From Limonium bicolor (Eukaryota > Streptophyta > Magnoliopsida > Caryophyllales > Plumbaginaceae), in assembly GCA_023374045.1 (NCBI GenBank), contig CM041776.1, positions 280,735,999-280,799,998 on the forward strand: 64,000 bases of DNA, written 5' to 3'. This document shows positions 1 to 64,000 of this stretch, piece by piece. The position numbers and the translations under genes are program-made. The notes beneath the pieces were generated by a model. That model did no database searches. It had not been told where the DNA came from and saw only the letters and a list, made by a program, of their open reading frames with translations. The stretch's first letter is position 1. Each line of letters starts with the position of its first letter.

Positions 1-430
1 CCCTTCAACTGATCGAACAGATCATCAATGCGGGGTAGTGGGTACTTATTCTTCACAGGTACTGCATTCAACTCTCTGTAGTCGATGCGGAGGCGGAGAC
101 TGCCATCATTCTTCTTCACGAAGAGAGCTGGCGCTCCCCATGGTGAAACACTGGGTCTTATGAACCCCTTATATAACAAGTCTTTCAACTGTTCCTTTAA
201 TTCATTCATTTCTGTCGGAGCCATGCGGTATGGTGCCTTGGCTATCGGTCCGGTTCCTGGTAGCAGCTCCATGGTGAACTCTACCTCCCGAGTGGGTGGC
301 ATGCCGGGTAGTTCCCATGGAAAAAGATCGGGGAACTCCGACACTACCAGTAAGTCGGGTTGAACTCGGGGTCTCTCTCTATGTCCTGGACATAGCAGAG
401 GTATACCTCCTCTTTCCTCCTCAACTCTTT
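1..430 (-). pseudogene. Ty3/gypsy reverse transcriptase, N-terminal part (continues off the left edge)
   Basis: On the minus strand this translates to the start of a chromovirus-type reverse transcriptase. Visible are the EFPDLFP and [11 protein letters not shown] linker, the APYRMAP motif, [12 protein letters not shown] and RIDYRELN, ending with the [12 protein letters not shown] motif at the window edge. The catalytic aspartates of the palm lie outside the window. The order gag (right), protease, RT (left) fits one element read leftwards. The reading frame is open over most of this stretch, but the protease just upstream is frameshifted, so the polyprotein is probably dead. Family assignment is firm; integrity is unknown because the element is cut by the window edge. 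Confidence 0.88.
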
Positions 431-478
431 ATACATTGCCATGGCGGAGATGATCTTGGTCGAAGGCTCTCTAGGCCT

Positions 479-933
479 CTAGCGGTATGATATTGTTACC
501 CCAGACGGACTCCTGAGTAGCAGTCGGTGCTCGGCGCAGAGCATACGACCCTTGTGCCGCTCCAACCAGTTCATCCCGAAAATAACATCAAATCCCAAAT
601 CCCTGAACTCAATAAATGAGACTGGAAAGTCCTCACCCCTGATTTTGATGGTGGCTCCTCGGTAATAGCGAGTGCAACGAACCTTCTCCTTAGACGGGAG
701 CGTAACCGTGAAGTCGGGTAGCTCATCAGCATCTAGCCCCAACCTTCTCACAAATGATGCCGCGATAAAGGATGCGAGGCCCCTGAGTCGAAGAAAACCG
801 ATGTCTCAATGCCGCTGACCGAAAAGGTGCCGGTGAGGATAGTACCGCTTTCGCCGGCCTGTGCCTCTGTAAGGATGCTTAGCGCATCTTCCGTACCGAG
901 TCCATAACCTAATTGTATTTCACAAGCTTTCAT
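479..933 (-). pseudogene. Ty3/gypsy aspartic protease domain (frameshifted)
   Basis: Minus-strand reading gives a retropepsin-like domain of a gypsy polyprotein. The N-terminal part (933-748) contains LTGTFSVSG and the active-site FDSGASH. Just after the active site the frame shifts, and the rest (751-479) continues with SFVRRLG, a central domain and the C-terminal signature GFDVIFGMNWLERHKG, typical of the RVP_2 family. A single-base frameshift about 10 residues after the catalytic Asp separates the two halves. The domain lies between the AlkB-like segment on the right and RT on the left, as expected for gag-PR-RT order with an extra domain inserted before the protease. The shift could be decay or a sequencing error. 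Confidence 0.85.
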
Positions 934-1067
934 GAGTAATGATGGTATAACAAGAGTCGTAACAATTTATATGAACAACACTGATATTTTATTGATAACC
1001 ATCCTTTTTACATCATGTGCTTCTTCCTTACATATCTTTTTTACATCACACTTAAAGCATTACATGT
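934..1067 (-). other. Non-coding spacer between AlkB stop and protease, 3'UTR-like
   Basis: Read on the minus strand this AT-rich 134-bp segment directly follows the AlkB stop codon (TAG at 1070-1068). It contains a CAATAAAATA poly(A)-signal-like motif and runs into the protease coding sequence at 933. It looks like the 3' untranslated tail of a captured gene rather than polyprotein sequence. No ORF of note. Confidence 0.4.
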
Positions 1068-1445
1068 CTAATATTCTCTAAAGGTTAGGTTTAACCGTCC
1101 TGGTCTCATGTGTGTCGCATTGATCACTGCTGTCGGTGCTGTATTCAGCTTATTCCTCTTAATCCCATGGTACAACATTCTTGACTCTCCACCCATAATT
1201 AACACATCTCCAAACTTAAGTATTAACTTATTGGCACGGTCCACACACTTCTTCTCGCCGTATAGGAATTCAGCGTCATCTAAAATGGACCAAGACACTA
1301 CGGGTATCCCTCTTTCGAGAGACTCCGCTGTCTCGTCGTTATCCTGGTGCAATCCGAGTCGCCCGTCCTTCTCGTAGAAATTAACAATACATAGATCTGC
1401 TTGTATGCCTGGGATCGGGGCAGCCTCCAACTGTTGTGCGATCTC
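1068..1445 (-). pseudogene. AlkB-like 2OG/Fe(II) dioxygenase, C-terminal catalytic half, inside a gypsy element
   Basis: The minus-strand ORF (Met at 1430, 120 residues) is a clear AlkB homologue closest to the plant ALKBH1-like group. It carries PDICIVNFY-like sequence at 12-19 (DLCIVNFY), the iron-binding GLHQD with His28 and Asp30, the EFLYGEK strand, GDVLIMGGESRM, the distal iron ligand His88 (YHGIK), and C-terminal GRLNLTFR with Arg112 and Arg118, the R-x5-R pair that binds 2-oxoglutarate. It ends in a stop two residues after the last Arg, as plant family members do. AlkB enzymes oxidatively remove methyl groups from nucleic acids. This half is uninterrupted; the N-terminal half lies at 7215-7576, across a later LTR-element insertion. 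It sits in the same orientation between gag and protease, suggesting capture by the retroelement. Expression is not shown. Confidence 0.85.
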
Positions 1446-2799
1446 TGTTGGGCAAAATAGTAGTTAAACTATCTTGCTAACTATGGGCAGTGTACCCAAT
1501 CTTTGTAGTACAACAAGGTCGTATCCACAGAGACTTCGCAACTATCTAATTAATTATCCAGTTTAGTAAATGTACAAAAAGATAAATAAAAGTGCATAAA
1601 ATGTAAATTGGGGTTTAGCCGGAGGCAAGCTTGATTTGTAGGATTAGTGCAGAAATAATAAACACAGTAAAATAAAGTAAATGGATGGAAAAAGGTATCC
1701 TAGGATAGCGGGGGGAATTTCCTAAATTACTTAAATAATTTTATAATCCTGTCTTAATTATTATTGTCTATTAGAGTTAATAATTGTCAGTTACGAACTC
1801 TTATTAATAGCCTCAGTATTTTCCTGCTCAATCCGGAGTGTAAATACCAAGGTTAATTCCTTTGTGGTACCTTGACTATCTCAAAATCATATGTTGATAG
1901 TTACCAAATAAATTCAGTAGTTTGTCACGTTAAGCATTTAACAATATTTGCTGAAAGGAATTAAAACAAGTTTAATAAGTAAAACAGGTGATAAATATTT
2001 ATTTAAGTACATACATTAATTATAATCCTAACTTGCTCTATTTGTCTGTTTAAGAATTTATCTTGTGGCCTTCCTAAATCATAGATAAGGACAACTCTTA
2101 ATTAATTCAATAGACTTTTTACAATCAGAAAAAGTCTAAAATCATTAATTAGCTTTAAGCAAGAATTCTTTTAATAACAGCGATGGATTTTATCTGCTAA
2201 TCAAGGAGAAAATATCTAACATTTGTCTTTCTTTGTGGTCTATTCTCAGATTTACAAAATCATTGAAATAAGAGAAACCGTAAATGCATAAAATGATCAG
2301 TTGTTAAGCATTTAATAATTTAGAGAGACAAAACAAATATTTATAAGCAAACTTGGTATTGATAATAAGTCTGAATTATTTGGGGTCAAACCCCATCCTA
2401 GGATACGAGTAAAATCATTCAGACATTAACAGAATAAAAAGAAAGCAGAGATAGCCATTAATTTGGAGACTGCCGGCGAAGACTGGACTGCGATTCGCTT
2501 CTGCTCCAGCTCCCTTTTCTTCTCTTCTTCTTATCGTGCTTCTGCTTCGTGGTGGAGTGAAGAATGAAAATAAAATGGAGAAGTGGGAGATAAGAGGATG
2601 GAATGGATTGTAGGTGTGGAAATGATGTGGTGGTGGTCTGTGGTCTGTAACGGTGGTCTAAATCTAATTTGGATTCAGGAAGGGATAATTTATTTGAGCA
2701 GAGCAGCGTGGGTTTTATAGAAGAAAGGAAGGGGAAGAAGACAGAGGGAACACCGCGTGAGCAATTTGAGGAATGGATTGGGGTGGCTCTACGCGTGAG

Positions 2800-2972
2800 C
2801 AGTGGCGGAGGTAGGCATTGGCTGGAGGGAGTAAAACACCCCTAATTTGTTAAATTACATAAATTTGTAGTGTAAAAATTTTTTTTTTTAGAAAAATTTA
2901 ATAAAAACACCCCCTAATTTTTTATAATTCTGTCTTTGACCCCCTCAACTTATATTTCTGGCTCCGCCCCTG
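2800..2972. mobile_element. hAT-type MITE inside one LTR
   Basis: A 173-bp AT-rich insertion starts CAGTGGCGGAG and ends CTCCGCCCCTG, giving inverted termini of about 11 bp. It is flanked by the 8-bp duplication CGCGTGAG (2792-2799 and 2973-2980), diagnostic of hAT transposition. The sister LTR at about 6570 has the empty site with one copy of CGCGTGAG. No coding capacity; it needs a hAT transposase in trans. Confidence 0.9.
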
Positions 2973-3104
2973 CGCGTGAGGATTTACTGTCGGCAGGCGC
3001 CTGATATTGTTGAAGGAGTAGATGGTTAAGTTGCAGGCGCCACGAAGAAGATAAACAGCACCGAAGTCTGTCGCGTTAATTTCTGGATCTGGATCTGGAC
3101 ATTT

Positions 3105-3400
3105 ATACGCGTCCGCCCCTGTGTCCGCCTAAGGTTATGCGGACGTCACTCACGTCCGCCCCCTGTCCGCCTAAGGTTACGCGGACAACACTCTGTCCGC
3201 CTCCTGTCCGCCTAAGGTTACGCGGACGTCTATCACTGTCGCCCCCTGTCCGCCTAAGGTTACGCGGACAACACTCTGTCCGCCTCCTGTCCGCCTATGG
3301 TTACACGGAAAACACTCTGTCCGCCTCCTGTCCGCCTATGGTTACGCGGACAACACTCTGTCCGCCTCCTGTCCGCCTATGTTTGGGCGGACACAACATG
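3105..3400. repeat. GC-rich tandem inverted-repeat units in left LTR
   Basis: About eight units of GTCCGCCTAAGGTTACGCGGAC followed by short AACACTCT-like spacers. Each unit is itself an imperfect palindrome (GTCCGC...GCGGAC). The counterpart in the right LTR has fewer units. Confidence 0.85.
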
Positions 3401-3661
3401 GACACGAGTCTTGCGAACTTTGACTGGCTCTAGATTCTTCGTTTGGACTCCGTTTTTCGAGCCGTCTGCGCCTATGCGTTCGTCTCTTCGTGTACTTTGC
3501 TCCTAGCTTGGTTTTCCTCATGTTTTAACCAATAAATTTGTGAGATAACCAATAAAACATAAACTAGAGGTAAAACATACGATAAGTGAGAAATGAGCAG
3601 AAAAGTGCTGATATAATATATGAAATACACCCATAAAACATGCTCATTTAGACACTTATCA

Positions 3662-5227
3662 CACCCCCACACTTACCTTTTGCTTGTCCTCAAGCAAAAC
3701 CATGTACCCAAGCAAGTAGGGAATGCTCAATATTAACAAATACTATTATGAAGGGTAGGATAAAGAAGTCAATAGTACATGATCTTAAACTTTTCGAGGA
3801 GTGTGATCCATCAACTGCTGGTGGCATAGGTGTACTCATGGTAAATAAAAATTAGAGTTTTGGGGTATGATCCGGAGTACTTCAATGCTTCTTAGTTAAG
3901 GTGACTTTGAGAACTTTTACCATGGCCAACTTCTCTCAAGAATGGGCATTGAGGAGAAAACAAAAGGAAAATAGAATTATGCATTTGTTTCACTTTTGCA
4001 TAAGAGATGAGAAAATAATATGTAAGCATCAAGCTTTGTATTTAAGAACACTTAACTCTCTTTGTTGGTTACCAATGGTGTCTCGCAAGTCCCTTATTTA
4101 TTTTTTTGTATATATATTCTTTTTGACAGAGAAGCACCCCTTAGCAATCCCTAAGAAAGAAGACCGAAAGAACCCCTGAGCAATAAAAATCCAACCATTG
4201 CAGATCATTTGGTCACACCGCATATAAAATGCTCCTCAAAAGTAATCAAAATTTGAAAATTTGTACCATTTATCCCACAATTCATAACAGTATTTATTTT
4301 TAAAGAGAACAACCCACATATAAAGGGTCCACGATATTGAATTTGGACAAACGCAAGATAAGCAGAGAGATTAAGCATTTAAGCATAAAATGTCACCGAA
4401 AAGGGCACACTCCCCCACACTTAAATTGAACAATGTCCTCATTGTTTACCAGAAAAAACAAGGGAAAGGTTTTCAGAAGACCTTTTCGGTAAGTAGATAA
4501 AATAGAGAAAACACAAAGGTCACAAATAAACATTTAAGCACATAAACTCTCCTCTGTAGATTTTATTTAAATAAAAGCATAATTAAAGAAACTGGTACTC
4601 CCCTGAGATTATTTTTGCTAGCGTTATAGGAGTTCCCCCACACTTGAGCTTCAGCCTCAAGTAGCGTAGCTTGGTTACGGTGTAGACATGAAGTTGCACC
4701 TGCAAAAGACACTAGAAGCAACCATACTACAAACGGGGTTAAGAGTTTAGCAAAAACAAAATTTAAAGAGAACCTAAAAATTAAAAGAGCATAAAAGCAA
4801 ATAAAATAAAAGTTCATCCGGGTTGCCTCCCGGGAAGCTGCCCTTCTTTAACGTCTTTGGCTAGACGCTTTGGTTAGATTGAACCTGGATCAAAACAAAC
4901 GTTACTTCGGCAAATATAATAGGAAAATGAATACTCCACAAAACCTGGTGTTTGAGGAGGTACTGCCGGTAGCGTAGTTCTAACAGGAGACCAGGTGTGA
5001 TTGGCTTTGCTTCCTCAAATTGGAAGATGTAAAAATCCTCCTCTTGTTGTTGAGGCTTATGGGAAAAGCCGTGATGGAAATGAACATCCATCAGAATTAA
5101 GTACCTTAAAAAAAACAAAACAAAAATTTATACACAAAAAAGGGTAAATACAGAAATAAAAGAAAAAACTAAACAGATAATAAACCAGATAGTTGGACCG
5201 AAGTCCCCGGCAACGGCGCCAAAAACT
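3662..5227 (-). other. Interior of the non-coding LTR element
   Basis: AT-rich and without a believable gene. It contains three CCCCCACACTT boxes (3662-3676, 4410-4423, 4632-4648; read leftwards AAGTGTGGGGG), the first being the polypurine tract at the LTR. A GGGTTGCCTCCCGGGAAG stretch at about 4819-4836, of a type I recall from Athila-like non-autonomous elements, is also present. The primer site complement CCCCGGCAACGGCGCCA is at the right end. Confidence 0.7.
5205..5221 (-). promoter_or_regulatory. tRNA-Asp primer binding site (complement)
   Basis: CCCCGGCAACGGCGCCA is the 3' end of plant tRNA-Asp(GTC) including CCA, so the element's leftward strand carries the complementary primer site. 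It lies 6 bp inside the right (5') LTR, as required for minus-strand DNA priming. Confidence 0.9.
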
Positions 5228-7214
5228 TGTTGGGCAAAATAGTAGTTAAACTATCTTGCTAACTATGGGCAGTGTACCCAATCTTTGTAGTACAACAAGG
5301 TCGTATCCACAGAGACTTCGCAACTATCTAATTAATTATCCAGTTTAGTAAATGTACAAAAAGATAAATAAAAGTGCATAAAATGTAAATTGGGGTTTAG
5401 CCGGAGGCAAGCTTGATTTGTAGGATTAGTGCAGAAATAATAAACACAGTAAAATAAAGTAAATGGATGGAAAAAGGTATCCTAGGATAGCGGGGGAATT
5501 TCCTAAATTACTTAAATAATTTTATAATCCTGTCTTAATTATTTATTGTCTATTAGAGTTAATAATTGTCAGTTACGAACTCTTATTAATAGCCTTAGTA
5601 TTTTCCTGCTCAATCCGGAGTGTAAATACCAAGGTTAATTCCTTTGTGGTACCTTGACTATCTCAAAATCATATGTTGATAGTTACCAAATAAATGCAGT
5701 AGTTTGTCACACTAAGCATTTAACAATATTTGCTAAAAGGAATTAAAACAAGTTTAATAAGTAAAACAGGTGATAAATATTTATTTAAGTACAAACATTA
5801 ATTATAATCCTAACTTGCTCTATTTGTCTGTTTAAGAATTTATCTTGTGGCCTTCCTAAATCATAGATAAGGACAACTCTTAATTAATTCAATAGACTTT
5901 TTACAATCAGAAAAGGTCTAAAATCATTAATTAGCTTTAAGCAAGAATTCTTTTAATAACAACGATGGATTTTATCTGCTAATCAAGGAGATAATATCTA
6001 ACGTTTGTCTTTCTTTGTGGTCTATTCTCAGATTTACAAAATCATTGAAATAAGAGAAACCGTAAATGCATAAAAATGATTAGTTGTTAAGCATTTAATA
6101 ATTTAGAGAGACAAAAACAAATATTTAATAAAGCAAACTTTGGTATTGATAATAAGTCTGAAATATTGAGGGTCAAACCCCATCCTAAGGATAACGAGGG
6201 TAAAATTCATTCAGCCCATTAACAGGAAATACAAAAGAAAGCAGAGATGGCCATTAATTTGGAGACTGCCGGCGGAGGACTGGACTGCGATTCGCTTCTG
6301 CTCCAGTTCCCTTTTCTTCTCTTCTTCTTATCGTGCTTCTGCTTCGTGGTGGAGTGAAGAATGAAAATAAAATGGAGAAGTGGGAGATAAGAGGATGGAA
6401 TGGATCGTAGGTGTGGAAATGATGTGGTGGTGGTCTAAGTCTAATTGGATTCAGGAAGGGATAATTTATTGAGCAGAGCAGCGTGGGTTTTATAGAAGAA
6501 AGGAAGGGGAAGAAGACAGAGGGAACACCGCGTGAGCAATTTGAGGAATGGATTGGGGTGGCTCTACGCGTGAGGATTTACTGTCGGCAGGCGCCTGATA
6601 TTGTTGAAGGAGTAGATGGATAAGTTGCAGGCGCTGCGAAGAAGATAAACAGCACCGAAGTCTGTCGCGTTAATTTCTAGATCTGGATCTGGACATTTAC
6701 ACGCGTCCGCCCCTGTGTCCGCCTAAGGTTATGCGGACGTCACTCACATCTGCCCCCTGTCCGCCTAAGGTTACGCGGACAACACTATGTCCGCCTCCTG
6801 TCCGCCTAAGGTTACGCGGACGTCTATCACGTCCGCCCCTGTCCGCCTAAGGTTACGCGGACAACACTCTGTCCACCTCCTGTCCGCCTATGGTTACGCG
6901 GACAACACTCTGTCCGCCTCCTGTCCGCCTATGTTTGGGCGGACACAACATGGACGCGAGTCTTGCGAACTTTGACTGGCTCTAGATTCTTCGTTGGGAC
7001 TCCGTTTTTCGAGCCATCTGCGCCTATGCGTTCGTCTCTTCGTGTACTTTGCTCCTAGCTTGGTTTTTCCTCATGTTGTAACCAATAAATTTGTGAGATA
7101 ACCAATAAAACATAAACTAGAGGAAAAACATACGATAAGTGAGAAATGAGAAGAAAAGTGCTGATATAATATATGAAATACACCCATAAAACATGCTCAT
7201 TTAGACACTTATCA
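5228..7214 (-). repeat. 5' LTR of the non-coding element
   Basis: 1987-bp LTR with the same termini as the left copy but no MITE. It has about six GTCCGCC inverted-repeat units at 6705-6945. It represents the progenitor state for the MITE insertion in the left LTR. Confidence 0.93.
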
Positions 7215-7576
7215 ATCTCCACAGCTGTGTAATAACCAGATGAAACTCTTCGGGTATTCCCGGTGGTGAGACTTCATCTTGTGGTGGTTTGGTACGTCTT
7301 GGCATACGGATTCCAATCCTTGCCTAAGCTCATCATCCTTAGTTTCATCCATGCTCCTCCTGGGTATTCCGGTGTATAGAAACCTCCCGGTCCCATTCCT
7401 AACTGACTGCATCTCCTGATGATGGCTATTTATGCTTTGGGTGTCAGGTATCCCCTTAATAAAATCATACCTGGGCAGATAACCTGACATTGTTCGGTTG
7501 GAAAGTCTCGGGTTTCGATGTCAGTCTCTTCCGGGTCAAGCGTTGAAGGTATGGGATAGCAAATGTTGAAGTTTCC
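7215..7576 (-). pseudogene. AlkB-like 2OG/Fe(II) dioxygenase, N-terminal half
   Basis: Minus-strand reading from about 7576 gives FNIC, then CPGMILLRGYLT, IAIIRRCSQLGMGPGGFY, MKLRMMSLGKDWNP and, after a frame change, PPGIPEEFHLVI. These match in order the N-terminal half of plant ALKBH1-like proteins (PGM-LLK-YLT, LG-GPGGFY-P-Y, KLSL-MMCLG-DWDP, P-IP-EF-VLV). There is one in-frame stop near 7430, another near 7280, and a frameshift before the junction with the C-terminal half at 1445. The absence of recognisable introns inside the domain suggests a processed copy. The junction is interrupted by the LTR element 1446-7214. As written it cannot make a full-length enzyme. Confidence 0.75.
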
Positions 7577-8044
7577 TAAGGTGGTAATAGGTATATCTTA
7601 CTTAAATTCTAATTATGTCTTAATCTCATCTAACTTAATCATTCACCAAAGCATGCACGAAATGCGGTAAGCAGGCAATTTTATTACTTAACGGTTTATA
7701 GCGGTACCTGCCTCGATGAGAGTTCAGCCTCATTCGTCCTGGTCCACCATGTGTAGTGTGGTTCCCGACTTCTGGATTACCTGTGGGTTCTTGTTTGCAG
7801 TCGGCTGAGTCGTCTTCTGACCGTCAGTTCCAGCACCCTGATCGGTCTTGCCTTTCCCTTCATCTTGGGCCTAAAAGCTCTGCTCTCAGGGTTCCGGAAG
7901 CACTCGTATGCCCGGTGTCCGTATACCCCACAGTAATTGCACTCCACCTTATTACCATTGCAGTCGAGCCGGGGTGGTCCTTGTGACACAACTGACTGAT
8001 GTAGCGTCGTTGGTAGCCACCGGCTCCCTTCCCAAACTCAAAAC

Positions 8045-8123
8045 CTGATTATGTTCAATATCAGTAATTGTATCTTAACGGTTGCTAAATGATTCTTAGT
8101 TCACTTAAAGTGTATTTCCTTAC
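8045..8123 (-). other. Putative intron in gag (79 bp)
   Basis: Reading leftwards it begins GTAAGG and ends ATAATCAG, is AT-rich, and lies between coding blocks ending SNAPK and starting GFEFG. Its removal preserves the reading frame (the AAG-G/GT-TTT junction). Inferred from sequence only. Confidence 0.55.
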
Positions 8124-8370
8124 CCTTTGGCGCATTTGAGCGTAGGGGCTTAGCAGCAATAGCATACGTCAACTTTAGTGGCTCTTCAGTAGCCTTCTCA
8201 GTCTCCATTTTACTCTTCTGACTTTTCTGGGCCTGAGGTTGGTACTTCTGCTTCTTGTACCCGCCTTGCCCTTGGTTCTCAGTACTCTTACCGGCCGTCT
8301 TTCACTTAGCGACATTGTCTTCGTCCCTCAGCTGGACGGTTTTCTCAACCTTAGCAGCGGCATGATAGCA

Positions 8371-8452
8371 CTCTGTTTTCAAAGTATTAATTTCTCTCAT
8401 TCTCAAAGTCTAAAAGTCAAATCTTTTATTATGTCTTAACCTTTCTCTTTAC
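8371..8452 (-). other. Putative intron in gag (82 bp)
   Basis: Reading leftwards it begins GTAAAG and ends ACAGAG, is AT-rich, and lies between blocks ending SYTTLQ and starting CYHAAAK. The frame is kept after removal. Inferred from sequence only. Confidence 0.5.
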
Positions 8453-9305
8453 TTGCAAGGTAGTATAACTTGTCGGCTCCATGCCATAGCGGAGTCGATG
8501 GCTTAGTCTGCCATAGAAGCGATCCACCAGAATCTGGTCGAATACCCCAAACCCGGCAGAAGATGAAGCAAGGCGGTGAACTCTGAGTAGTAATACTCGT
8601 CCACCGTCATCTTGTCTGTCTGCTTCAGCGCATCTAACTGCAGGCGCTTCTTCATCTGGACATGGGTGGGATAGTATTTGGCTCGTAGTAGAGCCGTGTT
8701 CTGTTCCCAGCCGAACTCTGGATTGGCCACGTGCTCGGCCCTCACCAGCTTCCACCAATCGCCTGCTGCTCCCTTCAGGTAAAACGCAGCAAGACGCACC
8801 TTGATCCCAGCAGGGACATCAAGGGTCTCGAAGGCGGTCTCCAGCTCGGAGATGTACGCCTCAAGCTTGGTGGGATCCGTCTCCCCCTTAAATGATGCGG
8901 GTCAAAGGTCAGCAAGACTCTTCACCCAATTCGGTTCCCGAGGCTGTGTGGTGGAGGTGGTGGTGCGCCAGGCTAGTAACCCATTTGCCCAAGCGCGGTA
9001 GCCACGATCTTAGCTATCGTTTGCCCACCAGGTATATCAACAGCCTCGTCGCCTCGACCATAGCCTCGGCTTCCTCTCCTTTCTGACATCTGAACAATTA
9101 CAATGCACATTAGGATTGTATTCACAACGGCTTCGGTCACAGATTTATAACGTTCGTAGACGGTAAATACGATCCACACTTAATAGTGGTCATCTCACTC
9201 TACTCACTCTAACTTATCACCCCTTAACCCATAAATATGTCTTAACTCATATCCTAACTCGGAGGTTATCCGTGTTCGGTATTTCCTTATTCAGAGCGTA
9301 ACTAC

Positions 9306-9316
9306 GCTCTGATACC
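9306..9316 (-). promoter_or_regulatory. Initiator tRNA-Met primer binding site (complement)
   Basis: GCTCTGATACC is the complement of the GGTATCAGAGC primer site used by most Ty3/gypsy and Ty1/copia elements. It lies 5 bp from the LTR start TGTAACACCCC at 9322, confirming that the gag-PR-RT element reads leftwards. Confidence 0.88.
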
Positions 9317-9321
9317 TTTTT

Positions 9322-12300
9322 TGTAACACCCCGTCTTAATCCAATCATGGTTATCGCCAACTTAACAACACATATATAACATCGCAACGGAAATTAACTT
9401 ACACCAGGACCTTGCTACGGTCTGAATCGAAAAAACAACTGAACTTTAATACTTACAACCGGCTAATCAAAAATACATACCAACTGAGTTTCCAAGTGTC
9501 TCAATAACCATCATAATTCCCCACAATTACTAAAATCAACAGACGGGTGCACAGGCGCAACCCGTACTCAAAATAAATCCTGACCTAAGTCTAACCACCC
9601 CTACTCTCAAGATGAGTCTTCATAGGGAGCTTACCTGCAAAATGTAAACAATCACCCCCGAGGGGGTCAGCACCTTTGCTGGTACGATTCTTTATAGCCC
9701 CCAAGCTAACGGGGCTACGACAACTAACAGTCGATAGCATGGATTTGATTAGATACACAACATAAATAAGAAGTGCAATAAACAACAAGCCATATATGAA
9801 CAAACATAGTTCACACACAATGAACGACTTAAAAGCGTTCTCTTAGTTAGTGAGTTAATCATTTAACTCCTCAAGTTATGATTCCTCTTAATCTCAGACC
9901 ATTCTTATCTTACCTCAATCTTAATCCTTATCTCAATATCAGTATACAAACCGTTCTTTAAATAGAAATGGTTGTATCTTATCTCAATGTTTATTTTTGT
10001 CGGGTCAAAAGTAACCCTAGCCAACGAGCTATTAACTCCATTGGTTGAATAAACAACTTTTCTTAAATTTAGGATTTAGGTGATCCTACCGCATCATCTT
10101 AATCTGCCTCCTACCTTGGACTGAAATCCAAGGTAGCGGAGGCGACATAGACAACAAGTCCGAAGACAAGTCCTCAAGCGGAAGTCAGATCTGATTCAGA
10201 TACCGACCCCCTTTTTCCTTAACATGCATGACCGGAGTCAGTCCCGGATTCCTCACTCCCCCCAAGTTCCAGTTAGTAGAAAGTCTTAAAGACGAAGTGT
10301 TATTTAAACCTTTCTCGGGTATTAACCAACCAACAAATATGGGAGTGAATTTCTTATCTCATTCAATGTTACTAAGTGTTGTTAGTGACTAATCTCAAAG
10401 TCGAGTGTGTTAGTACAAGGCAAACACACAAGAAGATAATAGTCCGATTGCATGCTTAATCTTGTCTTAGTCATAGCAAGTAAACAAGTAGCACACAAGC
10501 CGAGGGACACCTCGTTAGCAAGCAGGTTACAAGAAAATCATACCGTTCACCGTTGTTTGTTAATTTCTTCCATGTTACTTAAATTACTTAACCCCTAATT
10601 ATCCCCATCTAACATCTCTTAAGTTCTTATAAACTTAACCTTAAACACTTAAAACCATTTACTTAACTTAATCCCTTAAGTCCTTATTTGCTTGTTTATC
10701 TAATCATTATTTCCCTCTTAAGGGCATACCACTAATACCACTTAACATTCTTAAAATTTAAAGTTTTTTTATAAGTAAGGGCCAACCGACCCACCGACCG
10801 ACCCAACCCCCTGGGTCAGTCCATTCTAGAAACTTTTGGTTTCTCTAAATTTCCCCGACCGACCCAAGACTCTCGGGGTCGGTCGATTCCAGAACACTCC
10901 GGCTGGTTTAGTACAGTCCGACCGACCCAGAGAGAGTCGGTCCACTGCATAATCTTCCCAAAAATTGTCTAACTTGCTCCAAACTTCTTCCCAAGCTTCC
11001 TAATAGGTTCTAACCTCATTTAGGCACTTAATACCCTCTTAAACTATCCATCAAGTAGTTGATAAACCCTCCATTTAATCCATTGACCATTTCATCACAT
11101 TCTTACACCAATTTCTACACTTAACATTTAACCACCTACACTTCCAACTTGTAAATTGTTTGACTAAGATTCCTACTATCCAAAGTGTTCCTTTTTCACC
11201 AATATAACTTCTCCTCAAGCATTTTTACAATCCATATTTCCTTAATCAAGTTTCCTAAACATTCCTAAAGCCACATATCCTAGTTTACACTTACACTCTC
11301 ACAAGTCATTATCCCTCATTTTCTTCCAAACCATACACAAGTCTCCAAACTTCTCTTGTCATGGTTTTGGTACCTTAAATTAACCATTGTAACCCCTAGT
11401 TACTCCTAGACATCCCTAGGTCATCCTACACCCAACAACACCTTAGTTTATGCATTTTCACCAAAACAACACTTAAGGTTCGCTAACACACCTATGGTCA
11501 TAAAATCTCCTTAGAACATGTTAAACACTTAGTTTCTTCACCAAATTTTGACATGGCTTCCCTAGTATATTACTACACCCAAGCACCTAGGTTTTCCACC
11601 CTTAAATAACCATGAACACTCAAACCCTCAACACATATTCTCTACACACAAATTACACCCTAACTACACCACATCACAATATAGTGCATAAACTGAAATT
11701 ACTTGGCACTTAGGCCCTTAAATGACATGGCTCTTAGGTCCTTAAATGACATAAAACTTAACCACTGAATTTCCTACAATTAATAGCCTTTGACCTGCAA
11801 AAACATACAACAATGCTCCCATTGCAATGATAGTGTTCTTGTAATTCACCTTGTGATTGTTTACCTGTCTCGTTTTTCCATTTGCTCCTTAGTCACAAGT
11901 TCTCAAATATAATCATGTTCTTCCTCCTAGGTTTTGTAACCCTTTCCTAATGTAAACTCTAAGCTACAAATTCCCCTTTATCAAAGTCCCTTCCTTAAAG
12001 CAATAGAACACCTTAAGGTAAGACATTTACCTTGTTTCTCTTCCTAGCTTCTCACACTTTTCCCCTTAGATTTCCTTGTTTGATTTTCGGCCACCAACTT
12101 AAATTCCCTTGCCAATGTTCTAATCAATATAAAATGACTCTAATGAGTGCTAAAGAATACACCAACCTTAAGGAATCATTCCTTGGTCAAAAATGTGTTT
12201 TAAGGTATTAAAATGAATGTTTACCTTTGAAGTCTTAAGATAGGCTTGGATATGAATCAAGGAGGACCTCCTCTAGTCCATGGAGAATAGAAACAAGCTA

Positions 12301-13020
12301 GTTCAAGGGATAAAAACAAGGCTCCATGAGAGGTGATTTTCGGACATGTGTGAAAAACAATGGAAAGTTGATTTTTCTTCTAGTTTCCTTACATTAAATG
12401 AATGGAGAAGCTAATGGACTCTTCAAGCTGATTTTTCCTCCTTCAATGGCAATTTTCCATGGTACCAAAATGGAGCTTTTGGAGATTTGGAAAGATAGAA
12501 AGCAAGAGCTTGATCTAACTAAGAATAATGTGTTTAGTTTTGATTTTGGAGCTAAAATGAGTGCTATGTGAGCAAAGCATGATGGAGGAGGAATGGACCT
12601 GCTTCTTACGTGAATGGAGAAGGGAGGAAGAAAGTGAAACCGGGGGGGGGGGGGGGGAAGGAAGGAAGAAAAGAGGAGAGAGGTAAGTAATAAGGTAAGA
12701 TATTTTGTTAAAGTAAATAGTAACTTCTTTATTTCCCTCTTCTTTTAAAACATTGGCTGGCACACTTAGGTGACTCACCACCCTTAAAAACCAGACCCCT
12801 TGGTTAATAAGGATATTTATGGTCTTTGTTGACCAATTAATTAAACTTAGTTGACTAATGCTTAAACTAGGTACTATTTAGGCACTATTCATAATTAGTG
12901 CACAAATTTGTGAAATTTTTGTTTTCCCATTGATTTAGGCTTTCTAATGGAAATTTAGCCACTCAAAAACTTTTCCAAGACAATTTTTGGAATTAGAAAA
13001 TTGAGATTCTAACCTATTCT
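9322..13020 (-). repeat. 5' LTR region of the leftward gypsy element
   Basis: Begins TGTAACACCCCG directly after the primer site, typical of Tekay-like LTRs read from their 3' end. It is AT-rich and without a credible gene. It includes a cluster of GACCGACCC/GGGTCGGTC inverted motifs at 10783-10945 and a run of 16 G at about 12643-12658. The far end is not defined: I cannot see a clean CA terminus plus polypurine tract, so the end given is approximate and part may belong to another element. Confidence 0.6.
10783..10945. repeat. GACCGACCC / GGGTCGGTC cluster
   Basis: Several short GC-rich motifs in both orientations (CCGACCGACCC, GGGTCGGTCGA, GAGTCGGTCC) inside otherwise AT-rich LTR sequence; they can pair into short hairpins. 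Confidence 0.7.
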
Positions 13021-13857
13021 ACCTTCAGAAATGTGGTGTTCTTTCACGTCGGGATTCTTTGGGAGCCTCGTTGATGGTGAATCCGAATAGACTCTGACCC
13101 ATGCTTCTGACTCCTTGTTTTTCTTGATGTTCTTCATGCTTTGATGTTGTTTTGGTGAAGGTTTGAAGATGGTTGATGTTGTGGGAGTTGGAATAATTGT
13201 TTTGGTGTTGATTTTGTGAGATTTGATGCAATTTCGGGGCTCGAATGTGTAAAACCGTGGAAGCTTGAAGACAGATAGGTTTTTTTTATTGTATAGGATT
13301 CTTGGAGTTCTGTTTTGATCAAGATTTAAGGTTCCCTAAGTAGGCCTCACTAAAGATAGAAAAAATCCTGTAAAAACCGAGATTTACTGACATCTTAGCT
13401 CATGGCCTTCCAAAAGATATTTGACTATGAAATTTTAGCCACGTGTAAAGGAAGATATTTTTGATTTTTCCATGGTGGAATCGAATTTTTTGGATATTTG
13501 AATATTTTTAAATTCAATTTCTCGTCAGATTCAGTCAGAAATAACTAGAAAATTATTGGAAGTTTGAAAAATCAAAATTCAAAGGCCATTATGCTCAAAA
13601 TGTCATCCTCTATCATGGGTTAAAACTTCAAATTATTCCAAGCTGATTTGAGTCATTTTCGAAGGAGAGAGAAAGTGTATACAAGGTCTAAGGAGCCTCA
13701 AAAATTATGAAAATGCCCTTAAAGATGACTGAGCAGTCCCTAACACCCCGAAACGCGCCTATCAAAATGGGATTCCTCATTACTTGATGGAAGTGTCTCT
13801 CGCAACACTAAAGCCTTGGAAGCCTTACACCGGGGGGTCAAAATTTTGGGTATAACA
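13021..13857 (-). repeat. LTR-like segment ending GGGTATAACA
   Basis: This stretch ends GGGTATAACA followed by GATTGCCCCCCAC, which read leftwards would be a polypurine tract (GTGGGGGGC) next to an LTR starting TGTTATACCC. No coding sequence is convincing. The left border and a partner LTR are not seen, so the assignment is tentative. Confidence 0.35.
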
Positions 13858-13938
13858 GATTGCCCCCCACTAACTAGACTTTGTAATGGATATGAAGAGT
13901 CTAGTTGATGCTTGAGTGTTACCCCAAAATTTTGGATC
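13838..13938. repeat. Imperfect palindrome with nested arms
   Basis: Outer arms CAAAATTTTGGGTATAACA (ending 13857) and TGTTACCCCAAAATTTTG (from 13919) are inverted copies. An inner pair ACTAGACT / AGTCTAGT lies between them. The transcript could fold into an interrupted hairpin of about 100 nt. Confidence 0.7.
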
Positions 13939-13974
13939 TTAAAAGACCCTGTATGCTATTGAAAACTGATAAAT

Positions 13975-14625
13975 TATGTCGAGCTATTCGGAGGAGCTGA
14001 TTACCTATGCCATAAAAGGAAAACGATGTCAAGCTATTATAAGGCGCTGACTACCTAAGAGTGAAGTGAAAAGATGTCGAGCTATTCTAAGACATCGACT
14101 ACCTAAAGGTTAAAGTGATGTCGAGCTATTCTAAGGCATCGACTACCTGAAAGGGTGAAATGATGTCAAGCTATTCTAAGGCGTTGAATACCTGTAATGA
14201 ATGAAATGATGTCAAGCTATTCTAAGGTGTTGACTACCTGAAGTGATGAAATGATGTCAAGCTATTCTAAGGCAATGACTACCTGAAGTGATGAAATGAT
14301 GTCAAGATATTCTAAAGCGTTGACTACCTTAAGTGATGAAATGATGTCAAGCTATTCTAAGGTGTTGACTACCTGAAGTGATGAAATGATGTCAAGCTAT
14401 TCTAATGCGTTGACTACCTAAAGTGATTAAATGATGTCAAGCTATTCTAAGGCATTGACTACCTGTAATGAATGAAATAATGTCAAGCTATTCTAAGGTG
14501 TTCACTACCTAAAGTGATGAAATGATGTCAAGTCATTCTAAGGCGTTCACTACCTAAAGTGATGAAGTGATGTTAAGCTATTCTAAGGCATTGACTACCT
14601 GAAAATAAAATGAAGTACACTAAGC
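13975..14625. repeat. 45-bp tandem array (GATGTCAAGCTATTCTAAGG)
   Basis: About fourteen copies of a unit of roughly 45 bp containing GATGTCAAGCTATTCTAAGG and GTTGACTACCTGAAGTGATG, with point differences. Non-coding. Sub-repeated 3' regions of this kind occur in Tat/Ogre-type retroelements, but no such element is recognisable here. Confidence 0.9.
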
Positions 14626-14699
14626 ATTCTAAGGTGCCGGAACCTATAAATGAATGAAAAGAGGTGTAATATATAATGAGATTGATGCAATGTGTTTGA

Positions 14700-15010
14700 T
14701 GAGAGCAGGTAAGTCTTATGACGAGCCTAAGAGTGTGATGTTAGGTCTTATTATGAGCCTAAATGTATGCTAGGTCTTACCATGAGCCTAAGGGAATGAT
14801 GCTAGGTCTTATGGGTGCCTCAAACGAATGAGTGTAGGAAAGGTCTTATGGGTTCCTGAAATGAATGAATGTAGGTTAGGTCTTAAGGGTGCTAGAAGTT
14901 ATTGAATGTAAAGTAAGTCTTATGGGTTCCTGGGGTGATTGAATGTAAGGTAGGTCTTATGGGTGCATGTGGTTGTTTTTTTGGTGATAGGACTTATGTG
15001 TGCCTAAGGT
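14700..15010. repeat. Degenerate repeats of TAGGTCTTATGGGTGCC
   Basis: Six or more imperfect copies of GTAGGTCTTATGGGTGCCT or GGTCTTATGAGCCTAA spaced about 45-60 bp, placed between the 45-bp and the 33-bp arrays. Confidence 0.75.
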
Positions 15011-15014
15011 TTAG

Positions 15015-15640
15015 GAGTGAAACCCATCCTAACTCGGTTGCCTATGGAGACCAAGATCCGTCTAACTCAGTTGCTTATGGATACTGAGATCCATCTAACT
15101 CAATTGCTTATGAAGACTGAGACCCATCCTAACTTGGTTGCCTATGGAGACCGAGATCCGTCTAAAACTCAATTGCTTATGGATACTGAGATCCATCTAA
15201 CTCAATTACTTATAGAGACTGAGACCCATCTAACTCAGTTGCTTATGGAGACTAAGATCCGTCTAACTCAGTTGCTTATGGAGACTGAGGACCGTCTAAC
15301 TCAGTTGCTTATAGAGACTGAGATCCGTCTAACTCAGTTGGTTATGGAGACTGAGATCCGTCTAACTCAGTTTCTTATGGAGACTAAGATCCATCTAACT
15401 CGGTTGCTTACGGAGACTGAGATCAGCCTAACTCAGTTGCTTATGGAGACTGAGATCCGTCTAACTGAGTTGCTTATGGAGACTGAGATCCGTCTAACTC
15501 AGTTGCTTATGAAAACTGAGATCCGTCTAACTCAATTGCTTATGGAGACTAAGATCCGTCTAACTCAATTGCTTATGGAGACTAAGATCCATCTAACTAG
15601 GTTGCTTAAGGAGACTGAGATCCGTCTAAACTTGACTTGG
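15015..15640 (+). repeat. 33-bp tandem array with open frame (11-residue repeats)
   Basis: About nineteen copies of a 33-bp unit (CTTATGGAGACTGAGATCC followed by GTCTAACTCAGTTG). As the period is a multiple of three, the plus strand stays open for 244 codons (15017-15751) as repeats of METEIRLTQLL. The hydrophobic spacing would be coiled-coil-like if translated, but nothing supports translation and the open frame follows trivially from the period. Confidence 0.92.
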
Positions 15641-15649
15641 TTGTTTGAA

Positions 15650-18500
15650 GAATACAGTACGTTTGATGATGTGAGGATGCAAAACATGTTTTATCAAATG
15701 ATTGTGATCACGATAAAAAGCAAATTGTCAAAGTTCCAAACATGGAAATGATAAGGTTTACATAGGTATTGCAAGGTGAAATTGAAGTGCTCGTGAAAAC
15801 CAAAAATTGCACAAAGAAAGAAATAGTTGAAAATGTGCTGAACGTGGCAATGTATTTCGTTACCTTATGCTAGGTTATGTTTATGACATTTAGGCAATTT
15901 GGTGGATCAAATGAGGAGAAGAGGGCATGGTGGTCTTTTTGGCATTTGATTTAAGGTTAGGGAATATTAAGAAAATAGAGTATTCATTTCTCGATCATTC
16001 ATCCCGACAGTTTCTTTAAGCGTCTTCTTCCTCCCTTCTTCTCCCTTCTCAGTTTCCAAGTGATTTCCTACTGGTTTGTTCTGGTGCTAATTCGTTGGTG
16101 TTTTATATACACCTTCTTGATTTGGTCAATGTGGTCAACCCTTTTAATTTGATCAACACATTTCTAATAACCTTAGAAATATTCTAAGTTATTTAATCTC
16201 CTTAACTTAATTAAACCCTTAACCATTTATGTAATGGTTTATATACACCTTCAAACATTCTAATGATGAATTAGGTTTTCTTTCCTAATCATCTTCATCC
16301 ACAATTAAATTCTCAAACTTTATTTTATAATCTCACTACTTTAATGATGACACACTAATTTACATAAATTATAAAACTCCTTTAAGTTTCTACTAACTCT
16401 AAACCACATTAATACCTATATGCTTAATGTATTGTATATAATTCTCAACCTTAGACCAAACTTTACTCTTAATTTCCATAATTCTCACATATAATCCAAT
16501 CTTATTTAATATTACAAAATAGCACCAATTATTTTCCTAACTTTACAAATCACCTTCAATTTCAACTATTTTATAATTCCAACTTCTCACTTAATTATTT
16601 CAAAGTTCCAAACTCAATTCTTCAAAATACCAAATAGACCTTAATATGTCGATTTGATTTCCAGCCTAGACTTTTTTCAAATTACAGTTTAACCCCACAA
16701 TTTTCCTAACTTTCCAAATTCACCACAAAGTCTTCCTAAGTTCAATTTTCAATCTTTTCTTTCTTACTTAGGAAATTACAATTTGGGCCCACAAGTTTTC
16801 CAAGGTTTACAATATACTCCCAAACTTTACTAAAACTTAGATTTCTCATTTCTACAAACACTTAGATTTTCGGCGCTATTACATTTATCACTCCAACACT
16901 CATCTTTTAGTAATCTCCAACTTAATCCTTTAGTCTAGTAATTACCAGTACATCCTTTAAACTTCTAATTACACTTAAACCCTAATTTGTCTCTAACTTC
17001 ATCCAAACCAATTCAATTTTTGTAAGTAATATTCCCCTGGAATTTTGAAGTGTTTTATTCACTCCAACAGGCCCTAAAACATTAGACTTTTACACATAAT
17101 ACTATGTCATAATAACCTTAACTTTTGGAAGTCATAATTCTACCAAAATGCTCACTAAACTAGCCTATACTTTTGGCTATCATGTAAGTCATGATATATA
17201 GTTTCAAGAATCCAATCATAATAACGAAAATATTTTCGGACATAACAATACCCATACTGTCCAAAGTCTAGTTTTTACACAAAACCGCTTAAACTTAGTA
17301 AAATAACACTTTAAACCCATAAACTATTAGTAAACAAAACTATACATGTTAGTATAGATCTAGGTTCGTTTTTAGGTCATATTAGTCCATTTTTCAACCC
17401 TTTATTTCGTCCATATACTTTACCCAAAAATAAACAACTCAAAACACCAAAATAAGCCTTAAGGTTTGAATGTTACCCTTAATGCTCTAAAACTAGGTTT
17501 TCCTCCACCAAATTTTGGCCCTATATTAATATGACAATAAAATGATATATTTTTTTAAATCTAAAGGTTATATGAAGGTTTTAGGCTCTATAAAATCAGA
17601 ACCAAAGCTTACCCTTGCTTAGTGTTGTTTTCCTCGATTTTTCACCTTGTTTTTCCTTGTTTTAGGCCAAACACACCATATGGGTTCTGATTCATTTCAT
17701 CCATGATTAGAAGACAAATTTAGGGTCTTAAGACTCCCGGAGATGATCATAGGAATAATTAAGAGCTTAAAGCACAAAATATGCACTAAGGAGTAGGATT
17801 TACCTTTGAGCTCTCAAAGTTGTTATTTTGTTCCAAATATCGACCACCACTATAAACATATGTATTAAGTTATATCTTGGTATATCCAAGGTTTATAAGG
17901 TATGTTTGAGCATTAAAACCCTAGTTTCCAGGCTCACATTTAGGCTGAAGTATACCTTTGCGTTGAGCTTGTTTTCCTTTGGATTTTCTGCCAGTAATGG
18001 AGCTTGATGAAGCTCAAGTATTTTATGAAGATAGGTGAGGAAAATGAGCTAAATTAGGCTGGATTTTTGGACATATATACTCAAAGGAAGAGCTTGAAGC
18101 TTAGAGCACATTTTCCTTACCTTAAGCTTGGTTGAACTAGGTAGTCTTCTCCATTATTTTTTTCCAAATTTTTGGCCTCCAATAGTGTATAATTTAGGCC
18201 TAGATGAGAAGATAATGAGTTGGTGTTGTTCTTTCTTTGTAGAATAAGAAATGAAGAAGATTTAAGAGGTAAAACAAGTGTTTAGGTGGAGCGTTTGTTT
18301 AACACTTTGGGTTCTTACATGGGAGCAAGAATGGAGAAAAACATGAGGGAGGAAGGAGATGAGAAACATAATCCAATGGAGGAGGAAAGTGAGTCTAAGA
18401 GATATTTGATTAAGAACCTAGGTAAGAAAGAAGCAAAGTTGGACTTTTGTGACTTAAATCATTCTCCTTCCAAAGAAGCAAATTTGAACTTGTCTTAGTG
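15650..18500. other. AT-rich LTR-like DNA without genes
   Basis: Long AT-rich tract resembling the style of 10.6-12.7 kb (CTTAACC, TTTACCTT and similar strings, TTTCGGCC-like words). It probably represents degraded LTR or untranslated retroelement sequence. No ORF, RNA gene or terminal structure recognised. Confidence 0.4.
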
Positions 18501-21500
18501 TGTTCACACCTGGCCACTAATGACAGTTAGATAAATCAATTCCAACTACCTGACTCTGATTCACAAGCATCACTTAATCATCCTTATTATATCAAAAACA
18601 TACTAATGGGTATAAAGTAAAACATTCAATTACAAAAACCGATCAAAGACCTTTGGGCATCTTTTATAAGGGATATTGTAGTCTCTCCTTTTTCCGGTTT
18701 CCAGTATTCAGTCTTATTTTTCAAGGGTTTCTGATATGGCAAAGACCCTCATCAATGGTTTTCATGATTTAACCCTATTTTTCAAGGGTTTCCGAATCTA
18801 ACCATGATTTTTTTTCATTATGAATGGGGAATTTAGGACAAAAATTAAAGGAAAAACTCTCGGCTGTTGCTTTTATTCTAAGGCAATTTCGCAACCTCAT
18901 AATGCATCATTTTATTCTTTTTCTTCTTCTTTTTTTTCTTTTTTCCTTCTTTTTTCAACAAACCCATTTAAGATTTTCACCCAAAAGACTTTTCACCATT
19001 TTGAAAAGAAAGTAAACATATTACCCAAAAGTAAATTAGAGATAAAAAGAGGAGTAAGGTCATATACTCATGTAAATAAAGAGAATCATGAAGTTAAAAA
19101 CATAAATCTAAAGGTCATTAGAAAGCTTACCTCTTGAGAGAACAACCATTTATCCTTCCCTAATTTTATATGATCAAAGACATGCAAAAAGCTTAGTAAA
19201 ACATTGATAAGATTTCAACTCACCATATTAAATATATATAATAACTCATTTTTTAGTAAATATATGTATTTTAAAAATCAAAATAATTTTTTAAAGGGGG
19301 AACCCCTCCCTACACTTGGCAGGAACATGGTCCCCAGTGTTCAAAGAAAAAATAAATAAAGAAATTTATAAAGAATTAATAGAAAATTAAGCAAATAATG
19401 AAAGAAAAGGACTCCCCTGGGGTGAAGAAGACCAGATGCGTGGGGGCCCTACACTTAGCCCTTGGCTACTTGGCGGAATGATCAGAGATCTTGGTGACGG
19501 ATTTCGCATGCTCCTTTGGATTAAGTTCAGTTTAAGACGGGAGTTGACCAGGTGGTCTAGATTGAGCAAGAAGTTGCTACATTTACAACTGCAACAACTT
19601 GTGCTCCTTGCGAATGGTCGAGATCTCTTTGTGAGCATCTTGGGTTTATTCATCAGAGCTGTCATCATATCACGTAATTCAGCCATCTCGGCCTCTGATG
19701 CAGATGCAGGTTGGGATGGTGGGTTGGAAGGAACTCCTCCATTAGGAGTCTGCATGAATTGCCTTTGACCTCCCTAGTACCCGACATGAGTTTGGAAGTT
19801 CTAAGGGGGTTGGCCCCCATGCTGCCAAGACTGCCTAAACCCAGCATTGTTGCTCACATAATTTGGTTCCTCAGCATTCTAAAAGTCTTGCAATTCAGGG
19901 CCCTGGGCGTGTGGTCGTGCACTAACCACATTAGTCTGCTAAGCAAGAGAATTCATTGTCATTTGCTCCACCACCTTTTGTAGAGCACTCATCTTCATTG
20001 ACGTTTGAGAATTGCTCTCCAATAACTGCTCATGACTCTTCATTAAGGTATCGAATTTTCTGTTGCCCTTGCCCACTTGATATAAGCCTACGGTACCACC
20101 CCTGGATCCACCCGTGTCCCAATCTCTAAGTTCTTCGCAAAGAGTTTCAATCCCACTCAGGAATTTCTCTCCTGGCCTTTCAGGATATCAGCACCAAGGG
20201 AGGATAGTGTCATAGTTTTGCATTGGTTTACTAATCCCTTGTAGAACAACTGGGAAAGTTGTTCCTTGGTGAGGCCGTACTGAGGACATGTTCGGAGCAA
20301 CCCTTTGAATCTATCCCAAATCTCATAGATGTTCTTCGAACCAGATTGTTTAAAGTTGTAAACCTCAGCGATCATCTCCAGGGTGTGACTTGGTGGCAGG
20401 AACTTGGTATAAAATTTGGTTACCATGTCATCCCTTGTGGAAATAGTACTTGGGGTTAGACTATGGTACCATTTGCTGGCAGCCCTTGCAAGACTATGGG
20501 GAAAGAGGGAGAGTCTTGCATATTGTAGGACGGCGTTGAAGGCAGTCAGGCTATTGGTGCATTGTAGAAATTTAGTTATGTGGAGCAAGGCTTCGTCCGG
20601 TTTCGAGCCATTGACATGCCTAACTCTTTCACACAGTGAATCTGATGATATGGTTTAAGTTTTTGCCACTCATCGTACTCGTTTTGTGTGGGGGAGGGAG
20701 GTTGATGGCGGGCTTCTGGCCTTGATTGGAAGGCCGATTAAATTTACAGATGGTTGGGGTTACCATTGCCTGGTGTATTTGATGTTATTTGTGTAGGGGG
20801 TGTGTTTCGTTGGTTCTTGCATTGTCTTGCGTGTGCAAGGTCCTCTAAGTTGAGGAAGGAGCTAATTCGGGATCGAAGTTGGATAAATCTTCTGGAAGAC
20901 TATTCGATCAGAGAAGCATTCACCTTATAACTTGAGGAGGAGCAAAACATAACATTATAATATTTTTTAATTATAAAGAAAAGAAAGAAAGTAAAGTATA
21001 AAGATGGTCTAAAATGAAAACAGGTAAAAGAAAAGTAAGGTTAAGGGAGCCGGGCATAGTGCCGGGAGTCATGCGTCTGGCATTGGACTTCCTCCAAATG
21101 TGTCGGGTACCCTTACCCGGCATTACGCACGGCAAAATCACTCAAAGAGAAATTAATGTATCAAAGAATACGAAGAAGTAAAAAGGAAATAAAAAAGATA
21201 AGAGAAATAAAAAATACGGTAAAAGAAGAAAAAAGTAAAATATAATAAGAAATGAAAAAAAAGCGGTATAAGAGCAAATCTATATATCTCTAAATATGAA
21301 TAGAAAGTATAATACGGGCGGGTAGAGTGTCGGATGTGTCCTGTCCGGCGTCGGACTTCCTCCAAAATGCCGGACGTATTGTACCCGGCAGTGTGCATGG
21401 CACATTCAACTTAGTAAAAACAATGGACGAATTAAATCAAAGAATAAAGAATAAAGAATAGGACAATTACCGATTTTAGGACTTGGACTAATTCCAAGTC

Positions 21501-22392
21501 CTCGGCAACGATGCCATTTTGCTAACAAGGAAATTGTAGGGGAAAAGAATGTACAAAAATGAATAAAAATAATAAAAGAATCCTACAACTCTACTACAGG
21601 TAGCAAAAATCCCGGTCGGAATATAGTGTGAGTAAATTACAACCAAGAGTATCGAACCCAAGGGACTTAATAGAAATTAGTCCTAATCCTCAGTAATTAC
21701 CTGTTCTAAAAAAATGGCAGAAAAGTAGATAATAATTCAAAATCAACATAACTAACTAAAATCTAAAAGTACGGTATTTACAACGATTTGCCCTAGGTTT
21801 GGGATTGTAATCAACAAAGTATCAATATAATCACACAATAAAATTACAAGACTCAAATTTAACCAAATAAATGAACGTGTCGGATGGCCTGCCAGACACC
21901 AGATGCACGACACCTTCAAAGACCTTGAATGTGCCGGACACCAGACTCCCGATAGTCTACTCGGCGTATTCAAGTGTCAATTGCATTTCCATGTTTGGGT
22001 ATGACAATAGGAAACTCACTACCCATTGTTGAATCCAACATATTTCATGCCACGAAACGAACAAGGTAGTGGGAGAAAATTGATTAAACTCGAAAATCTT
22101 AAGTGTTGCTCCCACTGATGCGCATAAGACAATGATAAAGATTCATTAAGACTTTCTCCTTCCAATCCTACTCTTGATTGATAAATCTCAAGTAGAACCT
22201 TGAATAAGAAGAATAAGTGATCAACATATCCAACTTGTGACTAACCGACATCTTAATAAATGCTTGTATTTATATTTAAATGATCATATTGTTTACAAAG
22301 AGGAATTCATCCCTAACCAAGAACAACAAGGATTTCTACTTCACCATTTACACAAACAAATGAAGAGATACAATAAGGAGAAGGAAATTGAT
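18500..22392 (-). mobile_element. Truncated gag-only (TR-GAG-like) retroelement, copy 1
   Basis: Homologous over its length to the intact element at 26109-32376, and read leftwards. Shared landmarks are the CCCTACACTT boxes (about 19310 and 19448), gag (19387-20588), GC-rich CCGGxx repeats (21050-21130, 21310-21390), a mutated tRNA-Asp primer site (about 21500-21515) and an LTR start TGCTAACA at 21520. The LTR is cut at 22392, where a TGTAACACCC LTR begins. The left side has no LTR, so the element is truncated at both ends. It is more diverged than copy 2. Confidence 0.82.
19387..20588 (-). pseudogene. Athila-like gag (copy 1)
   Basis: Minus-strand reading 20588-20157 is a Retrotrans_gag domain: LHITKFLQ, LQYARLSLFPHSLARAASKWYHSL, DDMVTKFYTKFLPPS, EMIAEVYNFKQ, YEIWDRFKGLLRTCPQYGL, QLFYKGLVNQCKTM. 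Frameshifts precede the C-terminal Q/P-rich part (about 19850-19600: AEMAELRDMM). Gag would form virus-like particles and bind element RNA. No protease, RT or integrase follows before the element's 3' end, matching copy 2 and indicating a gag-only family rather than chance loss. The frame is broken, so it is non-functional as written. Confidence 0.82.
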
Positions 22393-23461
22393 TGTAACAC
22401 CCCCGAATAAACTTCCCACAATGCAAACGTCGCGCCTAGCCAAATTACGAGTTAATTATGCAGCGGATCATAACTACATCTGGGTGCCACAGACGCCAAC
22501 CACCCACGTGGTTGACTCCACCACAACGCCAACTCCAGGTTACGGTCTGTATGACTGGAAGTCCAACCTTAACGAAATCTAATACCAACATAAAGTACAA
22601 TCCGAGTACCGAGCGTCTACAGTATGGTTAATAACTTAAGCACACAATCTGAAAGAGTGCATCCATTTAGTTCAACACAGTACATCCCATAACTCAAACT
22701 CGAGAATCCAAAAGTAATTTCCCAGGTAGACTACCCCCATGATAGCCATCCCGCCTACGCTCCGTTATCGACCGGTTCAAATACTTGTAAAAATTGTGTT
22801 GTAAAGGACTTAGCAAACTACGCTGAGTATGAACGTGTGAAGCCCGTATGTTGCCGGGCTACACGACTACTTGGTCGAATATTATTAAGTCAATTTACAT
22901 GCTATAATAAAGCAGTAAAGCAAATCACAATACATCATAGTTTCATACACACTTAAGGATAGCAACGCATTAGCAACAAGCAACCAAGCAAAACATGTTG
23001 GCAACATAGTAATATCAAACACGCAACCGAGCACAACAAGCTACTAATATAGCAACAGCAATCATGTAAGTCATCAGACGTATGCATAGGAATGTTTACC
23101 AATGATCCTCACTATAGAATCGTTCGAGCGTTGTGTGTTTTCATTTCTTTTCTCTTGTTCCCACGATGTGTATTTTCTTTCTCTTTCCTTGCACCAGGTC
23201 TGGGGATATAGTTTAGATCCCGTGACCATAACATATAGGTGCCAATCTTTCCTTGTTTCTTAAAGAATCACATTTGTGAATTTTCTTATTTGCTTGGTCT
23301 CATTACAGATGTTTTCCTCTATTCTCTGGCACCGAGTCAGGGGATAAAGATTAGATCCCGAGACTTTATTATGTAGGTGCTAATCATTCCTTGTTTCTTT
23401 AAGGGTTATTTGTGAATTCTTTTATCACCGTACGTTGGAGGACGTCTCCTCCATAGCTAGT

Positions 23462-23592
23462 CCCCCATTCCCGACACCCAGGGTCGAGAAAGCGGAGTCA
23501 CCTCTAGACTCCAGGATAAGCTCCACCAATTTGTCACTCCCCATTCCCGACACCCAGGGTCGAGAAAGCGGAGTCACCTCTAGACTCCAGGA
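23462..23592. repeat. Tandem duplication with about 75-bp spacing
   Basis: The segment CCCCATTCCCGACACCCAGG through CTCTAGACTCCAGGAT occurs at about 23462-23518 and again at 23537-23592, nearly identical, separated by about 18 bp. Confidence 0.9.
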
Positions 23593-24949
23593 TGTGCTGA
23601 GAAAGTGGGGTCACCCAGGGACCCCCAAAACATATTCCTCCATAGACGGTCGAAGGATCTGATGCAGATGCCAACTCCCGATCATCCATACCGCGCGGTC
23701 CGAGCTGTTGTCTTCCCGGGTTGTTCTCGTGTTTCACCAGTTGGTACTTTTCGTTTCATTATCATTATAATCTCGACACCATAGTGAGTGTCATTAGCGG
23801 TCCTCTATAGTTAGAGAGGAGTTTCCCTCTTTGTATAGTTCTTTTGTTTGTCCACGTGGTTTTTCGTCATGTCCCACCAATTGAGATTTTTGCTCTTCAT
23901 ATCATTAATGAATAGACACAATAATGGGTGTCGTGGTAAATCCTCCATGGTTAGAGAGGAGTTCCCCGTAATAGGATTTTCTTTGTTTTCATAGTTCTCA
24001 GTGTTTCATCTCAAATTCCATAAACATGAAGGGACTACATTACTGTGTGCGCGCAATAATATACAACAATGATATAAAAGTCATACAACACGATAAGCAA
24101 GCAATCCAATTTCATGCTTTGATCTTAAGGTCCTTTCACACAGAGCACACAACACACACAAGCCGTGTAACACGGCAACATACGAACCACACATGTCCAT
24201 ACCTTAAAATAGTTGTCATGGATACTTGCACAAGGGTTCCCCACTGCTCATGGAACTCACTCCTGTAATAATTATTCGAATGGGTTAGAGAGCGTTTGAT
24301 CATGCGTTATTGTTCGTAGTTCAATTCATAATGTTTGTCCTAGCCTTAAGTGTTATAGTTGCCAATGTTGGACCTACTTACTCCGTTGGTTTGGGTCTAT
24401 TGTTTTAGTCAAGCAGTAACATTTAAGGTACTTCGAACTTGACCCAATATAACCCTCTCGTATTCTCTAGTATCATTCCTAATTACTTTTCGAATTCCTA
24501 TAAGTATGCTTTGTTTCGAATTATTCATCGGGTTATAATTCTAGACCTTTATTATTAATCCCTCTTAAACCAAACCAATGGTTACGGGTTGATACTCAAC
24601 AATTTAAGGAATACTTCTCCACTTCTATGCTCATTAACTTGGTTACTTCCCACTCTTAGTTCACCAAAGGTTTAGTTTCAAATTGCCCAACTGTACCTCT
24701 GTTATTAGGCCTCTTAGCACGGTTTTATATTCATACTCAATTCCTAATGTAGTCCCACTAAACAACTGGAGACCCATCTATCCAGAAGCACAGAAGTTTC
24801 CAAATTTGCGCACCATTCCCATGCGCTATCTTACTTGACTTCACCTCTAATGTAGGAATTTGATGTCTAACCTTATCGCATTCTTTTTGCTAACCTAGCA
24901 GCAGTTACTGGTTATAATTTGGGTTGATTTCTAAACCATTATCACACTC

Positions 24950-26000
24950 CACTGTCCTGAAGTTCAACTACACTGGGACACACAATCAGAGAAACTGAGA
25001 CACCAATCCGGGGCATACTCCCACTTAGGTTCTCTTTGTACTACATTAAATTATTCTCCTATCTTTTCCAAGTGTTTATAATCTCGCTTAGTCAATATCA
25101 GGGGTGTTTAAATTGAAGACCAGAACTAAGAACACTTGAAATGATCCTACCATTCAGTTATACAGAAGATACCGGTAACACTCTTGGAACTCACTGGACA
25201 GACCACGATCAAATAGAAACTGAAAACACATCTCAGTAAACTTCTTCCCTCTTGCATTTACACCTATTCCTATCCTTCTCAGAGCGTGTACAACTTAGTT
25301 AAGTGCTTAGGCAATGTTTAAGACTCATCATTGGGTGATTACCACCCTTATACCCCTTTTCAAAAGCAGTTATACTGATGCCACGATTGTAGAAAACTGG
25401 AGGCACCAACCCTGTATATTCCCTCTTCAACCTACCTTTTAGTTTATCAGCTGACTTATATTCTTACCCAAAATGTTTACCCGTTTAGTCAAAGGGATAA
25501 GCAAGGTTTTAAGCTTAGGACTAATCCAAAACATCACTGATAACTTCCTTAACCTCTCTTATACTGAAACCGAAGACTGTAAAAGACTGCAACACCAGTC
25601 TATATATTTCTTCCTTATTCCTGCTTTTCTGTTCATTGATGTTCCCTCTCAATTTACCCAAGGTTTTTACCCAAGTAACTGGGTATATTAGGATGGTTTT
25701 TGAACTTAAAAACAACTTTAGGCGAGGCCGTTCACGCATCTGAGATCCAGTTTACAGAAGCCAAAGTTGTAGGAAACTGTAGCACCAGCTCTGAGTATCA
25801 TCACCTCTATCTTGCTCTTTATACGTTGATCTGAAATTCCCACTCCTCTTCTAATGCATTAAGTTGATTACCGTTTTTTTTCTCAAGAGTTTACAAACCT
25901 AATTAGGTGTATCAACTAGGTTTTATGTTTATTAACAAGCACATGCCCCACTCTTAACATTTCTGAAGTTCAGTTGTGTAGAAACTACCGATTACAACAG
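24950..26000. repeat. Degenerate tandem repeats of about 200 bp
   Basis: Six or so poorly conserved units at intervals near 200 bp, each with a CTGAAGTTCA or CTGAAxC word, ACAGAA or GTAGAAAACT, ACACCA and a T/C-rich tail. Similar units continue past the inserted element at 32450-32900. Confidence 0.5.
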
Positions 26001-26108
26001 AAATATGAAAACAGAATCTGAAACTCCCACTCCGATATCCTCTCTCATACTCTTTTCTTTTCTTGCGAATGATTTTCAATTTCTCCCCAATTTTCTTTAG
26101 TTTCATAG

Positions 26109-27613
26109 TGCTAACAGAGAAATTGTTAGGATAAACTATATACAAAAGAACAAAATAATAAACTAATCCTACAACTCTACTACGGGTAGCAAAAAATAAA
26201 CCCGGTCGGAGTATAGTGTAAATATATTACGACCGAGAGTATCGAACCCAAGGGACTTATAGAAAATTAGTCCTAATCCGGTAATAACCTATTTAAAAAA
26301 GGGGGGAAGGGGGAAATTGAATGTAATTCTAAACTAATGAAAACTAACTAAACTATGTGATAATTACAATGAAATTATTCTTGATTAAAGGAGTAAAACC
26401 ATCTAAGCATCAATGTGAACTCGAAACATAAGCACAAGCCTTCGAATTAACCAACAACTGAAACGCCGGGTGTCCTGCCGGATACCACTTGCACGGCATA
26501 TTCAAAGACATTGAAGATGCCGGACATTGGCCACCCGGCAGTGCATCCGGCATAGCCATAATGCATATTCTTTCTCCAGTTTCCGAGACGGGAACAGAAG
26601 ACTCATTACCTATTAACAATCCGAGCATATATCATGCCACGAAATGAACAAAGTAATGGGAAAGTGGGTTAATTCTCACTCTCACTACTAACTTCTTAAT
26701 TCATAAAAAGAAGTAAAAAGACCATTAAGAGAGTCTAACCTATCTTACTTGGGTTTTTGTCTTCCACAAGTAAGAATGCATGAAGAGAAAAAGAGATCAA
26801 CCAATTCTCCTACAATAAGAACCTTACTCAAAATAAACTTGAAATTATATTAAAGAGAACACATTGTTTTACAAGAAGGAATTCATCCCTAACCAAGAAC
26901 TAACAAGGATTTCTACTTCACCATCCACTCAAATAAGGAAGAAATACATAAGGGAGAAGGAGATTGAACATAGCCTCAACCCGAAAAGGAAATCTTCTCT
27001 TCTTCTTGTGGATGGATCCGTAGAAATGCCTTGGACACCAACACTTGGAATGTGGGCGGAAATGGAGTAATGAATGGAGTATAATATGGTGTTGAAGTGT
27101 GTTGAATTGTAGCCTTCCTCGGCCTATTTATAGGCATCAAAGTGACTCTTGCCGGGCGTCGTGCCGGGTCCCCAATAGCCGGCACAGGGAAATGCGCCCA
27201 ATGCTAACGGTCGAAACCGTCGATGTCCGTGCGAAACAGTGCTTATGCCGGGTATGACCTACCCGGCATCACATCCGGCAGCGGTTGGAAAACACGTGGA
27301 TCACATGTGCTGTCGTATGGTCAATCGAGGCGATTTTACACTTATGCCGGATAACATTTACCCGGCATAACATCCGGCAAGGCTTCTTTCTGTTCTGTAC
27401 TTATGCCGTGCAGAAACTACCCGGCATGGAGTCCGGCTTCAACTAACTTTTGCCTAGAAAATCATTCCTTGCACAGAAAACTCATAAAAACATAAGATTG
27501 TACAAATATTATACTTTAACACATAATTAGCATAAATAACATAAATATAACTTTATTTAGATAAATATAATACAAATCTAGTGCATAAAATATGATAAGT
27601 TTACGGCTTATCA
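26109..27613 (-). repeat. 3' LTR of TR-GAG-like copy 2
   Basis: 1505 bp, TGCT...ATCA. Contains GCCGG-type inverted-repeat words at 26462-26550 and 27150-27440, including ATGCCGGGTATGACC paired with ACCCGGCAT. Confidence 0.93.
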
Positions 27614-28779
27614 AGGCCCTACACTTACTTTTGCTAGTCCTCGAGCAAAACAAAATTAGAAAGAACTAATTACTTATGCACAAAACAGATAAACTTTAGA
27701 ATGAAATGTAGATTAATATTCTCAACTCCCTGACTCTATTTCATAAGTATCACTTAATCTACCTTATTCTATCAAAACATACTAATGGGTATAAAACAAA
27801 GAATTTCAAAACCGATCAAAAGCTTTTGGGCTATTTGCATAAGGGATTGTTGTATCTCTCCTTTTTCCGGTTTCCATCATTCAGCTCTATTTTTCAAGAG
27901 TTTCTGAATGTGGCCAAGACTCTCATCAATGGTTTTTATGAATCAGCCCTATTTTGCAAGGGTTTCTGAATCAACCATGATTTTTTGCATTGAAGAACTG
28001 GGAATTTAGGAGAAAAATAAAAGGAAAAAACTCTCGTATCTTTCTTTTATTCAGAGGCACTTTTATGCAACCTCTAGGAATATATTGCTTTTCCTTTGGA
28101 AGAAGATTTTTTTTTTCTTTTCTTTGTTTCTCTTTTTCTTCTTCTTTCTTTTGCACAAAAACCCTTTTAAGATTTTCACCCATAAGGTTTTTCACGATTT
28201 TGAAAGAAAAGAATAACACCCAGAAGTACATAAAAGAAAGAATTAGGAGAAAGATCATGTACTCATGTTAATAAAGAGAATCAAAAAGTTAAAAACAGGA
28301 ATCTATAAGTCATTAGAAAGCTTACCTCTTGAGAGAACAAGCTTTTAGTCATTCCTAATCTTATCTCGATCAAAAACATGTAAAAGTTTAGTAAAACATT
28401 GAATAAAACGCAAAAACTTATGCATATAATAAAAAACTTATTTTTTAAGGGGGGGCCCTGCCCTACACTTGGCAGGAACACTGTCCCCAGTGTTCGAAAG
28501 AGAACAAAAAATGTTTTTTTTTTTTTTAAGAAGAAAACGAAAATAACTAGGCTGAAAATATTGACGAAAACAAATCATATATAAAAAAAAAAATAGAATT
28601 AAATGTAAGAAAGGCTCCCCTGATTGACATTGAAGGTGTGAGGAGGACCCGCCCTACACTTAGCCTTTTAGGCTACTTGGCGTTATCTGAGATCCTTGGT
28701 AGAATGGTGACCGAATTCGCATGCTCCCGTGGATTGGTTTGCGTTTGAGATGGGAGTTGACCTTGCTGTCTTGGTTGCA

Positions 28780-30068
28780 TCAGAAATTGCTGTAATTGCA
28801 CTGCAACGATTTGTGCTCCTTGCGAATGGTCGAGATCTCGTTGTGAGCATCCTGGGTCTTGTTCATCAGGGCTGACATCATGTCACGAAGTTCAGCCATT
28901 TCAGCCTCTGATGATGATGTAGGATGGGATGGTCTGAATTGCCTTGGACTCCCTGGTAGCCGGCTTGACTCTGGAAGTGTTGAGGGGGTTGATTCCCCTG
29001 TTGCCATGGCTGCCGATACCCTTGGTTACTCATATAGTTGACTTCCTCAACATTCTGAAAGTCTGGAATGTCGGGGCTCGAAACGTGTGTGTGGTCGTGC
29101 ACTAACCACGTTCGCTTGTTGAGGAAGTTTGTTCATTGCTATTTGCTCCACCACTTTCTGTAGAGCGCTAACCTTCGTTGATGTCTGGGCATTGCTCTCC
29201 AACAACTGTCATGACTTTGCATTAATTTTGCAAATTTGGAGTCGCCCTCATCCACCTGATATAGACCCAGCGGTACTGCCCCTTGTTCCACCGGTGGCCC
29301 ATTCCCTAATCTCTTCGCAAAGAGATTCAACTCCACTAAGGAATTGATCTCCAGGTTTCTTCAATATGTCTGCACCAAGGGAGGAAAGGATCATGGTCTT
29401 GCATTGGTTGACCAATCCCTTGTAAAACAACTGAGATAGTTGTTCCTTGGTGAGGCCGTGGTGAGGACATGTGCGTTGCAACCCTTTGAATCTGTCCCAA
29501 GTCTCACAGATGTTCTCCGAGCTAGGTTGTCTGAAGTTGTAAATCTCGGCGATCATCTCCAGGGTGCGACTTGGAGGCATGAACTTGTCATAAAACTTGG
29601 TTGCCATGTCCTCCCATGTGGTGATGGTACTGGGGGTCAGACTGTGGTACCATTTGCTGGCGTTCCCGTAAGACTATGGGGGAAGAGAGCAAGTCTGGCG
29701 TATTGGAGGACATTGTTTGTGGAGGTTAGGCTATTTGTGTGTTGCAAGAATTTGGTGATGTGAAGCAAAGCATCGTCCGGGTTTGTACCATCGAACATAC
29801 CCAATTCCTTGATGCACCGTATTTGATGATATGGCTTAAGTTTTTGCCATTCATCGTATTCGTTTTGTGGAAGGAGAGGGAGGTCGATTGCGGGCTTTTG
29901 GCCTTGGTTAGAAGGCCGGTTTATGTTACGGACGGTAGGTGCTGCCATTGGTGTAGGATCTGCTTCTTGTAGAATTTGCTGTTGCCTTAAAGTTTGAAGC
30001 AGGGTTCTCTCGATCTCCGGATCAAAGTTGGCTAAATTGTCAGGAGTACTTGTTGACCGAAGAAGCAT
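28780..30068 (-). pseudogene. Athila-like gag of copy 2
   Basis: Read leftwards: N-terminal region with LLRSTSTPDNLANFDPE (30068), a linker, then the Retrotrans_gag domain: IRCIKELGMFDGTNPDD, ALLHITKFLQ, LQYARLALFPHSL, (frameshift near 29640) MATKFYDKFMPPS, EMIAEIYNF, ETWDRFKGLQRTCPHHGL, QLFYKGLVNQCKTMILSS. A C-terminal Q-rich tail follows (29102-28780: NYMSNQGYRQPW, AEMAELRDMMSALMN). It resembles Athila gag, which forms particles and packages RNA. Two frameshifts break the ORF; the break near 29640 lies in a homology block intact in copy 1, so it is either a recent mutation or an assembly error. No CCHC knuckle is seen. Confidence 0.82.
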
Positions 30069-30179
30069 TCACTTGGATAACTTCAGGAGGAGCAAGAGAA
30101 AATGTTATAATATTTCGTACTAATAAAATAAATAATATAATGATATAATTAGAATTATGTAAATACAAATGAACAAAAT

Positions 30180-30735
30180 TTTGGTTATGCCGGACAGAGT
30201 GCCGGGTGAATCTTACCCGGCAGTGGACTTCCTCCACTAATGCCGGGTGTGTTACAACCGGCATGCTACCCGGCGTGACCAAAAATCGAACATTACTTAA
30301 TTAAAAGAAAAAGTAAGGTAGAAGATAATCAATATATATACAAGAGAAAATTATTCAAGAAGATTTCCTTACTGTCCCTCTTATTTACGAAAATAAAATT
30401 GAGAAAATTTGAACATGCCGGGTGACGTGCCGGATACAACTTGTCCCCGCATCGGACTTCCTCCGAAATGCCGTGTGTAGGAAATCCGGCATAAAACACG
30501 GCAAGCGCAAAAAATCGAAATTCAAAATAAGAAACAGTAGTAGGGACTATATAAGAGAGAGAATAATGAATGGGAGTAGTAAAAGAACAACTTTAAATTG
30601 CCAAGAACTCCATACTGTAATAAATTTTGAAAACCTTGAAATGCCGGACGCAGTGCGGGTAAAACGTATCCGGCATCAAGACTTCCTCCGAGTTTGCCGG
30701 GTGACAGACACCCGGCACCCAAGCACGGCACATTC
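30180..30735. repeat. GCCGG inverted-repeat clusters upstream of gag
   Basis: Three clusters (about 30188-30280, 30415-30510, 30640-30730), each with several ATGCCGG(A/G), ACCCGGCA and CCGGCAT words and a GACTTCCTCC core. They lie in the 5' untranslated leader of copy 2 and can pair locally into GC-rich hairpins. Copy 1 has matching clusters at 21050-21390. Confidence 0.85.
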
Positions 30736-30846
30736 AAGTCTGCAAAACTAAGGGCGAAAATAAATTAAAGATCAAAGAATCAAAGAATCAAAGAATCAAA
30801 GAATAGGGCGTTTTTACCGAATTTAGGACTTGGACTAATTCCAAGT

Positions 30847-30863
30847 CCCCGGCAACGGCGCCA
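30847..30863 (-). promoter_or_regulatory. tRNA-Asp primer binding site (complement), copy 2
   Basis: CCCCGGCAACGGCGCCA, identical to that of the element at 1446-7214, three bases from the 5' LTR. Both families therefore use the same primer tRNA. Confidence 0.92.
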
Positions 30864-30866
30864 ATT

Positions 30867-32376
30867 TGCTAACAGAGAAATTGTTAGGATTAAAACTATA
30901 CAAAAGAACAAAAAATAAACTAATCCTACAACTCTACTACGGGTAGCAAAATAAAACCCGGTCGGAGTATAGTGAAAATATTACGACCGAGAGTATCGAA
31001 CCCAAGGGGACTTATAGAAAATTAGTCCTAATCCCGGTAATAACCTATTCTAAAACAAGGGGGGAAATTGAATGTAATTCTAAACCTAATGAAAACTAAC
31101 TAAACTATGTGATAATTACAATGAAATTATTCTTGATTAAAGGAGTAAAACCATCTAAGCATCAATGTGAACTCGAAACATAAGCACAAGCCTTCGAATT
31201 AACCAACAACTGAACACGCGGGTGTCCTGCCGGATACCACTTGCACGGCATATTCAAAGACATTGAAGATGCCGGACATTGGCCACCCGGCAGTGCCATC
31301 CGGCATAGCCATAATGCATATTCTTTCTCCAGTTTCCGACGGACGGGAACAGAAGACTCATTTACCTATTAACAATCCGAGCATATATCATGCCACGAAA
31401 TGAAAACAAGAATGGGAAAAGTGGGTTAATTCTCACTCTCACTACTAACTTCTTAATTCATAAAAAGGAAGTAAAAAGACCATTAAGAGAGTCTAACCTA
31501 TCTTACTTGGGTTTTGTCTTCCACAAGTAAGAATTGCATGAAGAGAAAAAAGAGATCAACCAATTCTCCTACAATAAGAACCTTACTCAAAAAAACTTGA
31601 AATGAAAATATATTAAAGAGAACAAATTGTTTTACAAGAAGGAATTCATCCCTAACCAAGAACTAACAAGGATTTCACTTCACCATCCACTCAAATAAGG
31701 AAGAAATACATAAGGGAGAAGGAGATTGAACATAGCCTCAACCACGAAAGGAAATCTTCTCTTCTTCTTGTGGATGGATCCGTAGAAATGCCTTGGACAC
31801 CAACACTTGGAATGTGGGCGGAAATGGAGTAATGAATGGAGTATAATATGGTGTTGAAGTGTGTTGAAGTGATGGCCTTCGGCCTATTTATAGGCATCAA
31901 AGTGACTCTTGCCGGGCGTCGTGCCGGGTCCCCAATAGCCGGCACACGTGGGAAATGCGCCCAACTGCTAACGGTCGAAACCGTCGATGTCCGTGCGAAA
32001 CAGTGTTATGCCGGGTATGACCTACCCGGCATCACATCCGGCAGCGGTTGGAAAACACGTGGATCACATGTGCTGTCGTATGGTCAATCGAGAGCGATTT
32101 TACACTTATGCCGGATAACATTTACCCGGCATAACATCCGGCAAGGCTTCTTCTTCTGTTCTGTACTTATGCCGTGCAGAAACTACCGGCATGGAGTCCG
32201 GCTTCAACTAACTTTTGCCTAGAAAATTCCTTGCACAGAAAACTCATAAAAACATAAGATTGTACAAATATTATACTTTAACACATAATTAGCATAAATA
32301 ACATAAATATAACTTTATTTAGATAAATATAATACTAAATCTAGTGCATAAAATATGATAAGTTTACGGCTTATCA
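30867..32376 (-). repeat. 5' LTR of TR-GAG-like copy 2
   Basis: 1510 bp, matching the left LTR apart from scattered short indels and substitutions. Contains the same GCCGG hairpin words at 31220-31310 and 31910-32205. Confidence 0.93.
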
Positions 32377-32381
32377 CATAG

Positions 32382-34556
32382 TTAAGAATTTGACATAGTC
32401 TTAACCTCTAAACAACTTAAATCGACAAGAAAACACCCCTAAGTTCTTTACACAATCAGTCAGTAAACTGGAAACAAGAGCTGATAATCTCTTCTATTTT
32501 CTGCTGGTTTATGATTCTAGTTTTCAACTTTTCCTCAATTATCTAGCTACTGTGTTACGTGGGTTTTTTCCAGTTTTTTTTTGAACTCAAAACAGACTCA
32601 GAATGACACGGTTAATCCCCTTGAAACTTGCCCAAACTGAAGCACAAAGTTGTAGAACTAAAACTAGACTGACATAATCTTACTAACTCTTTTCTTTGTT
32701 CATGGTTTGTCTTCCAATTCCCCCATATGGCTTTCCCACTCGCCTAAGTGTTTCATCAATATTTTTAGCCTCAAACCAGACTGTGAACACTTCTGGAACT
32801 CCATTATACAGAGATTACAGGTTGTGGACTTTATACATCAGTTATTATCCTAGAGCATTCAACAGACAGCACACACGTTTCCCCAGCTCAACGCTTCCGG
32901 GTTAGTCTCGGTAAGTTCAACAAAATGACATGCAAGATTAACTTAGTTTTAGATAGGGGTTTGGATTACAACCTTGGGGTTTCCTTTCAGATTTTGGTTG
33001 TTGTGTTTTGACTGGGGTCCCTTGCTTTACAACTGAGCTTGCACAAGAAAAGAAAATTACGGTTAGATGATGGCCTCGGTGAAGCTTTAAACCGCAACAG
33101 AAGACAAGGAAAACATGGTAGTGGGTGTCCTCACCTCGAACCGTTGTTCCAGACAGATTTGGTTGTGTTTTGTTGGGGATCCTGTGGTGCAGCATTGTAA
33201 AGCTCTCCAACCCAGGGTTCATGTGTGAACATGCAGAGGAATAAAGGTCTTAAGTAAGGTTCTCAACTGAACTGGAACGAGGCAAAGGAAACAAGGAAAT
33301 GAAATGAGCAAGGTTTTAGTTTGCGGTTATTACCTCCTGAAACATTTCTGGGGCGGGTTCTTGCTCGAGGACCGTTGGAGGTTCGGAAAGAAGGTTGCAT
33401 GCGAGTTCCTTGCGCGAAGAATGCGAGGGGGGTAGAGGGATTGTGCAAGGTTTCTTTCGACAGAATCAACCAGAGAGAATAAGAGCAGAATGAAAGAACA
33501 ACGGAGAGTAGATCTGGAGTAATTACCATGCGCTTGCATCTGAAGGGAAATGGCGTGGGTCTCTGTTTCAGCGATTTCAACCGATCTCTTCCAACAAGTT
33601 TGCATGCAAGGTTTAGACGAAGGAAAATGAAGGAGTTAAGGGAACTTGCGCGTGGAGGTTTTTGGCAACAAAAACAACAGAGAGAAACAGAATCGGAGGA
33701 GGCTAGTCGAGAGCTTACCTTGCGCTGTTCCAAATTCCCACAACTGGTAACTTGAAAAAGAAAAAACTTAGGCATGCGAGGAAGAATTAAAGGAGCTGAG
33801 TTCGTGTTCTTGCAGTTACGAGAAGTTGAAGACTCCTTCTCTGCACTTGCGCCATCGGGAAGCAATGGGGATGGAGTGAAGGTTTCTGGGTTTGGGTTTT
33901 GAAATCGGGACCACACATGCAAGAAGGGATGGGGCACCGGTTGTAAAGCAGAGACAGTCGTATGGGAAAATGGAAGGATTGAGTGTTTCTTATCAATCTG
34001 ATGACACCACTAGCAAGGAGGAAGGAAAAGTGCGAGTTGGAAATATGAAACTAATGGCATGTGGGCTTGTTCCAGAATTTTCGGACATGTTTAAACAAAA
34101 ATGGGGTCTGATTTTAATTTACTGACATATTAGAGTTAAGTAACACTTAAATGATTAGTGAAATGCCTCAATCATGGTTTAATTTAGTTGTTTAGTATTC
34201 CAGATCCTGCACATGTTTCATATATTATATTCACGTAACATAAGTTATTTGGTACACTCGTTATATGTCAACGAGTACCCGATTTATTTTAGTTCGCATA
34301 ATACGCTACACTTGTTTTGTACAATTGTTGTCATGTGGGTAAATTTAATTTGCTGGACTGTATAGATTATAGTCAAAACCCGATGAGCACCAATGCTTAT
34401 GTTGCAATGTGACTTGCTATCACATTCACGGACATTGTATGTCCCTTAGTACCATAGGTTATAAGTTATAACATGATTATATTTAATGTGTCAAGGTTAC
34501 TAAAACACTCCTCATATATTCAAGATTTATGTGTTTTAGCTATTAGGGGTGTTTCA
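32382..34556 (-). repeat. LTR-like tract, right part, ending GGGTGTTTCA
   Basis: Continues the tract interrupted at 26108. It includes further degenerate 200-bp-type units (32450-32900) and repeated G-rich words around 33300-33960. It ends GGGTGTTTCA at 34556, followed by ACCTACCCCCTT, the complement of a polypurine tract. The 224-codon minus ORF at 33937-33263 has no recognisable domain and is not called a gene. Confidence 0.5.
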
Positions 34557-35867
34557 ACCTACCCCCTTCTTAAAGAGACTTCGGCCCGAAGTCTTATCTC
34601 GTTAATTAATGTTCGTAATCTTGTCACTCCTAATTACTTTTCGAATTCCTAAAAGTATGCTTTGTTTTAATCTTGTCTCTCAAGGGTTTATTAATCAACA
34701 TTGAAAAATCAGTAAGAGTTGTATTGGAAAGGTCAGAGTCAAGGTGTGAAATCATTTACTCATGGTCAGGGATAGTCTGCTTGCATGACTCAAGCGCCAT
34801 AAGACACATTAGTTCGGAGGTGTTGGAGTATAGATCCTCAGTGTTAGAGTTTGAGTCTCCCCATGCAGCATTTGCTAAGAAGGACTTCTGGACCTCTTTG
34901 CCTTGTTTTTTTTCATCGGGAAGTCTCATGCTAAGTGTACCACTAAAACTTCATTGGAAGCAGACTCTACCTTTGAATTGTGCTCAGAATCATTGTTATG
35001 CCCAATTTTTTTCTTTTCTATATTTATTTCATCTCATTCTATTTTATTTCGTTTAGGTTCCGCAGAGGGAGTTTATGTCGTTTCTGTTTATTGATATGTT
35101 AGTTTCAGTAAAGAAGGTTATTTGGATCCTATTTAAGTCAGGAAAAGGAATTGCTAATATATTTTCCTTCATTCTTATTCACGTTATTCTCTCCCTCTTC
35201 CTATTTTCTATTCTATTTATTTTAAGTTAAGGAATTATTAGCACTCACTCATCAGTTAAGGGAAGGGATTTATAATTCCAATTTATTTTCTTTTCTCCCT
35301 CTTTCCTGACAACAAAGCACGAAAGTTCTTCCGATAAAAAACTTCCACTCTGCATACTCCCTTCTCCCTCTCTTTTGCTTCTTCTCTCAAATCTCCTTCT
35401 AAACAAATCAATTAATCTAGATTCTAACTCTGGCATGGCTGATCTGAGTCTGTCAATTCCGAGCGTGGGTGGCAATTTGTCCTTCAAGTTCTTGCTCCTC
35501 TTTCCGGTTTTGGTTTCTTCAATTTGTTCTAGGGATTGCGGTTGTGGGTGGAGATTCGACTAGATATTGTTGTTGGGTCTGCAGAGATCACTTAGCTTCG
35601 GATGCGAGGTAGGTGGTGAACAGATTCGGGGTGTGTGTGTTCAACCACGAGGAATTTCTGGTTTTGTTCGTTTTTCTGTATATGGTTATGTGCTGCTTGA
35701 TTGTGATGTTTGGATGCCTTTGTGTTGCGTTTTCGATCTGTCAAACCGCGTGGGAAGTGTGTTTCGAATTTCTATTTTGTTTAGAAAGATTTGGCATTAG
35801 CTATGGTGAATTACGGTGTGTTTTGGTTGTTTGATTCGACATTGAATTATGTAGTTTTACACTGTTC

Positions 35868-36225
35868 GGACTTGCGTCCGGACATGTAAGTCTGGGCGTT
35901 GCTTCAGACGCTTTCATTTTGCCATTTTTTTGTGGTGTCCGGGACTTTCGTCCGGACATGTAAGTTCGGACGGGGTGCGAGGACGATCTCTAGATTGCAG
36001 TTCAGTTTGTGTCTGAACTTGCAAGCCCGGACACAAGTTCAGACACCCACGTAAGAATTTCTCGGAGTTTGTCCGGACATGTAAGCCGGACGATGTCCGG
36101 ACATCTCTAGAATTCACGTTTTGCTTGCGTCCGGATCTTCTTACCAGGATGTAAGTCTGGGACGTGTCAGAGTTTCATCCGTGGAGGGTGTCCGGACATG
36201 CAAGGTCGGACGCATGTCCGGACAT
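35868..36225. repeat. GTCCGGAC inverted-repeat cluster
   Basis: About seven units of the type GTCCGGACATGTAAGTCCGGACG with variations, each able to fold into a short GC hairpin. A closely related cluster (TGTCCGAACTTGTAAG...) is at 57160-57555 in the intact Tekay LTR. Confidence 0.85.
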
Positions 36226-36549
36226 AGGTCTGTTTTTGCTAACTTCTTCGTTTTGACTCTGTGTTGAGTGCTGTTTGCGGTGTTGTTTCCTTTCAGTGTG
36301 TACTATCTAGTGGGATGTGTTTTAGCTTATGAATTGATTTTTGCAAATCTGAAAATCTCCGTTAAGTTCTGATCTCGGTCTTGCTCCAGATGAGCGTTTG
36401 AGCTTTGTTACGGGTTGGCTTTCGTATGTGTTAGTCGGATTACGACTTCTACTTTTTTAAGACTTCTGATATGTTTTTGATAAGATTCTGCATGACGCTC
36501 TGTTCTGCTCTGTTAAGGCTTTGCTCTGTTTTGCAAAGCTTCTGTTTTG

Positions 36550-37185
36550 GGACCTAGATGTTTAGCCTCGGAGCCTTGGATAGTCGGGTCGGGCTTGGAC
36601 AAAAGCCTCGGACCTAGATGTTTAGCCTCGGACCTAGATGTTTAGCCTCGGAGCCTGCTGACCCGGCCGGAAAAAAGCCGGTATGCCCGAATCCGATGGG
36701 CTGTCGGGCGGGCTTGGACAAAAAAATGAGCCCGAATAAAAAACCGGGCCGGGCCATGGCAAATTTTTAAGAAGCCCAGCCCGAGCTCGCCCGGGCGGTT
36801 TCAATATTATTTATTATTTTTAAAAAAATATATAAAATAATGCATATCTTATAATATTTTATAATACATATATCAAAATTATATTTATGTACATATAATA
36901 TAAAAATTTACTCAAATTTATATATGCAATAATGATTTTGAAATTAAATATATATATATATATATATTAATTTATTAATTTAGAGAATAAAAATAAGTAA
37001 ATAACCGGGCCGGGTGGGTCGGGCACCGGTAGAGCTGAAAAAAACTGAGCCTAGCCCGGCCCGGCCCGGCCCGAAGATATAAAAAACCGGGCTCGGTCTC
37101 CATGAGTAGGCCCGACAGGGCCAAAACATCTCCCTGGCCCGGCCGAACACGGCCCACCCGCCCGGATGATTACCTCTAGTCCCGT
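36550..37185. mobile_element. GC-rich-ended, AT-core MITE-like unit (hAT-like)
   Basis: GC-rich flanks built of CCGGGCCGGGC words in opposite orientation enclose an AT core with an (AT)n run near 36948-36966. The right end, read inwards, is GGGACTAGAGGTAATCATCC; the left end has GGGACCTAGATGTTTAGCC and three tandem copies of GGACCTAGATGTTTAGCCTCGG. The ends and composition resemble non-autonomous hAT elements, but a clean 8-bp target duplication was not found. Confidence 0.45.
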
Positions 37186-37989
37186 AGCATGCTGCGTAGG
37201 AATTCCTTCTGTTTTGTTCCTGGGTTCCCTTCTGTTCTCTTCTTAGGGTCCCTTGGCGGTTTAGTTACCGACGGGTCCATAGCTGTCTCTACGGCTTCTG
37301 ATGTGGGATCTTCGTATCCATAGGACATTATGTGAGTCCTTCTAATGTGTCAGTTGGTGTCTAGTGTCCCACCTCTGTTTTGTTAAGCTCTCTATCTCTG
37401 TTCTGATCTACTTCTTATCTGATTTGGGAAAGCTTCTTCCTCTGTCTGATTTCACCTCAACTTCTAATCTGTTTTGGTTTAGCTATGTATTCGTATATTT
37501 ATATGTATGTTCAGTATATGTTTTGAAAATGCTCAACTGATGAAGTTTGTCACTTGCTGAGCTATAGTTTGGCTCACCCCTATCTCCGTCTGATTTACTG
37601 GTCTAGCCTCTGTTTGAAGATTATGCTTTGCCTTCAATTTTACTTTTCCTTCTGCATTTGTAGTTGTGGCTTGAACCTTTGTATTTTGTTAAGTTGTACT
37701 TTAGTTTGGCTTCCGCTACTTGTATAAGCTTGCTTCCGCTCTGTAATAAATGTTTAAGCGTTGTAATCTTGGATTCAGTTTATAAGTGTACTTTGCATCT
37801 GTATCGGGAACATGTGTTGAGGCCTTGCGTTATTAGGTAATAGATATGTGACGTGTAACGTCCCTAACTCCTAGGGTGGGTTTTGGGATTGTTACAATAT
37901 TCCCTTGTGGACCAACTATTGAGATGGAAGTTACTGGACTTCAGATGAAACTTCATTTCGTTTATCTCTAGCTTGTTAAAAGGGTGAAT

Positions 37990-38876
37990 GGATGTCAGCC
38001 AACTCTGGCTCTGTAACTACGTGTTAGGATTGGGATGGCCGAGTAGGCATGAATTGTTAGACTCAAACCAACTCACCTTGATCTGGAATGGTAAATGCAA
38101 AAGCTTGAACAAGGGTTACAAGAATAAAAAACTTGTATTGAGAATTCAAAGTGAATTTACAACCAAGTGTTTTACTCTTGGGGTGGGTTAGATAGAATGA
38201 CTCTACTTAAATCCTACACTCCAACCTCTAAATATTGATCAATATAATGCGTGGAGTGCTTGGGTGCAAATAACTCTATAAGCAAGATGAATCTCTAAGC
38301 ATACAATGACCATAGTCTCTAAAATAATCTCTCAAAGTGAAAGCTTCTTCTCAGTGTGAGACTCTCTCTAGAAATGTGTAAATGAAAAGCCCAAACTATT
38401 ACAATTGACTTATAACTAGTTAAATACTAATAAAATCCAAAGCAACAGCTCTAATGACATTTAAACTGATGTTTCCACAACCTTCCACTAAGCATAAGGC
38501 GGGAATATCTTCAATTGTTGTGTAGTTGATTTGTTAAAACTTTCTTCAACTTCCAATCTACTTATTTCTCGGTGTAGGTCAATTATGAACGTAGATATTC
38601 CCACAGAATTTTCCAAGTTTTATCTTTAGATGCATGCTTCTTAGCATCTAGGAATTTAAAGTTTTCTTTGACACAAAATGACTCCTTCGTACAGATTGAT
38701 TCCTTCTGTCATCTAGACTTACATCGATGCCATTATTAGTAAAACCCAGGGTTCCAAAAATGAGCATTTAGATCGAGTTTATATATATAGATTGTTAACA
38801 CACTTCCCAATTTCCTTGTGACCACCAGTGCTTGCATCAAATATTGTCAGTGGAAGAGATAACACAAGATTGGAGA
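37990..38876 (-). mobile_element. Degraded Ty1/copia element, left fragment
   Basis: 38060-38400 matches 49990-50290 (AAGCTTGAACAAGG...ACAAGAATA...AAACTTGTAT, then CTCTACTTAA and TGGGTGCAAA words), consistent with the two LTRs of one copia element. 38600-38876 would be a remnant of its interior. The CACTA element inserted at 38876. No intact ORF. Confidence 0.5.
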
Positions 38877-38889
38877 CACTGCTGGAAAA

Positions 38890-39235
38890 AAAGAATAAAC
38901 AACGCTCTTTTTAAAACGGTTATATTTGTAAATCATTTTTTTAGCATATTAAAGAACGATTATAAAGTAAGGCGTTGTATTTATGGTTTAGGCCAGGCAT
39001 TTTAAAAAACGCTTCACTTAAGAAGCGTTCTTTATTGTATCGCGCCCAAAGACAAAAAAAACGCTTGGGGATAAGCGTTCTTTATATGAAACATATAAAG
39101 AACGCTTTAAATAGAAAGCGTTTTTTATGTCTCTGGGACGCTCCGCATAAAGAACGCTTCCTTTAAGAAGCGTTCTTTATGTTTTTACTCTCAGCATAAA
39201 AAACGCTTCTTAAGTGAAGCGTTCCTTATGTTGCC
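38890..39235. repeat. CACTA 5' subterminal repeats
   Basis: About ten copies of AAGAACGCTT or its inverse, often paired as ACGCTT...AAGCGT hairpins. In En/Spm such subterminal motifs are bound by the small TNPA-type protein. Confidence 0.88.
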
Positions 39236-39239
39236 TGAA

Positions 39240-40841
39240 TAAACACGCCACTTTCCCGAAAAAATTTAATCTCTCCCACGCTCACTGTTATACAACATAA
39301 ACCCTCTAGCTATCTACCTCTCTCTCTCTCGACTGAGCTCACGAATACGTACCCCAGTACCGTCGGCAAGCTACTGCCATCGCCGCCCTTTCGTCGCCGC
39401 CACTCCCGTCGCCCTTCCGTGCCATCGCCCATCCGTGCCGCCGCCGCTTTCCGGCCGTCTCTCTCGCCCCAGATGATACGCGTTGGCTCCTGATATTTGC
39501 GCGCATGCATCTTCTTCTCTGATCATCATCCATGCGCAAATAGTTGCATGCCTGTCGCCTCTGTTTCGGTAATTTCATCATCAAAATCTGCGAAACAGGA
39601 ACATATATGTATGTCTTCTATTTCTCTTATTAATTTTGCAACCCGTGATCGAACAAGAATTAACGTACATATGCCCGTCGCCACTACGTTATATTATTGA
39701 TTCATCTGCAGTAATTTTACAACCCAACTGGCGTAATCGATCCATGCTCTATCGCCTCTTTTCCTGATCTGCTGAGGTAATTTTGCTAACCAAATTAACT
39801 GATCGATCAGAACATATAAAACATGCTGTGGTTGGGATTAAACGTGATCATAAAATATTAGGATTAATTAAGTGTTTGGGGAATATTAATTAATTTTGCG
39901 AACCAATTAAACTGTCGCCTGAGCTGATGATTTTTGGTATATACTTGCTGGTTGTGTCCAAATGGACCTGAGATTAATGTGTTTATTAGGTGAAAAATAT
40001 AATGTGTTTGGGCATACAAATATATATAGCCACGTACCATAAATTTTACAAAACCATGCAAACTGTCGATCATGAACATACATGCTCTGTTTGAGATTAA
40101 TGTGTTTATTAGGATTAAGTGTGTAGGATTAATTTTGCAAACCAAACTGTCGCCTCTTGTACATGCTCTATTGTGGTGAAACCCTGTATTTTTAGGGGGA
40201 AACTGTCGGATTTCGCAGAAAATTTTGTCAAACTATTGAATTATTGGATTCGTAATGTAATTATTGTTGTGTACAAACTATCTCGTGCAGGCATTGTTAG
40301 TACGTACTTTTCATTGTCACACGCCTGATACGGGCTGGTTGATTGAAGTCTAGGTTCTTCACATCAAGACTAAGCAGACTACCCATCAGATTAGGTTAGT
40401 TTATAATTTTTCTCTAATAACTTCTTAATTGTTTATATAGTGTTTCTCTGAATAGCTATTAAATATACTCGAACATAGTCACCCGTCCGAGATATACCTA
40501 CTAGAGGTATATCTTGGATAGTCCCCGTCGGGACTGTCCAATCACGTTTGATCTCACCTTCTAGGTAGTGAACAAGTTTATAAAAAACAGTTCATTTAAA
40601 AATTCGGTAGCCTTTCCCTTTTGTTCTTCGAGTGTATACATTCATATATACACTAGAAAAACAGAAGGGAAATGCTGCCGAAATTTTCAATGAATTTTTT
40701 ATAAACTTGTTCGCATGTGAGATTGAACGTGATTGGATGGGTTTAGGTTGTAAATTTTTTAAAAGTAACTGGACTAATATCTGCCAACATATGAACGATA
40801 TCGATCAGTTGTAAAGTAATACATCGATCTCACAGAAAGAG
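39240..40841. other. CACTA 5' non-coding region
   Basis: Between the subterminal repeats and the transposase start. Contains a GC-rich stretch at 39355-39480 (CGCCGCC words) and AT-rich DNA with repeated ATTAATTTTGC(G/A)AACCAA words at about 39630, 39780, 39890 and 40130. Probably promoter and leader. No gene seen. Confidence 0.5.
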
Positions 40842-43800
40842 ATGGAGCGTTCAAAGATGTACAATGACAGACTTGACAACGATTACCTACAAGGGGTCGA
40901 TAGGTTCTGTAACATCCTAGTCAACAATCTTCAACCGAGGAATAAGGGGTATATTTTGTGTCCATGCATCGACTGTAAAAATGACTTCAAGTATAGAGAT
41001 ATTGAGAAAATTAAGGACCATTTGATTCGTCGTGGGTTTACAAAAGATTACGAAGACATAGCATTATGGCATGGTCAGCATGCAGTGGATGTGTTTGACT
41101 ATGCAGAAGCTTCAGTAGAACAACCAGAATTGGACGGCATTGAAAACTTTGGGGATGACACAGAAAACTTTGGGATGATGACAACTGCACAATTAATGAC
41201 TAGATCACAGAAGATTCGAACCTTGACACACTATTGGAAGATGTAGAACAATACTTTACCAACAAACCGAGTACACATGAAAACTTTATGCAGTCATGTA
41301 AAGAACCACTGTACGCTGGATGTGATGCACTGGCACTGAACAAATTAAGTGCGACGCTGAAACTATTTAATGTCAAATCGAAACACGGATGGAGCGATGT
41401 AAGTTTCACGGAACTATTGCAAATTATTAAGGAGATACTACCAGCGGACAATGTCATGCCTACAACTACTTATGAGGCGAAGAAGTTAATGTGTCCAATG
41501 GGTATGGAGTACAAGAAAATACATGCTTGTCCATCGGGGTGTATTTTGTTCTGGAAGGAGTATGAGCTACATGATTGTTGTCCTAATGTGGTGAATCACG
41601 TTATGTAAAGAAAGATCATCAAGACGACAACAAGCCAAAGGTTCGTTCCCCAGTGAAGGTGTTATGGTATTTGCCAATAATCCCAAGGTTTAGGCGGTTA
41701 TTTGCAGTTCCGAAGGATGCTGAAAACCTTAGGTGGCATACAACACATAGGTGGACGAGGTAAATTAAGACATCCTGCTGATTCACCGCAATGGAGAAAC
41801 ATTGACAGAATATTTCCTGAGTTTGGTAAAGAATCAAGAAATTTAAGACTTGGCTTATGCACGGATGGAATGAACCCGTACGGCACTTTGAGTAGTGTAC
41901 ACAGTACTTGGCCTGTTCTGTTGACTGTATACAACCTCCCACCATGGTTGTGCATGAAGCCTAGGCATATTATTCTATCAATGTTGATATCCGGTCCAAA
42001 ACAGCCGGGGAATAATATTGATGTGTTTCTGCAGCCGCTTATTGATGACTTGAAACTCTTATGGAATAAGGGAACAACAGTATATGATTCTTATGCAAAG
42101 GAAAACTTCACACTGCGTGCTATGCTATTTGTACAATAAACGACTTTCCAGCATACGGAAACCTATCTGGATATACAATCAAAGGAGCATTAGCGTGTCC
42201 TGTTTGTGGTGATAACACTTGCAATATCCGATTGAAATATAGTGGAAAAAATGTGTACATGGGTCATCGAAAATTCCTTCCAAGACATCATAAGTACCGA
42301 AAGATGACAGATGAATTTGACGGGACGACTGATCATGCTGTAGCTCGGCAACCTTATCAGGTGTCGATGTTTATAACCAGGTGAAAGATATTGTGAACAA
42401 CTTTGGTCCTCCAACTAAAGCTACAGAGAAGAGTGTTTGGAAGAAAAGGTCGATATTTTTTGATCTTGAGTATTGGCAACATTTGCAAGTAAGGCATTGT
42501 ATTGATGCCATGCACGTCGAGAAAAATGTGGGTGAAAGTCTTGGTGGAACGTTGCTAAACATTAAAGGGAAAACAAAAGATCATTTAAAGGGGGAAAAAG
42601 ATTTAGTAGAGTTGGGCATACGAATAGAGCTCCAACCCCAACAAAGAGGAACACGTATCTTCCTGCCTCCCGCATGTCACACTCTATCCAAAGAGGAGAA
42701 AAAGAGTTTCTGCAGTGCCCTTTCTGACATCAAAGTACCATCAGGGTACTCTTCCAACGTAAGAAGTTGGGTGTCCATGTCTGAACTCAAGTTAGTAGGG
42801 ATGAAATCTCACGACTACCATGTTTTGATGCAACATTTGCTTCCCATTGCAATTCGTGGGATTCTCCCACATGATGTCAGGAAAACCATTACAAATGTGT
42901 CCGTGTTTTTCAATGAGTTTCTGCCAAAGTTCTAGATGTGCAGACACTGGACAAGTTGCAGGCTGAACTAGTTGTCACTATGTGCCAGTTGGAGATGTAT
43001 TTTCCACCTTCATTTTTGATATTATGGTGCATCTGCTTGTTCATTTAGTAAGGGAGATCAAGGAGTGTGGCCCATTATATCTCAGGTATATGTATCCATT
43101 CGAAAGATACATGGGTGTGCTAAAAAAAAATGAAAAACCGCAGACGTCCAGAGGGAAGCATTGTTGAAGGATATGTAACTGAGGAAGTGATTGACTTTTG
43201 CACCCACTACTTAGAAGGCGTGGACCACATAGGACTTCCGAGATCAAGACATGAGGGCAAGTTACAGGGTGTAGGTACAATCGGGAAAAAAATGGTAAGG
43301 CCTGATTTTGCTGCATTGTGTAAAGCACATCTAACCGTGTTGAGCCATGTTGAAGATGTTGAACCATACTTCGTGTCACACTTAAGCGCTCTCAGAGCAC
43401 AACATCCGTGATGAGTCAAGTGAGATTAAAGAAGGAGCAGAATGCTACATTCGTTACATGGTTTAAAGAAAAAGTTATGCATGAAGATTCAGGCAATGTA
43501 ACTGAAATGGTTAAGTTATTAGCGCTCGGTCCGAATCTTGATGTTTTATCGTACGAGGGTTTCGATGTGAATGGGTTCTCTTTTATACTGAACGCCAAGA
43601 TCGTAAGTCAAAAAATCAAAACAGTGGTGTTCATCTAACTGCTTCACAGGAAATATATCAAGATGCAGGTAGTAAGGGAGTGGACAATGAGGAAGAGTAT
43701 TATGGTGTGATTCAGGAGATTTGGATCCTTAACTACACCGGTTACGAAACTTGTGTCTTTAAATGCAAATGGGTAGACAACAGGCGCAGTTACCGTCAGG

Positions 43801-44084
43801 TGGAACACGGTATGAAGTTGGTTGACCTAAACGCATTGACATACACAAAAGAACCGTTTATAGTTGCTTCTAAAGCTAGACAAGTGTTCTACTGCCGTGA
43901 TCAATGTAATCCCAGATGGTCAGTTGTATTGCAAAGTAAGCGACGGATAGTTGGTGTTGATGGTGTTATGAACGAGGAAGATTATGACTGTGAAATGGAC
44001 AATGTTCCCCTCCAAATGCCAATGGAAGTTGATAATGTGACCAACTTTCAGTGCACAAGATCAGATCATGGAGAAGGGTTGTAG
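40842..44084 (+). pseudogene. CACTA TNP2-type transposase (frameshifted)
   Basis: Domains in order: transposase-associated domain (40842-41100: YILCPCIDCKN, HLIRRGFTKDY, WHGQ); tnp2 transposase core (41234-42900: LPADNVMPTTTYEAKKLMCPMG, LRHPADSPQWRNID, GLCTDGMNPYG with the first catalytic Asp, NDFPAYGNLSGY with the second, HVEKNVGESLGGTLLNIKGKTKD); DUF4218 (42800-43420: LPIAIRGILPHDVRK, YMYPFERYMGVLK); DUF4216 (43680-43960: VFKCKWVD, FYCRDQ). The enzyme binds the inverted ends and catalyses cut-and-paste transposition. The coding sequence changes frame at about 41220, 41600, 42140, 42370, 42930 and 43130; some breaks may be introns, most look like indels. Confidence 0.9.
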
Positions 44085-44219
44085 GGGAAAAATGAACAAA
44101 AAGTAAGTCTGGCATAAAAGAAAAGTTAATGCTCAACACATGCGTGTACAATTTATGTTTGTTTATGACTCTATTTATGACACTGACTATATATATTATG
44201 TAATGATATTGTGCAGATT

Positions 44220-46977
44220 ATGGATGCCGACGATCATGAGATGCTCATACAGTGTGATGAGGAGATGGTGATGGAGATAGATTCAGAGAGATGCAGTTAG
44301 CGGAGCGTACACAGATCGTCGATGCCGCTGATGCTCCTACGACCTCTCAGGACCCTCCTACGCACCTCTCATCGCCCTCCACGAAAGACACGAGGACCGT
44401 CACGTGGTCTAAATGAGAAGAAGGAGAGTGGCATGATTGATTTGGGTGGGATAGGTATATGTTACACCTATATGTTATTTTGTTTTCTTTTTTCACATAT
44501 ATACTGATATTTATACATTTATATGTAGTACTATATATATTCGTACATATGACTAACATATATACTTATATATTACAGGTATCTTAGACCCACTGGCGAG
44601 AAAAAGCAGAAGTTTGCCAGCGCCATGGGTCGATTGGTTAAGACCCATTGCTGTATCAACAAAAAACTGGAGGAACCAAGATCCGGAAATAAAGAAGATC
44701 ATGTGGATGAGCTTGAAGAAGAAGTACCAGATCCCGGATGAAGCATATGATAAAGTGTTGTCACTGCTTGCTTTGCGTATGCGAGAGTTCAAAAATAGGC
44801 TGGTGGCTGGTTGGATCAATACGAACAACCCGAAGCAGGTGCCTCCCTATGAGCTGTACGCTGGAATGATCACTGAGGAGGATTAGAAGGAGTTCTATGA
44901 AGCACATATCACCCTGAGTTCAGGGTACGTAATTGTTTTCATAGATTAACTTTTAAGTTTATGTTGTTAATATAACAGGATAAAGTTTATAAAATGAATT
45001 GTATTAATTCTTTCCACAGGCAGTTCAGGAAAAAGCCCGACAGAATCGCTTGAAAGATCAGAACCCACACTACATGGGCCGAGCTGGGTATGCGGGGCGG
45101 GCGTATACCAGGCTGGATTAAAAAGGGGTTATTGAAGCGTGTGCGTGAGGACGGCACAATTGAGCCGATTCAAAGTCCGGATGAGGTGAATCGGCCACAA
45201 GCATACATGCTTGGCCGCCAATTAGAGAAGGACGGTGAAATGTATTATCCACGGAAAGGACTGGAGACTTAGCTGCAAAAATGTGTGAGTGCCCTGAGTA
45301 ATATTTAATAGTTTATAATTTTTTCTTACAATTTATGTATTTTTTATTTATTTGATCTAATCATAATTTACATGTTTTTTTAGTGTACAAGACTGCAGAG
45401 GGTGTTGATTCTTTTCTTGGCCAGCCTCATACTCAGGAGGATCCGTTGAACAAAGCGCTTGGCAAGAAGGATTACCTTGGAGAGTTCGGGGATTTGGATC
45501 TGCAGTGCGTCAGAGAGATGTTTTTCCTCGCTCCCAGCGGATCGGGAGAGAGGAAGAAATCAAGGAGATCGAAAGGAAGTTGTCAACAACAATGCAGATG
45601 AAGCAGATGCAACAAATGGAAGCAAGATGATGGAACAGCTGAGTCAGGGGCATCAATTCTAGCTCATCAGTGTATGCCGCCCCTGCACCCGTTTCCACCC
45701 CTGCACCTGCTTCCATCCCAGCACCTGCTTCCACCCCTGCACCTGCTTCTACCCCTGCACCTACTTCCACCCCTGTACCATCTCAGGTTTCGGTTACTTA
45801 CATGTACCTGCACCTTCTGATCCATTCCCATATGACAAGCTTCAGGTATGCATGTGTGAATTTTAGTGCTTTGTCGTTATTTATTTTTCCAATTAATCAA
45901 AAGCATGCATGTTGTAATGTATGAATCTAATTGTTTGTGTTCGTTTATTAGGGAACCGAAAAGTGTCGTCTTCTGTAGATCAATGAACATGACACTTTGT
46001 CGTTGTAGTAGGCACAATTCTACAGACTGATTCGACGTCACTGTGTCATTTTAAGCGAGTTCCGGCCTAGTACGTCCGTGTGACGGTCGACAGTGTCTGT
46101 CAACAGACTGTGATCAAATTCCACTACCGATAGAGTGGAATGATTGGAGCACTGTCATTGAAGCACGTGGCTCACAAGTACCATGGCCTTGCAATCTGGT
46201 GGATTTATCTGATAGTACGGTAAGCAAAACAACTTATATAAATTTGTTTACTAATTACCATTTCATATAAATGTAGTTTTGGGAGAATAGTTTTCTAACG
46301 TATATATGCTAACTTGTCATTTCTTAGACACCTGTTCCTATTGCTGGCAAAGGTAAGGCAGTTAGTGCGTCGAAAGGAAAGGGACCATCGGGTCAGCAGG
46401 ATGATCACTACATCAATCCACTTCGACGCGATTTCATTCTTATCCAAAATTTGGTGAAAACACTAGGAAAACGTCAGCAGATCTTATATGACTTGATACT
46501 CGGGAAGGGTAATGATTTCATTGAGTTCATCCTTAGGGTTCCGGCGTCTTTGTTCCACAGCGGAGAACCCCAGGAGTTGCTGATCAGTATTAGCGATGTC
46601 AAGGAGCTGCTGCTTGGTGATATGAAACATCTCGGTGATTCAATCCTACTACTTGTAAGTATCGCATTTTTTCACTTTCAAAGTTATAGTAAGTTTTATG
46701 TATATATAATTTTAATTTAATGCATTTGTCATCAAAGGCCTTTACTATCGAGGCTGGTGGGAAAGAAACTGGACAATATGATCACCTTCCTATGTCCACA
46801 AATCATGTCTTCTGAGGAAGCTATGAGAGACGGTGTTGCGTGTCAGAGCCATATGCGCAATGGCATAATTGCGGTGGTAAAGAGGAATAGCAAATTTGTG
46901 CTCATACCATATCATCAGATATAAGCGTGCTTGACCACCTTATGCTTTTGTCTTGTTTTATTTAACTCATATATATA

Positions 46978-47011
<34 letters not shown>

Positions 47012-47740
47012 TTCGAACCTGAAGTTGATTTGTTGTTGTTTGAAACTTGTAGCAATCATTGGTTGTTGTTAGTGGTGTGTACTTACTCATCATCCTGTAT
47101 AGTGATTGACCCTATTGGTGGAATTAGGAGAAACATCTCCATTTCTGTTCTGCTGACAAAGTAAGTAAATTGTGCATATTTTCATTTCAAAAAATAAAAT
47201 TTTATACCTTTTTAATGACTTGTTACTTAAATTAATGCTTGTTTTAATTAATTTCAGTGGTTTTAGAGATGGTATGGTCAATGCCAATCAGATGAATTTT
47301 CTTTGTATATACAGTATATTAAAAAGGTAAAAAAACATTCTATTCACTCATATGCATATATACTTAAATATATTTTGTATATATTAGTGTGTATATATAA
47401 TAATATAATTTATTGAAAATAGTGTCCCAGGCAACCGGATAGCAGCAGTTGCGGTTATTTTGTGATGCGATACATGTTGGACATCGTGTCCCACATCGAC
47501 AAAATCAGTAATGAATCTGGAGTATGTGTTATAAGTTTTGTGTTTGAATTGGTAATTTAACTGTTTCTGCAAGGACTGAAAAAGTTTAAATGGTGTGTAC
47601 TTAATTGCTTTTATAATTCTTGCGTGCAGCTTATTCGGTTCTTTGAAAAACAAGGAGGTACTTATTCAGCTGGTGATCTAGATTTTGTCAAGGAGCACAT
47701 GTGCGCTTACTGGACGAAAGCAATACTGGAAGATGTCTGA
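44220..47740 (+). CDS. CACTA second gene: Transposase_24-like region plus Ulp1-like (C48) protease
   Basis: A multi-exon gene; the start (ATG at 44221) and exon borders are inferred. 44580-44925 and 45021-45270 encode a plant-transposase-like region (APWVDWLRPIAVSTKNW, MWMSLKKKYQ, GYAGRAY). 45690-45785 is a Pro-Ala-Ser-Thr linker of six-residue repeats. From 46340 a helical region leads to an Ulp1-like domain: FVLIPY (46900), HWLLLVV with the catalytic His and IDP with the Asp (47053-47160), CPRQPDSSSCGYFVMRYM with Gln and the catalytic Cys (47423-47520), and a C-terminal helix ending LEDV-stop (47628-47740). GT-AG borders flank the last exons. There are in-frame stops (near 44884 and 45118), so parts may be decayed. 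Ulp1-type domains cleave SUMO-like modifiers; their role in CACTAs is unknown. Confidence 0.65.
45690..45785 (+). repeat. 18-bp minisatellite coding for a Pro/Ala/Ser/Thr linker
   Basis: About five copies of an 18-bp unit of the type CCTGCACCTGCTTCCACC translate to PAPAST repeats in the gene's frame; a flexible linker before the protease domain. Confidence 0.85.
46971..47013. repeat. (AT)n microsatellite
   Basis: About 40 bp of alternating A and T within an intron of the second CACTA gene. Confidence 0.95.
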
Positions 47741-48139
47741 CTGATCAACCAATTTGCATCTACAAAAATGTAGTATGTTGCATTATATATGTCAAGTACA
47801 CGTTTCCTGCATTATCAAAGTTCTACGGATTGCTTTAATTACAACATAAGTACTTAGTAGCTTCCATCTGTGTTTGGATTTAACTGTAATTAAATTTGTC
47901 TGCATGTGTTTATGGTACTAATACTGGCATTCTCTGTTAATACTGGCTGATTTGTTGCATGCAATTGGCCTGGAATGCTGTAAATTTAATTGGTAGAGAT
48001 TTTAATTTCTTGTTTACAGTCATTGTGATGGCTTTTGCTGTGTTGAAAATGCAACAATGCATTAATTGATTTGTGATGTGATGATATCGATCTGTAGCAT
48101 TTGTTGGAATAGAGATTTGAAAAAAAAAAAACAAAAAAA

Positions 48140-48450
48140 ATATATATAAAGAACGCTTATCCATATAAGCGTTCTTTTAAACTCTCCCGCCAACCATCAT
48201 AAGAAACGCTTATATGTGATAAGCGTTGTTTTTGACTGAGCATAAAGAACGCTTGTTATGATAAAGCGTTTTTTAAGTTCCCATCGTTCTCGCATTATAA
48301 AGAACGCTTTGCAAATAAGCGTTCTTTAAAGATAGTATAAGGAACGCTTTGAAAGCGTCATTTAAAATGTTTTAGCATTTGCGTCGCTCGAATAAACAAT
48401 GCTAAATAAACGTTCTTAAATGCCAAATTTAAGCGTTGTTTATTCTTTTT
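48140..48450. repeat. CACTA 3' subterminal repeats
   Basis: About ten AAAGAACGCTT / AAGCGTTCTTT motifs in both orientations preceding the right terminal inverted repeat, matching the left cluster. Confidence 0.88.
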
Positions 48451-48462
48451 TTTCCAGCAGTG

Positions 48463-50000
48463 AGAGATCACAAATTTCAGAGATACTTCGAAGACTATGT
48501 TCGAACTAGTAACTAAATTAACATTTCCAACCTTAAATAAAGAAGGACTACCACCAGAGCCAATTCTATTATTTCACCTTTAAAAATTTCTCCAAAGGTG
48601 ATCTTTCCCCTTGATGGCCAAAGAGAGTTGTGGACTTTCTAGATTTCCTGTCATGTGTCTTGAACAACCGTTGTCCAGGAAGTAAGAGTCATTGTCCCCA
48701 ATCCTCTCTGCCTACAAGAAATTCATTGGTTAGTTTTGGGAGCACACATGTACTTGGGTTCCCTCTTTGATGATGAAGAATTTTGAAGATTGTGAGATTT
48801 TGTAATTGCCAAATACGAGATATATTAAAAGACTAATCACAACCTAGTTTTCTACAGGAGGAGTCTGTATGACTGTCATTACCATAGTATCCACAAATTT
48901 CATAGGAGGTAAACAAAAATACTTATTTTTACAATTGAACATGTTTGTAAATTTCTTTTATTTTTTAAGACGAGAAAGATTATTGGGTTTAGAAGCCATT
49001 TCAGCAAGACTGGCTCTGTCTTTACCTTTCAGCCATGATGAAGAAGACATAGATTTGAGGGAGTCCTTCTTCGCCTATTTAAGGACAGAGGTGAGGATTT
49101 AACATCTTTCTAGTTTGTTTTGAGTGGCTTTTGCTTCAAGTAACTTATCTTTTTTGACCACTCAAGCATGTCAATAGCAGAAAGTTCACCGACAACATAA
49201 ATTGCTAAAGGGAGGCGATGGAGGTGATTTGGTCTCTTTCTTATGGAATGTTTGGTTTAAGGATGCTTCATAAGAATCTAGGGTTTCAATGAGAACTTTG
49301 GAGTCATGTAACTCCTTTTGCAGGCTTTTGATAGTATGAACAGATTCTTGAATCTTTAGTCGGTTTATGGAAATGCGACTTTTCAAAACATGAATTTTCT
49401 CATAAACTAAAGCAATATGTTCTTGTTCTTTAGTTAATCAACAATATGATAATTATAATCTATTATGTAAGTATAAATATCTAAAGATATGGTTGATATG
49501 TTACACAAAGAGTGAGTCTCGCTTACCTCATTTTCCACCAATTGTCTGAGCATTATGAGACATTAGACAAAATACTTGTGGTGTGTTTCTGGCTCTTCGG
49601 AGTTAGAGTCACCCGATGATGCATTAGCTAACAAAGATGGTTGCAAGTTTTACCACGATCATCTTTTTGTTTGAGAGAACAGTGATTCGTGAAGTTCCCT
49701 GGTTTCAAGCACCTGAAGCATACTCGCCTATTAGATGCCAAGTTTCCATATAGTTACAATTTTGTGTCTCATATGTGGATCTATTGGAATACTGGAAAAT
49801 TTTGGCTGGTTTGTCTCTCATGGATTTTCAGAAACTTTTGATAAGCATGACCATATCTTCAAAAGTAGAGACTGATCCTTCCTTAATTATGCCGTCTAGA
49901 AGAGGATCACAAAGTTGTTGAACATGATCCTAGACAACTGGTGGGGTTAGACAGAAACTGTAAATGCATACACTTTTGACAAGCATGGACGGAGTGACTC
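48463..50000 (-). pseudogene. Degraded Ty1/copia gag and protease
   Basis: Read leftwards, 48700-48520 encodes a copia protease remnant with LDNGCSRHMTGN (the usual DSGCSRHMTG with Ser changed to Asn), followed by a GIGSGGSPSLF-like strand. 49720-49620 encodes a gag knuckle CFRCLKPGNFTNHC, in which the zinc-binding His of the CCHC pattern is replaced by Asn. 49390-49190 is a coiled-coil-like gag segment (SINRLKIQESVHTIKSLQKEL). Stops and frameshifts are numerous. The CACTA element interrupts it at 48463, so the reverse transcriptase side would lie left of 38877. Confidence 0.72.
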
Positions 50001-50973
50001 TATACTAAAAATGTAAATGCGGAAGCTTTGAACAAGGAATACAAGAATATAAAACTTGTATCGATAATTCATTGTCTATTACAAACTAGCCTCCTACACT
50101 TGCGCTTAGACATAATGACTCTGCCTAACACTTACACTCAAACCTCTAAGTACGAATCAAAAGAACGTATGAAGTGTTTGGGTGCACAAGCCCTATAAGC
50201 TAAAATGAAAACTTCTTAAGTACAAAACAAAACTTAGTTATCAAGGTAATCTATCAAGATTATCTTTCTCTCTCTCAAATATGCAAGTGAAAAGCATTAA
50301 CTATTACAAGGGACTTCTAACTGATACAGACTCAAAGATAACTTCTTCAACATTTATGCCATGATTTTTTGATGATAGTGCTCTACGACTTCCCTCCTTT
50401 GACTCATTTTGACTGAACTTCCAAATTACTGACTCGCTTTTGTTTCAACCACCGCCTTCTTGTTTATCGGAATGGGTGAACATGCCTAGATGCACGTCTC
50501 TTATCTTTTGGGGCCTATGGAAGGAGTCTTTGACATAACACGACTCAGTATGGTCTGTAGTGTCTTCATCTCCAGAGCATAATAAGACTCCTGTCATCAG
50601 ACTAACTCTGTCTCTGGTTTGGAATAACATTGAGGTTGACATAATCTGTAAAACTAGAGTACTAACAGATATTAAAAAGATGGTAGTTTCATGTTGATGG
50701 CTGATTAATTCTCCATTTATATTATCATTTGGAATAACTTCCATTGAAACTCACATGCTATTTTTCCATTACGAAACTCACACGGTATCCATTGGGAATA
50801 ATCTAAGAGATTGTTTCTTTGTCACCTTTATTTATTTATATATATATGAACAATATGTTTATATTGTTTATAATATATATATCACTGAAGTGTGTATTTT
50901 TTTTTTCCATATATGGTTAAGAACTTCAGATCGATGATTGCTTAGTGATGTAGTTATAAGGGCAAAAACGTTG
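50001..50973 (-). repeat. Probable copia LTR (right copy) and flank
   Basis: 49990-50290 matches 38060-38400, suggesting an LTR pair around the copia remnant, and 54470-54600 is a third fragment of the same repeat. No gene; the tail around 50755-50930 is AT-rich. Confidence 0.45.
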
Positions 50974-50983
50974 AAAGAGGTCT

Positions 50984-52132
50984 CTCATGGTCTACAGAGA
51001 ATATCATTTCCATTGCCCAACACTTAGGAAAAGTGATTGCCATTGAGGGAGACAAAGAAGCAAGCGCTCTAGCCTACTCAGAGGCGATTGTTAGGATTGA
51101 AACCAATCAATTCACCTTGATTAATGAAACTTTCACTGTCCTTACGAATAATATCCCTACAACTGTGGGTGTTAGTGAAAATCAACAATCTCCAAGTTTT
51201 TTCTTCCTTGTCTCCAACTCTGTCTATGGAGCATGTGACAGGCCAGGACAACAAGATAGTTGATGAGGTGGAAATTCAAGATCAAGTTCCCCATCCAGAA
51301 GTGTTGATTGTACCAATAAGGATACTAACGATTCTCAGACAGATCATGAGAGCTCTGATGCACTGCGTTGTCTGGAACCCTGCGTCTGCTTGAATACGGT
51401 TTTCCTGAAGATGGTCCCAATAATCAGGTGGATTCACTTAATTGTCTGACGTGCACTCCAGATCAGACCCTACAGGAACAACTTGCTCTATCTGCCCATC
51501 TTGCACAAAAACATTGACGATGCTCCTGGTGGTGTGTGTGATGTTTCTCATGAAGCTCACTCAGTCATGGGTCAGATTCTCATATTGAATTAGTCAACTC
51601 TGAACCTAATGAAGCGTTTGACACAGTCCATGTGGCCAGTAATACATCAGACCATCCCACCATGATTCTATTGCCACATGAAATACCTGACTCTATGCAA
51701 TCTTATTATGATATCGGTGCTAGCTAGCTAATTGGGAAAGACACGGCCAATAAAATTACCAACAAAGAGGCAGTTGCTTGCCTTGGTTTTGGTAAGCGTC
51801 TAAAGGTGCATATTCCGAACCCCTTATTATCTATTGAGAACCTTTCAAAATCTCTCGAAGGCCCGAGAAGAAGTGCAAGGGTTCAAGGAAAAAGAAAAAA
51901 TAAAGAAAATGACCCGGAGATCTCGACATCTAGTCTCTCTGATAGTCTCTCATTAGAGTTCTAATCTCCCTCTCACTTGTTTTACTTTTTGACTCTTTAT
52001 CTCGCGTGTATTGTTCTGGTTTTTTTGTTGTATTTTTTTTATGTCTGTGGTGTCTTTGTAACTTGGCAAATGCTTCTTTTTGAAGCGTACTCTGCCACAA
52101 ACTGCCTTTGACAGTAAATTATCAAAAAAAAA
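50984..52132 (+). mobile_element. LINE-derived retroposon with poly(A) tail
   Basis: A 10-bp target duplication AAAGAGGTCT (50974-50983 and 52133-52142) encloses a segment ending TTATCAAAAAAAAAA. The 5' part translates to a LINE ORF1-like block (WSTENIISIAQHLGKVIAI, ALAYSEAIVRIE), as in the DUF4283-type ORF1 of plant L1 elements. Near 51860-51960 lies a basic tail (GPRRSARVQGKRKNKEN). No endonuclease or reverse transcriptase coding sequence is present, so the copy is 5'-truncated and lacks ORF2, either by deletion or because a shortened RNA was retroposed. Confidence 0.8.
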
Positions 52133-52142
52133 AAAGAGGTCT

Positions 52143-52862
52143 TAATATATAAATGAAGAAAGACAACTTTAATGCATTGAATAACGTATGATTGTAACAT
52201 CATCCTGCGCTGAAATTTGAGCTGCGAGTTAATTAGAATAATATGTTTCAGTGTTAACTCTCTCTTCTTATCCTTCTTTAGCCGCCGCCAATGACATGAT
52301 GATGAATTTAAAATTTAACTAACTAGGAAAAAACACATTTTCATGGGCATAGAAGAAGTACAATATGCATGGATTATGTTTTTGAGTACAAGACAAGCAT
52401 GGAACGGTGTCATAGTATGCCATTTCTTATAAGGATATAGTTGAAAATTCTTTTTTAATATCTTCAATATACCAGCATCACATAGTATTATTATAGAATC
52501 GCAAATCTAACTAGCTAGGCAGCTCCGAGTAACGTGCATTTGCTGATTTGCAATGTACGTAAAAGTTCAAGGACACTGCACCGCAGCTTTTCTTTCTTCC
52601 CACCTGAGCAACGTGTGACTGGCCTTGCTCATGTTTTCTTTCTATCCGCCACATCCAATTTACGCCGAAATCTTGAAAATAACGTTACAGTCTGAAGCTT
52701 ATTATATATACACACCCACCTCATATCTTTGTTCATCCCATTAATATCATATCATTGATTACTGCACGTATACATATCAAACTCCACACATTAATTCCTC
52801 TGCTAGCAAGTAGCAAACAACTCGATCCCTCTTAGTATTCACAAACACAATCAAAAGTTGAA
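52143..52862. other. Upstream region of the pectinesterase gene
   Basis: AT-rich, with no gene. A TATA-box candidate (TATATATA) lies at 52703-52710, about 200 bp before the chosen start codon. No transposon ends recognised, so this appears to be native promoter sequence. Confidence 0.5.
52703..52710 (+). promoter_or_regulatory. TATA box candidate of the pectinesterase gene
   Basis: TATATATA in the sequence CTTATTATATATACACACCC, 201 bp upstream of the ATG at 52904; spacing fits a plant gene with a 5' UTR of about 170 nt. Confidence 0.5.
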
Positions 52863-52903
52863 ATGGCAATCTGTAATTCATCCTCTTCGTCCGAATAACA
52901 TAC

Positions 52904-54054
52904 ATGCTTCATAAACCAGTGATCATCTCTTCCATAATTCTACCCACCTCCGTTGCTGAGCGGCTGACATGGAAGAGGAGGATCACAGTAGACCAATCAT
53001 CGGGAAAGTACAGGACAATCCAAGCCGCCATTGACTCTGTCCCGAGCGGTAACAAGGATCCTGTTCTGATTCTGGTCAAGCCGGGGACGTACAAGGAGAA
53101 AGTGGTTGTTCCGGCGGATAAGCCTCATATCATTCTCAGTGGGAAGAGTGCTGAAACAACTGTGATAACTTGGAGTGATCATGGCGATATCCACAAATCC
53201 CCGACTGTCACCGTCCTCGCAGATAACTTTGTAGGCCGTTACATCACTTTCCAGAATACGCATGGTAGAGGTGACAAAGCAGTGGCATTGAGAGTCAAAG
53301 GTGACATGGCTTCATTCTACGCCTGCAAAATGCTTTCCTATCAGGATACGCTGTTGGTCGAACTGGGAAGACAGTTTTATAGCAACTGTTATATTGAAGG
53401 TGAAGTGGACTTCATTTTTGGCACTGCTGCTGCCATTTTCAAGGTACATATATATTAAATTATAAGTATCATTAATTAATCACCTTTTTATATTATAATT
53501 AATTCATCTCCTGTTCTTATAAATTCATTTCTTATTTTCCCTTCCCAGAAATGTCATATCCGCTCATTATCACAAGGAGACGCTGCCATCACAGCACAAA
53601 AAAGAGAGTCACCAAATGATAATGGTGGATTTTACTTTCTAGGTTGTAAGATCACAGGAGTAAAGAGTTGTGTCCTCGGTAGGCCATGGGGTCCTTATTC
53701 CAGGGTTGTCTTTGGATACACTTACATGTCCAGTGCAGTTCTGCCTCAAGGTTGGGATGATTGGAATAAGCCCAACACCCAAAGGTATGCATATTTCATG
53801 TCATTCATTTTATTAATTATATATTTCAAAACCTAATTTTATATTGTTTATTAATTAATTCATTATATATAACTGGTGATAATCTTCTCTTCTTTGATTA
53901 CAACAGTACTGTGTATTATGGTGAGTACATGTGCTCTGGTCCAGGAGCCAACAGATCAAAAAGGGTGACATGGTCACAAACTCTCACAAGCCAACAAGCC
54001 TCACCATTCATGACCACCAACGTTATTCAAGGGAACCGATGGATTAGATCTTAG
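52904..54054 (+). CDS. Pectinesterase (pectin methylesterase), PRO-less type, three exons
   Basis: Exons 52904-53443, 53549-53784 and 53907-54054 with GT-AG introns give a 307-residue protein, the length of family members without the N-terminal inhibitor-like PRO region. The enzyme demethylesterifies cell-wall homogalacturonan. Motifs: ITVDQSSGKYRTIQAAIDSVP (27-47), YQDT (146-149) with Gln147 and catalytic Asp148, YIEGEVDFIFG (163-173) with catalytic Asp169, and LGRPWG (223-228) with Arg225 and Trp227. The Gln usually found before AVALR is Lys125, and the usual GRHYY is GRQFY. A short hydrophobic N-terminus (5-18) may be a weak signal peptide. A short upstream ORF (52863-52898) ends just before this ATG. 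An in-frame stop at 52874 limits the start. The frame is intact throughout, so it is likely a functional or recently functional gene. Confidence 0.9.
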
Positions 54055-54584
54055 AAATTAAGCTAGTACCACCTAGCTAGCTGTATATAGCTAGAAGTAA
54101 TTAAACACAATCTCATGTTGCTGTGAATATGATTAGGCAAGTGGTTCATTGATTTTAGCAATATTACTCTTAATTTGTAAATATTATTTTAGTTGGAGTT
54201 TTACTCCATTTAATTGGTTGTATATATAAATATTATATGAAAGAATTTCGTTGTTGACTATATATCATGTTTCATGAGCAGCAACGTATATATATCTTTA
54301 TTGATGACATATCCATCCCATCTTATCCTAAAGAATGCTTATGAAAGAAAGAGTTCTTTTTATTTCCACGCTTTTGTTTTAAGGAATGATTTCTCTTGAT
54401 AGAACCAAAAATGCTGATCAAGTGTGTTTGAAAGGTTAGACTCACATGCAGACTCGTTTTGAGACAAATGATAGATGCGGAAGCTTTGAGGCACAGTATA
54501 CAAAAATTGAAAACTTTTGTTGAGAATTCAATGATGAATTTACAACCTAGTCTTATACTCATTGGGTTAGACATAATCACTCTG
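54055..54584. other. Pectinesterase 3' flank and copia-LTR-like fragment
   Basis: 54055-54300 is AT-rich and probably the 3' UTR and downstream flank. 54470-54584 repeats the copia-LTR-like sequence seen at 38060 and 49990 (GCGGAAGCTTTGA...AAAACTT). No gene. Confidence 0.5.
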
Positions 54585-55328
54585 TGAAATACCCCGAACA
54601 TTAATTACCTTAATTAATAAGGAACTAAATCAAATGAATGTTATAATTACCAAATATTCACCTAAGGAGTAATATTAATTATAAACATTAGTATATAAAC
54701 ATATAGTCCAAATGGACACCAAACTATATTAAATCTCTAATCAAAGAGAGGCTACATCTTTAAGGAGAAATCAACTCCTAAAATCAATACCACATGTAAC
54801 ACATTAGTACATGTATTAAATATCATAAATATTACCCATTAGACTATATAAAACATTTTATGTAGTCAAACAAATTATTAAACACAACAATCACCTATAT
54901 ACACACCTCAATACAAGAATAACACATGTTACCACCTAACACCTAAATAATGTCACTAGTGTACAAACTTAATGTCTTAATATTAAGTCATACAATTCAA
55001 AATGGTTCCCCCTCCAATATGTGTGGCCGGCTGCAAGTGTAGGTAAAGAGGGAATCAAATGCATAAGACAAATACAAGTAGAGACAAGAATGTCCCAAAG
55101 AGAAAAAAAAAGCAAAAGTGACTTTTCATGCCCTTCCTCTCATTCCTTCTCACACAAGAGAAACATCTTCCAATTTATTCCAGCTGGTTACGACATGTAG
55201 GAGCTGTATAAGGGGACATAAAATCAGATGTTAAACATTAAAAGACAATTCAACACAAAAGAAACATTAAAAGACAAACTCACCTCACATAAGACAATTC
55301 CACATCATCTTCTCTTACACACACAAAA
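54585..55328 (+). repeat. Start of a Tekay-type LTR, interrupted
   Basis: Begins TGAAATACCCCGAACATTAATT, like other Tekay LTRs (compare 55329), and runs AT-rich until the inserted Tekay element at 55329. Its remainder would lie beyond the right window edge. Confidence 0.6.
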
Positions 55329-57665
55329 TGAAATACCCGTGAATTTTGGCATAGGATTAAATTAGCATATAGTCGGGAATGTTATTAACAGAATTATTAA
55401 GGGCCCAGAGAAGCAAAATACATATATATATTTACGTTCGTCTCAAACAACTTTATTATGTTTAAGAATACAAATTTGATTTTACTTCTTTCTAAAATAT
55501 TTTCCTCTTCCTAACTTATTTAGTCAGCTACTATGTATTTATTCTTTTATCTATTTATTTAGATAATTCTTCTCATTCTTTACTAACGATTAGTTAGTCC
55601 TTCTTCTATTTTTACTTTAACCAAATAATATTTATTTATCTCTCTAATCTTGAATCTAGATCCTTCCATGATTTTTAACGTTATTTGATTACTCAGTTTT
55701 CAGACTATTATTATTGTGGTAATTATTTTACAAACTACTTCTCAATTCTCTCTCCTTTTAAATCAAATGTATATATATTAATTTATTTCTAATTAATTAT
55801 GTTATTTATTCCCTATTTAACTTCACGATCTTTACCACGATCTTCTTCATCTTCATTACGCCGTCTCTACGCTCCTCTCTTTCTTCACGCTTCCAACCCC
55901 TCTTAAATTCACATTCTTGTTTTCCCCGTCGCTGTTAGGCCGCTTCTCTGGTGCCGGTTCTGGTAGAAGGGTAAGGGGAATCCACTGGTAAGGTTAGATA
56001 GTTAATTCTTTGGTATTTGAGTAGTTCCTGATTGTGTTTCTGCTTACAATTCTAGACACCGAATTCCCTGACGAACGCTACTGCTGATCTTGCTGAGTGA
56101 TTATGTGGCGGTGAGCGTATCCAGGTAAATGTTGTGCTCAACATTCTTTACCTCTGTGTTTCGCGATTATCGATGGTTGGATTTATTGTGGTTTTGAGAT
56201 TGTGAAGGTTTGGGAATAATTTTTCCCTGTGTATTCTGGTAAGATGTTATGCGAAAGGGTTTGAATAAACGTTTTGGGAGGCTTTCTTTGAATTGGTTAT
56301 TGGATTGTTGGTACCTCTTGGTACTCCGTGTATATTGTTGGTGCCTTATTGGCGCTCCGTGTAATTATTGGTACTATGTACCCCGTGGATATTCTTATTA
56401 TTTTGCCTGCAGACATTACTTGCAGTTAAGCTCTAATGATCTACTCCTTTGGGTCATAAGTTACCTTCTGGGGGGTGTGCACACTTAAGGACGTAGAGTG
56501 AGGTGGGATTCTTATTATTGCGACCCGATTTGGGGGTCGTCCGTGTAAGCCATTGATTTGATTCTTGGAAAGTTCTCCCCCGAAATGTTTTACTAATGGT
56601 GGTTTGGTGTTGGTGAAATTGGTTGTCGTTGTGGTGTGAGTTAAGGTTTTGCAAATGTTAAATGAGTTTCAAAATGTATTTTACAAGTTGAGGCAATGTT
56701 TACTCAGTTTTGCTGATTTGTGCGATCCCTTCATGTTTTCTATTGTTGTTTTATGATCACAGGTACTCATGGCTGAATGTGGGATTGGGACACGCTATCA
56801 CATAGCCTAGGACAACTGGACAATTATTTCGTCTAATTTCGAGTTGAGTTATGTTTGGAATTGCTATGTTTTACAAGTTTTGGGAACGATTTGGTATTTG
56901 AATTGTAGTTTAAAGCCTGAGCACTCTTTGCTAGAGTGTGGCGGTAACGCCTTTGGATTTTGCTGTTCCGCTGCTATTTAGTTGAAGTGATTTGTTGGGG
57001 AATTACTTTCTGTATAAGAGATCTTTCGATGGTTTTCTTATGGTTATTTGAGGTACTAAGTCATGGTAATGATTCTTCTTTGGTTGCTAAGTTGTTATGT
57101 TTATTTTTGGTGATGGTTTGGTACTGTTTTTGCTTGTGAAGATGCATATCAGGACCTGTCCGAACGTCCGTCTGGATATCCATGTTCGGACAGGCCCCGA
57201 GAGTTTAAGGTGTTTCCTCTGTTTTGGTGTGTCCGAACTTCTGTCCGAACATTGAAGTTCGGACAGCATGCGAGGATGAGGCTGACTTGCAAGTCTCGAC
57301 CTATGTCCGAACTTGTAAGCTTGGACCAATGTTCGGACACGCCGCGTAAGAATTCTCGGACTTTGAAACTCGACTTGTGTCCGAACTTTGAAGTCCGGAC
57401 ACAAGTTCGGACGCCTTTGGTTTTCAGACTTTTCAACTCTCGACTTGTGTCCGAACTTTGAAGTCCGGACACAAGTTCGGACGCCTTTGGTTTTCAGACT
57501 TTTCAACTCTCGACTTGTGTCCGAACTTCCCATGTCCGGACACAAGCTCGGACCAAGTTGTTTTGCACTTTTAGACCTCGTTTGGGGTCCGTTTTCGAAG
57601 CCGTTTTCACCGTTGGTTTTGTAATTTAATAATCTATGTTTTAAGGTAAAATCCAGGTTGTTACA
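55329..57665 (+). repeat. 5' LTR of Tekay element
   Basis: 2337 bp. Contains about 250 bp (roughly 55720-55965) missing from the 3' LTR, and a TGTCCGAAC/GTTCGGACA hairpin cluster at 57160-57555. Short ORFs within are not genes. Confidence 0.94.
57160..57555. repeat. TGTCCGAAC inverted-repeat cluster in Tekay LTR
   Basis: About nine units such as TGTCCGAACTTTGAAGTCC followed by GGACACAAGTTCGGACG, including a perfect tandem duplication of about 77 bp at about 57372-57525. Each unit pairs with itself. Confidence 0.88.
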
Positions 57666-58057
57666 AGGTAGTATTAGAGCCGTGTTTGGTAAATAAGATA
57701 AAATTTGGATTAAAAAGGAACTAAAATGTGGGGTAAGCCGTTTGGGGAATCGTAGTGCCTGCGATACTATGTATGTGTTATACTGTATGGATATTGAAGT
57801 TCATTCTCCGTTTGTGTATTACAATGATTGTGATAATGTTAGCATAACCGAATGAGTATTGCGTACTGGTATTGGAGCTATTAGATGTGTTAGCTCCTAA
57901 TATGGGGTAGAGACTTAATATATGGGGATATGGGTGGATGTTGCTTACACTGCTTAGTACATGTAATCAGGAGTTCGTTTAGAGCTCTAGGGAGTGCAGG
58001 ACTGGCTGATAGACTGAGTTTTCCATACCAACCAGAAGTAGGAGTCGCAGAACTCAG

Positions 58058-59323
58058 ATGGCCGCCAACGACCCCATGAGGCAGTTGCAGGAGTTGGCTC
58101 TCAACCTGGGACAGATAGTCCAGAGGCAGGCGCAGAGGGATAATGTGCCGGAGGACTACACTAAGAGAATTGCCCATCTGAAGCCCACATCCTTCAAGGG
58201 AGAGGAGGACCCGGTGCTACTTGAGGACTGGATAAGAGAATTCGACAAGATTTTTGAGGCAGTCAATTGCCCAGCTGACCGAAGGGTAAACACAGCAGTT
58301 TACTATTTCAAGAGTGAGGCAGACATCTGGTGGTCCGCCAACAGAGATGTGTTATTGGCTGGGCCTGATTTCGGTTGGGATGGCCTGAAGGAGGCCATGA
58401 GGAGGCGCTTCTACCCCGAGCATGTCAGGATGCAGAAGTACTTGGAGTTCTCAGAACTCAAGCAGCTATCTTTGAGTGTCAAGGAGTACCATTCGAAGTT
58501 CCTGGAGCTGGCCAGGTTCGCGCCTACGATGGTTCCCGACGAGGCGTCGAAGGTGCAGAGGTTTGTAGGCGGGCTAAACTGGAGTCTACAGGAGGCCCTC
58601 AGCGTGCTGACAATCCCGACGCTCCAAGATGCGTACGGGAAGGCTGCTAACCTGTATAGGGTGCAGCAGAAGAGGAAGGAGGTCCTGGCTGGTAATAAGA
58701 GGAAGATGGAGGGAGGAGATGAGCCTCGAGGACGAGAGGATCAGTCCCACAGACATCAGCAGGAGAAGAGGTGGAAGCCTTACTCGGACCGCAGAGACGG
58801 GAGGCCGAGACATGGGGGAGATCAAAGGGGTGATCAGAGACGAGGTGACCAGCCCCAGCACCAGTCTCAGAGAGGAGAGCCAGACAGGAGAGGCACTTCT
58901 ACTGCAAGAGGTGCAACAAGGATCACCCAGGGAAAGATTGTGAGGGGAACTTGGTCACCTGCTTTCGTTGTGGAAGGCGGGGACACCGATTGTTCGAGTG
59001 CTTTCAGAGTTCCCAGGGAGGCAGTCAGCAGAGAGGCTACAGTGGCGACCGCTCATTCAGGTCAGTCCGACCAGCAGGGCAGAGGCCCGAATCAGAGTCA
59101 GCGTGGGGATGCTCCTCAGCGTAGTAATGGAGAGGGCGGCAATGGTGGCAATAGAGGCCAAGGGGAGTACCGAGGCAACCAGCAGCGGGCTCCAGGGAAG
59201 ATAAATGTGATGAGTCGGGCGGAAGCCGAGGCCGAGGCAGACGTGTTGGCAGGTACCTTTACTGTTCTTGGTACTCCTGCACGCATTCTTTTTGATAGGG
59301 GCTACTTATTCCTTTATATCTGA
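58058..59323 (+). pseudogene. Tekay gag with zinc knuckle read out of frame
   Basis: ATG at 58058 opens a 421-codon frame. Gag capsid core: RIAHLKPTSFKGEEDPVLLEDWI, FKSEADIWWSANRD, MRRRFYPEHVRMQKYLEF, LARFAPTMVPDEASKVQRFVGGL. A basic Arg/Gly/Gln-rich linker follows. At about 58894-59010 the CCHC double knuckle (CKRCNKDHPGKDC, CFRCGRRGHRLFEC) lies in another frame than the ORF, while NVMSRAEAEAEADVLAGTF near the end is again in frame, so two compensating indels flank the knuckle. The ORF ends at a lesion in the protease active site. Gag forms the particle; the knuckle binds RNA. Confidence 0.85.
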
Positions 59324-59597
59324 TAGCCTAGTTGGGAAATTGGGGATAGAGATTTGTGAGACTTCTCCTATAGCTGTATCTATACCATCGGGACGGGTGA
59401 TTACTTGTAAGAATGTAATGAAAGACGTAGGTATAGACATCAAAGGGGAGCAATTTGTAATAGATTTGATCCAATTCGCCTTGACCGACTTTGATATAAT
59501 CCTGGGGATGGATTGGCTGAGCAAATACAAGGGAAGGATAGACTGCAGCGAGCAGAAAATTATTCTCAGAGGACCGTCGGGACGGAGAGTCTCGTAA
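59190..59597 (+). pseudogene. Tekay aspartic protease with disrupted active site
   Basis: The domain begins around VLAGTFTVLGTPA in the gag frame and continues in a second frame (59268-59597) with GATYSFISDSLVGKLG, a central strand region and [15 protein letters not shown]. The frame break falls exactly at the DSGA active site (about 59294-59310), where the catalytic Asp-Ser-Gly triplet is lost by a small deletion. Without the protease the polyprotein could not mature. Confidence 0.85.
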
Positions 59598-61042
59598 AGA
59601 AATGTGGAGGAGAAGCCCGGAGTGAAGCTCGTATCAGCAATGACAATTCTCTCCAAGTAAAGAAAGGACAGCAAGCATACCTTTGCTATGTCCAAGACCT
59701 GAGCCGGGAGCTGGACGAAAAGAAGGAGATCCGAGTAGTAAGCGAATTCCCAGACGTGTTCCCAGACGAGATTCCGGGTATGCCGCCAGACCGAGAAGTG
59801 GAATTCAGCATCGACCTTGTGCCAGGCTCAGCGCCGATTTCGAAGGCTCCTTACCGGATGGCACCCTCAGAATTGAAGGAATTGAAGACCCAGTTGGAGG
59901 ATCTTTTAGATAAGGGATACATTCGCCCTAGTGTATCGCCTTGGGGAGCCCCGGTCTTGTTTGTGAAGAAGAAAGACGGGAGTATGAGGTTATGCATAGA
60001 CTACAGGGAGCTGAACCAGATCACGGTAAAGAACAGATATCCCTTGCCGAGAATAGACGATCTTTTTGACCAGCTGCAAGGGGCAGGGACCTTCTCGAAG
60101 ATCGATTTGAGGTCAGGGTACCAGCTCAGAGTAGCAGAGAGAGACATCCCGAAGACAGCCTTCCGGACTAGGTATGGGCACTTTGAATTCTTGGTGATGC
60201 CCTTTGGACTTACCAACGCCCCAGCTGTCTTTATGGACCTCATGAACCGTATCTTCCACCCCTATTTGGATCGGTTCGTGGTGGTTTTCATAGATGACAT
60301 CCTTATATATTCCAAGGACGAACGGGAGCATGAGGAGCATTTGAGACTAGTATTGCAGACATTGAGGGAGCAGCAGCTATACGCGAAGCTGTCCAAGTGT
60401 GACTTCTGGTTTAGACTGAGTGGCATTTCTGGGCCACGTCATCACAGAGAAGGCATCTCAGTAGATCCGTCAAAGATTCAGGCCGTAAAAGAATGGCCAA
60501 GGCCCAGTAACCTGACTGAAGTACGAAGCTTTCTGGGCTTAGCAGGGTATTACAGATGTTTCATGAAGAACTTTTCAAAGATAGCGAGACCTCTCACCAA
60601 CCTTATGAAGAAAGTGATTAAATTCCAGTGGGACGGCGACTGTGAGAAGGCGTTCCAGACGTTGAAGGAGAGGTTGACCACAGCTCCAGTCCTGACCTTG
60701 CCTTCAGGGACGGACGGGTTTGAAGTTTTCAGCGACACTTCCAAATATGGCTTAGGGTGCGTCCTGATGCAGCATGGGAAGGTCATAGCCTATGCGTCGA
60801 GGCAGTTGAAAGAATACGAGACCAGATATCCGACGCATGACCTGGAATTAGCAGCCGTGGTTTTTGCACTCAAGATCTGGATACACTACCTCTACGGTGT
60901 TGTGCAAGATCTTCACCGACCACAAAAGCCTCAAGTATATTTCACCCAGAAAGAATTGAATATGAGGCAGAGACGATGGTTAGAGCTGATTAAGGACTAT
61001 GACTTGGAGATTTTGTATCATGAAGGGAAGTCCAACTTGTAG
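59513..61042 (+). pseudogene. Tekay reverse transcriptase and RNase H
   Basis: A 509-codon frame. [83 protein letters not shown] (first Asp), [16 protein letters not shown], and [11 protein letters not shown], the FIDD active site, at about 60288. Thumb and connection: [12 protein letters not shown]. RNase [17 protein letters not shown] (usual DAS changed to DTS), [12 protein letters not shown]. Two local frame slips with recovery (about 60415-60440 and 60905-60945) scramble short stretches, the second covering the FTDHKSL motif of RNase H. It copies element RNA to DNA. The frame ends at 61042 before integrase. Confidence 0.9.
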
Positions 61043-62530
61043 CAGATGCATTAAGCAGGAAGAGAAGTCATTCAGTGAATTCCATGTGGGTCCTTCCTGA
61101 TGAGCTAGCTCGTGAGTTTCAGAAGTGAATTTGGAGGTGATGGAATCTGGGGGAGTAGAGCACGAGGTGAAGCTGTACCACATGAGTGCTCTTCCGACAT
61201 TTATGGGGAAATACTCAAAGGGAAGCCTAGCGATGTTAAGTTGGAGTGAATCAGGGAGAAGTTGAAGGAGGGGAAGGCAGAAGGGTTCGAAATCCACAAT
61301 GATGGCAGTCTTAGATTCAGAGGCCGTTGGTGCGTCCCTCAGAGTTGTGAAGATGTGAAAGAGAGATGATGGGAGGCTCATAATACTCCCTATTCAGTCC
61401 ACTCAGGCGGAGATAAATTGTACAAGGATCTGAAGAAGCTGTTCTGGTGGCCTAAGATGAAGCGAGAGGTAGCAGAGTTCGTGTCTAGATTCCTCACCTG
61501 TCAGAAGGTGAAGTTCGAGCATAAGAGGATGGGAGGATTGTTGCAGCCTTTGGAGGTACCCAAATGGAAGTGGGACTCTATTTCTATGGATTTCGTAGTT
61601 GGGCTACCGCCGGCGAAGGGTGGAGTCAACCAGATATGGGTGATCGTGGATCGACTCACCAAGTCCGCTCGATTCATACCTATGAAGAGCACTTGGTCTA
61701 TGAGTCAGGTAGGGGATGCATACATTAAGTATGTGGTTAGATACCATGGTGTGCCTCAGACGATAGTATCTGATCGAGACTCGAGATTTTTCGCACATTT
61801 CTAGCAGCAGTTTCAGAAGGCTATGGGTACTAAATTGAAGTTGAGCACTGCTTTTCACCCGACGACAGACGGTCAGACGGAGAGGACCATCCAGACCTTA
61901 GAGGACATGCTTCGGGCATGTGTCATCGACTTTCAGGGGACCTGGGCAGACAGACTTCATCTGGTGGAGTTTTCATATAATAGCAGTTACCACTCTAGCA
62001 TTAAGATGGCTCCCTATGAAGCCTTATATGGGAGGAAATGCAGAACCCCTTTATGTTGGAGCGACATCAGCGAGACCGTGATATTGGGACCCCAGCTGAT
62101 AGAGGAGACGATGGAGCAGGTCCGAAACATCCAGAGCCGAATGAAAGCGGCTCAAGACAGACAGAAGTCCTATGCTGACTTAAAGAGGAGACCGGTTGAA
62201 TTCGAAGTTGGTGATAGAGTCTTCCTGAAGGTGTCTCCTGTGAGAGGGGTAACCAGATTTGGGAAGAAAGGGAAATTGAGCCCCAAATTCGTGGGTCCTT
62301 ACGAGGTCCTAGAGAGAATTGGAGAGGTGGCCTACAGATTGGCCCTACCTGGTGAGCTGGAGAGAGTCCATAATGTTTTCCATGTCTCTCAGCTGAAGCG
62401 TTATGTTCCCGAACCATCCCACGTTCTCCAGCCTGAGGTGCTGGAGTTGGAGCAGAACCTATCGTACGAGGAATACCCCATTAAGGTACTGGACACCAAG
62501 ACCAGAGAGACCCGATCGAAGTCCACCTGA
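61043..62530 (+). pseudogene. Tekay integrase (stops and frameshifts)
   Basis: 61043-61400 covers the degraded linker and HHCC zinc finger. 61418-61804 encodes LFWWPKMKREVAEFVSRFLTC, MGGLLQPLEVPKWKWDSISM, the first catalytic Asp (SMDFVVGLP) and the second (SDRDSRF), ending at a TAG. 61823-62530 resumes with [19 protein letters not shown] (catalytic Glu), [19 protein letters not shown], the [10 protein letters not shown] beta-barrel and [12 protein letters not shown]. All three catalytic acids (D, D, E) are visible. The integrase inserts the cDNA. One stop and upstream decay break the frame. Confidence 0.9.
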
Positions 62531-62638
62531 ATGGTCAAGGTGTTGTGGTCGAATCATGGGACTGAGGAGGCGACGTGGGAGGTCGAAGAGGAAATGAAGA
62601 AGAAGTACCCTCAGCTTTTCGAGCAGGTAACCGTTTAA
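62531..62638 (+). pseudogene. Tekay C-terminal chromodomain (after a stop)
   Basis: Directly after a TGA, in the same frame as integrase, the sequence reads MVKVLWSNHG, EEATWEVEEEM, KKKYPQLF, the typical chromodomain end of Tekay elements, which recognises methylated H3K9. A single stop separates it from integrase. Confidence 0.88.
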
Positions 62639-62736
62639 GACTAATGTCAAGTTCAGTTGGATTCAGCTTTCAGAATCAGTTTTGGTTGGGGCATTGTCTA
62701 GGCTTAGCTTTGAGGGCGAAGCTTTCTTTTAATGGA

Positions 62737-64000
62737 TGAAATACCCGTGAATTTTGGCATAGGATTAAATTAGCATATAGTCGGGAATGTTATTAACAGA
62801 ATTATTAAGGGCCCAGAGAAGCAAAATACATATATATATATATATATATTTACGTTCGTCTCAAACAACTTTATTATGTTTAAGAATACAAATTTGATTT
62901 TACTTCTTTCTAAAATATTTTCCTCTTCCTAACTTATTTAGTCAGCTACTATGTATTTATTCTTTTATCTATTTATTTAGATAATTCTTCTCATTCTTTA
63001 CTAACGATTAGTTAGTCCTTCTTCTATTTTTACTTTAACCAAATAATATTTATTTATCTCTCTAATCTTGAATCTAGATCCTTCCATGATTTTTAACGTT
63101 ATTTGATTACTCAGTTTTCAGACTAATATTATTGTGGAAGGGTAAGGGGAATGCACTGGTAAGGTTAGATAGTTAATTCTTTGGTATTTGAGTAGTTCCT
63201 GATTGTGTTTCTGCTTACAATTCTAGACACCGAATTCCCTGACGAACGCTGCTGCTGATCTTGCTGAGTGATTCTGTGGCGGTGAGCGTATCCAGGTAAA
63301 TGTTGTGCTCAACATTCTTTACCTCTGTGTTTCACGATTATCGATGGTTGGATTTACTGTGGTTTTGAGATTGTAAAGGTTTGGGAATAATTTTTCCCTG
63401 TGTATTCTGGTAAGATGTTTTACGAAAGGGTTTGAATAAACGTTTTGGGAGGCTTTCTTTGAATTGGTTATTGGATTGTTGGTACCTCTTGGTACTCCGT
63501 GTATATTGTTGGTGCCTTATTGGCGCTCCGTGTAATTATTGGTACTATGTACCCCGTGGATATTCTTATTATTTTGCCTGCAGACATTACTTGCAGTTAA
63601 GCTCTAATGATCTACTCATTTGGGTCATAAGTTACCTTCTGGGAGGTGTGCACACTTAAGGACGTAGAGTGAGGTGGGATTCTTATTATTGCGACCCGAT
63701 TTGGGGGTCATCCGTGTAAGCCATTGATTTGATTCTTGGAAAGTTCTCCCCTGAAATGTTTTACTAATGGTGGTTTGGTGTTGGTGAAATTGGTTGTCGT
63801 TGTGGTGTGAATTAAGGTTTTGCAAATGTTAAATGAGTTTCAAAATGTATTTTACCAGTTGAGGCAATGTTTACTCAGTTTTGCTGATTTGTGCGATCCC
63901 TTCGTGTTTTCTATTGTTGTTTTATGATCGCAGGTACTCATGGCTGAATGTGGGATTGGGACACGCTATCACATAGCCTAGGACAACTGGACAATTATTT
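62737..64000 (+). repeat. 3' LTR of Tekay element (cut by window end)
   Basis: Begins TGAAATACCCG and matches the 5' LTR except for a longer (AT)n run near 62830 and the absence of about 250 bp between 63137 and 63138. Visible length 1264 bp. Confidence 0.94.

Follow-up and report, generated by a model that had tools for sequence, protein, structure and literature searches.

A degraded member of a Limonium bicolor chromovirus family with an ALKBH1-type dioxygenase in a putative alternatively spliced intron

Organization of the Element

The window, that is the whole stretch of 64,000 nucleotides of the Limonium bicolor genome analysed here, carries on its minus strand a Ty3/gypsy chromovirus with the order LTR, primer-binding site, gag, AlkB, protease (PR) and reverse transcriptase (RT). 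By its matK, the genome is Limonium-like. The original prediction had named these pieces in that order and in one orientation, and all of them were recovered by profile matches and alignments. The features are as follows (window coordinates unless another source is given).

9321 to ~12988, minus: 5' LTR of the AlkB element (end also read as 9322), with 94-95% matches to the partner LTR
L029 3087-6788 (C1:280729186-280732887), beyond the window: partner 3' LTR, K2P 6.6% versus the 5' LTR
9306-9316, minus: primer-binding site GGTATCAGAGC
7708-9089, minus: gag exon, from ATG (9089-9087) to the predicted splice donor; reading frame disrupted here
7900-7944, minus: gag CCHC zinc knuckle (PF00098, E 0.0014; 19.0 bits, slightly below the curated cut-off of 20.8)
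7706-7707, minus: predicted splice donor GT (CAG/GTACCG), phase 1
7576-7707, minus: predicted intron 1, 132 nt, acceptor AG at 7577-7576; absent from the gag/AlkB splice form
7215-7575, minus: 5' piece of the AlkB exon, by alignment to the open copy L028
1446-7214: nested LTR element inside AlkB, LTRs 1446-3661 and 5228-7214, target-site duplication (TSD) ATCTC
1068-1445, minus: 3' piece of the AlkB exon, stop TAG 1070-1068; HxD, distal His and R-x5-R present
909-1067, minus: spacer from the AlkB stop to the second predicted acceptor (CAATTAG, last base 909); missing from 14 genomic copies
479-908, minus: protease, opening the pol exon; in two frames in this copy
1-428, minus: start of RT, which runs past the window at base 1

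The copy is broken, with frame breaks in gag and protease and the nested insertion in AlkB, the latter having TG...CA ends, LTRs of ~2.2 and ~2.0 kb (K 2.9%) and a 5-bp TSD, ATCTC, at 1441-1445 and 7215-7219. A clean TSD was also sought for the outer AlkB element and none was found; its outer LTR edge is approximate. The gag capsid matched PF03732 (E 9e-11), the protease RVP_2 (E 3.8e-14) and the 3' piece of AlkB PF13532 (E 5e-31). The expectation that this C-terminal half retains HxD, the distal His and R-x5-R was confirmed in the 1068-1445 piece. AlkB itself had been placed at 7576-7215 and 1445-1068, and it is present there, with one correction, namely that the segment 7575-1068 is better described as a predicted exon within an intron. 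The stretches 7591-7215 and 1445-1071 aligned at 91% and 89%, respectively, to the open AlkB frame of L028. Since other frames align too at ~90% DNA identity, the real AlkB frame was taken from open copies; a frame at 7520-7212 in the long-ORF list of the window proved to be the wrong one. The paired LTRs and the same order in other copies indicate that gag and pol are parts of a single element, which rules out their derivation from different elements. A related element without AlkB lies in the window at 58013-62527.

The Element Family and Its Lineage

AlkB stands before the protease, in the same orientation, in all 20 other full copies, a set chosen for likeness to the window copy, with a gag match upstream in 18 and an RT match downstream in 18. 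The survey of gene order across copies that had been proposed as a check thus bears out the suggested capture of an ALKBH1-like gene by a retroelement family, as do the ALKBH1 matches given below. A 23-mer of AlkB was found at 989 genomic sites with 3 mismatches allowed, and the same pattern read backwards at 0. The site counts disagree (donor 4014, acceptor 1 1526, AlkB motif 989), so that many donor-bearing copies may be without AlkB or differ at other sites. AlkB was found in 0 of 120 PR-RT relatives among the matches listed.

The pol of L028 contains RVP_2, RVT_1, RNaseH, Integrase_H2C2 and rve in succession, that is, the gag-PR-RT-RNaseH-integrase order of chromoviruses, and a chromodomain follows the integrase (PF00385, E 9.4e-5; 22.7 bits, slightly below the curated cut-off of 25.1); the same tail recurs in other copies. 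Judging by its LTR ends and integrase motifs, the element may be Tekay-like. The primer-binding site GGTATCAGAGC, taken to be of the tRNA-iMet type, agrees with the tRNA-Met site of chromoviruses. Such a site is ascribed to most chromoviruses in the accessible text of PMC6317226. Taken together, a high-copy Ty3/gypsy chromovirus family appears to have acquired an ALKBH1-type dioxygenase long ago.

The AlkB Domain and Its Constraint

The element AlkB matched 5xeg in sequence (E 8.7e-73), and its structure model (pLDDT 91.2) had OsALKBH1, 5xoi, as the best fold match (E 3.7e-28, 49% identity, TM 0.92 on target). The double-stranded beta-helix fold together with HxD...H and R-x5-R characterizes it as an AlkB-type 2OG-Fe(II) dioxygenase, the residues being kept among 21 aligned copies in 20 (H159), 21 (D161, H219 and R249) and 15 (R243). 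The domain is assigned to the ALKBH1 type by its closest sequence and fold matches. In the tree obtained, the element AlkB and four unnamed proteins form their own clade on a long stem, apart from 68 other plant rows.

Sites common to at least two copies are distributed over the three codon positions as 33:32:64 in AlkB, 29:29:64 in gag and 45:43:104 in PR-RT. Between subfamilies, dN/dS is 0.12-0.13 for AlkB against 0.10-0.15 for PR, and over all the comparisons made the AlkB values range within 0.12-0.22; the dN/dS check that had been called for among copies thus returned constraint. A subfamily at dS ~1.4-1.7 already carries AlkB. Between the acceptor and its stop, the AlkB frame is uninterrupted in 4 of the 20 full copies (closed in 16) and in 2 of the 12 gag/AlkB copies. 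These patterns argue that AlkB has been maintained by purifying selection and constrained like the protease.

One Predicted Donor, Two Predicted Acceptors

AlkB is predicted to lie inside an intron whose one donor, where gag ends, is in phase with two acceptors, one before AlkB and one before the protease; such splicing goes beyond the original prediction. Upstream of the donor, gag shows codon periodicity (27:23:66), which is lost between the donor and acceptor 1 (gag frame 11:17:9, AlkB frame 9:11:17). It returns in AlkB (44:41:75), disappears between the AlkB stop and acceptor 2 (13:9:9) and is seen again past acceptor 2 (20:22:43). The T content of intron 1 in L028 is 32% versus 13% in the gag exon, and in 19 of 21 copies the Gag frame extends 6 codons into the intron, where this is retained, before meeting a stop. 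The conservation of GT/AG at the predicted sites (20, 21 and 19 of 21 copies) is not above background, with 48% of dinucleotides equally kept, and was therefore dropped as splice-site evidence. A second CAG/GT ~75 nt upstream of the donor is in the wrong phase and served as a decoy.

The spliced junctions were searched for in genomic DNA after the splice sites had been predicted. The gag/protease junction was found at 14 genomic sites, 8 of them mismatch-free, and the gag/AlkB junction at 12, 1 of them mismatch-free, while the reversed controls for both junctions and the decoy donor joined to acceptor 2 gave 0 sites each. The fetched copies are without exactly the predicted introns: the gag/protease alignments abut in 13 of 14 (the remaining one, L040, ends 5 nt short), and the gag tail was found by blastn at 10 of the 12 gag/AlkB loci. 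The spliced frame is open for Gag-AlkB in L046 and for Gag-PR in L034, L039 and L041. In the tree the spliced forms are interleaved, with 8 changes for J2 (at least 4 forced) and 7 for J1 (at least 3 forced), and the spliced copies cluster more than expected at random, most of them within a single young subfamily from which no full copy was sampled. We infer that the genomic junction copies are reverse-transcribed spliced RNAs. A later nested insertion of AlkB with a target duplication, which had been named as a possible refutation, was rejected, the AlkB-less copies (14 sites) having exact intron-type junctions.

Proposed Expression and Alternative Readings

With both in-phase junctions present as genomic DNA, unspliced RNA should give Gag, and the splice choices Gag-AlkB and Gag-Pol. 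Thus, unspliced RNA would be translated into Gag terminating ~6 codons past the donor. Use of the first acceptor would join AlkB to the Gag C-terminus, and use of the second would remove AlkB and allow Gag-Pol to be made. Two fusion proteins, Gag-AlkB and Gag-Pol, would be produced in this way, Gag would bring AlkB into virus-like particles, and AlkB would there strip methyl groups from the adenines of the element RNA or cDNA. We consider it probable, on genomic evidence, that the window holds a broken copy of an AlkB chromovirus family in which AlkB is constrained and lies in an alternatively spliced intron giving Gag, Gag-AlkB and Gag-Pol. The full chain, in which an ALKBH1-type capture independent of the orchid one is combined with a single start codon serving Gag, Gag-AlkB and Gag-Pol and with the erasure of m6A, m1A or 6mA from the element RNA or nascent cDNA by packaged Gag-AlkB, is proposed only tentatively.

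It is somewhat unlikely that the splicing is right and the role of AlkB is another one than adenine demethylation of the element's own RNA or cDNA, with host RNA or chromatin as its target or with the domain as a non-catalytic extension of Gag. A substrate is not readable from sequence, and rice ALKBH1, in the accessible text of PMC10469495, is reported to influence PRC2 binding in addition to 6mA; however, the iron and 2-oxoglutarate ligands are kept, and fusion to Gag would point to the particle.

A free AlkB of ~210 residues might also arise by internal initiation on unspliced RNA at the first Met (in RPGM), the junctions then being minor by-products. This Met is residue 42 of the open frame, the Pfam domain runs from 41, the same start is predicted for the unnamed relatives P0001 and P0003, and ORF2 of the orchid element is separate in the available part of PMC9289625. 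Nevertheless, conserved residues and codon periodicity begin before that Met, at acceptor 1, the gag/AlkB junction is in phase and the fusion frame of L046 is open, which makes internal initiation improbable.

It is very unlikely that the gag/protease copies are empty sites preceding the capture, and AlkB a later insertion that by chance looks like GT...AG. The whole segment is indeed missing from the 14 copies, and AlkB is absent from the window element at 58013-62527 and from the 120 PR-RT relatives listed, but the 14 copies are 91-94% identical to L028 in the protease (exceptions L042 and L043, 86%, and L044, 90.6%) and nest within the AlkB-bearing tree, AlkB was present at the subfamily depth given above, and the second junction class, gag/AlkB, would be left unexplained. 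Finally, AlkB as an inert hitchhiker multiplied along with its host element would suit the broken AlkB frames of most sampled copies, yet the dN/dS range and a third-position excess like that of gag and pol are judged to refute this already where the replicating lineage is concerned.

Significance and Comparison with Known Systems

If the preferred reading of Gag, Gag-AlkB and Gag-Pol from an alternatively spliced intron is true, it would be the second case of a plant retrotransposon capturing AlkB, here from another AlkB family, in another element lineage and with long purifying selection, which would make the restraint of retrotransposons by adenine methylation, and the counter-attack on it, directly testable. 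The expression scheme of one donor, two in-phase acceptors and a Gag-fused AlkB predicts the workplace of the enzyme inside the particle, and fossil spliced copies may offer a DNA-only route to retroelement introns in any genome. Were the tentative full chain true as well, epitranscriptomic defence against retrotransposons would have been countered at least twice by the capture of different AlkB families.

AlkB domains occur within the replicases of plant RNA viruses (Flexiviridae, Closteroviridae), which are likewise mobile or viral elements of plants; however, these are RNA viruses, with AlkB inside the replicase, and their domains are distant from the element AlkB (~15% identity in fold matches). 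Plant ALKBH1, a DNA N6-methyladenine demethylase (OsALKBH1, ALKBH1D; PDB 5XEG/5XOI), has the fold and catalytic residues in common with it at ~50% identity, whereas the element form is without the N-terminal region and a loop of ~10 residues of ALKBH1D and can, by prediction, be fused to Gag.

The earlier statement that no such element had been described holds only in part, since a Ty3/gypsy lineage with AlkB has been published in Phalaenopsis (PMC9289625), although AlkB type and element lineage differ. That paper was the sole primary report on AlkB in LTR retrotransposons found, along with a review citing it, in a search with most subscription papers and all preprints outside its scope; no title on Limonium retrotransposons was among the matches listed. 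According to the accessible text of PMC9289625, the orchid element Gypsy_Pa_2799 has an RT sister to Ogre in Tat, a dual RNase H, a tRNA-Arg primer-binding site, a length of 25.5 kb, gag and pol in one ORF, and an ALKBH5-like AlkB, placed in the ALKBH5/9/10 clade, as a separate ORF2. Both are high-copy plant Ty3/gypsy elements with an extra AlkB-type dioxygenase retaining the iron and 2-oxoglutarate ligands. In place of the Tat/Ogre backbone, which has no chromodomain, however, the Limonium element has a chromodomain after the integrase and a tRNA-Met-type primer-binding site, and in place of ORF2 an AlkB of the ALKBH1 type between gag and pol in a predicted alternatively spliced intron. Thus, AlkB-bearing Ty3/gypsy elements are already known from orchids, while element lineage, AlkB type, position and predicted expression differ in Limonium.

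Spliced plant LTR retrotransposons include Ogre, BARE1, EVADE, Bagy2 and CRR, where facultative splicing decides which proteins are made, as described in the available portions of PMC3735527 and PMC12786077. In the same portions BARE1 has the donor CAG/GTAT, its CAG resembling that of the Limonium element, and the acceptor CAG/GA. In BARE1, DNA copies of the spliced RNA were not amplifiable (PMC3735527, PMC12786077, as far as accessible), whereas spliced copies stand in the genomic DNA of Limonium. Compared with these five elements as described there, the Limonium family would combine one donor with two acceptors, known here from DNA, one of which would yield Gag fused to a captured enzyme.

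The element and its family

The window (C1:280735999-280799998, in the 2.92 Gb assembly of Limonium bicolor) begins with its base 1 within the RT of a minus-strand Ty3/gypsy element, in which the PBS, gag with its CCHC knuckle, AlkB, protease and RT follow one another on that strand. The pieces from gag to RT were all found in the order claimed by the original prediction, at coordinates correct to within a few bases. AlkB is interrupted at 1446-7214 by a single nested LTR element (TSD ATCTC), which is probably non-autonomous. A PBS-like TTGGCGCCGTTGCCGGGG is present on the minus strand in this insertion.

Features of the window
9321 to about 12988, minus: 5' LTR, its partner 3' LTR lying beyond the window edge
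1446-7214: nested LTR element, 5.77 kb, 1.57 kb internal, without a long ORF
58013-62527, plus: related Ty3/gypsy element without AlkB, pol 67% identical
20160-20654, minus: gag of another retrotransposon
43542-44081, plus: DUF4216 frame
52877-53455, plus: pectinesterase fragment

In the related element at 58013-62527, gag and the start of the protease form a single continuous frame, and the AlkB domain PF13532 was found in none of the 120 PR-RT relatives listed. Plastid DNA is also present in the nucleus, as many broken matK fragments on the chromosomes.

Twenty other copies, hand-picked from 39 other scored places and each taken at 9.9 kb, all carry the protease after AlkB in the same orientation (20/20), and 18/20 have a gag match upstream of AlkB, which bears out the gag-AlkB-PR order as common to many copies; the gag match is absent from L012 and L018, whose gag-end DNA is nevertheless alignable, and the RT match downstream, present in 18/20, is absent from L013 and L017. 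Copy L018 contains direct repeats in 45-bp steps at 1977-2655 (oriented), upstream of the coding part. The AlkB element is assigned to the chromoviruses because of a chromodomain-like tail behind the integrase and may, judging by its LTR ends and integrase motifs, be a Tekay element.

Predicted splice sites and joined junctions in genomic DNA

AlkB is flanked by stops on both sides and has no early ATG; in the open copies its frame runs to up to 251 codons between stops. Reading of the flanks gave a candidate donor at the gag end, CAG/GTACCG, and two candidate acceptors, CTTAG/GAAAC before AlkB (acceptor 1) and CAATTAG/GTTATGG before the protease (acceptor 2), all three in phase 1. Codon periodicity ends at the donor and returns at acceptor 1, and ends again at the AlkB stop and returns at acceptor 2, with a T content of 32% in the intron part vs 13% in the gag exon (L028); conservation of GT/AG alone at the predicted sites was no higher than background.

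Both predicted joined junctions were searched in the genome after the sites had been proposed, and the gag/protease junction occurred in genomic DNA at 14 sites (8 exact) and the gag/AlkB junction at 12 (1 exact), with 0 genome sites for the reversed patterns and for a decoy joining an upstream CAG/GT to acceptor 2. The sequences of all 26 junction loci were retrieved and compared: the 14 gag/protease copies are without intron 1, AlkB and the spacer, and 13 of their alignments abut at the predicted base, that of L040 ending 5 nt short, and in ten of the 12 gag/AlkB copies intron 1 is absent and the second spacer is still present. Open frames of 384 residues (Gag-AlkB, in L046) and 427 residues (Gag-PR, in L041) are preserved. 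The remaining two gag/AlkB copies, L053 and L056, belong to a divergent subfamily whose gag end aligns as protein only. This subfamily, with 71-73% DNA identity in AlkB, was seen only as fused gag-AlkB at the same place, and the fused state may be native to it because dS between the two copies is 0.38.

Pattern searches gave 4014 genome sites for the donor region, 1526 for the acceptor-1 region and 989 for a 23-mer of AlkB around HxD (up to 3 mismatches; 0 when read backwards), figures that count sites, not elements, and come from patterns differing in reach; the gap between the donor and the AlkB-side sites may reflect many copies without AlkB, and AlkB-deleted derivatives may be common in this genome.

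Probable origin of the spliced copies

Exact intron loss through reverse transcription is, judging from sequence comparison, much the simplest reading of the spliced genomic copies. Of the 47 rows, 43 passed the length filter and entered the tree (L018, L044, L053 and L056 did not), and the two spliced forms are intermingled on it: the gag/protease form requires 8 changes, of which supported branches force at least 4, and the gag/AlkB form 7, of which they force at least 3. Full parents are needed, because neither form yields the other without regain or precise loss of sequence. Some caution is called for: both forms are more clustered on the tree than shuffled labels and are inflated by near-identical pairs, and the full copies sampled include none from the young subfamily.

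The AlkB domain and selection on it

The ALKBH1-like assignment was upheld by sequence and by fold: among solved structures rice OsALKBH1 (5XEG, E 8.7e-73) comes closest, all 21 PDB sequence matches are OsALKBH1, E. coli AlkB or ALKBH1, and the AlphaFold2 model (pLDDT 91.2) has 5XOI as its best fold match. The iron ligands are retained, as had been claimed, in 20, 21 and 21 of 21 aligned copies; of the R-x5-R motif, R249 is kept in 21/21 and R243 in 15/21.

The nearest plant proteins are four unnamed ones, P0001-P0004 (60-73% identity), followed by ALKBH1D-like proteins at about 50%. A 77-row tree places the element copies and P0001-P0004 together in one clade (SH-aLRT 100, stem 0.61), and both are without a loop of about 10 residues that all four of the other aligned plant proteins have; P0001 and P0003 begin at the same inner Met. 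These four proteins may be derived from AlkB-bearing elements of other plants.

Variant sites common to at least two of 21 AlkB copies are distributed 33:32:64 by codon position, those of gag (15 rows) 29:29:64 and those of PR-RT (19 rows) 45:43:104, singletons, taken as the record of post-insertion decay, being flatter; the ten gag/AlkB copies alone give 15:16:56 (p 3e-9). Between the main family and the divergent L053 and L056, AlkB has a dN/dS of 0.12-0.13 and the protease one of 0.10-0.15. AlkB is therefore old in the family and constrained to the same degree as the protease; its age would be roughly tens of millions of years, a figure kept rough by the saturated dS (1.4-1.7 for AlkB).

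Proposed mechanism

A scheme of three products, Gag, Gag-AlkB and Gag-Pol, is most likely. The unspliced RNA would give Gag ending 6 codons into the intron, where the stop lies in 19/21 copies; splicing to acceptor 1 would add AlkB onto Gag, and splicing to acceptor 2 would give Gag-Pol. Fusion to Gag would bring AlkB into particles, beside the element RNA and cDNA, where it could strip methyl groups from adenines. Rice ALKBH1 is reported to be active on 6mA, preferring single-stranded or unpaired DNA, and to act on chromatin as well (PMC10469495), and the orchid AlkB protein is reported to take m6A off RNA in vitro (PMC9289625).

Comparison with known elements

In the literature searched, a plant Ty3/gypsy element with AlkB is published for Phalaenopsis only, detected when 121 angiosperm genomes were screened (PMC9289625); the original prediction, which knew of no described element of this kind, thus fails in its general form and stands for the Limonium type, no report of an ALKBH1-type, gag-fused, two-acceptor family having been found there. 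The Phalaenopsis element is described there as Tat/Ogre-like, with an ALKBH5-like AlkB as a separate ORF2 (PMC9289625), whereas the Limonium family has another backbone, AlkB type and position, and a fused, two-acceptor design. Splicing is reported in Ogre, BARE1, EVADE, Bagy2 and CRR (PMC3735527, PMC12786077).
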